NCBI GenBank assembly: GCA_021202335.1
Contig: JAJQDE010000052.1
Span: 1-46,239, forward strand
DNA length: 46,239 nt
Origin: Lachnospiraceae bacterium
GTDB taxonomy: Bacteria > Bacillota > Clostridia > Lachnospirales > Lachnospiraceae
Direction: 5' to 3'
The notes beneath the pieces were generated by a model. It saw only the letters and a program-made list of their open reading frames with translations, was not told the DNA's origin and did no database searches. Of the stretch, positions 1 to 46,239 are shown piece after piece. Position 1 is the stretch's first letter. The number at the start of each line of letters is the position of its first letter. Position numbers and translations under genes: made by a program.

Positions 1-73
1 GGTAATAAGAATCAAGTTATAAAGGCAAGTGAAGTGTTACTTCACTTGCCTTTATAACTTGATTCTTATTACC
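1..73. repeat. Perfect 35-bp inverted repeat at the window edge
   Basis: Bases 1-35 and 39-73 are exact reverse complements separated by three bases (gtt). Natural terminators are rarely this long and perfect, and the repeat sits exactly at base 1, so a fold-back assembly or amplification artefact at a contig end is the simplest explanation. The coding frame of the neighbouring KAP gene runs through it, so the last residues of that protein as read here are probably not real. Confidence 0.9.
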
Positions 74-1609
74 TGCTTTCAACTTAAGTTTATTAATATA
101 TTCATCATATCTATTTTGTAATGATAGATTACTTTCAAATGAAAAGCTAAACCTTTCTATATCTACAATTTCATCCGTTCTTTCAATATTCTGATTCATA
201 ACATCAATTAAAGCATCCATATCTCCGATATTATAGCCCCAATATTCCAAAACCATCAATTGTCCGATAATTCCTTGATAACTATTAAACGGGTATTTAT
301 CCTGTTCAACTTCTTTTCTAATTTGGATTATCAATCTAGCAACATCATCATCTTCCTTTTCCCACCAATATGCTAACTCTCCATAAGCTTGCGCTAACCC
401 CTCTTTAGATTTCTCTATTCTTCTTTCTTCTTCCTCATACTCTTGACGTAACGCAGATACTACTCTTGCAAATTCTTCTTCTGAAAAACTCAGTGTTGTG
501 CAGAATTTTTCTAAACATTTGAATCCTCGTGTATGGCTAAAAATATCTTGCCCCAACTGAACATACCCTATTTCAGTTGTCAACTTCAAATCACTCACCT
601 TCCCACCATTTTTAAAATATATCGTAAACAGAACAATGTATTTTAAAAACACCTCCATAATTTTATCGAAATATTTTACTGTATCATACTTATTGGAAGT
701 CATCTCATCATAAACCTTCTGTATGCTTCCTAACACACAAATAAGTGTTCTCAAATTACAACATTCTTCTTCAGCAAAATATTTTAATACTTTTTCCTTG
801 TTTTTTTGCAAATACTTTTTAAATTCTCCACCATTACTATAATCTGATATGAGTGAATCATATACAACATCCATTTGCGGTTCATATTTGATTGTCAAAC
901 CAATTACCTTTTCTCGTATTGATTTATATAATATATCTTCGTTGAATAGCATTTTTGTTCTCTTCTGCAAACTTTCAATATCTATTCCTTCGTTTTCTTC
1001 ATTTTTTGTAGAATTATCTCCCTTATTCAATAGCAACTTTCTTCCAGATAATACTACCTGATATTTATTTTCTAATCTCTGATTTAAAGTAACCTTTCCG
1101 ATTTCCTTTTCATTAGCCAGTACAATTACCTTACATCCATTATGTTCAACCAAACGATTCATATATCCCAGTATTTCATTTATGGGTAAGCAACATCTCT
1201 CCAAATCATCAAAGCATATTATCCAATTATTTATATCAATTTTCGCCAAGGTATCTTTTATTTTAGATAGATCTATATTTACTACTCCTAATGAAGCTGT
1301 CAAAATATTGCTTGCCGTTTCCATAACTGTGTCCGCTGTCTCAACTTTTTTCTTATGCTTCTTTCCAAAACATTGAAATACTATTTCTTTTGATACATCG
1401 TCAATAGATTTCGCCCCATATAAGGAAACATACGCATATTTTCTTCTTTTTTCCTTTCCATTATCAATAGTTTCCATTATTTTAATCAAAGAATGTGTAA
1501 GAAAATATGTTTTACCTGAACCCCAATCTCCATCTATCATAACAGCATACTCTGCTTTAGGATTTCTCAAATACTCTGTTATAACGCTTTCAATTTCATT
1601 GCTATACAT
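17..1609 (-). CDS. KAP-family P-loop NTPase, C-terminus probably artefactual
   Basis: The protein (530 residues as read) has a Walker A motif GDWGSGKT at about residues 27-34 and a Walker B-like IICFDDLERC further on, the signature of KAP P-loop NTPases. These are STAND-related ATPases, some of which act in phage exclusion or other defence; the role here is unknown. I chose the ATG at 1609 because a GGAGAGG ribosome-binding site lies just upstream, rather than the longer frame from 1651. No obvious transmembrane segments were seen. Base composition is clearly more AT-rich than the neighbouring pilin gene, which suggests separate acquisition as cargo. After KASE the frame enters the fold-back palindrome, so the true C-terminus is probably missing. 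Confidence 0.75.
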   Translation of the reverse strand: MYSNEIESVITEYLRNPKAEYAVMIDGDWGSGKTYFLTHSLIKIMETIDNGKEKRRKYAYVSLYGAKSIDDVSKEIVFQCFGKKHKKKVETADTVMETASNILTASLGVVNIDLSKIKDTLAKIDINNWIICFDDLERCCLPINEILGYMNRLVEHNGCKVIVLANEKEIGKVTLNQRLENKYQVVLSGRKLLLNKGDNSTKNEENEGIDIESLQKRTKMLFNEDILYKSIREKVIGLTIKYEPQMDVVYDSLISDYSNGGEFKKYLQKNKEKVLKYFAEEECCNLRTLICVLGSIQKVYDEMTSNKYDTVKYFDKIMEVFLKYIVLFTIYFKNGGKVSDLKLTTEIGYVQLGQDIFSHTRGFKCLEKFCTTLSFSEEEFARVVSALRQEYEEEERRIEKSKEGLAQAYGELAYWWEKEDDDVARLIIQIRKEVEQDKYPFNSYQGIIGQLMVLEYWGYNIGDMDALIDVMNQNIERTDEIVDIERFSFSFESNLSLQNRYDEYINKLKLKAGNKNQVIKASEVTLHLPL

Positions 1610-1690
1610 ACAATAACCTCTCCTTTCCGAATAGCAGTAAGTATAATACATCCTACTGCTATTCTATCATTTTACAAAGTATTATTCTAT

Positions 1691-4600
1691 CTATTTCTTT
1701 TTACGCTTAAAAACAAATACCCCTGTCACAACAGCAGCCAGTCCAACTCCTGCAAACAGCCACAGGTTCATGTTATCCCCTGTCTGTGGCAGCTTCGGCT
1801 CTGTCGGCTTGTTGGTTAATTCCAGTGTGTATACCACAATCTCCGGAGCTTCGTCATCATACTGCAATACTACCTCATGCGGTGTGCTGTCAAGGATATA
1901 ACCCTCTGCTGCTTTGGTTTCCACAACATAGTATTTTATATCCTCCACAAAATTGCCATCCTTAAACACTGCAATATCCAGTTCCTTCGACTCTGCATAA
2001 CCGTTCTTGTCTGTTACAAGGGTTTCAATCACTTTACCGTCCTTGTCCCTGATTTCAAACTCTACACCTGCAATGCCTTTTCCTGTATCTTCATCGGTTT
2101 TCTGGATAACGATTTTACCCTTTACCAGCTCGTCTTTCATGGCAACCTTCTGAAGCTCTTTCGTGTCCTCCACTGTAAACTTCACTTCGTTTGCAATCTT
2201 ATAGCCATAAGGCGCTGTTTCTTCACGAAGGATATCTTCTCCTGAGGGAATACGCTCAATATAATGAGGCTTTCCGTCAGATACCCATGTTTCCACCACG
2301 TTTCCGTCTTTGTCGATAATGGAAAGTTCGGCACCCTTTAATTCCTGCTCTCCGGTAATGTCTGTTTTGGAAATTTCCAGTCTGGTCGGGTAATTCTCAA
2401 ACTCTGCACTCAGTTCGATGACTTTCACATCTTCTCTCTGATAGGAAGCATCCAGCCTGAAGATTTCCTCATTCAGCACATATCCCTTTGGTGCCTCGAT
2501 TTCCTTCACATAATACTGTCCGAGAGGAAGATTGCCTGTAAATACACACTGACCGTCTTTTCCGGTAACAGCCTTTTCCACAAGGGTATCTTTTGCCACT
2601 ACCACCTTACCGTCTGCATTTACGATGTCCTCTGCCGCATAAAGACCGAACAATGCTCCCTCCAGTCCTTCCTTTGTATCGGCATCTGTCTTGATTACAG
2701 TGACCTGTACCCTCTGTCTTTCGTTGGTAACTGCCATGCCCGCATAGACAACCTTTGTGTACTGATCCACATAGGATAAATCTGCCTCAATCGGCTCCTG
2801 ATCCAGTACAAATCCCTCTAAGGTCTTTGTTTCCGCAAGATAGTATCTGCCTAATGGAAGATTCTCAATGCTTGCAATTCCCTTGTCATTCGTTACAATT
2901 TCCGCAACAAGGGTATCCTTCTCATAGTAAACGGTATCCAGTCCGTCCGGGCTTACAATGTCCTCTGCTGCGTAAACCTCAAAGGTAACGCCTGCAAGGG
3001 ACTTTTTGAAATAATCGAACACAAAATCATACCAGTGTCCTTTTACCAGCGTAATGTCGGATAAAAATTCACCGTCCTTGTTGATCATAATTGTTCCCGT
3101 CGGTACTTCGTCCTTCATCACAACGCTCTGGGATTCTTCCGTATCTGCAACGGTAAACTGGATTTCCTCTGCCTGCAAATATCCGTATGGTGCAAATTCT
3201 TCACGAAGGGTATAAACCTCTCCCACATGGAGTCTTTTAATGATGTGTGCCTTACCTGCAACGGAGGTCCATGTCTCAACCACATTTCCTTCTGCATCAA
3301 TCACAGAAAGGGTTGCCCCGGACAGCTCTGCCCCGCTTGTGATGTCTGTCTTTGTGATTTCCACCGTAGTCGGCGTATTGACAAATTCAGACTCCAGCTT
3401 GATGGTCTCAGCCTCCTGTCCCTGATAGCCTGCAACAAATTCCACGATTTCCTCCGATGACACATAACCAGCCGGAGCCTTTAATTCCTGTGCATAGTAA
3501 GTTCCAAGCGGATAATCCTTTCCAAACTTGACAGCTCCGTACTCATCGGAAACCGCTGTTTCAAGCAGGGTATCTTTTTCCACGATTACCTTGCCATCTG
3601 CGTTTTCAATGTCGCTGGCTGCATACAACCCAAACTCTGCCCCGGCAATGGCTTTTCCTGTCTCCTTATCGCTCTTTACAATGGATAAGTCAGCTTTTTG
3701 TCTGTCATTTTCAAAGGTTATGCTTTCATAAATTACAGGCGTCTTGTCATCCACATAGGCAAAGGTTACGGTCTGCTCCTTGCTGTTTAAGACAAATCCG
3801 TAAGGTGCTTTTGTTTCCACTACCTGATAGGTTCCAAGAGGAAGGTCTGTAAGGACTGCTTTTCCATCTTCCCCTGTCACAAGGGTTGCCACCAGCTCTC
3901 CGCTGCTGTAATACTTTGTACGCTCTCCATTCTCGTTTTTCTGGTAATCGTTGGTATAAATATCCTCGGCTGCGTAAACTGCAAACTCTGCCCCGGCAAG
4001 GCTGCCTTCCTTGTAGACAAATTCCTTTTCCTCACTGTCCGCAAACAGACCGCCCTTATAGGCATCCAGGACTTCCCCTTTCTTCTCCACTGTCAGCTCT
4101 CCCACCGCAGGCTCATCCACATAGTCTGCGGTAATGATTGCCTCATAGGTGTCGGGATCGGTCTGATAAGGAGTATCTGTATCCACTGCAAAGGTAACAT
4201 GGTTTTCATTTACCACATAGCCTTCTGGCGCTGCCACTTCCTCAATGCGGTAATTGCCCAGCTTTAAGGTTTCCGGCAGAATCAGGTCGCCATCCTCATC
4301 GGTAAAGAAAGAGGTATGCTTTACTTTGGTCGGATAGGTGGTATACTGGATTACATATTCTTTTGTATCCATGTTGAAAATCTTAAACTCTGCATTTGGC
4401 ACAAGTACGGTCTGCCCGGTTTTGCTGTCTTTCTTCACAATGCGGAGCTTTGCGGTAAACTCCCTGTCTATGAATACTCTCCATACCTGCGGCTCTGCCG
4501 GGTGGTTCTCTGTTATGGATACCTCAAAAGGCTTCACCGCCTTCATATTGTGCGGCACCACTGTTTCAATTACCACATAGGTTCCGTAAGGTATGGGCTG

Positions 4601-7048
4601 TGTGACCAGATGCCCCTTGCTGTCCGTAAGGAGTGTTGTCTCTCCATTGCTGCCGATGACAACCGCCTGTGCGTTATCAAAATCATAGCTTCCATCTTCC
4701 TTTACGGTCAGTGAGGATTTCAGATAGGCAGTAAAGCCTGCCCCGGCAAGTGTCGGTGCTTCCGTATCGTCTCCGTTGTCTGATACCTTGATAAGCTGGA
4801 ATGGCTGTTTGTATACCTGCTCCTCTGACTTTGTGCTTCTTGCCACTTCCGGCACCAGATCGCCCTCATAATCGCAGTTCACATCATGTTCTTCCTCATC
4901 TAAGAGATACCCCTCCGGTGCCTGAATCTCCTTCAGGTAATACCTTCCAAGATAGAGATTGTTTATTTCTGCTTCTGCGTTTTCATCGGTTGTAATGGTG
5001 GCAACAAGGTCGCCTGCATGAAAGAGTACGCCGGTTGCCCCGTCCGGGTGTACAATGTCCTCTCTTGCATATACACCGTATACTGCCCCTGTCAGGCTTG
5101 CATCCCCCTGTGGAACAGCTTTTCCGGTTTCTTTATCGACCTTGTAAAGATGAATCTTTGCTGTGGTATGGTCGTTTACAAAGGTATGGGTAAAAGAGGT
5201 GCTTTCCATTGTTTCTGCAAGGTAATTGAAATGGAAGGTATAAACATCCTCTGCATTTCTGATATAACCATACGGAGCCTGTGTCTCGGAAACATAATAA
5301 CTGTTGGCAACAGGCAAATCTACCGTAAAGGCTGCATTTCCGTCCTCTCCTGTGGTAACGGTCTGCAAGGCTGTACCCTTTGTCACAATAATGCTTCCGT
5401 CGTAATTTCTGATGTCATTTCCGGCATACAGGGTGTACCTGCCGCCATCCAGCGGGTTCTCCGTATCTGCATCCTTCTTTGTCACGCTGACAGACGCCTT
5501 TTGTCTGTTGTTGTAAATGCTGGTCGCTTCATACTGCACTTCCACATTCTGATCCTTATACTCGATATTTACCGTCTGCGGTGTGGTATTGATGGTATAT
5601 CCGTCAATACTTGCTGTCTCTGTAACCAGATAAGTGCCTAAATGCAGATTAGACAGTAAAACCTTACCGTCACTTCCTGTCACAAGGTTTTCCGCAACTA
5701 AATCGCCTTTGTGGTAAACCAGCGTACCGTCAGCCTTGTAAATATCTGCCCCGGCTGTTACTTTAAAGGTTGCTCCCGGCAGCTTTCTTTTTTCGTAAGT
5801 GAAGCTGCTTCCATTCCATCCGGTCAGCACTTCTCCCTCTTTATAAATGGTGATGGCTCCAAGCTGCTCCTTGTCGGTGGCTGTTACTGTCGTGGTTCTT
5901 CCTGCCTGTACCAGAAGCGTATGGACCTTATTGCTGATGACATACTTATTTGGTGCCTTGATTTCCTTCATGTAGTAGGTTCCGGCAACCAAAGCCCCGG
6001 ACTTTGCATATCCGTTGCTGTCTGTGGTAATCTTCTGGACAAGGTTTGTGCAGGAGCTGTCGGAATAGATACCGTAAACTGCACCGGACAGTTTTACCCC
6101 GCTTTCTTCATCTTTTTTATAAAGCTCTCCGTAACCGATGTTTTCCGTCTTTACCTTAATATAGGCAGTAAGCGGATCGCCATGCGGCACTTCGGAAACA
6201 AATTCCTGATCCCCGGCATCTCCTGTCAGCCAGAACACACAGCTTCCGGTCACTTCCACCTTACCGCTGTTGGAAGTAAACGTGCCTGTTGTGGCATTGG
6301 TATTGACCTCTGAGGAATAAATGGTAAGCTTGTTTCCGTTTCTGTTTGTTTTATAACCGCTTAAAGACAGGTCAAATTGTGATAACACCCCGTTGCTGTC
6401 TGTCAGCGTTGTCTCAAATCTCTGGTTTTCCTCATTCCATTTCAGCTCATAGGTGGATGCCTTGCTTATTCTGGAAGCGGCAAAGCTGGGAATTACAGCG
6501 CTGATTCCTGCATCCATGTTACTTTTTAAGGTTGTGTAATACTGATAAGCGGAAGCTGGGTTCGGTGCTGTATCACACAGCTTTTTCGCTGCCGAATCCG
6601 CACCGGATGTCCCATAAATTCCCTTCTCAATAATCCATACCATTGCCTGTGTTGCAATGTACTGGTCGCACTGGTCGTTGGACGGTGCGGATGTGCTTGT
6701 GGAAGAAAATCCATAATACAGGCAGTACCTTAGATATAAAGCCTGCGTGTCGCTCAGACTTGTACTCGGATTTTCATAACTGTTCATAAGCTGTCCGCCT
6801 TTGGCAGCCAGACCAAAATTCATACAATAGGCAGAATGCCCGTCAATCATGGCATACAGTACCTTTCCATGCTGATAGCCTGCCTTTAACTCGCTGACCT
6901 CCCCGGAATCCTTTGGGGAAGCATACCAGAAAGAAATGTTTGCGCTGGAGCTTGCCGCAAATGCGGTTGTTCCGTTGGTAAACAGGGAAGTAAAAACGTT
7001 TAAGACAGCAAGCAAGCCTGCCATCCATCTTTTCAACTTCTGTTTCAT
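1691..7048 (-). CDS. Giant thioester-domain SpaA-type surface protein, LPXTG-anchored
   Basis: A cell-wall adhesin or pilin of about 1,785 residues. A signal peptide ends near TTAFAA (about residue 32). It is followed by a thioester domain: Cys75 in YCMNFG and Gln134 in ATQAMVW are the expected Cys-Gln cross-link pair. The rest is a string of SpaA/Cna-B-like domains; I count 13 copies of the closing motif of the form YxxxExxAPxGY, with upstream Lys and internal Glu that could form isopeptide bonds. The C-terminus is LPQTG, a hydrophobic helix and KRKKK, the sortase sorting signal. Start: ATG at 7048 with an AGGAGG site. No sortase gene is in the window. Context suggests a role in attachment, for example mating-pair contact by the element (inference). 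Confidence 0.9.
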   Translation of the reverse strand: MKQKLKRWMAGLLAVLNVFTSLFTNGTTAFAASSSANISFWYASPKDSGEVSELKAGYQHGKVLYAMIDGHSAYCMNFGLAAKGGQLMNSYENPSTSLSDTQALYLRYCLYYGFSSTSTSAPSNDQCDQYIATQAMVWIIEKGIYGTSGADSAAKKLCDTAPNPASAYQYYTTLKSNMDAGISAVIPSFAASRISKASTYELKWNEENQRFETTLTDSNGVLSQFDLSLSGYKTNRNGNKLTIYSSEVNTNATTGTFTSNSGKVEVTGSCVFWLTGDAGDQEFVSEVPHGDPLTAYIKVKTENIGYGELYKKDEESGVKLSGAVYGIYSDSSCTNLVQKITTDSNGYAKSGALVAGTYYMKEIKAPNKYVISNKVHTLLVQAGRTTTVTATDKEQLGAITIYKEGEVLTGWNGSSFTYEKRKLPGATFKVTAGADIYKADGTLVYHKGDLVAENLVTGSDGKVLLSNLHLGTYLVTETASIDGYTINTTPQTVNIEYKDQNVEVQYEATSIYNNRQKASVSVTKKDADTENPLDGGRYTLYAGNDIRNYDGSIIVTKGTALQTVTTGEDGNAAFTVDLPVANSYYVSETQAPYGYIRNAEDVYTFHFNYLAETMESTSFTHTFVNDHTTAKIHLYKVDKETGKAVPQGDASLTGAVYGVYAREDIVHPDGATGVLFHAGDLVATITTDENAEAEINNLYLGRYYLKEIQAPEGYLLDEEEHDVNCDYEGDLVPEVARSTKSEEQVYKQPFQLIKVSDNGDDTEAPTLAGAGFTAYLKSSLTVKEDGSYDFDNAQAVVIGSNGETTLLTDSKGHLVTQPIPYGTYVVIETVVPHNMKAVKPFEVSITENHPAEPQVWRVFIDREFTAKLRIVKKDSKTGQTVLVPNAEFKIFNMDTKEYVIQYTTYPTKVKHTSFFTDEDGDLILPETLKLGNYRIEEVAAPEGYVVNENHVTFAVDTDTPYQTDPDTYEAIITADYVDEPAVGELTVEKKGEVLDAYKGGLFADSEEKEFVYKEGSLAGAEFAVYAAEDIYTNDYQKNENGERTKYYSSGELVATLVTGEDGKAVLTDLPLGTYQVVETKAPYGFVLNSKEQTVTFAYVDDKTPVIYESITFENDRQKADLSIVKSDKETGKAIAGAEFGLYAASDIENADGKVIVEKDTLLETAVSDEYGAVKFGKDYPLGTYYAQELKAPAGYVSSEEIVEFVAGYQGQEAETIKLESEFVNTPTTVEITKTDITSGAELSGATLSVIDAEGNVVETWTSVAGKAHIIKRLHVGEVYTLREEFAPYGYLQAEEIQFTVADTEESQSVVMKDEVPTGTIMINKDGEFLSDITLVKGHWYDFVFDYFKKSLAGVTFEVYAAEDIVSPDGLDTVYYEKDTLVAEIVTNDKGIASIENLPLGRYYLAETKTLEGFVLDQEPIEADLSYVDQYTKVVYAGMAVTNERQRVQVTVIKTDADTKEGLEGALFGLYAAEDIVNADGKVVVAKDTLVEKAVTGKDGQCVFTGNLPLGQYYVKEIEAPKGYVLNEEIFRLDASYQREDVKVIELSAEFENYPTRLEISKTDITGEQELKGAELSIIDKDGNVVETWVSDGKPHYIERIPSGEDILREETAPYGYKIANEVKFTVEDTKELQKVAMKDELVKGKIVIQKTDEDTGKGIAGVEFEIRDKDGKVIETLVTDKNGYAESKELDIAVFKDGNFVEDIKYYVVETKAAEGYILDSTPHEVVLQYDDEAPEIVVYTLELTNKPTEPKLPQTGDNMNLWLFAGVGLAAVVTGVFVFKRKKK

Positions 7049-7071
7049 AATGTCCTCCTGACTATTTTTTT

Positions 7072-7113
7072 GCAAGAAAAAAGCAGGCTGCAATCAGCCT
7101 GCCTTTTTCTTGC
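7072..7113 (-). terminator. Rho-independent terminator, likely bidirectional
   Basis: Bases 7072-7090 and 7095-7113 form a 19-bp stem with one non-Watson-Crick position and a four-base loop. The outer stem is A-rich on one side and T-rich on the other, so it gives a U tract in both directions. It lies between the lipoprotein stop and the surface-protein start and would limit read-through into the giant gene. Confidence 0.8.
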
Positions 7114-7125
7114 TTCTGTTTCCTT

Positions 7126-7869
7126 TTATGCCCGGTAACAGTAGAATACATAACACTCTTTATCGCCATACATCACTGTTCCATGATATTCGATATAAAA
7201 ATACTGCTGTGAAAGGGCTTTGTACATTCCTGCAATGTTTTCCGCAATGTCCTCCTCGCTGTTAAATTTGACTGTGCCGCTGACATCCCTTGCCTCGTTT
7301 AAGTCCGTTACCACATAGAACTCCAGATAACCCGCCCCGTCTGTGGGATAACACGCATTGTATTCCTCCTGTGTCAGTGTCCCTTCTGCAAGCATCTGGT
7401 TCAGGTCATCCGGAATGTATATCTTTCCGTATGCCCTGGTCTTTTCCGTTGCAAGCTGCACCACCCTCTCCGGACTGTATGATACCGGCTCTGCCTGTGC
7501 CGGCTGCTCCGGTTCCGGTGTCTGCGGCTGCGGAGTCTGTGGCTGTGGGGTTTCCGTCTGCTTTTCACTCTCCTGCGGCGTTTCCTGTCCGGCTTTGGAT
7601 TCTGTGACCGTTTTCTCTCCGGAACCGCTTTCCTCCGGCTTGCTGTCCTCTGCCCCGGCGCTTTCCTTCGGTTCTTCCGTTTGCTCCGGCTTCTCTGTCA
7701 CAGCTTCCTCCGCTTCGCTCTTTGCGGAATTGCCCTCATTATCGGTTACTGATTCCTGCGTTTCCGTCTCCACACTCTGCTCCTCTGTTACCTGTGCTTC
7801 TTTCTTTCCGCATCCTGCCCCAAGCAGGATGATTACGGATAAAAGGAAAACTATTTTTATTTTCTCCAT
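7126..7869 (-). CDS. Element-encoded lipoprotein with wall-spanning linker
   Basis: A 247-residue lipoprotein: the N-terminus MEKIKIVFLLSVIILLGAGC is a lipoprotein signal peptide with lipobox LGAGC. About 110 residues rich in Glu, Ser, Thr, Pro and Gln follow, including a repeated PQTP motif, which would span the cell wall. A conserved-looking C-terminal domain of about 110 residues begins near YSPERVVQLATEKT. I do not recognise the C-terminal family. The ATG at 7869 is chosen for its AGGTGG site and because the lipoprotein signal starts there; the frame is open upstream to a GTG at 7998, which would place the signal peptide internally. It sits directly before the giant surface protein, which suggests both act at the cell surface. 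Confidence 0.75.
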   Translation of the reverse strand: MEKIKIVFLLSVIILLGAGCGKKEAQVTEEQSVETETQESVTDNEGNSAKSEAEEAVTEKPEQTEEPKESAGAEDSKPEESGSGEKTVTESKAGQETPQESEKQTETPQPQTPQPQTPEPEQPAQAEPVSYSPERVVQLATEKTRAYGKIYIPDDLNQMLAEGTLTQEEYNACYPTDGAGYLEFYVVTDLNEARDVSGTVKFNSEEDIAENIAGMYKALSQQYFYIEYHGTVMYGDKECYVFYCYRA

Positions 7870-8038
7870 ATGCCCACCTGTCCTCTCTCCCATAAGGACA
7901 GGCTTCTGTTCCATAAACTGCCTACCCTTATGGGTACTGTATTTATCTGTGTGACAGTTTACGGAACGGTTCTTTGATCCTGTGATTTTTCTTATCACGC
8001 ATCAGGACTGTCCCGTATTCTGTTCATGCAATCCTCCT

Positions 8039-8128
8039 CTATTTTAGCATTAATCGGTAGTAATACGCCATTATTCTTCTTGCCCTGGCATCATGCCTGT
8101 AACTCTGTAAAAAACGGTATCTCCACAT
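8039..8128 (-). CDS. Small basic 29-residue ORF
   Basis: An ATG at 8128 is preceded at 8 bases by GGAGG and opens a frame of 29 residues rich in Arg and Tyr, starting MWRYRFLQSY and ending with TAG. It starts 12 bases after the stop of the 59-residue hydrophobic gene. A further ten-codon frame (7995-8027) with its own GAGGAGG follows and overlaps a possible GTG start at 7998. These may be real micropeptides or translational couplers of the element operon; only spacing and ribosome-binding sites support them. Confidence 0.35.
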   Translation of the reverse strand: MWRYRFLQSYRHDARARRIMAYYYRLMLK

Positions 8129-8140
8129 ACTCTTAACCTC

Positions 8141-8320
8141 CTAATCCCCTGCTGATACCCCGATGAAAGACAATACCAGCCTTGCCGCAAGGGCGAACAG
8201 CAGCAGGAACAATTTCAGTCCTGTGCATAACAGCTTCAGTATCATGAGTACTGCATGGAGCAGACCTTTCAGTATGGCAAGTAACACCATACCTGTTTTT
8301 CTTAAAACCATTCCTGCCAT
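8141..8320 (-). CDS. Small hydrophobic membrane protein (59 residues)
   Basis: A 59-residue protein starting MAGMVLRKTG with a strong AAAGGAGG site. Nearly the whole sequence from residue 10 to 55 is hydrophobic (LLAILKGLL, LMILKLL, LKLFLLLFALAARLVLSF), so one or two membrane helices are likely. It follows the parR-like gene by about 20 bases, as in an operon. The longer frame at 8133-8348 overlaps it out of register and lacks a comparable ribosome-binding site. Function unknown; small hydrophobic proteins of this kind are common in conjugation operons. Confidence 0.65.
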   Translation of the reverse strand: MAGMVLRKTGMVLLAILKGLLHAVLMILKLLCTGLKLFLLLFALAARLVLSFIGVSAGD

Positions 8321-8338
8321 ATCTTTTCCTCCTTTCTG

Positions 8339-8755
8339 CTAACCCCATGACGAGGCAAGCCCCAGTGTTGTTTCGTCGGCATCGGTATCTTCCTCTGTCC
8401 CTCTTTGTTTCCTGTGTTCTGCCCTGACTTCCTGCACCGTTACTCCCTTGTTTCCCGTAAGTGCAGAACCTAATAGGACAATCATTTCCTTTTGCAGTTC
8501 ATCTTTCATTTCCCTGCGTAACTGCTCCATATCTTCCTTTGTGATGTAGGGGCATTCGCCTGACTGTTGTCCTTTGTTTGTCAGCTCGCTGCCCGCAAGT
8601 CTGCTGATATAGCTGTCTGCCGCATCAATCAGGAACTGGTTGACAGATTTATGGACATCCGTATTTAAGTCCGACAGAACTAAATGTACCCTTCTGTGCT
8701 GCTCGTTGTCAAGGTTCATCCTTAAATTGTGATACACAATGTTCCCTTTGCCCAT
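8339..8755 (-). CDS. ParR-like partition adaptor (StbB type)
   Basis: A 138-residue protein directly downstream of the ParM-like gene (5-base gap). The N-terminal half (RMNLDNEQHRRVHLVLSDLN followed by VNQFLIDAADSYISRL) looks like a ribbon-helix-helix DNA-binding fold. The C-terminal half is charged and coiled-coil-like (MEQLRREMKDELQKEM), as expected for the part that contacts ParM filaments. In type II partition systems ParR binds a centromere and links it to the actin-like filament. Assignment rests mainly on position and architecture. The start at 8755 has a GAGGT site. Confidence 0.6.
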   Translation of the reverse strand: MGKGNIVYHNLRMNLDNEQHRRVHLVLSDLNTDVHKSVNQFLIDAADSYISRLAGSELTNKGQQSGECPYITKEDMEQLRREMKDELQKEMIVLLGSALTGNKGVTVQEVRAEHRKQRGTEEDTDADETTLGLASSWG

Positions 8756-8760
8756 TTACC

Positions 8761-9693
8761 TCACCCCAATCCAAATTCCCTTTTATGTGTGGAAATATAA
8801 AGCCTTCCGAGAAATTCATAGCCTTTTGCATTTGCCTTTACATCCTCAATGTACTGGATATTGCTTCCTTCATGGCTGCCAAAGAGCTTCATGACCGTTG
8901 CCCCGCCTCCCACAAAAACAATCTCTGTAATATCAAGGTTATATCCATGCTCCAGCAGGATGTTGTAGACCTTTTCTGCATAACCCTTAAGACATTCCTC
9001 CACGATAGCCATGTACTTCTGCGGCAGCTTTCCGGCTTTTCCGGTCCTCATGACCTCCTGTATATCCTCCTCGCTGATTTCCCTGCCATGCTGGCGGATA
9101 CATTCATCATTGATTGTACCCATGCACTTAATCAGACCTTCCCTGAGTGTGATACATTCCGCTTCGTTTGGTGCGGAGTCTTCAATGGGCATAATGTCGA
9201 TGGTCCAGCTTCCAATGTCAACCACCACTACCCTTTTGGGCAGGTTTTTCATCCTGTCGGCAACCGCCGCATAGCATTGCGGGAACACCGATACCCTTGC
9301 AAGATTTATACGGTACTGCTCCTTGTCAAAACGGAAGGTAACTTCCTTATTTCTTGACCGGTATTCGATAAAATCCTGCTTTTCTGCTCCAAAACGAGTA
9401 AGGGGCAGTCCAACGGATAAAAGAATATCTGCATTTCTCATTCCCCGTCTGTTCAGCTCTTTTGCTGCCGCTGCCAGTGTAAGAAGATAGAAGTTGTCAT
9501 TTTCCACCTTTAAATCCCTTACCTCCAGACGTTTCCCGCCTACCTTGTAATAAGAACCATTATATTCCACCACGTTGTTGAAAAATGCAGGTTCCGTTGT
9601 AATTTCCTTTACTCCGGTAGTAAATACCTGACTGACCGTTTTTATACCGGACCAGCCATGATCCACACCGATTACTTCGATATGTTTATTCAT
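8761..9693 (-). CDS. parM: ParM/StbA-like actin-family ATPase
   Basis: A 310-residue actin-like protein. Actin-fold motifs are visible: phosphate-1 loop GVDHGWSGIKT near the N-terminus, phosphate-2 loop VVVDIGSWTIDIM near the middle, and an adenosine-type motif VFVGGGATVM near the C-terminus. ParM-type proteins polymerise with ATP and push DNA copies apart, which fits an element with an extrachromosomal or transfer phase. The ATG at 9693 has a GGAGG site and overlaps the TGA of the preceding gene (ATGA), so translation is probably coupled. The longer frame from 9759 is not supported. Confidence 0.8.
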   Translation of the reverse strand: MNKHIEVIGVDHGWSGIKTVSQVFTTGVKEITTEPAFFNNVVEYNGSYYKVGGKRLEVRDLKVENDNFYLLTLAAAAKELNRRGMRNADILLSVGLPLTRFGAEKQDFIEYRSRNKEVTFRFDKEQYRINLARVSVFPQCYAAVADRMKNLPKRVVVVDIGSWTIDIMPIEDSAPNEAECITLREGLIKCMGTINDECIRQHGREISEEDIQEVMRTGKAGKLPQKYMAIVEECLKGYAEKVYNILLEHGYNLDITEIVFVGGGATVMKLFGSHEGSNIQYIEDVKANAKGYEFLGRLYISTHKREFGLG

Positions 9694-9989
9694 TCTGCGT
9701 TTCCTCCTGTCTCTGGTTTTCCATGCTTTCCCAATATCTTTTTCATACATGGGAAACAATACTTTTCTGACTGACGATACGGACAGTCAAAACACTCACT
9801 CTCCATATCCTGCTCTGAAACTTCCGCTTTCCTTTCCTCCCTGACACACTGGCTTGCAATACATTGACTGTTATTGCCATAAAAGAACCGGCAGTGCATA
9901 CAGCTTTTCAAATCTCTTTCCAGCTTCATTTTTGCTGTAATCACATCAAGCGGCTTCGGGGATTTTTTTACCCTGATGTTAATTCCCAT
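9690..9989 (-). CDS. Cys-rich small protein, possible zinc binder
   Basis: A 99-residue protein starting MGINIRVKKSPKPLDVITAKM. It has eight cysteines arranged in pairs: CMHC, two single cysteines eight residues apart (QCIASQC region), CFDC and CFPC, which suggests one or two zinc or metal sites. It lies in a tight operon: its start is inside the end of the preceding 47-residue gene and its stop overlaps the start of the ParM-like gene. The TTG start at 10,070 is possible but less likely. No family recognised; a DNA- or protein-binding role in the partition operon is a guess. Confidence 0.65.
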   Translation of the reverse strand: MGINIRVKKSPKPLDVITAKMKLERDLKSCMHCRFFYGNNSQCIASQCVREERKAEVSEQDMESECFDCPYRQSEKYCFPCMKKILGKHGKPETGGNAE

Positions 9990-10122
9990 CCGCAGCACCC
10001 GCCTCTCTCTCGGCGGTAAGCCTCTGTATTTCCTCAAGTCTCCTGTCTGCCATTCCTGCTGCTTTTGCAAGGGAGAAAAACATAATCCATATAAATACTG
10101 TCAATATCACGATTCCTATCAT
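9979..10122 (-). CDS. Single-helix membrane peptide (47 residues)
   Basis: A 47-residue frame starting MIGIVILTVFIWIMFFSLAK, a single membrane helix, followed by a charged tail (MADRRLEEIQRLTAERE). It has a GGAGGGG ribosome-binding site, its ATG overlaps the TGA of the preceding gene (ATGA), and the start of the next gene lies within its last codons. This chain of overlaps is the best evidence that it is translated. Function unknown. Confidence 0.6.
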   Translation of the reverse strand: MIGIVILTVFIWIMFFSLAKAAGMADRRLEEIQRLTAEREAGAADGN

Positions 10123-10505
10123 CTGCCGCCCCTCCGTTTCTGCTCTGTTTTCTTTTGCTGTTCTTCTTCCAGTTGCCTGACATACTCCCGAATATCTATC
10201 AATTCTTCCAGATCGTAGATTTTAGAACACATCGCTCTGTCAACATTTTCAGGAGTACACTCTCCATGCTCGGTAAGTGCTGTTATTACTTTCTGCTTAA
10301 TTTCTTCCTGCATGGCATCCGGCATGGCTGCTATATAACAGGGCGGCAGATCGGAAATCTCTGTCTCAACCTCCTTTTCATACTCATAACTTTTCTCAAA
10401 GTCACTTATCATTTTTTCTTTTATCAATATTGCTTTTGTCTTGTTTTCTTCGCTGGCTAACTCCACCAGTTTGTCTAAGAACTGAATTAACTCTCGCTTT
10501 GTCAT
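10119..10505 (-). CDS. Unknown soluble operon protein (128 residues)
   Basis: First gene of the element operon. The 128-residue protein starts MTKRELIQFLDKLVELASEENKTKA and is mostly helical and charged, ending in a Lys/Arg-rich tail (EQQKKTEQKRRGGR). No family recognised. The ATG at 10,505 has an AAGGAGG site 13-14 bases upstream. The frame is open upstream to an ATG at 10,649, but that extension would be encoded by the leader terminator hairpin and has no ribosome-binding site, so I exclude it. Confidence 0.65.
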   Translation of the reverse strand: MTKRELIQFLDKLVELASEENKTKAILIKEKMISDFEKSYEYEKEVETEISDLPPCYIAAMPDAMQEEIKQKVITALTEHGECTPENVDRAMCSKIYDLEELIDIREYVRQLEEEQQKKTEQKRRGGR

Positions 10506-10535
10506 TACTTTTTTTGCGTCCTCCTTTTCCGGGCG

Positions 10536-10602
10536 AAAAAAATAGGACCAAGTCAGCTTTAGCAATGCGGAACTTGTCCGCACGAGAGCTAATTTAGTCC
10601 TA
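10536..10602 (-). terminator. Leader terminator or attenuator of the par operon
   Basis: On the minus strand, 10602-10588 (TAGGACTAAATTAGC) pairs with 10557-10543 (GCTGACTTGGTCCTA) through 15 positions including three G-U pairs. An inner hairpin TGCGGA/TCCGCA (10566-10582) sits in the loop. Seven U residues follow at once (A tract at 10536-10542 on the plus strand). It lies between the predicted promoter and the AAGGAGG of the first gene, so it should end most transcripts before the operon unless relieved. Confidence 0.75.
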
Positions 10603-10695
10603 TCTAAATCACAATATTCAATTTTCAGGCATAAAATGCCTATTGCCATAGTCAAATATACAGCGTGTTAAATAACTGCAAGTTGTGTTTTCTGA

Positions 10696-10723
10696 ATTAT
10701 AAAATGAGCCCATCCTAACTCAA
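10696..10723 (-). promoter_or_regulatory. Promoter of the element operon
   Basis: Minus-strand TTGAGT (10718-10723) and TATAAT (10696-10701) with a 16-base spacer. Transcription would begin near 10,688, giving a leader of about 180 bases that contains the terminator hairpin. Confidence 0.55.
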
Positions 10724-10750
10724 AATAACCTTTGATTTGGCTTTTTTTCG

Positions 10751-10765
10751 TAGGACTAAATCAGC
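10751..10765 (+). repeat. Third copy of the 15-base leader motif
   Basis: TAGGACTAAATCAGC matches TAGGACCAAGTCAGC at 10543-10557 at 13 of 15 positions, and is the reverse complement, with mismatches, of 10588-10602. It lies upstream of the predicted promoter. A short A or T tract with CG flanks both outer copies in opposite orientation. It could be a binding site for an element protein or a remnant of a duplicated hairpin. Confidence 0.5.
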
Positions 10766-10793
10766 GGGAACCCTTGATTTTGTTGGGTTCTTA

Positions 10794-10922
10794 CTAACTT
10801 GACATTATAATAACACGTTCCCCGCTGTCAAGCACCGCCACAACGACACCCTCCCCCGTAAGATACGGCTCCTGCTGCGTTACCTGTGTGATGCACGACG
10901 CCGTCTTTTCATATTCATTCAT
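10794..10922 (-). pseudogene. S8 subtilase catalytic domain, interrupted after the catalytic Asp
   Basis: The minus-strand frame from ATG 10,922 reads MNEYEKTASCITQV, then LTGEGVVVAVLDSG. This is the start of the catalytic domain of a subtilisin-type S8 peptidase, with the active-site Asp in VLDSG. Family members continue with Ile-Asp and the rest of the domain, but here the frame turns into ERVIIMSS and stops, because the mobile element begins at about 10,820. The remaining catalytic domain (His and Ser) should lie beyond the other end of the element. The codon context up to Gly looks intact, so the interruption is probably recent. Confidence 0.75.
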
Positions 10923-10980
10923 ATAATCCCCGCATATTCAAGTCTTATTTATCATATGCTTCAAATGCGCAAAGGTGCGC

Positions 10981-11009
10981 TTCACCTTTTCCCGTACCGT
11001 GCATATAAT
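10981..11009 (+). promoter_or_regulatory. Promoter for the subtilase propeptide gene
   Basis: TTCACC (10981-10986) and TATAAT (11004-11009) with a 17-base spacer, 29 bases before the ATG at 11,038. An imperfect GCGC-flanked inverted repeat lies just upstream (about 10968-10980). Confidence 0.55.
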
Positions 11010-11037
11010 AGCTCAAAACCGTAAAGCGTAAATCAAA

Positions 11038-11328
11038 ATGCCGAACGCCAAGCTTGAAAACCTTTTAATTTTAGCTCTTGCCGCCACCGCCAAAGAACGC
11101 GAAAAGTCCCAGGCTCTTGGGACGGGGTACATCCCGTCCGCAAAAAGCTGGGAGCTTATAGTCAAGTACCACGGAAGCCTCGAGCGCCTTGAGTCCGATG
11201 TAATCAGCATTGAGCCGCTGATATCCGGCTACTGTATCGCCACTGTCCGCGAGGACTTTATTGACGCCTTTGCGCAGCTTGACGAGGTGGAATACATCGA
11301 AAAGCCCAAAAGGCTGTATTTTGAGTAA
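11038..11328 (+). CDS. Stand-alone S8 subtilase propeptide
   Basis: A 96-residue protein ending EYIEKPKRLYFE. This ending, the KSWELIVKYHG segment and the overall length match the N-terminal propeptide of large S8 peptidases of Lachnospiraceae, where the catalytic domain normally follows at once. Here a TAA stop follows, and the catalytic domain start is on the opposite strand 115 bases upstream. It is the only clear plus-strand gene in the window. Propeptides act as folding chaperones and inhibitors, so a separate propeptide could still act in trans. Alternatively it is a remnant left by a local inversion. The ribosome-binding site is weak. Confidence 0.6.
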   Translation: MPNAKLENLLILALAATAKEREKSQALGTGYIPSAKSWELIVKYHGSLERLESDVISIEPLISGYCIATVREDFIDAFAQLDEVEYIEKPKRLYFE

Positions 11329-11334
11329 ACATTT

Positions 11335-11377
11335 GACGACGTATCGTCTGACGATATATCGTCTGACGATGCATCGT
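11335..11377. repeat. Palindromic 15-bp tandem repeat between convergent genes
   Basis: Two copies of ATCGTC-T-GACGAT (11343-11355 and 11358-11370) are repeated with a 15-base period. A partial unit precedes them (11335-11342) and a 12-bp perfect palindrome (11366-11377) runs into the araA stop codon. It lies exactly between the convergent propeptide gene and araA. It could fold as alternative hairpins, but has no U tract. Confidence 0.8.
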
Positions 11378-12873
11378 TATTTATACGCGATGGCATTCCA
11401 GCGAAGCTCATTCTTGAAGGTTCTGATATCCGTATTGCTGTCTATCACAACCGCCTCTATTCCCATAGCGTCAGCCCAGTCGACCATCTGCTCCACGCTG
11501 AGGTCATAAGAGAACGCCGTGTGATGCGCTCCGCCTGCCAAAATCCATGCTTCCGCACCGACCGTAAGGTTAGGCTGCGGCGTCCAAAATGCAGTCGCAA
11601 CAGGAAGCTTCGGCATGGGCTTTTCCACCTTCTTGCAGTCAACAGCGTTGATGATAAGGCGGAAACGGTTGCCAAGGTCAACAAGCGACGTCGCCACCGC
11701 CGGTCCGGTCTTTGACGTAAACACAAGTCTTGCGGGATCCTCCCTGTCGCCCATGGAAAGCGGGCAAACCTTTATGGAAATATCGCCGTCGGCAATCGTA
11801 GGGCAGACCTCAAGCATATGCGCCTGTAAAATACCCTCTTTTCCGGGTACAAAATTGTATGTATAATCCTCCATAAACGATGTACCCTTTGCATCCTTTA
11901 CGTTTGACGCCATAATCTTCATAAGGCGGACCATTGCCGCGGTTTTCCAATCTCCCTCCGCGCCAAAGCCGTAGCCCTTCTCCATGAGTCTTTGTATCGC
12001 AAGTCCGGGAAGCTGCTTTAAGCCGCCGAGCATTCCAAAGTGTGTGACAATGGCATGATAATCCCTCTCCTCCAAAAATTTCTCAAGCCCTATTTCTATC
12101 GCCGCCTGCACCTCGACATGCTTTCTGAACTCAGCCTCGTCCCTGCCCTCAAGCAAAATATTGTATTTGCCGTAATATTCGTCAGTAAGGTTTTTGATGT
12201 CCGATGCGGAAACTGCGTCAACATATTCTACCAGATCGTTCACATTATAGTGGTCGATTTCCCAGCCGAATTTAATTTGCGCCTCTACCTTGTCGCCCTC
12301 TGTAACGGCGACATTATTCATATTATCTCCAAAGCGGCACACCCTGATATGTGACGACTCCATCAGACCGACAGCAGTAACCATCCACTGCGCAAGCTTC
12401 TTAATCACCTCGGGATTCTGCCAATGCCCTACCACGATTTTGCGCTCAATGCCCATGCGGGTCACAATATGGCCATACTCGCGGTCGCCGTGCGCCGACT
12501 GGTTTTCATTCATGAAATCCATATCAATGGTATCGTAGGGAATTTCCTCGTTAAACTGCGTGTGGAAATGCATCAGGGGCTTTCTGTACTCCTGCAGACC
12601 CAAAATCCACGATTTTGCAGGCGAAAAGGTGTGCATCCATGTGATAACGCCCGCACACTCATCATCAGCGTTCGCCTCGTTAAAGGTCTTTCTGATAACC
12701 GCATTTGTAATCAGGGTCGGCTTCCATACCACCTCATACGGCAGAAGCCCGGACTTATTAAGCCCGTCAACGATGATTTTTGAGTGCTCCGCTACCTTTT
12801 TAAGGCACTCGTCGCCATATAAATCCTGCGAACCTGTTGCAAACCAAAACTTGTAATTCTTTCCTGTTTTCAT
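11377..12873 (-). CDS. araA: L-arabinose isomerase
   Basis: Converts L-arabinose to L-ribulose in the cytoplasm, the first step of arabinose use (EC 5.3.1.4). The protein has 498 residues, the usual length. Family landmarks are present: HFGMLGGLKQ, the active-site glutamates in GFGAEGDWK and SFMEDYTYNF, and the histidines in QAHMLEVCP and AGGAHHTAFS. Start: ATG at 12,873 with a GGAGGG site; the TTG at 12,891 is not needed. araB and araD are not next to it, so in this genome arabinose genes are scattered. A single gene with its own promoter after the pilus operon terminator. Confidence 0.97.
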   Translation of the reverse strand: MKTGKNYKFWFATGSQDLYGDECLKKVAEHSKIIVDGLNKSGLLPYEVVWKPTLITNAVIRKTFNEANADDECAGVITWMHTFSPAKSWILGLQEYRKPLMHFHTQFNEEIPYDTIDMDFMNENQSAHGDREYGHIVTRMGIERKIVVGHWQNPEVIKKLAQWMVTAVGLMESSHIRVCRFGDNMNNVAVTEGDKVEAQIKFGWEIDHYNVNDLVEYVDAVSASDIKNLTDEYYGKYNILLEGRDEAEFRKHVEVQAAIEIGLEKFLEERDYHAIVTHFGMLGGLKQLPGLAIQRLMEKGYGFGAEGDWKTAAMVRLMKIMASNVKDAKGTSFMEDYTYNFVPGKEGILQAHMLEVCPTIADGDISIKVCPLSMGDREDPARLVFTSKTGPAVATSLVDLGNRFRLIINAVDCKKVEKPMPKLPVATAFWTPQPNLTVGAEAWILAGGAHHTAFSYDLSVEQMVDWADAMGIEAVVIDSNTDIRTFKNELRWNAIAYK

Positions 12874-12925
12874 GCCTGAATAACCCTCCAATATCTATTT
12901 ATTCGGCTAAAAAGCCTATACTTTA

Positions 12926-12954
12926 TTTGTACCATAAAACAGCCGCCTTTACAA
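12926..12954 (-). promoter_or_regulatory. Likely araA promoter
   Basis: Minus-strand TTGTAA (12949-12954) and TACAAA (12926-12931) with a 17-base spacer. An ATTTGTAC half-site (plus strand 12925-12932) covers the -10. It resembles half of an AraR operator, but the second half is not recognisable, so control by AraR is only a possibility. Confidence 0.4.
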
Positions 12955-13002
12955 TGGAAAATGAACAATATGCACAAAATTTTATATGAGATTATACAAG
13001 CA

Positions 13003-13026
13003 GGGCGCCTGAAAAATCAAGCGCCC
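13003..13026 (-). terminator. Hairpin ending the pilus operon
   Basis: GGGCGCCTGA and TCAAGCGCCC pair as a 10-bp stem with one G-U pair around a four-base loop, about 45 bases after the stop of the last pilin gene. The U tract is poor, so it may be an inefficient terminator or an RNA-stabilising hairpin. Confidence 0.5.
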
Positions 13027-13068
13027 CGTTCAATACAGTTCCCAATAAAACCCCGGCATACGGCTTTG

Positions 13069-16000
13069 CTAATTCAGCTTGATGTACATAATTCCTGCTT
13101 CCGTGTCTAAGTCATATATAGGCAGACTGTCTATCTTATAACCCGTATATGTCGGGCTGAACATATCGCCCGAAACGCTCATCCATGTCATTCCGGTCAC
13201 GGTAGAGCGGATTCGATATGTTCCCGTGGTGGTATCTGCAACATGATAGATGCTGAAATTCGGAACGCTCACCTGCATAAACCACCCATATGTGCTTTCA
13301 CTCATCGAACCGTTATTGGTCAGCGTAAGCATTTCCTCCCACTCACCGCTGTCATTCAACTTATCTATCGTCGCGGTAAAATATGCCTGCGTCTTTTGTA
13401 TGTTAAAGTATGTCGGCGCAAGCGTGACATAGAAGTACATATTATAACCTGTCAGCTCTATCGGACTGCTTACGCTTCCTACCGTCTGCGTCGTGCCGTC
13501 TATCGTTTTCTGATAATTCGCAGACACATACTGATTTGTATACGGCTCAAAATAAACCTCCGACTCCGGAATAGTATAGTACCTGAACGCGTCTGACGAT
13601 GTATCAAGCATGGTCTGATAATCATCGGCATACGAAGTACCCCATCCTCCCCATGAGCCGTCCCAAAGCTGATACCCTGCTTCTTTCCAGCCGCAGCCGG
13701 CTTCAAGCAGACTTTCATCAAGAGGCCAGTAAATATACTTATTCCCATCCGACGCGGTACCATATACCACATTCACAATCTCAAGCTGATACTCCTGCGT
13801 CGGCAGGAACAAAAGCGAACCATAGTTACCCGAGAAGAAAGCTTGCGTTTCACTATTGGTGTCCACCATATGCCACTTCATGTTTGATGAATCCCAGCTA
13901 TCGCCCGTTTCCTTATATCTGAAGAAGCTCCTCTGAACCGAACCATACGCATCTTGCGTAAAGTATGTGCTTCTCACACTGTCAAAGGTTGCAAACGTAT
14001 AATCGTCTGCCCTTTGGAAGCCGCTCGCCACTTCATATGTCGCTCCAAGCGAAATCTCCCCATACACGCCGCCATAATCCTTGCCGGACTTATTGTACTT
14101 CGTCGTGCCAGAAACGGAGCTGTCGTCTATGCTGTCGCCCAAATTGTCATAGCTTCCATATGAATGCAGCGAATACGCCCTGATTTTCGCCCCGCTCGGA
14201 AGCTCCTGCAAAAGCGTAAAGGTCGTCGTCGCCTTATGGCTGCTTTCGCTCACAGCGGTTGAAATATTCGAAAAATATTCCGTCCATTCGCTCAGCGCCT
14301 TCTCCTTGCCGTCATAGTACATCCGCCACTCCATCGTGTAAGGCGTCTTGTACTCGCCGTGATTTTCCGTTTCCCAGCGGCATGTGTTGCCGTCATCGTC
14401 CGTCTGCATCGCATAGTATTCAATGCCGTCCGTGCCATAGCCTGTCGGATATGCCTCCAGCGTAATCTCCTGCCCCTCAGCGTTTAATCTGCTCAAGCTG
14501 CTTGCGCCTGCCGCCTTGACCGATACCTTATTTACACGCCGTATGGCAATCGTAAAATCAGCAGACGCAATCGCGGCATCCTTTGCGTTATACGCCGTCA
14601 CTGTCACGGTAATCAGCCCATCCTTATTTGAACCGACCTCATCCGTGCCAATCTTCATTCCCAAATACCACGTCCGCGTATTATCCGCGCTGGTCGCATT
14701 ACTTGCCAGATACGGATTGACATTCCCATACCTGTCGACATCCGTTTCAGGATAATTGCTTATCCTGGTTGCAGAGCTGCTGTTGCCTGAAATAGAAACT
14801 GACATCTTATACACAGCGCCCTCTGCAATAATCGGAATGATAAGCTCCTCATCCGAATCATCCTTAGAGTCCTCCGTGCCCTGCCCCGGCTCCGCATAAA
14901 CCACATCCTTTGCCGCACTGATGCCAACCTCACCCGTCAGCGTCACGCTGTCGGAAGCCGTCCCATACGCAATGCCTGTCTTATTTGTGGCAGTCGTACC
15001 CCTGCTCCCGCTGTATGTATATGTTCCCAGCGGATGAAGCATCTCCATCGTCACCGTGAATGTCCATCCGTCAGGCAGACCGGTGACCGTGTCCGCGCCG
15101 CTTTTTCCAAACGACACGTCAATCTCAGGCATCTGCTTCAAATAATAATTCCCATCCGAATCTGTCTGCACCCTCGGATGCTTAATGCCTTGGAACGAAT
15201 AATAATCCGTATCGTAATTGCTTATCTTGGAAACTGCCTTTCCCGTAGTCCCGTCATAAATATTGGATAAGCTGTTGCTTGTCGTACCCACCGTCGCCAT
15301 ACAGACCACGGAGTCCGACTTTACGATTGTTCCGCTTTTATTTTTAAGCGCCCAGCTTATTTTCGTGGAAAGCGTTTCCGGTACAACTGTGTTATCGTCA
15401 TACAGATACGTCAAAAGCGTATCATCCGTCACGCCGTTCGACACATTGATTCTTCCTCTGAAATCATACGTAGGCGTGGCAAGCGCAGACTTCCCATCCT
15501 CTGAAAGCCAGTTGTCAAATACCATGATTGACATAACGTCAATCCTGCGCACATGGACTATCACGGTCGTAAGGAGCGATGAAGCCACATTAGCCTTACC
15601 CTGCGGATAAACATATATCACAAACGTGTACGGATTGCCTGTCACAGTGTCCTCACTTGCGCCGCTGCCCTTCTCATCATTACCGAGCTTAATCGTCACC
15701 TCATCCGTCGACACATCATATGAAGCCGCCGTCGCAGCATCCGTATTTCCGGAAATCACCAAATCCATATCCGTCGTGCCGCCCAGCGTTCTAAGGCTCA
15801 CCGTTCCCGTTTCGTTCGGCTCGAGCGTAATCTCAAAGCCTCCTGACACCTTTGCATCCCTCGACGTAAGAGTTTTCTCTCCCGACACATCGGCATAATC
15901 CGAGCCTGAACGCTGATATGTATAGTCGTTGTTATCGGCATGGTTTGCCTTGTTGTACCCGTCCGCATGGTTCGACGTTGCCGTCACCGTAAGCGAAAAG

Positions 16001-17259
16001 TCAGACGGCAAATCCTGCAATGCCGTGAATTTAATCTGCGGATAGGTCGTTACCTCATAGCAGCTTACAAACTTCACATAACCGCCGGCATCCTGCCACG
16101 AAAAGCCGCTGTCCGCCGCGTTGCCTGAGGTATATGCAGTTGTAGTCCCGTTTGCCGTAAGCGTCCAGCTCCATGTAACCGCCTGCGCCGTCATATAATA
16201 TGTATCATAATCCGTCGCAACCTGCTTTGCGAGGTTATTCCCCGTGACCGCCGCCGCAAACGTGTAGATCGCATCCTTTTCCTCAAGCAAGCCGTTGTCC
16301 GTGGCGCTCACATCGCTTGACACGCTCACCGCCACATTCTTGACCTGACGCACGTAAACATTGCAGGTCGCAGTTCCGACAGGGGTAATTCCATCGTCAC
16401 CCGTTTCCTGCGTTGTAATATAAAGCGTATAGTAATCCACGCTAAGCGAATCCGCCGTGTCAAGCGTCACGCTCACATAATCCGTCGTCACCGAATTTAT
16501 GGTTAATCCGGAGCTTCCTGTATTCTCATTCACGTCCGGCACATTCGTCGTGCCATACACCGTAATAGGTATATCATACGTTTCTCCCGGCACCAGCACG
16601 ACATCCTCAGCATAAACCTGCGCAATCGGAGTAACCGCAGCATATGCCACGCCCGTGCCCGATTCGTTGCGGGACTTCATCGTGTATGTCATAGGTATCT
16701 CGCGCCCCGTGCTGTCGTCCTTCACAGTCATTTCAAGCGTGATTGTCCTGTTATCCGCAAAATCCGACGTATCAGCAGTAAACGCCGTGATGTTGCTTGC
16801 CATAAGCTCCTGATTTCCCTGTAAGACGGCAGAGCCTGTCGAAACGTCATACTCTCCATACAAAAGCCTGCCGTCAGACGGATAATGGAAAAAGCTGTAC
16901 TGTGTGCTGCTGTTCGTCGTCAGTGAAAGCTCCGTGTAATCATTCCCGTTTGTCACTGCGGCTCCGCTGTCGTCAACCAACTCAACACCGTCTTTATAAT
17001 AATTGCCGCCGCTTGCAGCAGCATACACAACCGTATACGCGTCCTTAACGACATTGCTTATGGTGTTCGCCGCAAGCTGCGCCTCCTGCTGGACGCTCGT
17101 CTCCGAAATGCCCTTGCGGTAGGTTCGCGTGCTCACGGTTATCACGCCGCCTATCACACCCGACACAAGCCCGAGTATCGCCACGGCGCACAAAACCTCA
17201 ACAAACGACATACCCTTGTTATCTCTGTTTTTTTTCAGCCTTTCAAATATTTTTCCCAT
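13069..17259 (-). CDS. Giant type IV pilin-like protein (1,396 residues)
   Basis: The N-terminus NRDNKG-MSFVEVLCAVAILGLVSGVIGGV is a class III (prepilin) signal with Gly at the cleavage site and Glu at +5, followed by the hydrophobic helix of PilW/PilV-type minor pilins. The ectodomain of about 1,340 residues is far larger than typical minor pilins (150-350). It is rich in Thr, Ser, Asp and Gly, with recurring beta-strand-rich Ig-like segments (for example EDVVLVPGETYDIPITVYG, EPNETGTVSLRTLGG, EGAVYKMSVSISGNSSS). Very few Cys. It is the last gene of the pilus operon. A tip-located adhesin is the natural inference, not shown by the sequence. Start at 17,259 with a GGGGG site. Confidence 0.85.
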   Translation of the reverse strand: MGKIFERLKKNRDNKGMSFVEVLCAVAILGLVSGVIGGVITVSTRTYRKGISETSVQQEAQLAANTISNVVKDAYTVVYAAASGGNYYKDGVELVDDSGAAVTNGNDYTELSLTTNSSTQYSFFHYPSDGRLLYGEYDVSTGSAVLQGNQELMASNITAFTADTSDFADNRTITLEMTVKDDSTGREIPMTYTMKSRNESGTGVAYAAVTPIAQVYAEDVVLVPGETYDIPITVYGTTNVPDVNENTGSSGLTINSVTTDYVSVTLDTADSLSVDYYTLYITTQETGDDGITPVGTATCNVYVRQVKNVAVSVSSDVSATDNGLLEEKDAIYTFAAAVTGNNLAKQVATDYDTYYMTAQAVTWSWTLTANGTTTAYTSGNAADSGFSWQDAGGYVKFVSCYEVTTYPQIKFTALQDLPSDFSLTVTATSNHADGYNKANHADNNDYTYQRSGSDYADVSGEKTLTSRDAKVSGGFEITLEPNETGTVSLRTLGGTTDMDLVISGNTDAATAASYDVSTDEVTIKLGNDEKGSGASEDTVTGNPYTFVIYVYPQGKANVASSLLTTVIVHVRRIDVMSIMVFDNWLSEDGKSALATPTYDFRGRINVSNGVTDDTLLTYLYDDNTVVPETLSTKISWALKNKSGTIVKSDSVVCMATVGTTSNSLSNIYDGTTGKAVSKISNYDTDYYSFQGIKHPRVQTDSDGNYYLKQMPEIDVSFGKSGADTVTGLPDGWTFTVTMEMLHPLGTYTYSGSRGTTATNKTGIAYGTASDSVTLTGEVGISAAKDVVYAEPGQGTEDSKDDSDEELIIPIIAEGAVYKMSVSISGNSSSATRISNYPETDVDRYGNVNPYLASNATSADNTRTWYLGMKIGTDEVGSNKDGLITVTVTAYNAKDAAIASADFTIAIRRVNKVSVKAAGASSLSRLNAEGQEITLEAYPTGYGTDGIEYYAMQTDDDGNTCRWETENHGEYKTPYTMEWRMYYDGKEKALSEWTEYFSNISTAVSESSHKATTTFTLLQELPSGAKIRAYSLHSYGSYDNLGDSIDDSSVSGTTKYNKSGKDYGGVYGEISLGATYEVASGFQRADDYTFATFDSVRSTYFTQDAYGSVQRSFFRYKETGDSWDSSNMKWHMVDTNSETQAFFSGNYGSLLFLPTQEYQLEIVNVVYGTASDGNKYIYWPLDESLLEAGCGWKEAGYQLWDGSWGGWGTSYADDYQTMLDTSSDAFRYYTIPESEVYFEPYTNQYVSANYQKTIDGTTQTVGSVSSPIELTGYNMYFYVTLAPTYFNIQKTQAYFTATIDKLNDSGEWEEMLTLTNNGSMSESTYGWFMQVSVPNFSIYHVADTTTGTYRIRSTVTGMTWMSVSGDMFSPTYTGYKIDSLPIYDLDTEAGIMYIKLN

Positions 17260-17281
17260 AATAATCCCCCATTCCGGCTTG

Positions 17282-17863
17282 TCAGGATTGGCTCTCGCTT
17301 GTCGAGAATGTTATCCCGCCCGTCAAAGGCTCCAGTATCACATAATAAGCTTTTCCTGCCTTGGATATGCGAAAGCCTGTGCAATACACATTGCTCTCAG
17401 TACCGTTCACTTTTATCTTTTCTTTCATCGCGCCGCTCGCCGAATCATACCAAATTTCTATGTAGCTTCCGTCCGTAAGCTCAGTATATGTGTAGCTGCC
17501 GCTGCTGCCCGTGCGGTACTCCACCGTCACGCCCTTTGCCCCGACCACGCTGCTGCGGTCGCTCGTTTCGTTCTCTGACAGGTCGTCATTCAGGCTTATC
17601 ACTGTATGCTCCGAAACCTCCAGCTGCCCGCTTGAATCCTTCTCAATCTTTATTGTGTTCCTGTATTTCCCGAGCGTCACCGTGCGCCCGTGCGATATTG
17701 CGCTCGCAAGCTTTCTTGCGCACTCCTCGGCGGGCTTTCCGCTCACCATGGAAAAGCCAAAGCCGGCAACGCCGCTGATTGCCGCCATGATTGCTATCAC
17801 GATGATTATTTCCACCAATGAGAAGCCGCGGCTGTCATTCTTTAATTTTTTAAGCTTACTCAT
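17282..17863 (-). CDS. GspH/FimT-like minor pseudopilin
   Basis: A 193-residue protein starting MSKLKKLKNDSRG-FSLVEIIIVIAIMAAISGVAGFGF: a prepilin signal with Gly before the cleavage site, Phe at +1, Glu at +5 and a pilin helix. The ectodomain of about 150 residues contains a CARK segment and a beta-rich C-terminus (VLEPLTGGITFSTSESQS), consistent with GspH/FimT-like minor pilins that form part of the pilus initiation complex. ATG at 17,863 with a GGAG site. It sits 30 bases after the PilX-like gene. Confidence 0.85.
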   Translation of the reverse strand: MSKLKKLKNDSRGFSLVEIIIVIAIMAAISGVAGFGFSMVSGKPAEECARKLASAISHGRTVTLGKYRNTIKIEKDSSGQLEVSEHTVISLNDDLSENETSDRSSVVGAKGVTVEYRTGSSGSYTYTELTDGSYIEIWYDSASGAMKEKIKVNGTESNVYCTGFRISKAGKAYYVILEPLTGGITFSTSESQS

Positions 17864-17894
17864 CGCTTTTGGCTCCTCTCCCTTCAAAACTTAT

Positions 17895-18647
17895 TTACGG
17901 AACGGTATACGTCACCGTTTCAGGCTCCGTCCCCACCTCAATGTCATCGTACTCATCACTCATATCATAGTCGTAGTCAATCCTCTGCCAATTGATATAT
18001 GAGATGCAGTCCGTGAATGAGATCGTCTCGCCGCTGCCGTCGCTTCTGTTGTCCGACCAGTCAATCATCGGCGCCTCCATGCATATATCCGTATACAAAA
18101 ACGTTGTGTAATTTCCGTATGTATACTTGACCCTCACGCCCCGCAGGACGAATTTCTTCGTCTTATCCGCGCCCGTGTCATCTTTAATCTTGTAAACGCC
18201 CGCCGTTGATGATACATCGTAAACACACTTCCGCGTCGCCTCGTCCACGCCGTTATCTTCCATAAGCTTCTGCACCGCCGATGACATTTTTCCGTCAGAC
18301 GTAGCGCTGAGCCTGTCGTTCCATATGTCAAGCAGCTCTTCGTTGAAGCAGTCAGTGAAATTAGCTTTCCTCGAATCCCCGCTTCCAAGCAGTATGAACT
18401 GCGCCGCTGTATCAGCATATGCCACAGCGTAAGCATCCTGCACATCCTCCACGAGCAGCGCGCGGAGCGCATCAAGCGCCTGCTCCGCGCCGTAGAAGCT
18501 CTGCTTATTCTGATAGTCGGTCTGCTTCTGCTGATAGTTCATCGACGCCGTATACAGAAGCGTTGTCGCCAAAAACAAGATAAATGTTGTCACAACCAGC
18601 ACGGTTATCAATGCCGCGCCGCGGTTATCCGGCTTTAAGTTTTCCAT
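17895..18647 (-). CDS. PilX/GspK-like minor pilin lacking Glu5
   Basis: A 250-residue protein with the signal NRG-AALITVLVVTTFILFLATTLLYTA. The residue at +5 is Thr, not Glu. Loss of Glu5 is a known feature of GspK and PilX-type proteins placed at the tip of the pseudopilus, where no subunit lies above them. The mature part begins with a long helix (NYQQKQTDYQNKQSFYGAEQALDALRAL), also like PilX. It lies between the PilV-like and GspH-like genes, the usual order of minor pilin cassettes. Its start is one base after the stop of the upstream gene. Confidence 0.75.
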   Translation of the reverse strand: MENLKPDNRGAALITVLVVTTFILFLATTLLYTASMNYQQKQTDYQNKQSFYGAEQALDALRALLVEDVQDAYAVAYADTAAQFILLGSGDSRKANFTDCFNEELLDIWNDRLSATSDGKMSSAVQKLMEDNGVDEATRKCVYDVSSTAGVYKIKDDTGADKTKKFVLRGVRVKYTYGNYTTFLYTDICMEAPMIDWSDNRSDGSGETISFTDCISYINWQRIDYDYDMSDEYDDIEVGTEPETVTYTVP

Positions 18648-18648
18648 A

Positions 18649-20163
18649 TCAATCTATCCCTTCAATCACCGTACTCTCCATCGAGGTGACGCTGCCGCCC
18701 GTACTTTGCCGTGTCACGGTAAGAGTGACTGCATATGAGAGCGTTTCATTATCCGTAAGGCCATTGCCCGCATACATAAAGCCCAAGCCTGTCGAAGTGT
18801 CCAGACTGTACACTCCTCCGTTCGTACCGCTTATCGTCGGAATCGCCGAAGCCGAAGTCGTCGCAGAGCTGTCTCCGATATTGATATCCAAATTGTGGAA
18901 TACCACGACATTCGCGGTCGACACATTGCTTACCGACACATTCGGCGAATAGCCTGACTCCTTTGTCGTCGTCTGCGCATCGGTCAGATTTGCCGCCCTT
19001 TGCTTTATAATGTAGCACTCAAAATCATCCATGCTGCCCGACAGACTGCTGTCCACGGTAATCGTCATATTGTCGGTCAGGCTGTATTCCGGATAATAGT
19101 AAACATAAAGCCTGTCAAGCCCTGAAGCCGTGTTGCTGTATACCTCGCCGCCCGGATATTCAGTGCTGATGTCAACCGTATAATACATGGTGCCGCCCAT
19201 TGCGGTGTTGTTCAGCGTTTTCGTGCTCTCGTTTATGTTTTTTGTGTAATCCCCCGTGTATTTATCATATGTTTTTGTCGTTTCCCTGACCACATACGGG
19301 TACCCCGAAACCTCATAGCCAAATTCCACCTCGGCAGTCACAATATAGCTGCTGCCGTCATACTTGACGTTGAAATCTATATTTCTTTCGCAGAGCGACA
19401 CATAATTTCCAATATAAAAATTACCATCCGAGTCGAACACTACATTTTCCACAATGCTGCTGTCCGTGATATCATACTCATCCGTACCGTCCGTGACAAA
19501 TATCTCAACAGCCGTGCTCGAGTCCTCCAAGCCGGTCTTTACGCCGTCAAAGTGAGCCGCCAATGCGCTCGCGTTGCTGCTTTTATTGGTTTCCGCGAAA
19601 TCAGTCTTAGCATTTTCGAGCGCCTTTGTGTCCCATTCCTTATCTCCCTTAAACACGGCATCCCTTGTCGCCTCCGCATCCTCCGGCACATACACATCCA
19701 GCTTGCTGCCGGGCGTTGCCGTAATCTCCACGTCATAGGTCTGAGAATTGCTTGTTAAGCCCGCAACGGTGAATGTATATACCGCATCCGAAGCTATCAA
19801 GTCCAAATAGTCAGCGGAAACCGTGGTTATGTCTGCATCCGTCACACCGTCAGTCGATGATGTATATGTGCATGAATAGCTTGCGCCGTTCAGCGCATCG
19901 CCGCTCAATAAGCCGTCCAAACCCGTGCCGGCATTGAATTTCCCTGCCATTCCGGCTTTGCCGCTCACTCCATACCCCTTAAAGCTCTCCATGATGCTCT
20001 CCGCGGTGAGCGTCAGCTCCTGGCGCACCCTCGCCTTTGAATTGTAAACCATGGAAGTGGTGAGCGACTGCAGCACGGGCACAGCCACAAGACCCAATAT
20101 CGTTATCGCGATAATGACCTCCACGAGCGTCATGCCCCGGTTATCTTTCCTCTTACTCAACAT
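18649..20163 (-). CDS. Large PilV/PilW-type minor pilin (504 residues)
   Basis: Starts MLSKRKDNRG-MTLVEVIIAITILGLVAVPVLQSL: a prepilin signal with Glu at +5 and a pilin helix, then QELTLTAESIMESFKG as in PilV. The ectodomain of about 460 residues is rich in Thr, Ser, Asp and Tyr, larger than normal for the family. ATG at 20,163 overlaps the end of the pilO-like gene by 11 bases. The open frame extends 87 codons upstream, but that part is an Arg-rich shadow of pilO and is discarded. Confidence 0.85.
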   Translation of the reverse strand: MLSKRKDNRGMTLVEVIIAITILGLVAVPVLQSLTTSMVYNSKARVRQELTLTAESIMESFKGYGVSGKAGMAGKFNAGTGLDGLLSGDALNGASYSCTYTSSTDGVTDADITTVSADYLDLIASDAVYTFTVAGLTSNSQTYDVEITATPGSKLDVYVPEDAEATRDAVFKGDKEWDTKALENAKTDFAETNKSSNASALAAHFDGVKTGLEDSSTAVEIFVTDGTDEYDITDSSIVENVVFDSDGNFYIGNYVSLCERNIDFNVKYDGSSYIVTAEVEFGYEVSGYPYVVRETTKTYDKYTGDYTKNINESTKTLNNTAMGGTMYYTVDISTEYPGGEVYSNTASGLDRLYVYYYPEYSLTDNMTITVDSSLSGSMDDFECYIIKQRAANLTDAQTTTKESGYSPNVSVSNVSTANVVVFHNLDINIGDSSATTSASAIPTISGTNGGVYSLDTSTGLGFMYAGNGLTDNETLSYAVTLTVTRQSTGGSVTSMESTVIEGID

Positions 20164-20935
20164 TCTCCTCAGCTCCGTCCTCAGCCTCATCTGCCTCCGC
20201 TTCCTCAAGTGCCGCCCTTGCCTTCGCGTTGCTCTCCGACTTAAACAGATCGTCCGTGCCCGCAAGGTACGATGCGATGTCGGGAGCCTCGTACTCCTTA
20301 TCCGTGCCCGCAACGCAATAGAAATAAATGTCGATATTTCCCTTAAGCGTGCCCGTTTCCTCGTCCTTTGAATACACAATATTGTCAATGCCGATGCTGT
20401 TATCGGACGCGTAAATCTGCTCAATCACGCTCTTTAAGTCGGCATACGTCGTCGTGTTCACATACACCGCGTGCTTGCGCGCAAAAACAAGACTCTCATC
20501 CAAGCCCTCAATCTCCGCCGCATTCACCAAATCAGCCTCAACCGTATACACGCCCTCTTTTTCTTCCATATTAACAGCGTCATAGGCAATCGCATTCTTC
20601 CTCTGGAGCTGCACCGCAAGCATAATAGCGTCCTCCTCGCGCGTGTCCGCCGGATATTCCGCCAAAATCGAGTCTGCCTCCGCCTTAATCTCCTCAATCT
20701 CAACCTTGTACTGCTCCATGTTGCGGTTGTATTCCTCAAGCTCATTCACCGTCGCGGTAAGCTCCCTGTTTGACGCCTCAAGCGCCTCCGTCTTTTCCGT
20801 GTATTCAAGATACACAAAAACATACAGGATTACCAGCAGCAGCGCGCCCACAAGCGTCACTCCCAAAAAGGTCTTTTGGTTAAAGTAATTTTTCAGCTTT
20901 TTTGTGTTAAGAGTAATCCCCTTTTTTGCTCCCAT
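20153..20935 (-). CDS. pilO: PilO-like pilus assembly protein
   Basis: A 260-residue bitopic protein: short cytoplasmic N-terminus, one membrane helix at about residues 23-43 (FLGVTLVGALLLVILYVFVYL), then a coiled coil (EKTEALEASNRELTATVNELEEYNRNMEQYKVEIEEI) and a small C-terminal globular domain. This is the PilO architecture. PilO pairs with PilN and aligns the assembly platform of type IV pili. Position directly after the PilM-PilN fusion supports this. The last 25 residues are acidic. GGGGG site before the ATG. Confidence 0.8.
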   Translation of the reverse strand: MGAKKGITLNTKKLKNYFNQKTFLGVTLVGALLLVILYVFVYLEYTEKTEALEASNRELTATVNELEEYNRNMEQYKVEIEEIKAEADSILAEYPADTREEDAIMLAVQLQRKNAIAYDAVNMEEKEGVYTVEADLVNAAEIEGLDESLVFARKHAVYVNTTTYADLKSVIEQIYASDNSIGIDNIVYSKDEETGTLKGNIDIYFYCVAGTDKEYEAPDIASYLAGTDDLFKSESNAKARAALEEAEADEAEDGAEENVE

Positions 20936-20949
20936 TCCAATCCCCCATT

Positions 20950-22497
20950 CTATTCAGCCGCAGCCTCCGTCGCCGCTTCCGCAGCCGTCGAAGACGCCAC
21001 GGGCGCAACAGGCGTGTCAACATAGTAAACGCATGTCACCGTAAAGCTCACAGTAGTTTCCCTGTCCTTAAGCACATCTCCCGAGTCTTCGGTTTCCTCC
21101 TCGACAATGCTCTCCACGGTCACGCTCTCAAGCGACTCAAAGCCGCGCAGCGTCTTAATGATGCCCGCCGCCGTTTCCTTCTCCTCCACGCGCATCGTCA
21201 TGACGCACTGCGAATCATCTGAAGAAAAATCAACCATCTCAAGCTCTGACGGCATCTTCTCCTCAAGCTCCGTAAGGAAATCAATAATACCGTCGTTGCT
21301 GTGTTCCGTCAGCCTCCTGCCATAGCGTATCTGCGCAATGAAATCCGTCAAGCCCACATATTGGTCATGCACTGCCCTTGCAGGCTCAATCTGCTCCTGC
21401 TTCCTTTGCAGTGAGCTTTGCTCCGCAAGCGCCGAATTATACGGAATAAGCGCCATCGAAAGAAGCGCCGCCGCAAGCACGGCAAAAAACACAAGCATAA
21501 GGATGCACGCGGAAACATAATTCGTTTCATGGCGCTCCTTCTCCTTTTCAACGTCAATACCCACGCTTGAAATACCCGCGCCGATTGCAGCCGCAAAGAG
21601 ATTGGTCTTTGCGCTCTCTGCCTGCCTGCCGATTACAGTGCCGCGCACATATTCAAGCATACGGCACGAAATGCCCGTCTGCTCCTGCATAAGCTTCATC
21701 AGGTCGTCCGTGCGCGAACCCTCTCCAATCAAATAAATCTGCTCTATCGTCTTTGACTCATTATTCGACGCGAAAAAGTCAATCACACGCGTTGCCGTTC
21801 CCGTCAGCACATGGTTGATTTCCTCCCACTCGGGCAGCTCCCCATCGTCCGCGTAGCCCGTCTGATAGTTCACCGTGCGCTGCATCATCATCACGCCCTG
21901 CTGCAGAATGGTAATCAGCGCGTTCTCACGCTCAGCCTTCACCACCATGATTGCCTCCGCACCCGCGTTCTTTTTCGTCGCCTGTATTACGGAATTTCCC
22001 GTATAATCAATATCCGCGATATAAAGCCCCAAATCCGCCGCAAGCTTCTCATAGCCCGCAATCAGCGCGTTCTCCACAGCCATGACAAGCACCTTATGCC
22101 TGCCCGCATTCTCGCCGTCGCGATATGTCTGGATAAGCGAATGGGCAATCTTATAGTCGTCAAGCTCAATCGGGAAATACTCGCTGACATTCGACTCAAT
22201 CATCGCGCCGATCTGATGCTCCTTTATGACCGGAAGCGTCACCTCACGGCTGATGATTTTCCCCGAAAAGACCGTGAACAGCACGCGCCTTGTGCGGATT
22301 TTGTTTTCCTTCAGCGCCGCACGGATTTCCTCCTTTAAAGCCTCCGCCTTTTCCGGGTTGATATAGCCGTCCCTGACTGCACCCTCCGGCGTTTTTGCCT
22401 CCACACATTTATAAATCCTGGGTTTTTTCTGATGCAAATCCATCTCGACAAGCTTAATCGTCGAGCATCCGATTTCCACGCTTAACACCTTTGCCAT
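20950..22497 (-). CDS. PilM-PilN fusion protein
   Basis: A 515-residue protein. Residues 1 to about 320 form the actin-like PilM domain (KVLSVEIGCSTIKLVEMD; TVFSGKIISREVTLP; ADIDYTGNSVIQA; IYLIGEGSRTDDL). A membrane helix lies at about 328-352, followed by a coiled coil and the small ferredoxin-like domain of PilN (ELEEKMPSELEMVDFSS onward). In most bacteria PilM binds the short cytoplasmic tail of PilN as a separate protein; here the two are one chain. The C-terminal 20 residues are Ala-rich. GGAGG site before the ATG. Confidence 0.85.
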   Translation of the reverse strand: MAKVLSVEIGCSTIKLVEMDLHQKKPRIYKCVEAKTPEGAVRDGYINPEKAEALKEEIRAALKENKIRTRRVLFTVFSGKIISREVTLPVIKEHQIGAMIESNVSEYFPIELDDYKIAHSLIQTYRDGENAGRHKVLVMAVENALIAGYEKLAADLGLYIADIDYTGNSVIQATKKNAGAEAIMVVKAERENALITILQQGVMMMQRTVNYQTGYADDGELPEWEEINHVLTGTATRVIDFFASNNESKTIEQIYLIGEGSRTDDLMKLMQEQTGISCRMLEYVRGTVIGRQAESAKTNLFAAAIGAGISSVGIDVEKEKERHETNYVSACILMLVFFAVLAAALLSMALIPYNSALAEQSSLQRKQEQIEPARAVHDQYVGLTDFIAQIRYGRRLTEHSNDGIIDFLTELEEKMPSELEMVDFSSDDSQCVMTMRVEEKETAAGIIKTLRGFESLESVTVESIVEEETEDSGDVLKDRETTVSFTVTCVYYVDTPVAPVASSTAAEAATEAAAE

Positions 22498-22547
22498 CTG
22501 TTATCCTCCAATACAGCAATCTTTTCGTTTCACAAGCCGCAAGGCTC

Positions 22548-22587
22548 ATTTCCCATATATCCGACTCCGTCCGGGTACATGGGAAAT
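22548..22587. other. Hairpin between pilD and the pilMN fusion
   Basis: ATTTCCCAT (22548-22556) and ATGGGAAAT (22579-22587) are exact reverse complements around a 22-base loop. It sits in the widest gap inside the pilus operon (about 120 bases). There is no U tract, so an RNA processing or stability element is more likely than a terminator. Confidence 0.5.
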
Positions 22588-22618
22588 AAACCGCGCGTTT
22601 TGCCTGTTATCAGTATAA

Positions 22619-23374
22619 TCATCCGTAAAACCCTAAATACCACGCAATCAGCCTGTCGCCCCAAAGCGCGGCAATAAATATGCCTGCCGAAAGATACGGA
22701 CCCATCGCCAGGACGCGCTCCGCTCCGGAAACCCTCATGCGAAGCAGATGTATGACCGAGCCTGCAATGCACCCAATCAAAAATGCAAGGATAATCAGCT
22801 TCCAACCCAAAAGCAGCCCTGCTGCCGCCATGAGCTTAATGTCTCCGCCGCCGATTCCCCTTCCCCCTGTCAGAAGATACAGGATATACAACGGTGCGCT
22901 GACTGCAAAAAAGCCGATAGCATACTCTTGCCAATCAGACAAGTCCGTCAGCACATGTATCAGCCCAAGTCCCATAATAATCAAATTAAAACCGACAGGT
23001 ATCTCAAAAGTCCTAAAATCAATAACGGAAAGCGCAACGAGCGCACTCGCCGCAAAGCAGTACAGAACAGTTTCAACGCCAAAGCCGTAAACAGCAAACA
23101 CGATAACCCAAAGAACCCCGTTCAGCCCCTCTATAATAGGGTACTGAACGGAAATCCCCGCCTTGCAGGTGCGGCACCGCCCTCGCAGGGCAATCCAGCT
23201 GAAAAGGGGGATGAGTTCGTACCAGTTCAGCTTGGTGCCGCATTCCATGCAGTGGCTTCTCGCCGTCACTATATTCTCTTTTTTGGGAATCCTGTAAATG
23301 CACACATTCAGGAAGCTGCCGATTATTATTCCGTAGAGGAATATAATTATGTAGAAAGATATAGTTGGGAGCAT
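22619..23374 (-). CDS. pilD: Prepilin peptidase and N-methyltransferase
   Basis: A 251-residue integral membrane protease (A24 family) that cuts prepilins after Gly and methylates the new N-terminus. Seen: N-terminal GSFLNVCIYRIP, two CxxC pairs (CMEC and CRTC) of the cytoplasmic zinc-binding loop, and both catalytic aspartates (SVIDFRTFEIP and GGGDIKLM). About seven to eight hydrophobic helices. It is the second gene of the operon and processes the major pilin and the four minor pilins. AAAGGAT site before the ATG. Confidence 0.95.
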   Translation of the reverse strand: MLPTISFYIIIFLYGIIIGSFLNVCIYRIPKKENIVTARSHCMECGTKLNWYELIPLFSWIALRGRCRTCKAGISVQYPIIEGLNGVLWVIVFAVYGFGVETVLYCFAASALVALSVIDFRTFEIPVGFNLIIMGLGLIHVLTDLSDWQEYAIGFFAVSAPLYILYLLTGGRGIGGGDIKLMAAAGLLLGWKLIILAFLIGCIAGSVIHLLRMRVSGAERVLAMGPYLSAGIFIAALWGDRLIAWYLGFYG

Positions 23375-23410
23375 AGGGTATCCTTTCTGTCAAGAAATCT
23401 CAACCAATAA

Positions 23411-23836
23411 TTAATAACCCATTGCTGTTTGAAGAGCAGAACCATTAGTGCCACCATAGGTTATCATTCCATCAAGGGCATACGTTATTGTCCAATCTTG
23501 GTACGCTGTACTCTTCATAGTCGGAGTACCCGTTATACCCGCATCACTCAAAGCATTCTGAACCGTCGTATCAGTTGTTGTGTCCACAGAACCGCCAGTG
23601 CACGAAAGTACAGCAGCAGTTGTTACACTATTGGCAGGATCTGCCATATAAATTTGAACCGCCGATGCCAATGTATCAATAGTATCAAGGTCTGCAGACT
23701 CTCTTGACCTCTCAACATACCTCAGATACTGCGGTGCAAGCACACCAATCAACACTGCCATGATGGCAATAACGATAATCAACTCGACAAGCGAAAAGCC
23801 CTTGTCGTTAAGCTTCTTTGTTTTTAAATTCTCCAT
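23411..23836 (-). CDS. pilA: Major type IV pilin
   Basis: A 141-residue prepilin: MENLKTKKLNDKG-FSLVELIIVIAIMAVLIGVLAPQYLRYVERSRESAD, with cleavage after Gly, Phe at +1 and Glu at +5. The C-terminal domain of about 90 residues is rich in Thr, Ser and Ala. Size and its place as first gene mark it as the main pilus subunit. ATG at 23,836 has an AAAGGAG site; the ATT-region start at 23,872 is not used. A single Cys is present, so no disulfide loop. Confidence 0.9.
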   Translation of the reverse strand: MENLKTKKLNDKGFSLVELIIVIAIMAVLIGVLAPQYLRYVERSRESADLDTIDTLASAVQIYMADPANSVTTAAVLSCTGGSVDTTTDTTVQNALSDAGITGTPTMKSTAYQDWTITYALDGMITYGGTNGSALQTAMGY

Positions 23837-24060
23837 TGGAAACACTCCTTTTCTTTTATAAATTTTAATCACAACAATACCTCCCGCCGCGCCACACGCT
23901 GCTGTCCCAAATCAATGTCCCGCGCCTCCGGCTTGCCCGTACTTTCTCTCCCCAGGCAATCCCGAAAATGCATTTATGCATTTTTTTTGCGCTCCTCCCC
24001 TCGCTGCAAGCCCGACAATAATTGAAGCATCAGCTTTCTAAGAAAGCTTTTGCTCTCTAC
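23837..24060 (-). promoter_or_regulatory. Long structured 5' leader of the pilus operon
   Basis: About 225 bases between the predicted start of transcription and the pilA ATG, without a gene. Two inverted repeats are visible: AGCTTTCT/AGAAAGCT (24032-24048), close to the transcription start, and AAAATGCAT/ATGCATTTT (23965-23984). The stretch nearer pilA is GC-rich. I looked for the conserved core of the c-di-GMP-I riboswitch, common before clostridial pilus genes, and did not find it. Confidence 0.45.
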
Positions 24061-24066
24061 AATTTT

Positions 24067-24095
24067 ATAATATACTATCTCTCTAAAAATTACAA
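24067..24095 (-). promoter_or_regulatory. Promoter of the type IV pilus operon
   Basis: Minus-strand TTGTAA (24090-24095) and TATTAT (24067-24072) with a 17-base spacer. It shows that pilA is the first gene of its transcript and that pilB and pilC are not simply cut off upstream in the same operon. The remaining 24,096-24,202 holds no gene. Confidence 0.6.
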
Positions 24096-24202
24096 CTTTT
24101 TTTCCAAATTGCCCACAAATTATGCCTGAATGCAAAAAATTTCGCCCCAATCCCCGGACTTTTTAAGGGCTTATTTTTTCACAGCTGCATGCACACAGTT
24201 CT

Positions 24203-24421
24203 CTATATTTTACTATTGAAATATTCCTGTGTCACCTTTAACTGCTTTTTCATAATTTCCTGCCACATATGCGGATGAATTTCACCGGAGCCTTTTGATA
24301 CCTTCGTCATTCTTATATTTCCATTTTCGTCTGTTTTCCGATAAAAATAATGGTCTGTATCTTTATATAATTCCCATCCGTCCTTATCACAAAATCTCTT
24401 TAGTTCTTTCCATCGAGGCAT
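24203..24421 (-). CDS. HicA-like toxin
   Basis: A 72-residue basic protein. The segment GWELYKDTDHYFYRK with a central His and the following beta-strand NIRMTKVSKGSGEI resemble HicA/YcfA-type mRNA interferases, which have a small dsRNA-binding-like fold and a catalytic His. It overlaps the end of the upstream gene by 22 bases and has a GGAGAGGG site. This order, antitoxin first, differs from classical hicAB but is common for this subgroup. Toxicity is inferred from the family. Confidence 0.65.
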   Translation of the reverse strand: MPRWKELKRFCDKDGWELYKDTDHYFYRKTDENGNIRMTKVSKGSGEIHPHMWQEIMKKQLKVTQEYFNSKI

Positions 24422-24825
24422 AGTATTCCCTCTCCTATCTTTTGTGAGTCGTCAATAATCAATGCCTTGAAAATATATGGAATATGCCCTTTTCGATTCG
24501 GACTATTGCTATACATCTCATAGTCATTATAGTAATCAACAGAATATTCCAAAATGGATTTTCCGAGAGCCAAACGCGCTTCCGACTCGTTGTTTCCGTT
24601 TTCAACTAAATCAATCTCATTCAATGACAGCGTTATTGTTCCATCATCTTCCACATATCTGTCAGCCGTAAACCGATATGCAGACAAAATCTCAGACATT
24701 GTTTCCAAATTTGAAAACCACATTTTGTCCCTTGTACGCTTGATGAATTTAGGCTTTTCATGAATAACGCTATCGCAAAACGCGCTCCACTGTTTTCTAA
24801 CTTCCGTTGCCGGTTCCATCAACAT
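24400..24825 (-). CDS. Antitoxin partner of the HicA-like toxin
   Basis: A 141-residue protein. I recall the segments KPKFIKRTRDKMWFSNLE, ILSAYRFTADRYVEDDGTITLSLNEIDLVENG and PNRKGHIPYIFKALI from antitoxin-type proteins paired with HicA-like toxins in Clostridia. The part around TLSLNEIDLVENG is the partial RNase-H-like HicB-type region. The start is the ATG at 24,825 with a perfect AAAGGAGG; the ATG at 24,852 overlaps the -10 box and cannot be in the mRNA. Confidence 0.7.
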   Translation of the reverse strand: MLMEPATEVRKQWSAFCDSVIHEKPKFIKRTRDKMWFSNLETMSEILSAYRFTADRYVEDDGTITLSLNEIDLVENGNNESEARLALGKSILEYSVDYYNDYEMYSNSPNRKGHIPYIFKALIIDDSQKIGEGILCLDGKN

Positions 24826-24850
24826 ATCAATCACCTCCTTTGACACCTCC

Positions 24851-24879
24851 ATTATAACGCATACTATTTTTCAGGTCAA
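24851..24879 (-). promoter_or_regulatory. Promoter of the toxin-antitoxin pair
   Basis: Minus-strand TTGACC (24874-24879) and TATAAT (24851-24856) with a 17-base spacer, close to consensus. The palindrome GTACA-TTG-TGTAC (24888-24900) lies directly upstream of the -35 and is a candidate operator for autoregulation. Confidence 0.75.
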
Positions 24880-24951
24880 CGCAAAATGTACATTGTGTAC
24901 GTTTTTATATTATGCGGAAAAATATAAGCGTTATTCATAAAAGGCAATTCA

Positions 24952-24987
24952 TCACTCATTCCTCATATCTTCCAATAGTTTACACAT
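24952..24987 (-). pseudogene. Eleven-codon frame with strong ribosome-binding site
   Basis: ATG at 24,987 follows AAAGGAG and reads MCKLLEDMRNE, then two TGA stops. It lies just after the methyltransferase stop. Many Lachnospiraceae proteins begin in a similar way (MCK-LLEDMRNEA), so this is probably the truncated 5' end of such a gene. Confidence 0.35.
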
Positions 24988-25006
24988 AGTCGCCACTCCT
25001 TTTTCA

Positions 25007-26014
25007 CTATTTTTCCATAACCCTTTTTATTTCTTTGGCTATCGCTTCAATAACATTTACCGTTACGCTGTTTCCAAGCTGTTTATATAAATGTGCATCA
25101 GCCAATTCCAGCTTAAAATCATCAGGGAAGCCTTGCAATCTCGCCCATTCCCTCGGCGTAAGCTTTCTGATACCGTCCTTATTGATTTCCCCTTTGATAT
25201 GCGTTGTTGGTATCATGGAGTGTTCTCTTTCGTCTTTTATAAGATTTCCCTCTCTGCCCATGCCGCCGCAAACGATGGTTCCCGAAATTCCATATAAGTC
25301 CCTGATAACATAGCCAAAGCCATGTCCCTTCGCTTCATGCCTTGCTCTATGCTTTATCAGGGTCTGCATATATGTATCAGACAAATAATACTTTGCCGGA
25401 ACAGGAGCGTCTTGAAGAATATCCAAAATACATTTATTATCCTCTGTTCCTACCGGGAAAACAAAGCCGTCCGGAGCGTAAGCTTCCAGCAAGTCATTCC
25501 TGATACACACTAAATAAATCCTTTCCCGGTTCTGCGGCACTCCAAAGTCTTTGCTGTTCAGCACCTTATCATATACCGTATACCCTATCTGTTCGAACGC
25601 AGCCTTAATAGTTCTAAAGGTTCTGCCCTTGTCATGAATAGTCAGTCCCTTTACATTCTCACAGAAAATAATTTGGGGTTTATGGTAATCGCATATCCTG
25701 ACCACATCAAGGAATAGCGTTCCCCTGCACAGCCCTTTATAATCGTCATCAAAGCCCTGATGCCTTCCTGCCATTGAAAATGCCTGGCAGGGAAATCCCG
25801 CTAAGCAAATATCAAAAGCCGGAATGTCCTTTTCATTTATCTTTGTTATATCTCCGGCAATTTCAAAATCGTCCGGATAATTTGCTCTATATGTTTTTTG
25901 AGCAAACTCATCCCATTCGCTGACAAATACAGTTTCCATGTCATTTCCAAAGGCGTTATCAAAGCCCTTTCTTATGCCGCCTATACCGGCAAATAAGTCT
26001 ATTGCTCTATACAT
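25007..26014 (-). CDS. DNA (cytosine-5-)-methyltransferase
   Basis: A 335-residue C5 methyltransferase. Motifs in order: I DLFAGIGGIRKGFD near the N-terminus, IV AGFPCQAFSMAG with the catalytic Cys, VI FCENVKGL, VIII QNRERIYLVCIR, IX REWARLQGFPDDF and X GNSVTVNVIEAIA. The target recognition region between VIII and IX is short, about 100 residues. No restriction endonuclease gene is next to it, so it may be an orphan regulator, an anti-restriction gene, or a remnant. AT-rich compared with the core genes. GAGGTG site before the ATG at 26,014. Confidence 0.93.
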   Translation of the reverse strand: MYRAIDLFAGIGGIRKGFDNAFGNDMETVFVSEWDEFAQKTYRANYPDDFEIAGDITKINEKDIPAFDICLAGFPCQAFSMAGRHQGFDDDYKGLCRGTLFLDVVRICDYHKPQIIFCENVKGLTIHDKGRTFRTIKAAFEQIGYTVYDKVLNSKDFGVPQNRERIYLVCIRNDLLEAYAPDGFVFPVGTEDNKCILDILQDAPVPAKYYLSDTYMQTLIKHRARHEAKGHGFGYVIRDLYGISGTIVCGGMGREGNLIKDEREHSMIPTTHIKGEINKDGIRKLTPREWARLQGFPDDFKLELADAHLYKQLGNSVTVNVIEAIAKEIKRVMEK

Positions 26015-26033
26015 TTTTTCACCTCATGTCACG

Positions 26034-26085
26034 ACCGCAGGGAGTGGCTAATGGTGCAAGTTGGCTACCGCAGGGAGTGGCTAAT
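26034..26085. repeat. Two 19-bp direct repeats before the methyltransferase gene
   Basis: ACCGCAGGGAGTGGCTAAT occurs at 26034-26052 and again, identical, at 26067-26085 (33-base period). The repeat unit reads on the minus strand as LATPCG in one frame, a string I associate with short repetitive sequences in Lachnospiraceae genomes. No promoter could be assigned with confidence in this gap. Confidence 0.8.
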
Positions 26086-26091
26086 TAAACA

Positions 26092-26127
26092 AGGGAAAGC
26101 AAATTGCTTAAGCAAATCGCTTTCCCT
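26092..26127 (-). terminator. Hairpin between ppdK and the methyltransferase gene
   Basis: AGGGAAAGC (26092-26100) pairs with GCTTTCCCT (26119-26127), and an inner TTGCTT/AAGCAA palindrome (26104-26115) continues the stem. On the minus strand it follows ppdK after about 40 very AT-rich bases and is followed by a weak T-rich stretch. A terminator of ppdK is likely. Confidence 0.55.
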
Positions 26128-26165
26128 CGCAAAGCCTATATAATATATATAATATATATATGGAA

Positions 26166-28805
26166 CTAATTCCTCTTTTCCGCAATCGCTGCCTGTGCTG
26201 CTGCCAATCTCGCAATAGGCACACGGAACGGTGAGCATGACACATAATCCAAGCCAATCCTATGGCAGAACTCTACGGAAGAAGGGTCTCCGCCGTGCTC
26301 GCCGCAGATACCTACATGAAGCTTAGGATTTACAGGCTTGCCGAGCTTGATTGACATTTCCATAAGCTTTCCGACGCCTGTCTGGTCAAGCTTTGCAAAC
26401 GGGTCGCTCTCAAAAATCTTCGTGTCGTAATACGCGTTAAGGAACTTGCCCGCATCATCGCGCGAGAAACCAAAGGTCATCTGCGTAAGGTCATTTGTCC
26501 CAAAGCAGAAGAAGTCAGCCTCCTTAGCAATCTCGTCAGCCGTAAGAGCAGCCCTTGGTATCTCAATCATGGTGCCGACCTCGTACTCAAGCTTTACATC
26601 TGCCGCCGCAATCTCTGCATCCGCCGTTTCAACCACTACCTGCTTTACAAATTTAAGCTCCTTTACCTCGCATACAAGCGGAATCATGATTTCCGGCTTA
26701 ACAGTCCAATCCGAATGCTTCTTCTGAACGTTAATGGCTGCGCGGATAACCGCCTTTGTCTGCATTCTCGCAATCTCAGGATATGTGACCGCAAGACGGC
26801 AGCCTCTATGACCCATCATAGGGTTAAACTCATGCAGCGAAGCAATCAGCGTCTTGATTGTTTCCACCGACTTGCCCTGAGCCTTGGCAAGCTTCTCGAT
26901 ATCTGCCTCCTCAGTGGGAACAAACTCATGGAGAGGCGGATCGAGGAAACGAATGGTAACAGGGTTCCCCTCAAGAGCCTCATACAGCGCCTCAAAATCG
27001 CCCTGCTGATAAGGAAGAATCTTTTCAAGAGCAGCTTCTCTCTCCTCAACCGTATCAGAGCAAATCATCTCACGGAACGCGGCAATTCTGTCTTCCTCAA
27101 AGAACATATGCTCCGTACGGCAAAGACCAATGCCCTCAGCGCCAAGCTCTCTCGCCTTCTTTGCGTCCCTGGGAGTATCAGCGTTCGTCCTTACCTTCAA
27201 TGTCCTATACTTATCAGCCCATGCCATGATGCGTCCGAACTCGCCCGCAATCGTCGCGTCAACCGTCGCAATCTGTCCCTCGTAAATGTTGCCTGTCGTA
27301 CCGTCAATGGAAATATAATCTCCCTCATGGAACTCCTTGCCGCCAAGCGTAAATTTCTTGTTTTCCTCATCCATCGCGATATCGCCGCAGCCTGAAACGC
27401 AGCATGTACCCATACCGCGGGCAACCACTGCCGCGTGTGACGTCATACCGCCGCGAACCGTGAGAATACCCTGAGCGGCTTTCATACCCGTAATGTCCTC
27501 GGGCGATGTTTCAAGACGCACAAGCACAACCTTCTCGCCTCTTGCAGCCCAACTTTCAGCATCATCAGCCGTAAAGACAATCTTTCCGCAGGCAGCTCCC
27601 GGAGATGCGCCAAGACCCTTTCCAAGAGGCTTTGCAGCCTTCAAAGCGGCAACGTCGAACTGAGGATGGAGCAGTGTGTCCAGGTTTCTGGGATCAATCA
27701 TCGCCACTGCCTCTTCCTCTGTCTTCATGCCCTCGTCAACCAAATCGCAGGCAATCTTTAACGCCGCCTGCGCTGTTCTCTTACCATTGCGGCACTGAAG
27801 CATATAGAGCTTTCCGTTCTCAACAGTAAACTCCATATCCTGCATATCATGATAGTGCTCCTCAAGCAGACCGCACACCTTGATAAACTGTGCATATGCC
27901 TCGGGGAACTTCTCCTCCATCTGCGCAATCGGCATCGGTGTGCGCACACCTGCAACCACGTCCTCGCCCTGAGCGTTCGTAAGGAACTCGCCCATAAGCT
28001 TCTTCTCGCCCGTTGCCGGATCGCGTGTGAACGCAACACCCGTGCCGGATTCATCGTTTAAGTTTCCGAATACCATCGGCATTACGTTTACTGCCGTTCC
28101 CCAGCTGTAAGGGATGTCATTGTCGCGGCGGTAAACATTCGCGCGCGGATTATCCCAAGAGCGGAACACGGCTCTGATAGCCTCCTTGAGCTGAACAACA
28201 GGGTCGCTGGGGAAATCCTGACCAAGCTGCTTTTTATATTCTGCCTTAAACTGCTCCGCAAGCTCCTTTAAATCTGCGGCAGTAAGCTCAACGTCATAGG
28301 TAACGCCCTTCTTCTCCTTCATCTTGTCAATAAGCTGCTCAAAGTATTTCTTGCCAACCTCCATAACAACATCGGAAAACATCTGAATAAAGCGCCTGTA
28401 AGAATCGTAAACAAAACGCTCAAATTTAGGGTCGGGGTTGCCTGCTATCATTGCCGCCACGACATCATCATTCAAGCCCAAATTCAAAATTGTATCCATC
28501 ATACCGGGCATTGACGCCCTGGCTCCCGAACGAACCGACACAAGCAGGGGATTTTTCAAATCGCCAAATTTCTTGCCGTTAATCTCTTCCATCTTTGCCA
28601 CATAGTCCATAATCTGACCCATGATTTCGTCATTAATCTGTCTGCCGTCCTCATAATACTGAGTACAAGCCTCCGTTGTGATTGTGAAGCCCTGCGGAAC
28701 AGGAAGCCCAATCTTTGTCATCTCAGCGAGATTTGCACCCTTACCGCCAAGAAGCTCGCGCATGCCGGCATCGCCTTCCGTGAATAAATATACCCACTTG
28801 CTCAT
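26166..28805 (-). CDS. ppdK: Pyruvate, phosphate dikinase
   Basis: Interconverts pyruvate, ATP and phosphate with phosphoenolpyruvate, AMP and pyrophosphate (EC 2.7.9.1); in anaerobic Clostridia it can act in glycolysis or gluconeogenesis. The 879-residue length is typical. Seen: N-terminal ATP-grasp region (GGKGANLAEMTKIGLPVPQGFTI), swivelling phosphohistidine domain with the catalytic His in GGMTSHAAVVARG, and C-terminal PEP-binding barrel with the catalytic Cys in HVGICGEHGGDP. Own promoter upstream, AAAGGAG site before the ATG. Single-gene transcript. Confidence 0.98.
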   Translation of the reverse strand: MSKWVYLFTEGDAGMRELLGGKGANLAEMTKIGLPVPQGFTITTEACTQYYEDGRQINDEIMGQIMDYVAKMEEINGKKFGDLKNPLLVSVRSGARASMPGMMDTILNLGLNDDVVAAMIAGNPDPKFERFVYDSYRRFIQMFSDVVMEVGKKYFEQLIDKMKEKKGVTYDVELTAADLKELAEQFKAEYKKQLGQDFPSDPVVQLKEAIRAVFRSWDNPRANVYRRDNDIPYSWGTAVNVMPMVFGNLNDESGTGVAFTRDPATGEKKLMGEFLTNAQGEDVVAGVRTPMPIAQMEEKFPEAYAQFIKVCGLLEEHYHDMQDMEFTVENGKLYMLQCRNGKRTAQAALKIACDLVDEGMKTEEEAVAMIDPRNLDTLLHPQFDVAALKAAKPLGKGLGASPGAACGKIVFTADDAESWAARGEKVVLVRLETSPEDITGMKAAQGILTVRGGMTSHAAVVARGMGTCCVSGCGDIAMDEENKKFTLGGKEFHEGDYISIDGTTGNIYEGQIATVDATIAGEFGRIMAWADKYRTLKVRTNADTPRDAKKARELGAEGIGLCRTEHMFFEEDRIAAFREMICSDTVEEREAALEKILPYQQGDFEALYEALEGNPVTIRFLDPPLHEFVPTEEADIEKLAKAQGKSVETIKTLIASLHEFNPMMGHRGCRLAVTYPEIARMQTKAVIRAAINVQKKHSDWTVKPEIMIPLVCEVKELKFVKQVVVETADAEIAAADVKLEYEVGTMIEIPRAALTADEIAKEADFFCFGTNDLTQMTFGFSRDDAGKFLNAYYDTKIFESDPFAKLDQTGVGKLMEMSIKLGKPVNPKLHVGICGEHGGDPSSVEFCHRIGLDYVSCSPFRVPIARLAAAQAAIAEKRN

Positions 28806-28885
28806 TATTCGTATTCTCCTTTACCTAAGACAGCTTTTAAGTCTGCCGTTTTATTTTTATAGCCCATGCTGAACCATATGTATTC

Positions 28886-28914
28886 ATCATATACATAATA
28901 AAAGGGATTGTCAA
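28886..28914 (-). promoter_or_regulatory. Promoter of ppdK
   Basis: Minus-strand TTGACA (28909-28914), a perfect -35, and TATGAT (28886-28891) with a 17-base spacer. Transcription would start near 28,878, giving a leader of about 70 bases. Confidence 0.8.
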
Positions 28915-28943
28915 TAATTTATCAAGGATTTTTTTTAAGATTT

Positions 28944-29831
28944 TTAATAAATTCTTATCTCCTTTGTTTCACTGTCGTAAAAATAAAGCGAATCGGAGAG
29001 CACCTCCTCAATCGAAAGCTGTGTTTCATTGACGTCCCGTATCATCCTCCCGATGCCTTTGCCGTCGGCAAAAAGCCCCGCGGGAAGCAGCAAAAGCTCA
29101 TGTACGGATGACGGAATAATATACAGGCTGCTGCCGATTGCGCGTGAAAAATCCTCTATAAGATTCGGATAAAGCATACACGCCGCGCCGTCTGTCCTTC
29201 GCTCATTGCTCAGCACATACATCGGCACGCAGCCGCTAAAGCTGCCCATATCAGGCTCCACAAGCTCATTCAGCACATCCTTCATGCTTTGCAGCTGATA
29301 TTTTAACAGCTTCGGCGTATTTTGGAGCGCGCGCCTGTAAAGCTCCCTGCTGTCAACACCCCACAGCTTTGCGTGGGCGTTGTGTATCAGCACGGAAGCC
29401 GAGCCGATATTCTCATTCGAAATCAGACATTGAAACACGATTGACAAATCCAAAAACTCCATATGCGGAATGTCTTTTAAAAGCTCCCTGTTTTTTTCGG
29501 TATTGATGAGCTTCAGCACAATCCTTCCCTTGATGCTCTCATAATTCAAAAAATATCTCATGTCAAGCCGGCGGTTGACCTTATTTTTATTATACGCATC
29601 CATAACGTCGCTCACCACCATGCCAAGCGTAGCTTCACCGCTCTCATAGGCTTCATAATAGTTGTTTAAATAGATTGTGGGGGAAATGTTGCTGTCATCC
29701 TGCATCACGGTCAGTCCGCTCAGGACCACTCCGTTATTTTTCACCACATCGTTTAAACGCACGCGGTATGCCTCTCCCGCCCTGCGCTGCACCTCTTCCT
29801 TCACCAATGTTTTAAAGCTTGTAAACTCCAT
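28944..29831 (-). CDS. DUF5688 family protein
   Basis: A 295-residue soluble protein starting MEFTSFKTLVKEEVQRR. The segments NNGVVLSGLTV, NISPTIYLNNYYEAYESGE, RIVLKLINTEKNRELLKDIPH and the later NTPKLLKYQLQSM match DUF5688, a family that I know mainly from Lachnospiraceae and whose function is unknown. No signal peptide or membrane helix. ATG at 29,831 with a GGAGG site; four codons upstream are not needed. Located after efp but separated by a strong hairpin, so it may have its own transcript. Confidence 0.8.
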   Translation of the reverse strand: MEFTSFKTLVKEEVQRRAGEAYRVRLNDVVKNNGVVLSGLTVMQDDSNISPTIYLNNYYEAYESGEATLGMVVSDVMDAYNKNKVNRRLDMRYFLNYESIKGRIVLKLINTEKNRELLKDIPHMEFLDLSIVFQCLISNENIGSASVLIHNAHAKLWGVDSRELYRRALQNTPKLLKYQLQSMKDVLNELVEPDMGSFSGCVPMYVLSNERRTDGAACMLYPNLIEDFSRAIGSSLYIIPSSVHELLLLPAGLFADGKGIGRMIRDVNETQLSIEEVLSDSLYFYDSETKEIRIY

Positions 29832-29859
29832 AATTTCCTCCATATTCAGCGTAATAAAA

Positions 29860-29933
29860 AAGACAATGAAAGAAGCTTATGGAAACATAAATCTAAAAAC
29901 CTATGTCGCCATAAATCCCAATTTCATTGTCTT
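29860..29933 (-). terminator. Long three-part stem-loop with U tract after efp
   Basis: Three nested paired segments: 29860-29871 with 29922-29933 (12 bp), 29877-29882 with 29909-29914 (6 bp), and 29885-29889 with 29902-29906 (5 bp), with small internal loops and a 12-base end loop. On the minus strand it ends in TTTTTTATT. It is probably the efp terminator, but the ordered internal loops are unusual for one. Confidence 0.7.
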
Positions 29934-29961
29934 AATTAATTCAGTTTGATTTAATGTGTTA

Positions 29962-30519
29962 CTATACTCTTGAAAGGTACTCGCCCGTTCTTGTGTCAAT
30001 CTTAATGACGTCGTTCTGATCTACAAATAACGGAACATATACGGTAGCGCCTGTTTCAACAACGGCAGGCTTTGTAGCTCCCGTCGCCGTATCGCCCTTG
30101 AAGCCCGGCTCTGTATCCGTAATCGCAAGCTCCACAAACAGAGGCGGTTCAATCGCGAATACGTTTCCGTTATGCGAGCAGACCTTAACCATCTCGTTTT
30201 CCTTGACGAACTTAAGCGAATCACCAATTTGGTCCGCGTTCAGCCCTATCTGCTCATAATTTTCCGTATCCATAAAGTTATAGACATCGCCGTCCGCATA
30301 CAGATACTGCATTTCTCTCCTGTCAATACGCGCCTGCGGGCATTTCTCAGTAGGTCTGAAGGTCTTTTCAACAACACCTCCATTGATGATATTCTTAAGC
30401 TTTGTTCTGACAAAGGCAGCGCCCTTGCCGGGCTTTACATGCTGAAATTCGATAATCTGATAAATATTGTTCTCATATTCTATCGTAATACCGTTTCTGA
30501 AATCTCCTGCTGATATCAT
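29962..30519 (-). CDS. efp: Elongation factor P
   Basis: A 185-residue translation factor that frees ribosomes stalled at Pro-rich sequences. It has the three-domain OB-fold layout, beginning [43 protein letters not shown]. The loop GKGAAF carries Lys at the usual modification position. The C-terminal signature [32 protein letters not shown] is intact. GGAGG site before the ATG. It follows aroQ but has its own promoter. Confidence 0.98.
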
Positions 30520-30568
30520 AAAATTTCCTCCTAATATTATTCACTTGTAACGTTTACAATCCTAAACC

Positions 30569-30597
30569 ATTTTATAACAATTCCATACATATTTCAA
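30569..30597 (-). promoter_or_regulatory. Promoter of efp
   Basis: Minus-strand TTGAAA (30592-30597), overlapping the aroQ stop codon, and TAAAAT (30569-30574) with a 17-base spacer. Confidence 0.55.
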
Positions 30598-31034
30598 CCA
30601 TTATTTTTGACATTTAATATGAAATCCACTGCCTGAAGATATCCGTCAAGCCCCTGACCGTAAATCTGCCGGTCGCACGCAGGCTTTGTTACGGATGTTT
30701 TGCGAAATTCCTCACGCTTTGTAATGTCCGAAATATGTATCTCAACCTTTGGCATGGTAACGCTTGCAAGCGCATCCCTGATGGCATAGGAGTAATGCGT
30801 ATACGCTCCCGGGTTGATGACGATGCCGTCCGTGCCGTCAAAATACGCTTCCTGTATTCTGTCGATAATCGCGCCCTCATGGTTTGACTGAAAGCACTCT
30901 ATCTCACAGCCCTCGCGCTCTGCCTTTTCCTTAAGCATATTTACCAGATAAGCATAATCCTGCGTACCGTATATTCCTTTTTCACGTATGCCCAAAAAAT
31001 TAAGATTTGGACCGTTTATCACTAATATCTTCAC
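30594..31034 (-). CDS. aroQ: Type II 3-dehydroquinate dehydratase
   Basis: Removes water from 3-dehydroquinate, the third step of the shikimate pathway (EC 4.2.1.10). Seen: N-terminal KILVINGPNLNFLGIRE, the catalytic Tyr in GIYGTQDY, substrate-binding NPGAYTHYSYAIRDAL and the catalytic His in VEIHISDI. About 146 residues from the GTG at 31,034, whose first bases overlap the aroK stop (GTGA), matching the family N-terminus. An ATG at 31,055 with a GAGGAG site would add seven basic residues and cannot be excluded. Confidence 0.95.
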   Translation of the reverse strand: MKILVINGPNLNFLGIREKGIYGTQDYAYLVNMLKEKAEREGCEIECFQSNHEGAIIDRIQEAYFDGTDGIVINPGAYTHYSYAIRDALASVTMPKVEIHISDITKREEFRKTSVTKPACDRQIYGQGLDGYLQAVDFILNVKNNG

Positions 31035-31558
31035 GATTTTGCGCTTCCTTTCCATTTTAAGCACTCCTCAATCTCCGCCGCCGCTTCCTCGGGGGAGAGG
31101 CTGTCCGCGTCGATGATAAAATCCGCCGTTTCGTATGCGGGGCTTCTTTGCAGGAGCATCCCCTTTATGCGCTCCAACGGGTTTTCACATTGCAGCAGCG
31201 GACGTGACGTATCGCCCTTTACGCGCTCATAAACCGTTTCCGGCTTTACGCGCAGGTACACCACCGTACCAAGCCTTTTTATCAGCTCTCTGTTTTCCGC
31301 TCTCACAGGCAGCCCCCCGCCCGTGGCAATGACAAGCCCGTCTTTACCGTCGCAGAGCGCTTTATTAAGAAGCGCGGTTTCCATCGCGCGGAATGTCTGC
31401 TCGCCGTCCTGCGCAAATATATCGCTTATGCTTCTGCCCTGCTCCTTCTCAATCAGCCCGTCCGTGTCAGCAAAGACATAGCCAATCCGCTCCGCAAGCC
31501 TTTGCCCGACCGTGGTTTTCCCACAGCCCATATAACCTGTAAGTATTATGTTTTTCAT
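31031..31558 (-). CDS. aroK: Shikimate kinase
   Basis: Phosphorylates shikimate (EC 2.7.1.71). About 175 residues. Walker A GYMGCGKTT near the N-terminus, the shikimate-binding DTDGLIEKEQGRSISDIF and ATGGGLPVR, and the lid region around SRPLL. The ATG at 31,558 lies two bases after the aroE stop; the TTG at 31,564 is possible. Part of the tight yqeG-aroE-aroK-aroQ operon. Confidence 0.96.
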   Translation of the reverse strand: MKNIILTGYMGCGKTTVGQRLAERIGYVFADTDGLIEKEQGRSISDIFAQDGEQTFRAMETALLNKALCDGKDGLVIATGGGLPVRAENRELIKRLGTVVYLRVKPETVYERVKGDTSRPLLQCENPLERIKGMLLQRSPAYETADFIIDADSLSPEEAAAEIEECLKWKGSAKS

Positions 31559-31560
31559 TT

Positions 31561-32436
31561 TCAATTCAATCCCTTTTGCAGCAGCGCATATATTATTGCC
31601 GCATCATCATCACTGATTTTACAGCCGTTCCAAAGCTCATACGCGTCAATTCCCTGATACAGAAGCATCTTCAGTCCGTTAAACGCCGCGCCGCCGTTGT
31701 CCGCCACAAGCTTCATAAACCGCGTTTCCCACGGAGAATATATCAAATCATACCCGGACTTCACACAGCGGTAAAAGTCCGCATCGTCTATAATCACATC
31801 ATTAACGTTGGGAAACAGTCCCACGCTTGTGCATTGTATTGCAGCATATCTGTTTTCAGAGCCATTAGGCAGCTTTTTGTAATCCGGAAGCGCCATCGCT
31901 GTCACACAGTCCGTTTCAAGCGCCCGATTGACCTCGGACGCCACACAATCCGCCTTTTCAAGGCTGCGGTTGAGCAGGTACACCTTTTTTGCATTGTTTG
32001 CGGCGCATAAGAACGCCACCGCACGTCCCACTCCGCCTGCGCCCAGGACTATGACCTCCTCGCCCTCTATGCGCACCCCGTCGCTTTTCATGGCGCGCAA
32101 AAGCCCTGTCATGTCCGTGTTATAGCCCTTATAGCCGCCCTCTGTCCGCACAAGCGTATTCACCGCCCCGATTTTTCCTGCAAGCGGGTCAAGCTCCGCA
32201 AGGAACGGGATTACTTCGCTTTTATATGGAACCGTCACGTTCATACCGAGAATATTTAATCCGTATGCGCCCCTTACCGCGTCCTTCAGCCGCCCGTTTT
32301 CCACATGAAACGGGACATATACCATGTCTATACCCATTCTCTTTGAAAGGTTATTGTGTATGACGGGCGACTTGGTATGCTCCACTGGATTTCCGATAAT
32401 TCCGCACACACGCGTTTTTCCGTTGATATCAGACAT
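31561..32436 (-). CDS. aroE: Shikimate dehydrogenase
   Basis: Reduces 3-dehydroshikimate with NADPH (EC 1.1.1.25). 291 residues. Substrate-binding GNPVEHTKSPVIHN, the catalytic Lys in GMNVTVPYKSEV, Asp in YNTDMTG, and the nucleotide-binding VLGAGGVGRAVAF are all present. ATG at 32,436 with an AAGGAGGAG site. It overlaps the end of yqeG by 8 bases. Confidence 0.96.
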   Translation of the reverse strand: MSDINGKTRVCGIIGNPVEHTKSPVIHNNLSKRMGIDMVYVPFHVENGRLKDAVRGAYGLNILGMNVTVPYKSEVIPFLAELDPLAGKIGAVNTLVRTEGGYKGYNTDMTGLLRAMKSDGVRIEGEEVIVLGAGGVGRAVAFLCAANNAKKVYLLNRSLEKADCVASEVNRALETDCVTAMALPDYKKLPNGSENRYAAIQCTSVGLFPNVNDVIIDDADFYRCVKSGYDLIYSPWETRFMKLVADNGGAAFNGLKMLLYQGIDAYELWNGCKISDDDAAIIYALLQKGLN

Positions 32437-32944
32437 TCCTGCTCCTCCTTTTGCACGCTCTTTTATAGAAAAACAAAACAAGCTTTTCCGGATAGCGCTT
32501 TAACACAATCTGTATTTCCTCCTTCGGGTGTATCGGCTTTACCAAAACGGAATACAGCCCCGCCCTGTTTGCCCCCCAAATATCCGTAAAAATCTGATCT
32601 CCCACAAACAGCGTACTGTCCGCATCCGTTCCCATCGCCAGACAGGCCTTCCGGTAGTTTTTTGGATTTGGCTTTCCTGCCTTGAAAATATAAGGCGCGT
32701 CCACAGCGTCGCAGAACATTTTCACCCGGGGCTCCTTGTTGTTTGAGAGAACCGTAACGCTGTACCCTGTTTTTTTCAGCCTTTTAAATAACGCCAAAGC
32801 ACGCTCGTCCGCAGGCATTCCGTGCGGTACAAGCGTGTTGTCAATATCAAAAATAATGCCCCTAAAGCCTCTCCCGTAAAGGCCTTCAAAATCAACCTCG
32901 TAGACGGAATCCGAATATTGCGTCGGGTAAAAGCGTTCAAGCAT
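32429..32944 (-). CDS. yqeG: YqeG family HAD phosphatase
   Basis: A 171-residue HAD superfamily IIIA phosphatase. The nucleophile motif is FDIDNTLVPHG, motif II is VLSNN, the Lys is in KAGKPNPKNY, and motif IV is VGDQIFTDIWGAN. YqeG proteins are conserved in Firmicutes; the substrate is not established (phosphatidylglycerophosphate-type phosphatases are relatives). First gene of the shikimate operon, GGAGG site before the ATG. Confidence 0.92.
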   Translation of the reverse strand: MLERFYPTQYSDSVYEVDFEGLYGRGFRGIIFDIDNTLVPHGMPADERALALFKRLKKTGYSVTVLSNNKEPRVKMFCDAVDAPYIFKAGKPNPKNYRKACLAMGTDADSTLFVGDQIFTDIWGANRAGLYSVLVKPIHPKEEIQIVLKRYPEKLVLFFYKRACKRRSRNV

Positions 32945-32972
32945 GCCAAAACCTCCAAATCAGTATAATCTC

Positions 32973-33001
32973 ATTTTATCCCATACCCTGCGGATTTTCA
33001 A
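32973..33001 (-). promoter_or_regulatory. Promoter of the yqeG-aro operon
   Basis: Minus-strand TTGAAA (32996-33001) and TAAAAT (32973-32978) with a 17-base spacer. A 14-bp triple repeat lies 14 bases upstream of the -35. Confidence 0.65.
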
Positions 33002-33015
33002 CAAAATTATTGTCA

Positions 33016-33057
33016 TACGTTATGGCGTGTACGTTATGGCGTGTACGTTATGGCGTC
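33016..33057. repeat. Three tandem 14-bp repeats upstream of the yqeG-aro promoter
   Basis: TACGTTATGGCGTG is repeated three times without gaps (33016-33029, 33030-33043, 33044-33057; only the last base differs). The last copy touches the stop codon of the ABC ATPase gene. Its 14-base period is not that of one helical turn. It could be a set of activator or repressor sites or a simple tandem duplication. Confidence 0.9.
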
Positions 33058-33796
33058 ACATAATATTTGCCGCGTCAAGCAGAAGCCGCGTATAATCGCT
33101 TTTTGGATTTTGGTAAAGCTCATCCACCTCTCCCTGTTCCAAAATTACGCCATCGCGCATTATCATTGCCCTGTCGCAAATCTGATATACCACGCGCAAA
33201 TCATGTGAAATGAAAAGTATGGAAACGCCAAGCTCCCTTTGAAGTTTTAACAGAAGCTGAATAATCTGCGCCTGTATGGTCACGTCAAGCGCAGAAACAG
33301 GTTCGTCCGCAATCAGAAATGCCGTGTCGCACAAAAGCGCGGCGGCGATCGCCACTCTTTGCCGCTGACCGCCGGAAAGCTCTGACGGATAGCGCTCCTT
33401 TATCCTTAAATCAAGCCCCACCCGTTCCAGCATCTTGTCGACGCGCCTTGCACGCTCCGGGCGCGAAAGGCCTTGCGCGCCCTTTTTTACGCGCATCGGC
33501 TCCTCCAATATCCAGCCGATGCGTTTTGCGGGATTGAGCGAGCCATACGGATCCTGAAATACCATCTGCGGGTTAGGGCAGTCTAAGCGGACAACGCCGT
33601 CAAAGCGCTTCTTCATGCCAAGGATTGCCTTTGCGAGCGTGGTCTTTCCGCAGCCGCTCTCGCCCACCAGCCCCAATATCTCTCCGCGTTTCATGCAAAA
33701 GCTTACATCATGAAGGACATGCTGACAGCCGGCGTTCCTTCCGCCCTTATTTTTATAATATACATTCAGGTTTTCAACCTCCAATATATTTTCCAT
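33056..33796 (-). CDS. Peptide-type ABC importer, ATPase OppF-like
   Basis: A 246-residue ABC ATPase: Walker A GLVGESGCGKTT, Q-loop MVFQDPYGSLNP, signature LSGGQRQRVAIA, Walker B FLIADEPVSALD and switch His in ISHDL. The Q-loop with DPYGSLNP is typical of OppF/DppF. It lacks the usual C-terminal oligopeptide extension (about 320 residues in most OppF), so it is a short form. Last gene of the five-gene importer operon. ATG at 33,796 with an AGGTGG site. Confidence 0.92.
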   Translation of the reverse strand: MENILEVENLNVYYKNKGGRNAGCQHVLHDVSFCMKRGEILGLVGESGCGKTTLAKAILGMKKRFDGVVRLDCPNPQMVFQDPYGSLNPAKRIGWILEEPMRVKKGAQGLSRPERARRVDKMLERVGLDLRIKERYPSELSGGQRQRVAIAAALLCDTAFLIADEPVSALDVTIQAQIIQLLLKLQRELGVSILFISHDLRVVYQICDRAMIMRDGVILEQGEVDELYQNPKSDYTRLLLDAANIM

Positions 33797-33812
33797 ACTA
33801 ATCCCCACCTTT

Positions 33813-34604
33813 TTAAAGCCTGACCGGTCTTGGTATCGCCAAAATAAGCTCTCTTGTGTAGGGCTGCTTCGGATTATCGAAAATCTCCTGCGTGCCGCCC
33901 TGCTCCACCACGTTTCCGTTCTGCATCACGACCACCCTGCCGCAAAGGCGCTTTACAAGGCTCAAATCATGCGAAATAAAGAGCACCGCCATGTTTTTTT
34001 CCCGATTAAGCCGTTGCAGGAGCTTTACTATCTGAAGCTGAATCGTCACATCCAGTGCCGTTGTCGGCTCGTCCGCAATCAGAAGCTTCGGCTCGCAAAT
34101 CATCGCCGAGGCTATCATGACGCGCTGGCGCATGCCTCCCGAAAGCTCATGCGGATATTTTTTGTATATCAGCTCCGGCTCGGGCAGCTCCACCTCCGCC
34201 ATTACCTCCAGCGCACGCTTTTTCCGCGCGTTTTTGTCCATATCCGGTCTGTGGATTTTCAGGCTTTCCTCGACCTGTCTGCCGATTTTTTTCACGGGGT
34301 TGAGCGAGGACATCGGCTCCTGAAAAACAATCCCGATATCGTTTCCCTGATATTTGCGAAGCTTTGGACGCGGCGCATTTAAAAGCCCCTCTCCTTCAAA
34401 CAGTATCTCACCGCTTTTTTTGATATCGTGCCGCTTTAACAGCCCTGCAACCGCCATTGCAGTCATGGACTTTCCCGAGCCAGATTCGCCTACAAGCCCA
34501 AGTATCTCGCCCTCCTCAAGCCCAAAGCTTACATGATTGACCACCCTTTCGGGCGCGTCGTGGTCATGAAATTCTATGCTTAAATCCTTTATTTCCAATA
34601 ACAT
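33813..34604 (-). CDS. Peptide-type ABC importer, ATPase OppD-like
   Basis: A 263-residue ABC ATPase: Walker A GLVGESGSGKSM, Q-loop IVFQEPMSSLNPV, signature LSGGMRQRVMIA, Walker B LLIADEPTTALD and ISHDL. The Q-loop form EPMSSLNP is the OppD/DppD type. Like its partner it lacks the long C-terminal extension with the cluster-binding Cys residues, which suggests a nickel- or small-peptide-type importer. Starts 47 bases after the permease gene. Confidence 0.92.
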   Translation of the reverse strand: MLLEIKDLSIEFHDHDAPERVVNHVSFGLEEGEILGLVGESGSGKSMTAMAVAGLLKRHDIKKSGEILFEGEGLLNAPRPKLRKYQGNDIGIVFQEPMSSLNPVKKIGRQVEESLKIHRPDMDKNARKKRALEVMAEVELPEPELIYKKYPHELSGGMRQRVMIASAMICEPKLLIADEPTTALDVTIQLQIVKLLQRLNREKNMAVLFISHDLSLVKRLCGRVVVMQNGNVVEQGGTQEIFDNPKQPYTRELILAIPRPVRL

Positions 34605-34651
34605 ATCAAACCAGTCCTTTTACAAAGCGTATGCGCATAATAGCGCATTGA

Positions 34652-35449
34652 TTATGCGCTTGCGTCCGCCAGCAGCGAAAAGCCAAGCACAAGCAAAATA
34701 ATCATCAGCCCGGGAAATATGGCATACCACGGCGCGGAAAGCAGATATGTCTGCGACTCCGAAAGCATGCTGCCAAGGCTCGCGTCCGGCGGCTGCACGC
34801 CGATTCCGAGATAGCTCATGCCCGCCTCCGCAAGCACCGCGTTATTAAAGCCGATCATGAGTGAGGACATAAGCACGGTAAAAGTATTTGGCAGAATATG
34901 GACAAAAATAATCCGCAGCGTCCCCACACCCTCAAGCCTTGCGCTCTTCACATAATCCATCTCGCGGTACTTGATAAACTCTCCCCGCACGATACGCGCA
35001 AAGCTCGGGATAAACGCTATGCCGAGCGCCGCCACGACATTATATTTGCCCGTGCCGAAAATACTCACGAACACCAGCGCGAGCAAAATACTCGGAAACG
35101 CAAACAGCACGTCGTTTATACGCATCAGTATCTCATCCGGCCAGCCTCCGAAATATCCCGTAAGCGCTCCGACGACGGTGCCTGTCACCGCCCCGATCAA
35201 GACCGTAAGCAGCGCTATCACAAAGGTATTCCCCATGCCCTTGAGCACACGCGAGAAAATATCCCTGCCAAAGTTGTCGCAGCCCATCAGATGATTTAAG
35301 GAGGGCGGCGCAAGCTTTGACGCACTGTCCATCTTAGTAATGTCATAGGGAGTGTAAAAAAAGCCCACGATGATCAAAAGCAGCATAATGCCCGTTATGA
35401 CCGCGCCTATTATGAAATTGTGAGGATATTTTTTCCCTAAAAGCTTCAT
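34652..35449 (-). CDS. ABC importer permease, OppC/DppC-like
   Basis: A 265-residue integral membrane protein. The N-terminal helix is followed by PPSLNHLMGCDNFGRDIFSR, the sequence shared by DppC/OppC-type permeases, and five more helices. The EAA loop that contacts the ATPase is around FIKYREMDYVKSARLEGVGTLRIIFVHILP. ATG at 35,449 with GGAG; the longer frame from 35,548 overlaps the previous gene and is rejected. Confidence 0.93.
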   Translation of the reverse strand: MKLLGKKYPHNFIIGAVITGIMLLLIIVGFFYTPYDITKMDSASKLAPPSLNHLMGCDNFGRDIFSRVLKGMGNTFVIALLTVLIGAVTGTVVGALTGYFGGWPDEILMRINDVLFAFPSILLALVFVSIFGTGKYNVVAALGIAFIPSFARIVRGEFIKYREMDYVKSARLEGVGTLRIIFVHILPNTFTVLMSSLMIGFNNAVLAEAGMSYLGIGVQPPDASLGSMLSESQTYLLSAPWYAIFPGLMIILLVLGFSLLADASA

Positions 35450-35468
35450 TCCAATCTCCCATTCCCGC

Positions 35469-36416
35469 TTACTCCGCGCCGACGTTGATACGCGGGTCCA
35501 TAATTCCATAAATGATGTCAACGCAGAAGTTTGCCACAACCACCACAAGCGCTATCAGCACAATCACTGCCTCCACTACCGGATAATCCCTGTAAGAAAT
35601 CGAGGTCAGCAGGATACGCCCTATGCCCGGGATGTTAAATACCTGCTCTATCACGATGCTTCCCACAAGCATGTCCGCAAGCGTCATTCCCCAAAGCGTA
35701 ATGACAGGTATCATCGCATTTTTCAGCACATGCCCGTATAAGACCCTGCTCGTATTATTTCCCTTGCTGTATGCGGTCCGCACATAATCCTTGCGCGATT
35801 CCTCAATACAGGAGCCTCTTAGCAGCTTCACCGACATTGCCGTCTTTGGAAGCGCAATTGCCATGCACGGAAATATAATATAGGAAATAAAGCCCAAAAA
35901 ATCCACATCGTACGACACAAAGCCGCCCGGCGTAAACAGCTTTAGCACCATTCCGAAAACGTAGGTGATGATGATGCCCATGAAAAAATGCGGCACGGAC
36001 ATCATAACCTGATTAATAATCGTTATGATGCGGTCGATTCGCCCTCCGCTGTGCTTAGCGGTATAAATTCCGACAGGAAGCGAAACCGCCACCATAATCA
36101 CAAACGAAATAAGCGCCATAATGACTGTCACGGGCAGCTTTGACGCAATCATATCCGCCACGGGCAGATTATATTTGTATGATGTGCCGAAATCACCCCT
36201 GCAAAAATCGCAAAGCCAGTCAAAATAACGCTCGATAAGCGGCCTGTTTAAGCCCATCTGCTCCCGCAGCGCCTCAAGGCGCGCAGGCTCGACATCCGTA
36301 CCGAGGGCGGCGAGCGCCGCATCTCCCGGTATTATGTCAAAGGCAAGGTAGACAAGAAAAGAAATACATAAAATTGTAACCGCCATTGTCACGAATTTTC
36401 TCAAAAAGTATTTCAT
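35469..36416 (-). CDS. ABC importer permease, OppB/DppB-like
   Basis: A 315-residue permease: MKYFLRKFVTMAVTILCISFLVYLAFDIIPGDAA, then the conserved LREQMGLNRPLIERYFDWL, typical of DppB/OppB. The EAA loop is around YVRTAYSKGNNTSRVLYGHVLKNAMIPVIT. Six hydrophobic helices. It is the first permease after the binding protein, in the standard order binding protein, B, C, D, F. Confidence 0.93.
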   Translation of the reverse strand: MKYFLRKFVTMAVTILCISFLVYLAFDIIPGDAALAALGTDVEPARLEALREQMGLNRPLIERYFDWLCDFCRGDFGTSYKYNLPVADMIASKLPVTVIMALISFVIMVAVSLPVGIYTAKHSGGRIDRIITIINQVMMSVPHFFMGIIITYVFGMVLKLFTPGGFVSYDVDFLGFISYIIFPCMAIALPKTAMSVKLLRGSCIEESRKDYVRTAYSKGNNTSRVLYGHVLKNAMIPVITLWGMTLADMLVGSIVIEQVFNIPGIGRILLTSISYRDYPVVEAVIVLIALVVVVANFCVDIIYGIMDPRINVGAE

Positions 36417-36468
36417 TCCCTGTCCTTCCTTTCCAATATTCTAAAAGAATGTATTCTGACGGAATATA

Positions 36469-38076
36469 TCATTGCGTGATATAAAGCTTAGAGAAATCCT
36501 GAATATAAAGCGGATAAAATTCGTAGCCTGCATATCCCTTCCTTATAGCCACAAGCTCACACATATCCTGAATGTATACATTCGCCGCTGTTTCGGCAAG
36601 AATGGTTTCACATTCCTTATAATACTCCGTCGCTTTCTCATCATCCGAAGCTGCCTCTGCCGCAAGCTCATTCGCGTAGGCAGTATCGTAATCCTCATTA
36701 CCGTAATTTATGAAATTGTTGTGCGCATCGGTCTGAAAACGCGAAAGCATCGCTCCCGCCGTCAGAGTAGACGCGTCCAAGCCGACAACAGTCGCCTCAA
36801 AGTCGCGTCCCTGGTACACGTCGCTCAGCCAGGTTTCCCACTCAATCAGCTCAATTTCCGCGGTCACGCCTATCTGCTTTAACTGCTCTGCAACCACCTG
36901 CGCCGTATCTATGTGCTGCTGATAGTTTGAGGGCACCTTCATCGTGAAGCTGAAGCCGTCAGGATAGCCCGCCTCCTCAAGCAGCTCCTTTGCCTTCTCA
37001 ATGTCCGTCGCATACAGGTCGCTGAGCTCTTCAATATAATATTTGCCAAATGCCGGGAACATGCTGCTGCCCACAGGCGTACCCTTGCCGTCCGACACAA
37101 AATCAAGAATTTCCTGCTTATCCACCGCATAGCACAGCGCCTGCCTTACAAGCTCGTTGTCAAATGGCGCGGCAGCATTGTTCAGGTATACTGCCTGCAC
37201 CAAATTCATGGTTCCCTCAAGCACCTCAAAGTCGTCGCCAAGCTCCGCCGCCTGAGTCGCAGTAACCCTCGCAACCATATCTACAGCGCCGCCCTCAAGA
37301 TTCATAACAATTGAATCGGAATCTGCCAGAACCTTTAAGGTAATGTTTTTTATGTTAGCGGGTTCTCCCCAATACTCGTCAAAGCGCTCCAATATCACGT
37401 TTTCCTGCAAAGAACGCGACACAAATCTGTACGGACCGGTGCCGACCGGATTGGTCTGCAGATCCTCGGCGTCTGCGGGAACAATCGCTGCCTCGACAGT
37501 CGCAAGGATTGCAAGGAACGAGCTGCTCGGCTCCTGCAGCGTAATCACAACCGTACTCTCGTCGGGCGTTTCCACGCTTTGTATATTAGAAAACGCCGAT
37601 ATAACGGGTTCTCCCCCGTTCAAACCGGCGCAGGTATCAATCGAATACTTTATATCCGCCACGGTAACATCGTTTCCTGTATGGAATTTAATTCCATCAC
37701 GCAATGTGAAGGTGTAAGTAAGCCCATCCTCTGACATTGTGTAATCGCTTGCTACTGCGGGGATAAGGTTGCCGTCGCTGTCAGGCTTTATCAGACCCTC
37801 ATAAATATTAAACAGGATTTCCTGCGTACCCGCGCCCTGAGAAAGGCTTGGCACGAGGCTGTCCAAATCCTGCGGAATACCTATGGTAATATGCGAGTCC
37901 GCGTCAGCTTCCGTTTCCGCATCGGCGCTTTGCGCGCTCTCCCCGGTGTCCGCTGTCTGCGACTGTTCAACCACATTAGAGTCCTTCGCCTCCTTATCAC
38001 CTGCGCATCCGCCCAGTGCAATAGTCAGTGTAAGTAACATACTTACGAAAAGAACGTTTTTTCCTCTCTTAGTCAT
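36469..38076 (-). CDS. ABC importer substrate-binding lipoprotein (family 5)
   Basis: A 535-residue SBP_bac_5 protein. The signal peptide ends in lipobox LGGC, followed by an acidic linker of about 40 residues. The family signature is seen in LTYTFTLRDGIKFHTGNDVTVADIKYSID and later NNAAAPFDNELVRQALCYAVDKQEI. This family binds oligopeptides, dipeptides, nickel chelates or glycans; the ligand cannot be read from the sequence. Strong AAGGAG site, own promoter, first gene of the operon. Lipid anchoring would need Lgt, encoded in the same window. Confidence 0.93.
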   Translation of the reverse strand: MTKRGKNVLFVSMLLTLTIALGGCAGDKEAKDSNVVEQSQTADTGESAQSADAETEADADSHITIGIPQDLDSLVPSLSQGAGTQEILFNIYEGLIKPDSDGNLIPAVASDYTMSEDGLTYTFTLRDGIKFHTGNDVTVADIKYSIDTCAGLNGGEPVISAFSNIQSVETPDESTVVITLQEPSSSFLAILATVEAAIVPADAEDLQTNPVGTGPYRFVSRSLQENVILERFDEYWGEPANIKNITLKVLADSDSIVMNLEGGAVDMVARVTATQAAELGDDFEVLEGTMNLVQAVYLNNAAAPFDNELVRQALCYAVDKQEILDFVSDGKGTPVGSSMFPAFGKYYIEELSDLYATDIEKAKELLEEAGYPDGFSFTMKVPSNYQQHIDTAQVVAEQLKQIGVTAEIELIEWETWLSDVYQGRDFEATVVGLDASTLTAGAMLSRFQTDAHNNFINYGNEDYDTAYANELAAEAASDDEKATEYYKECETILAETAANVYIQDMCELVAIRKGYAGYEFYPLYIQDFSKLYITQ

Positions 38077-38155
38077 GTTTTTACTCCTTTTTATTATACT
38101 TTATTCAGTTGTAGGATAGCCTTAAAGTGCAGCCGTTATACCACGTGCCGCCTCC

Positions 38156-38204
38156 GCAGCCATATAGACGCAGCAAAAGACGCATGGCAATGCGCTTTGG
38201 CTGC
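38156..38204 (-). promoter_or_regulatory. Structured leader of the ABC importer operon
   Basis: GCAGCCA (38156-38162) pairs with TGGCTGC (38198-38204), enclosing an inner hairpin (38180-38185 with 38190-38195, one G-U pair in RNA). It begins within a few bases of the predicted transcription start. About 80 bases separate it from the start codon. No known riboswitch recognised. Confidence 0.5.
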
Positions 38205-38212
38205 TAACGCAT

Positions 38213-38241
38213 ATTGTATACAAAATGAGCGGAAAATGCAA
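38213..38241 (-). promoter_or_regulatory. Promoter of the ABC importer operon
   Basis: Minus-strand TTGCAT (38236-38241) and TACAAT (38213-38218) with a 17-base spacer. Transcription would start near 38,206, giving a leader of about 130 bases. Confidence 0.65.
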
Positions 38242-38289
38242 GCAGAACCAACATTTTTTTCAAAAATGCCGTTTTTGAAAATGCCGCGG

Positions 38290-38739
38290 CTACTCCAGCA
38301 CCTTCTTAAGCTCATCCATAAACGTGTTTACGTCCTTAAATTCCCTGTAAACGGAAGCGAACCTGACATACGCCACGGCGTCCAAATCCTTCAGCTTGTT
38401 CATGACCAGCTCGCCGATAACGCGGCTTTGGATTTCCCTCTTTTCACTGTTAAAAATCTCCGTTTCCACAGCGTCTGCAAGGCGGTTGATGCTTTCCGTG
38501 CTCACGGGGCGTTTATGGCAAGCCCGTAAAATTCCCGCCTCTATCTTTGAGCGGTCATATGCCTCGCGATTATTGTCCTTCTTTATGACAATCAAGGGGA
38601 TTGTTTCTATTTTTTCATAGGTCGTAAAACGCTTGCTGCACACGTCGCACATACGTCTTCTGCGTATGGCGTTGTTCTCCTCCGCGGGTCTTGAATCGAT
38701 TACTCTTGTATTTTCATTATTACAAAAAGGACACTTCAT
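38290..38739 (-). CDS. nrdR: Ribonucleotide reductase repressor NrdR
   Basis: A 149-residue repressor of ribonucleotide reductase genes. The N-terminal zinc ribbon has the two Cys pairs CPFC and CDVC with the conserved DSRPAEENNAIRRRR between them, followed by an ATP-cone domain (PLIVIKKDNNREAYDRSKI onward) that senses ATP/dATP. ATG at 38,739 with a GGAGG site. It follows ylmC but has its own near-consensus promoter. I did not check for NrdR boxes elsewhere in the window. Confidence 0.97.
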   Translation of the reverse strand: MKCPFCNNENTRVIDSRPAEENNAIRRRRMCDVCSKRFTTYEKIETIPLIVIKKDNNREAYDRSKIEAGILRACHKRPVSTESINRLADAVETEIFNSEKREIQSRVIGELVMNKLKDLDAVAYVRFASVYREFKDVNTFMDELKKVLE

Positions 38740-38774
38740 CGCCTGCCTCCTCAACAATTTCCTCTGTTTTTTTC

Positions 38775-38803
38775 AGTATAGTTTATGTTTTTGATTAAGT
38801 CAA
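38775..38803 (-). promoter_or_regulatory. Promoter of nrdR
   Basis: Minus-strand TTGACT (38798-38803) and TATACT (38775-38780) with a 17-base spacer, in the gap between ylmC and nrdR. Confidence 0.75.
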
Positions 38804-38817
38804 CCGCCCGGCTTAAA

Positions 38818-39045
38818 TCAGATATCCACCAATATTAAATCCGGTCCAATCTGCCTGATACAATCGTACGGTATGACAATAACGGAATCGTCCGTCAGCA
38901 TCGACCAAAGCCCCTTGCAGCCCGGCACAATAAGCTTGCAGATGCAGCCCTTACATTCATCGATTTCCAAATCGCAGACATGCCCCAAGCGTTTGCAGTC
39001 CTTGATGCTGATAACCTCTTTTTTCTTAAATTCACTGTACTTCAT
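38818..39045 (-). CDS. YlmC/YmxH family sporulation protein
   Basis: A 75-residue PRC-barrel-like protein: MKYSEFKKKEVISIKDCKRLGHVCDLEIDECKGCICKLIVPG, with three Cys in the CKGCIC region, ending DCIRQIGPDLILVDI. The family is conserved in spore-forming Firmicutes and linked to sporulation; its molecular role is not known. It lies before nrdR, a common neighbourhood. ATG at 39,045 with AAAGGGGG. That ribosome-binding site is paired within a hairpin (separate entry). Confidence 0.88.
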   Translation of the reverse strand: MKYSEFKKKEVISIKDCKRLGHVCDLEIDECKGCICKLIVPGCKGLWSMLTDDSVIVIPYDCIRQIGPDLILVDI

Positions 39046-39050
39046 AAAAA

Positions 39051-39109
39051 TTCCCCCTTTAACCGGGTATGCCTTGTTATATGATATGCACATCCTGTTA
39101 AAAGGGGAA
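39051..39109 (-). promoter_or_regulatory. Hairpin that buries the ylmC ribosome-binding site
   Basis: TTCCCCCTTTAACCGG (39051-39066) and CCTGTTAAAAGGGGAA (39094-39109) pair at 14 of 16 positions around a 27-base loop. In the mRNA the downstream arm contains the AAAGGGGGAA Shine-Dalgarno sequence of ylmC, five bases before the ATG. When folded, ribosome access should be low. It starts 18 bases after the GH3 stop, so it may also slow read-through; there is no U tract beyond AUUUUU. Confidence 0.7.
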
Positions 39110-39126
39110 TAAAAGCCTTTATCCTT

Positions 39127-41295
39127 TTACGCGGTAATTTCAATCTCAGCCAAATCCGTCACGTCCTCAGCATCCTTTGCCAAAAGCAGCATATAGCTTC
39201 CCGCGTCGCACACAAAATCATGGCGTTCCTCGCTGTAATAGCAAAAGGCGCTTTTATCAAGCGTCATTGTCACGGTTTTTGTTTCACCCGCCTCAACATA
39301 GAGCTTTTCAAAACCCTTAAGCTCCTTTGCCGCCTTTTTTATTTTGGGCCGTTTATCCTCGACATAAAGCTGCGGCACCGCATATCCCGCGCGCGAGCCG
39401 GTATTCGAAACGCAAAAGCTCACATTCACGTAAAAATCTCCGTCCGCGCCATATACGACGTCACCGCGAAGCCCTGTCATCACAAAATCCGTATATGAAA
39501 GCCCATATCCGAACGGAAACGCCGTGCCGACCTGATATGTGTCATAGTACCTGTAGCCGACAAAAATATCCTCTCCGTAGGTTACGCTGTCCTCTCCCGG
39601 AAATTCACCAAGCGCTGCCGCCGGACAGTCCTCCTCTGATAATGGAAAGGTTTCCGGCAAATGCCCTGACGGATTGTTGTCGCCGAAAATCGTTTCAGCA
39701 AGGGCATAGCCGCCCTCCATTCCGCCATACCACGCGCACACCAGCGAATCCGCCTTGTCCAGCCACCGGCTCATGTCCACGGGAGAGCCTAGCTGCAGCA
39801 CAATCACCGCGTCCGGTCTGATATCCAAAAGCTCGCTAATCAGCGTATCCTGCTCATACGGAAGCTTCATACTCTCCCTGTCGCGCCCCTCCGTGTCATA
39901 GTCATGCGTGAGGCCTCCCACGCAAATCACGGCATCCGCATCTGTGGCGGCAGCCAGCGCTTCCCTTCTGTATTTGGCATTCATGGCGGCGCGGTATTCC
40001 GCATCCTGCGTCTGCTCCTTCTTTAACTGCCCCTCCAGGCTTTTTGCCTGCCCGTTCTCCGCGCTTTGGCTTGTGTCCGCCCAAATATTTCCAAGGTCGT
40101 TGTTATAATACCCGGGCTTATACACTATCTGCGTATTTCCTCCCAACAGCATATGGAAGCCTAAAAGCGGCGTAATCTCGTAGAGCGCCTTTATCTCTGC
40201 GCTTCCGCCTCCGGGCGCGTGCTGTCGGTTTGCGTTTTCTCCTATAATTAAAAGCTTCTTTACCCTGCTCCTGTCAAGTGGAAGCAGATTTTTTTCATTT
40301 TTAAGCAGCACCACGGACTCCCTTGCCGTCTGCCTCAGGGCTTCCTTATCCCTGTAGTCATTATAGCTGCCCGCCTTGCGCTCGCCGTCAAGCATATGAA
40401 GCTCATTCATCACATGCAGGATATGACGTACCTTTTTGTCAACCTGCTCCTGCACGATTTCCATATCAGGCTCACCTGACTGCGCCATTTCAAGCAGCGG
40501 CTTTGCAAGATAATACCCGTCAAAATTGTCAGTGACCGACATCTCCATGTCAATGCCCGACATCAGAGCTTCCTTCGTGTCGTGTACGCCGCCCCAATCG
40601 GAAACAACAATGCCGTCAAAGCCCCATTCACCGCGCAGAATATCGTCAATCAGCTCCTTATTATGACAGCAGTGCGTCCCATGATATCGATTGTATGCGC
40701 CCATAATGCCCTTCGTGCCGCCCTTTTGCACAGCCGCCTTAAATGCCGGCAAATAAATCTCGCGCAGCGCCCGCTCACTCACCTTCACATCGACGTCCAT
40801 ACGCCTCGTTTCCTGATTATTGAGCGCGTAATGCTTTACACACGCCGCCACATCGTTTTCCTCAATCCCTCTGACAAACGGCGCCGCAAGCTCCGATGTA
40901 AGATAGGGGTCCTCACCCATATATTCAAAGCTTCTTCCGCACAGAGGAGTGCGCATTATATTGATGCCGGGAGCCAGTATCATATCCTTTCCCCGCCCCC
41001 TCGCCTCTTTTCCAAGCAGCTTTCCCGTTTCATGGGCAAGCCCTCTGTTCCATGTCGCGGCAAGCGCCGTATTACAAGGCAGATAAGAAACAAAATCATA
41101 GGAAAGACCTATGTCCTCCCACCTGTCAGGCTTAAAATCCTTGCGCACGCCCCGCGGCCCGTCAGAGGTCTTAAACGGCGGAATTCCCAGCCGCTCAACG
41201 CCTTTTGTTGAGAACAGTTCGCTGCCGTGTATCATATCGATTTTTTCCTCAAGCGTAAGCTGTGCAAGCAAATCTTCAAGCTTATCATCAGTCAT
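39127..41295 (-). CDS. GH3 family beta-glycosidase, probably beta-glucosidase
   Basis: A 722-residue cytoplasmic glycoside hydrolase family 3 enzyme without signal peptide. Domain 1 starts LEDLLAQLTLEEKIDMIHG and carries the nucleophile Asp233 in GIVVSDWGGVHD and KHYALNNQE. Domain 2 (VVLLKNEKNLLPL onward) and a C-terminal fibronectin-III-like domain (FPFGYGLSYTDF onward) follow. No PA14 insertion. It would cleave short beta-linked sugars taken up by the cell; the exact sugar is open. The start overlaps lgt by 8 bases with a GGAGGAG site. Confidence 0.94.
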   Translation of the reverse strand: MTDDKLEDLLAQLTLEEKIDMIHGSELFSTKGVERLGIPPFKTSDGPRGVRKDFKPDRWEDIGLSYDFVSYLPCNTALAATWNRGLAHETGKLLGKEARGRGKDMILAPGINIMRTPLCGRSFEYMGEDPYLTSELAAPFVRGIEENDVAACVKHYALNNQETRRMDVDVKVSERALREIYLPAFKAAVQKGGTKGIMGAYNRYHGTHCCHNKELIDDILRGEWGFDGIVVSDWGGVHDTKEALMSGIDMEMSVTDNFDGYYLAKPLLEMAQSGEPDMEIVQEQVDKKVRHILHVMNELHMLDGERKAGSYNDYRDKEALRQTARESVVLLKNEKNLLPLDRSRVKKLLIIGENANRQHAPGGGSAEIKALYEITPLLGFHMLLGGNTQIVYKPGYYNNDLGNIWADTSQSAENGQAKSLEGQLKKEQTQDAEYRAAMNAKYRREALAAATDADAVICVGGLTHDYDTEGRDRESMKLPYEQDTLISELLDIRPDAVIVLQLGSPVDMSRWLDKADSLVCAWYGGMEGGYALAETIFGDNNPSGHLPETFPLSEEDCPAAALGEFPGEDSVTYGEDIFVGYRYYDTYQVGTAFPFGYGLSYTDFVMTGLRGDVVYGADGDFYVNVSFCVSNTGSRAGYAVPQLYVEDKRPKIKKAAKELKGFEKLYVEAGETKTVTMTLDKSAFCYYSEERHDFVCDAGSYMLLLAKDAEDVTDLAEIEITA

Positions 41296-42184
41296 GCGTC
41301 CGCTCCTCCTTATCAGCGTTTTTCGCCATCCGGATCCGTATATATAAATTCAGCAGCACGGCAAACACAAACATTACCATTCCCAAAAGCTGCGATACCG
41401 CTATCTGCGTGTGGGGAATAAAAAGCTGATCCGTTCTAAGCCCCTCAATAAAAAATCTTCCAATCCCATATCCGCCTAAGTAAACAAGACACATCTGACC
41501 GTGGTACTTCTTGTACTTATGATAGAAAAGCATCGCCAGCAGCAGACAGAAATTCCACGCGCTCTCATACAGAAACGTCGGGTGTACCTGTATAAAATTC
41601 ACGCTGCCCTCAGCCGCCATCTGCGCCATTGCGTCTATATGCGACTGCGCAATGTCCTTTGCGCGGACCGCCTCTACCGGCAAACGCATTGCAAAAAGCG
41701 AATCCGTAAAACCGCCGAACGCCTCCCGGTTAAAAAAGTTGCCCCATCGGCCTATCACCTGCCCGAGCACCAAGCCATACACGCCGCAGTCGCCAATCTG
41801 ATACGGAGAAAGCTTTTTTACCCTGCTGTACACAAAAAGAGTAGTAAACGCCGCTATAACGCCTCCATATATGGCAAGCCCTCCCTGTCTTGTGTTGAAA
41901 ATGCTCAGCAGATTGTCCTTATATTGTTCCCATGAGAATATCACGTAATAAAGCCTTGCGCCGATTACGGAAAAGATTACCGCGTAAATTGCAAAGTCCC
42001 ATATAATGTCAGGGTTCATTTTCTCAAGCTTTGCAATATGCACAGCCATAAGCACGCCCAAAATCACACCGATGCCGATAATCAGACCATACAATGCAAT
42101 CTCAAAGCCGAATATCGAAAAGCTCTTTGGCACATTCGACAGATAAATGCCAAGATGCGGAAAGGCTATGTCGTTTGCTCCCAT
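41288..42184 (-). CDS. lgt: Prolipoprotein diacylglyceryl transferase
   Basis: A 298-residue membrane enzyme that attaches diacylglycerol to the lipobox Cys of prolipoproteins. About seven hydrophobic helices. The family signature is GRWGNFFNREAFGG, and HPTFLYES follows in the C-terminal half. It would modify the importer lipoprotein and the element lipoprotein of this window. GGAGG site before the ATG; 13 bases after ychF, so co-transcribed. Confidence 0.96.
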   Translation of the reverse strand: MGANDIAFPHLGIYLSNVPKSFSIFGFEIALYGLIIGIGVILGVLMAVHIAKLEKMNPDIIWDFAIYAVIFSVIGARLYYVIFSWEQYKDNLLSIFNTRQGGLAIYGGVIAAFTTLFVYSRVKKLSPYQIGDCGVYGLVLGQVIGRWGNFFNREAFGGFTDSLFAMRLPVEAVRAKDIAQSHIDAMAQMAAEGSVNFIQVHPTFLYESAWNFCLLLAMLFYHKYKKYHGQMCLVYLGGYGIGRFFIEGLRTDQLFIPHTQIAVSQLLGMVMFVFAVLLNLYIRIRMAKNADKEERTHD

Positions 42185-42197
42185 ACCACTACCTCCG

Positions 42198-43295
42198 CTA
42201 CACGTTAAATCTGAATAAGATTACGTCTCCGTCCTTCACCTCATAATCCTTTCCCTCTAAGCCCACAAGCCCCTTGTCCCTCGCGGCGGCAAGCGAACCG
42301 TTTTCAATTAAATCAGGGTAGCTTACGACCTCCGCGCGGATAAAGCCGCGCTCAAAATCCGTGTGTATCTTGCCCGCTGCCTGCGGAGCCTTTGTCCCCT
42401 TCCTTATCGTCCACGCGCGGCACTCGTCCTCGCCCGCCGTGAGAAAGCTTATAAGCCCCAGCAAACGGTAGCTTGCGGAAATCAGCTTATCAAGCCCCGA
42501 CTCCTTTAATCCTAAGTCCTCCAAAAACATCTGCTTCTCATCATCATCAAGCTCCGCTATTTCCTGCTCAATCTGCGCACAGATGACAAAAACCTCAGAG
42601 CCTTCCCCTGCCGCATACTCCCTGACCGCCTTCACGCCCTCGTTTGCGGCGCCGTCGTCCGCAAGGTCGGCTTCGGCGACATTTGCCGCAAAAATAACGG
42701 GCTTATCCGTCAAAAGGTTATAACCGTTTCTCCAAACAATCTCCTCTTCGTCCTCAGTGACAAAGCTTTTTGCAAGCTTTCCATCCTCCAAATGCGCCTT
42801 GATGCGCTCCGCAAGAGCAAGCTCCTTTGCCTGCGCCTTATCATTTTTTGCTCCTCTTGATACCTTAGCGATACGCCGCTCTAATATTTCAATATCCGCG
42901 AATATCAGCTCCAAGTTGATGGTTTCAATATCCCTGAGAGGATTAATGCTGCCGTCCACATGAACAATATTGCTGTCCTCAAAGCACCTTACCACATGAA
43001 CGATTGCGTCAACCTCACGGATATTCGCAAGGAACTGATTTCCAAGCCCCTCACCCTTCGACGCGCCCTTTACAAGCCCCGCGATGTCCACAAACTCAAT
43101 CACGGCAGGCGTGACCTTTTTCGTATTGTAAAGCTCGCCCAGCCGCTTTATTCTCTCGTCAGGCACAGATACCACGCCCACATTCGGATCTATGGTGCAG
43201 AACGGATAGTTTGCCGACTCCGCCCCCGCCTTTGTCAGTGAATTAAATAATGTGCTTTTCCCCACGTTCGGAAGCCCAACTATGCCTAATTTCAT
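42198..43295 (-). CDS. ychF: Obg-like ATPase YchF
   Basis: A 365-residue TRAFAC-class P-loop protein: GLPNVGKSTLFNSLTKAGAESANYPFCTI, then DIAGLVKGASKGEGLGNQFL. The usual NKxD is replaced (FAANVAEADL), in keeping with ATP preference. A coiled-coil region and the C-terminal TGS domain (ending VKDGDVILFRFNV) follow. It acts in stress response and translation. The ribosome-binding site is weak (AGGT or AAAGAAA). The upstream region has been replaced by an integrated element, so its native promoter may be lost. Confidence 0.96.
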   Translation of the reverse strand: MKLGIVGLPNVGKSTLFNSLTKAGAESANYPFCTIDPNVGVVSVPDERIKRLGELYNTKKVTPAVIEFVDIAGLVKGASKGEGLGNQFLANIREVDAIVHVVRCFEDSNIVHVDGSINPLRDIETINLELIFADIEILERRIAKVSRGAKNDKAQAKELALAERIKAHLEDGKLAKSFVTEDEEEIVWRNGYNLLTDKPVIFAANVAEADLADDGAANEGVKAVREYAAGEGSEVFVICAQIEQEIAELDDDEKQMFLEDLGLKESGLDKLISASYRLLGLISFLTAGEDECRAWTIRKGTKAPQAAGKIHTDFERGFIRAEVVSYPDLIENGSLAAARDKGLVGLEGKDYEVKDGDVILFRFNV

Positions 43296-43314
43296 TTTTC
43301 TTTATACCTGTCCG

Positions 43315-43379
43315 AAAATCCTTGATTTTAGGGGCTTTTCGCCTTTCTCTTTATTTTTACTACACCATTTACTACACCA
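43315..43379. other. Candidate attachment region of the right-hand element
   Basis: Between ychF and the integrase stop lie a short inverted repeat AAAATC-ctt-GATTTT (43315-43329) and a direct repeat ACTACACCA (43359-43367 and 43371-43379, 12-base period). Tyrosine integrase genes usually end close to their attachment site, so the crossover core is probably here. It cannot be proven without the other end of the element or an empty site. Confidence 0.45.
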
Positions 43380-43381
43380 AT

Positions 43382-44515
43382 TCACACAATCTTTAAGGCT
43401 TTTTCGATTCTTTCAACCTCTTTTTGCTTCTCATCTTCGGTCACATGCACGTATAAATTCATGGTAATCCCCACATTAGAATGTCCAAGAATAATCTGCA
43501 ATGTTTTAGGTCGCATCCCTGCTTCAATACATCGAGTGCCAAACGTGTGTCTTAAAACGTGCATTGAGAATTTCTCAATACCGGCTTTTTCACATAATTT
43601 AAATAACGTACTATCATAAGCGGAATTTTTAGTAGGTTCACCCTTTCTACACAAGAAGATATAATCTTTGTGTTCCAAATTGATTACCTTGATTGATTTC
43701 AGCTTTTCCCTTTGATTCTTCAATATAGAAATTGCTTCGTCTGTCAATGGCACATCCCGATAACCGGATTTGCTTTTAGGTTCTCCTATTATCCACTCTC
43801 CAACGCTGTATCTGTATTCCATACTGCGCCTTATATGTACTACTTTCTTTCCCCAGTCAATATCTGACCATTTTAAGCCGATAAGTTCACCGGTACGAAG
43901 CCCGGTTTGTAACAAAAACGCAAATTGATTATAATTACTACTGTTTACAGCAGTTTCAAGGAACTTCTTCTGTTCATCAATGGTTAATGCCCTGACTTTC
44001 TTAGGTTCCTTCCCTATATTATATTTCACAGCTTTCGTAACCGGATTCTTATTAATTATATCATTTTCCACAGCATCAGAAAACATACAATATAAAGCAA
44101 TTCGCGTCTGATAGATGGTAGATGTCTTATAATCATCTTTCATCTGATTTAACACATTTTGACAGTGCATAGGCTTTACATCTGATAGAAGCATATTGCC
44201 AATACACTTTTTTATGTTATGCTGAAATCGCTCTTTGTAATTTCTGACAGTGTTAGGTCTGATACTATCTCCTTTGATGTTTTCAATCCAATATTCAAAC
44301 CATGCCGTAACAGTCATATCACCGGAAGCATCTATCCCGCCATGCTCGTCTTGAAATACTGCATCTGCCAACCAATTCCTGCATTCCTGTAATTTAGGGA
44401 AATATCTTTGTACTCTTTTACCTGTTCTTTTACTTACGAATCTACCAGTATATAACCCATCCTTTCTTTGGCTAATACCTACACCAAGCTCTCTATTTTT
44501 TAAATCTTTACCCAT
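43382..44515 (-). CDS. int: Tyrosine recombinase (integrase), Tn916-like
   Basis: A 377-residue integrase that recombines attachment sites. An arm-binding-like N-terminus (KDGLYTGRFVSKRTGKRVQRYF), a core-binding domain (about 65-165) and the catalytic domain are present. Catalytic residues seen: Arg207 (LQTGLRTGELIGL), Lys near 247-249 (PKSKSGYRDVPL), His319 and Arg322 (HVLRHTFGT), His345 (LGHSN) and Tyr355 (TMNLYVHV). All are intact, so the enzyme should be active. Transcription points towards ychF. Confidence 0.95.
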   Translation of the reverse strand: MGKDLKNRELGVGISQRKDGLYTGRFVSKRTGKRVQRYFPKLQECRNWLADAVFQDEHGGIDASGDMTVTAWFEYWIENIKGDSIRPNTVRNYKERFQHNIKKCIGNMLLSDVKPMHCQNVLNQMKDDYKTSTIYQTRIALYCMFSDAVENDIINKNPVTKAVKYNIGKEPKKVRALTIDEQKKFLETAVNSSNYNQFAFLLQTGLRTGELIGLKWSDIDWGKKVVHIRRSMEYRYSVGEWIIGEPKSKSGYRDVPLTDEAISILKNQREKLKSIKVINLEHKDYIFLCRKGEPTKNSAYDSTLFKLCEKAGIEKFSMHVLRHTFGTRCIEAGMRPKTLQIILGHSNVGITMNLYVHVTEDEKQKEVERIEKALKIV

Positions 44516-44563
44516 TGTATTTTATCTCCTTTATGCTAATATAGCTAACAAAAAAGAGTTTGA

Positions 44564-44580
44564 TACAATACCATATTGTA
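44564..44580. promoter_or_regulatory. Inverted repeat upstream of the integrase gene
   Basis: TACAATA-CCA-TATTGTA is a perfect 7-bp inverted repeat with three central bases, 50 bases before the integrase start. It could be a repressor operator or an integrase or excisionase arm site. No clear promoter was assigned here. Confidence 0.5.
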
Positions 44581-44634
44581 CCTCACTTCTTGCCAGATTA
44601 CAATTAAATTTCATCAAATATTTCAACTATAAAT

Positions 44635-44844
44635 TTATATTTCCAAGCTCTTCGAGATGTATTGTTCAAATTCTTTACGCTTTACTAATTTTTTACTTCC
44701 TACATATAATACAAAACTACACTTAGGCTGTTTTAGTAATTCTTCTATTCTATTTATGCCGATATTTGAATAAGCTGCTGCTTCCTTAACCGTTAGATTT
44801 AGCTTCTGCCAAAATGGTATTTGTAACTCCTTATTTTCCGTCAT
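44635..44844 (-). CDS. xis: Excisionase, Tn916 Xis-like
   Basis: A 69-residue protein: MTENKELQIPFWQKLNLTVKEAAAYSNIGINRIEELLKQ, with a winged-helix/MerR-like DNA-binding fold, as in excisionases that bend the attachment sites and direct excision. The ending KLVKRKEFEQYI is also family-like. The ATG at 44,844 has an AGGAGGA site about 14 bases away, longer than usual. Confidence 0.85.
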   Translation of the reverse strand: MTENKELQIPFWQKLNLTVKEAAAYSNIGINRIEELLKQPKCSFVLYVGSKKLVKRKEFEQYISKSLEI

Positions 44845-44884
44845 TCTTATAAATCTGTTCCTCCTATGAAAAAATCTATAATAT

Positions 44885-44912
44885 AAAAGGACTGCCATAT
44901 TTCTGACAGTCC
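44885..44912 (-). terminator. Terminator upstream of xis
   Basis: GGACTG (44889-44894) and CAGTCC (44907-44912) form a 6-bp stem with a 12-base loop; on the minus strand TTTTATATT follows. It lies between the unknown gene and xis, so xis and int are probably transcribed apart from it. Confidence 0.65.
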
Positions 44913-44925
44913 CATAACCCAATTA

Positions 44926-45612
44926 TTATTTTACAACTTCAATACCCTTACTCTCAGTAGTAGTCTTTTTCTTTGTTTTCGACTTATTATTTGTCTTTGG
45001 TACAGCAGTCGTATCATCTTTATGTATAGCAGTTACAATAGCTTTTGCAACTTCAGCACTCCCCATACCTTTTAATACAGGAATCATATCTGCCAATTTT
45101 CCTACGACCTCCGCATCAATTTCACGTTCACTCGCTTTATTCAAAAAATTCGTCAATGCCACAAGCAGTTCATTCATATAATCAGGCTTAACAACAAACT
45201 CTCTTACGACCTGCAATAAATCAGATACATCTTCTTTGTAATCAGAGAAATGCATCTTTCTAAATTCAATAGCTTCATCGCATCCCTTTTGCAATTCTTC
45301 AATTAATCCACTCTCCGCATTACTCTTAACAATGGCAATTACAGATTTATAATTGTTTTTGCAAAATTCATCAATCAAATCCAAATTGAAATCATCCGGA
45401 TTCTCGAATAATTCAATATCCGTGAAATACTTAATCAGACAATAATTAAAAATTGTCTCTTTCAATATATAAGCATAACCAATTTGTGCTGATACCACCA
45501 AACCAGCTACTTCCATAGCATAATTCGCTTTCTGACTTAATGATAAACTGTTTTCATATGTATATTCTACACTTTCATCCTTAAAATTTATATATGTTCC
45601 TTTGTTTGTCAT
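44926..45612 (-). CDS. Unknown protein, helical, Lys/Thr-rich tail
   Basis: A 228-residue mostly helical protein. After an N-terminal region (GTYINFKDESVEYTYENSLSLSQKANYAMEVAGLVVS) two hydrophobic-helical stretches follow, then ELQKGCDEAIEFRK, and a low-complexity basic tail (KTNNKSKTKKKTTTESK). No family recognised. Its ATG overlaps the TAA of the upstream gene (TAATG), so the two are translated together and probably work together. Confidence 0.7.
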   Translation of the reverse strand: MTNKGTYINFKDESVEYTYENSLSLSQKANYAMEVAGLVVSAQIGYAYILKETIFNYCLIKYFTDIELFENPDDFNLDLIDEFCKNNYKSVIAIVKSNAESGLIEELQKGCDEAIEFRKMHFSDYKEDVSDLLQVVREFVVKPDYMNELLVALTNFLNKASEREIDAEVVGKLADMIPVLKGMGSAEVAKAIVTAIHKDDTTAVPKTNNKSKTKKKTTTESKGIEVVK

Positions 45613-46133
45613 TATTTTGTTTCCTCCATTGCTTTTTTCAATAACTGCGACATCTGTGTATTTGCATAATTTTGTCTGTGATTGGAACGCCCGTTCTCAT
45701 ACCGTTCCTTACTTTTCGCATCCTCTTCATTCTTGATTTCAATAATTCTGTCATTAGAATAGAATACAAAGAATTTCTTCTTGTACTGATCTACACCAGT
45801 ACGCCTCAACATATAGCCATATCCTTCTGATACGATTCTTTTCACCGCTCCAAGATTTCTGGTTACAATAGTTTCCGGCTTTGTTTCCGCATTAATAATA
45901 ATTTCTTCAAAAACAGACCAGTCCTCAAAACTTCTGTCACATTTCAGATCATGAGTCGCCATAAATGTTCCTACAATATGTGTAACCCTATCAGTTGCCT
46001 TGAAACAGTATTCAGGATAACCATTTGATTTTACACTTATAAGGCTTCTTAACTGCCCTTTTTCCAGTAATTCATTAAACAACGTAACTGACTGAAATTT
46101 AATTGTTTTCTTTTCAATCTTTTTTTCTTCCAT
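45612..46133 (-). CDS. Unknown protein, possible DUF5659-like region
   Basis: A 173-residue basic protein. The central part (ETIVTRNLGAVKRIVSEGYGYMLRR then KKFFVFYSNDRIIEIKNEED) resembles the small DUF5659 domain of phage and element proteins, but only loosely. No membrane helices. The ATG at 46,133 is chosen for GGAGG eight bases upstream; the ATG at 46,148 overlaps that site. First gene of a two-gene unit with the following protein. Confidence 0.6.
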   Translation of the reverse strand: MEEKKIEKKTIKFQSVTLFNELLEKGQLRSLISVKSNGYPEYCFKATDRVTHIVGTFMATHDLKCDRSFEDWSVFEEIIINAETKPETIVTRNLGAVKRIVSEGYGYMLRRTGVDQYKKKFFVFYSNDRIIEIKNEEDAKSKERYENGRSNHRQNYANTQMSQLLKKAMEETK

Positions 46134-46151
46134 TTTAAATTCCTCCATATG

Positions 46152-46223
46152 TTATTTTTTTGTATTATATTGCAGAGATGTTATCCATCTCTCATACATT
46201 TCATAATTATATTTTTCACACAA
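46152..46223 (-). CDS. Possible 23-residue ORF at the window edge
   Basis: A TTG at 46,223 follows GGGAGG by five bases and opens MCEKYNYEMYERWITSLQYNTKK, ending with TAA about 20 bases before the next gene. The residue composition is protein-like, but the start codon is weak and nothing else supports it. Confidence 0.3.
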   Translation of the reverse strand: MCEKYNYEMYERWITSLQYNTKK

Positions 46224-46239
46224 TTATTCCTCCCATATT

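Follow-up and report, generated by a model that had tools for sequence, protein, structure and literature searches.

The pil operon in a 46,239-nucleotide stretch of Lachnospiraceae DNA (hereafter the window; assembly GCA_021202335.1, contig JAJQDE010000052.1) ends in a gene for a minor pilin of 1,396 residues, which is probably a modular J-position pilin of an HIJK tip-initiation complex, its stalk presenting a ligand-binding head on a retractable pilus. HIJK minor pilins have been described as starting the filament and staying at its tip, with K, which lacks Glu5, on top (PMC9934059, PMC10191384).

All genes of the operon lie on the reverse strand. The first (23411..23836) encodes the major type IV pilin PilA and starts at an ATG within a GTG-started frame; its product gave 33 bits with the N_methyl model, above cut-off, and partial matches with GspG and PRK10574. 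No riboswitch was found upstream of pilA in an Rfam search. The next genes encode the prepilin peptidase PilD (22619..23374; A24_N_bact and Peptidase_A24, both above cut-off), a PilM-PilN fusion, PilMN (20950..22497; PilM_2 at 68 bits over residues 7-210, above cut-off), and a PilO-like protein (20153..20935), which was assigned by position and gave a weak family match (PF04350, E 0.046, below cut-off). Four minor pilin genes follow, as had been read in the initial annotation; their order is I-K-H-J. The I-like pilin (GspI/PilV/ComGE type; 18649..20178), with matches to the ComGE, PilV and GspI models, has 509 residues and corresponds to the subunit of about 500 residues described there. The K-like pilin (17895..18647, 250 residues) is a short form without an insert of about 500 residues and carries Thr at mature position 5, in agreement with the reported lack of Glu5 in one subunit. 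The H-like pilin (GspH/FimU type; 17282..17863, 193 residues) matched N_methyl above cut-off and GspH partially (E 1e-4). The last gene (13069..17259) starts at an ATG with GGGGG six bases 5' of it, and its product of 1,396 residues (about 1,380 mature) is the one previously put at about 1,400. Four subunit types are encoded together, including a K without Glu5, as is characteristic of HIJK sets; the J type is given by position and the H type was called on the window protein only.

The giant J-position protein has the short charged leader, Gly, Glu5 and hydrophobic helix of a class III signal. The pilin signal that had been noted on its large ectodomain was confirmed by TIGR02532, barely above cut-off (16.5 against 16.3), and by N_methyl, which was borderline on the protein alone (19.6 bits, cut-off 21.2), above cut-off in the genome scan (25.4 bits) and present at E<=0.01 in all 21 aligned full-length members, the window protein included. 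Residues 1-205 (16645..17259) form a pilin module, modelled by AlphaFold2 as a helix followed by beta strands. A profile of this module matched 296 frames, since the prepilin signal is shared, and among the best 70 of these the terminal pilins of other genera ranked first; the top matches, to bare as well as loaded terminal pilins, covered most of the module. This ranking makes the giant most readily understood as a minor pilin of ordinary type onto which about 1,190 residues have been grafted. With its N-terminal pilin module and separate non-pilin part, it has the build of a modular pilin. By position, exclusion and pilin module, it is best read as a putative minor pilin at the GspJ/PilW position. 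Family models do not settle this assignment, because the gspJ, gspI and PRK10557 counts overlap between bare terminal and I-like pilins: of 27 bare terminal pilins, four matched gspJ, 11 gspI, 22 ComGF and 23 PRK10557 (which we take to be PpdB), and of 22 I-like proteins, eight matched gspJ and four PRK10557.

The graft consists of three tandem two-domain units followed by a C-terminal head. Repeats were detected by cutting the 21-member full-length alignment (A2) into segments and comparing the segment profiles pairwise. A domain a of about 100-128 residues and a domain b of about 165-204 residues alternate in repeat 1 (15844..16644; a 206-306, b 307-472), repeat 2 (14920..15843; a 473-576, b 577-780) and repeat 3 (14035..14919; a 781-908, b 909-1075). 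The a domains matched one another with E values of 8.2e-12, 1e-9 and 1.9e-6, and the b domains with 5.1e-14, 9.6e-14 and 2.7e-7. Between a and b no profile-profile match was found, and the last 321 residues, the head (1076-1396; 13072..14034), matched neither. Profiles were needed for this detection, as no repeats were shown by BLASTP of the giant against itself. Thr and Ser make up 22.6% of the whole mature protein, for which Thr/Ser-rich stretches had been described initially. The head is rich in Phe, Tyr and Trp (17.8%, against 8-11% elsewhere in the giant); the conserved part of this excess is modest, since 13 aligned columns in the head are at least 90% aromatic or His compared with 10 in repeat 3.

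Mapping of the a, b and head profiles onto 33 J proteins revealed a length series. Three a-b units and a head are present in the window giant and 15 others, two units and a head in L193, L197 and L199, and one unit and a head in L205, L206 and L214 (690-697 residues). L198 and L201 are longer, at about 1,700 residues, and each has a pair of heads (E 1e-49 and 1e-81), and the one-unit form also occurs in a 706-residue frame of another genus of the family (L218, genome G577). Nine further proteins (L204, L207-L213 and L215) have the pilin module in common, with one a-like domain in eight of them and neither b nor head by profile.

Structure prediction with AlphaFold2 was performed for residues 1-472 with 33 sequences (mff18c4bfcd94, mean pLDDT 78.7) and for residues 781-1396, repeat 3 and the head, with 21 sequences (m366646dec745, mean pLDDT 84.5). 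The N-terminal model has a helix at 19-72 and strands at 74-195, then a weaker stretch at 201-220, the linker, and beta domains; by block, pLDDT was 77-92 at residues 61-200 and 52-70 at 41-60, within the helix. The model of 781-1396 is mostly beta with short helices. The best Foldseek matches were multi-Ig or Ig-like proteins with low TM-scores (complement C3/C5, protocadherins, S-layer proteins and Aureispira GhpA), which supports the Ig-like stretches of the initial annotation as a predicted Ig-like array with no specific relative. The best 50 matches of the N-terminal model were multi-Ig and other proteins and included no pilin. Pfam gave no trustworthy domain on the giant, and no vWA, lectin or trustworthy carbohydrate-binding family; over the 21 members, CBM_26 appeared in two (best E 0.0066) and any given Ig-like model in one or two. 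Sequence searches against solved structures returned one chance-level match for repeat 3 and head (Tpn50, E 0.19), along with four for the other half of the giant, three of them to pilin N-termini.

A scan of genome contigs with the single protein found no relative; 32 loci emerged once a profile of alignment A1 was used. Matches to the giant were present in 34 of 250 family genomes, mostly through the N-terminal part, and in 21 of 38 genus genomes; for PilMN these numbers were 79 and 20. The profile of repeat 3 and head (A4) matched 21 of the 38 genus genomes, on one contig and in one frame each, and two of 392 order genomes, one of them the window's own. The other (L218) is a prepilin that follows the H pilin in a pil operon. 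All 22 frames matched by A4, 21 from the genus and L218, start with the prepilin motif, and no homologue outside pilus operons and without a prepilin signal was found among the 38 genus and 392 order genomes. Judged by agreeing coordinates, most of the named loci come from the genomes behind the unnamed matches (for example, G250 corresponds to L196, G251 to L188 and G196 to L199), and the two sets cannot be counted as independent.

The operon was surveyed at 80 loci, 76 chosen by PilMN matches and four partner or extra contigs. The I-K-H-J set was called in 63 of these, giving 64 operons with the window; the 17 others were dropped for contig ends, missed genes or, in two operons (L079 and L141), an H gene elsewhere. 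The order of H before J is no independent proof, because the caller demanded H directly before J, and the order I-K-H-J is not universal, since L079 and L141 have a large J with H placed elsewhere. The prepilin counted as J is not the last one in L106 and L118, where another comes after it. Over the 64 operons mature H is of constant length (149-226); J ranges from 155 to 1,380 and K, counted from the hydrophobic segment, from 177 to 1,062 (median 786). The window row was entered by hand with approximate values (I 503, K 241, H 185), for which a recount gave 496, 240 and 180. The I-like pilin has a median of 422 mature residues, so a 500-residue subunit is ordinary for this family, and all 22 aligned I-like proteins matched ComGE and PilV at E<=0.05, 20 of them also GspI. 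With a threshold of 350 residues, only K was large in 39 operons, both K and J in 20, only J in four (the window, G196 of the same genus, G116, and G187, where J is truncated by the contig end) and neither in one (G249). A general trade-off between K and J lengths was absent (rho -0.06, p 0.61, 64 operons).

Glu5 is missing from all 15 aligned K proteins (alignment A7, read by eye). The GspK model matched three of the 15; for the window K, its match (E 3e-6, residues 9-72) was far below the model cut-off. The window K shares the N-terminal 205 residues or so and the last, YxNW-like motif with ten longer Ks (at least 482 residues), and lacks a middle stretch which, by eye in A7, measures about 500 residues in large Ks. 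No Pfam family was found in the ten long Ks at E<=0.01. A tapirin model matched two of the 15, the window K (E 0.031, residues 6-78) and another member (best E 7.5e-6); among the matches listed from the tapirin literature, no title concerned type IV pili.

The size of K follows the type of J among the 32 named loci. An a-b-head J is present in 23 of them, and the K found on the contig in 21 of these is always short (frames 217-289), L185 and L192 being cut with K absent from the contig. In the nine loci whose J is of another type, K is long without exception (813-902). In a tree of PilMN the rows with a short K, the minimal set of L151 excepted, come together in a single clade of 21 (SH-aLRT 99), and parsimony gave two changes for K size and four for J size. 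The tree, from the 101 of 113 loci that gave PilMN, was a quick one, midpoint-rooted and without bootstraps, with L073 and L199 identical, and the K and J lengths of L184-L215 were entered as labels by hand and are approximate. Within the short-K clade, L080 showed weak a, b and head matches and L076, cut by the contig end, showed a and b. The simplest reading is a single event in which a lineage with an already large J lost its K insert, because K and J are both large in neighbouring lineages and the graft profiles are found in J only; as one event, it offers no independent replication. A move of one and the same module from K into J was discarded as an explanation, since the a, b and head profiles, run on the frames of the survey loci, matched J proteins alone (E<=1e-3).

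Sequence identities were determined for the best segments against 12 chosen of the 20 genus loci, and the means exclude undetected segments (repeat 2 was detected in six, repeat 3 in ten and the head in nine of the 12). The machinery is best conserved (PilD 72%, PilO 60.5%, PilMN 59%), the minor pilins less (H 47%, J pilin module 43.5%, K 41%, I 33.5%), and the graft shows 32-37% in the stalk and 31.5% in the head. Rapid change of this kind does not by itself mark an adhesin, because it is equally rapid in the I-like pilin and in the stalk. Two close relatives are mosaic, with 41% identity in repeat 2 and 23% in the head for L186 and 26% and 46%, respectively, for L188, a pattern that would fit an exchange of parts.

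The source genome (2.74 Mb in 65 contigs, 99% complete) encodes PilB, PilC and PilT on other contigs, outside the operon, a location that the initial annotation did not mention. The PilB-like ATPase scored 609.6 bits with TIGR02538, below the cut-off of 675.65, and carries an MshE-type c-di-GMP-binding domain above cut-off. The PilC-like protein matched the GspF and PilC models, both below their cut-offs, and PilT scored above its cut-off (481.9 against 319.1). Genome-wide there are four N_methyl matches, all within the window operon, so the genome has a single type IV pilus, which is equipped with a retraction ATPase and has these proteins as its pilins. T2SSE and T2SSF matches on a further contig (C15) look Tad-like from their gene set.

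On this basis the giant would be cleaved by PilD and its first 205 residues or so would pack in the filament tip, the J pilin module sitting beside I and below the Glu5-lacking K. The linker would lead to a stalk of repeated Ig-like a-b units, variable in length, which would hold the C-terminal head off the filament for binding to a surface ligand, and retraction by PilT would pull on the bond between head and ligand. As the head has no recognised family, binding is a step that we infer. The earlier proposal of a tip adhesin is retained as the best reading insofar as it concerns a pilin-borne, probably tip-located adhesin, for which no counter-homologue was found in the genus and order genomes scanned; mucin or plant fibre as its ligand is unsupported, no trustworthy carbohydrate-binding family having been found. 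More tentatively, and on balance less likely than not, monoderm gut bacteria may possess a PilY1-free tip-adhesin system in which the load is carried at one of two sites of the HIJK cap, either as a K insert or as a J graft. One to three a-b units would then set the stand-off of an exchangeable, fast-diverging head, of which L198 and L201 have two, and the K insert would have been given up in the clade whose J is of the a-b-head type.

The chief rival to a tip position is that of an accessory pilin incorporated at scattered points of the shaft, its heads projecting from the filament sides, as has been argued for C. difficile PilJ and PilW (PMC9556784). The giant has Glu5 and nothing in its sequence forbids insertion below other subunits, which, like this precedent, speaks for such an arrangement; however, its gene ends the pilus cluster, whereas C. 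difficile pilJ and pilW are described as lying outside theirs, its pilin module occurs as a bare terminal pilin in other genera, and an extension of about 1,190 residues would be expected to crowd a packed shaft. We therefore regard shaft insertion as unlikely. Large or accessory minor pilins can also bind DNA, as proposed for Thermus ComZ and reported for C. difficile PilJ and PilW, and the giant might by analogy capture DNA for uptake or bind biofilm DNA; with a pI of 4.16 for the head and 4.3 for the whole mature protein, and with no second N_methyl prepilin set in the genome, such a function is very improbable.

Another rival would make the giant a structural cap or spacer without a dedicated ligand, helping the nascent tip through the peptidoglycan or stabilising the tip in place of the K insert. 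The clade that has the a-b-head J has a short K, as if K and J shared the tip bulk, but the head is kept while stalk length varies, and such bulk is not obligatory, since both K and J are small in one of the 64 operons (G249); this explanation is quite unlikely. An unassembled membrane prepilin serving as an anchor for surface display can be envisaged from L196 (strain A4), which keeps the K, H and J frames and gave no PilMN, as did genome G250, whose coordinates match the L196 contig. In the other matching genomes with an intact contig, however, the gene lies within a pil operon, and the window genome has the whole pilus machine, so that a display anchor is hardly to be expected.

The tip-located modular pilin preferred here can be compared with known systems. 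The FimU-PilV-PilW-PilX and GspH-I-J-K sets, published as tip-starting, likewise contain four minor pilins with a K lacking Glu5. Their J has about 200 residues. The window set differs by its J of 1,380 residues and by the order I-K-H-J. More than 1,200 modular pilins in 264 architectures have been reported (PMC8179133), so the giant is a variant within a known category and not a new one. Two modular pilins of S. sanguinis, PilB and PilC, have been modelled in the tip complex and bind host proteins and glycans (PMC8179133, PMC9934059); in these accounts they share with the giant a pilin module, linker-joined non-pilin modules and an adhesive role at the modelled tip, and PilC combines a lectin module with an Ig-like one. 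The S. sanguinis complex is described with three minor pilins (PilABC) in contrast to the HIJK set, and the giant carries a six-domain repeat stalk and head on a J-position pilin with no vWA or lectin domain detected. PilC/PilY1 of diderms, likewise a large modular protein and one proposed to be anchored at the tip through the same minor pilins, is a non-pilin with a beta-propeller, whereas the giant has a prepilin signal and gave no Pfam match to the Neisseria PilC propeller domain at E<=1. PilY1 is stated to be absent in monoderms (PMC9934059), and by analogy the giant is best read as possibly filling the role that PilY1 has in diderms. CofB of ETEC longus and ComZ of Thermus are large minor pilins with beta-rich additions too, but they are described as a trimeric adapter and a beta-solenoid, both unlike the giant, and neither was among its solved-structure sequence matches at E<=1.

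The stalk-and-head form of J and the shrinking of its partner K look new. A J-position repeat-stalk pilin or a K insert in Lachnospiraceae appeared in none of the titles or abstract openings listed from the open-access literature, which is weak evidence of novelty, subscription papers mostly and preprints falling outside that scope. If the preferred reading is true, it would offer, for many uncultured Lachnospiraceae, a concrete answer to the question of how monoderm type IV pili bind surfaces, in that adhesion would reside in the tip cap, on either K or J, with a stalk that varies in length by whole repeat units. The natural series, with one to three repeats, one or two heads and a bare J, would suit an inquiry into the effects of stalk and head on adhesion and retraction force. 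The titles of the relatives mention rumen, reticulum, rectum, colon, cecum and 'Lapin', which we read as rabbit, as well as strains COE1 (locus L188) and A4; by title, the one-unit forms L205 and L206 come from sheep rumen and water-buffalo reticulum, respectively.

Large minor pilins lacking Glu5 (K-like) were common in the family. Across 64 operons, the window operon and 63 surveyed ones with a complete I-K-H-J minor prepilin set, 59 encoded a K-like pilin of at least 350 residues, with a median of 786 for all 64. In those large K-like pilins that were aligned, about 500 residues were inserted internally, and a Pfam search of ten large K-like pilins matched no family. Examples were found at L090:8622-10739, L104:7201-10437 and L082:8576-11056. 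The large K-like pilin is possibly the usual site of the tip adhesin in this family.

In two J proteins of about 1,700 amino acids (L198:9974-15025 and L201:9974-15142), the aromatic-rich C-terminal head of the giant J protein was present twice, the copies matching the head profile with E-values of 1e-49 and 1e-81. Strain A4 retained K, H and J (L196:7712-13927); no PilMN was found in this locus, and inspection by eye upstream on the same strand revealed no PilA, PilD or PilO frame. Genome G250, whose coordinates match the L196 contig, likewise contained J and gave no PilMN match. Judged from this gene content, the L196 pilus operon is decayed or rearranged.

PilB is encoded elsewhere in the genome of the window (contig C65:148376-149518). 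Its MshE-type c-di-GMP-binding N-terminus scored over the cut-off, and pilus extension may therefore respond to c-di-GMP.

A gene at 1691-7093 (minus strand), 6 kb away from the pilus operon and with L-arabinose isomerase among the genes in between, encodes an LPXTG-anchored protein of 1,800 residues. This protein contains a thioester domain as well as 13 SpaA-domain stretches and is probably a second surface adhesin, of the sortase type. A ParM-like actin homologue (8761-9759, minus strand; match below the model's cut-off) has small neighbours and resembles a segregation gene of a plasmid or integrative element. Genes close upstream of pilA code for a PHD-like antitoxin-family protein and for a C-5 cytosine DNA methyltransferase (24400-26014, minus strand).
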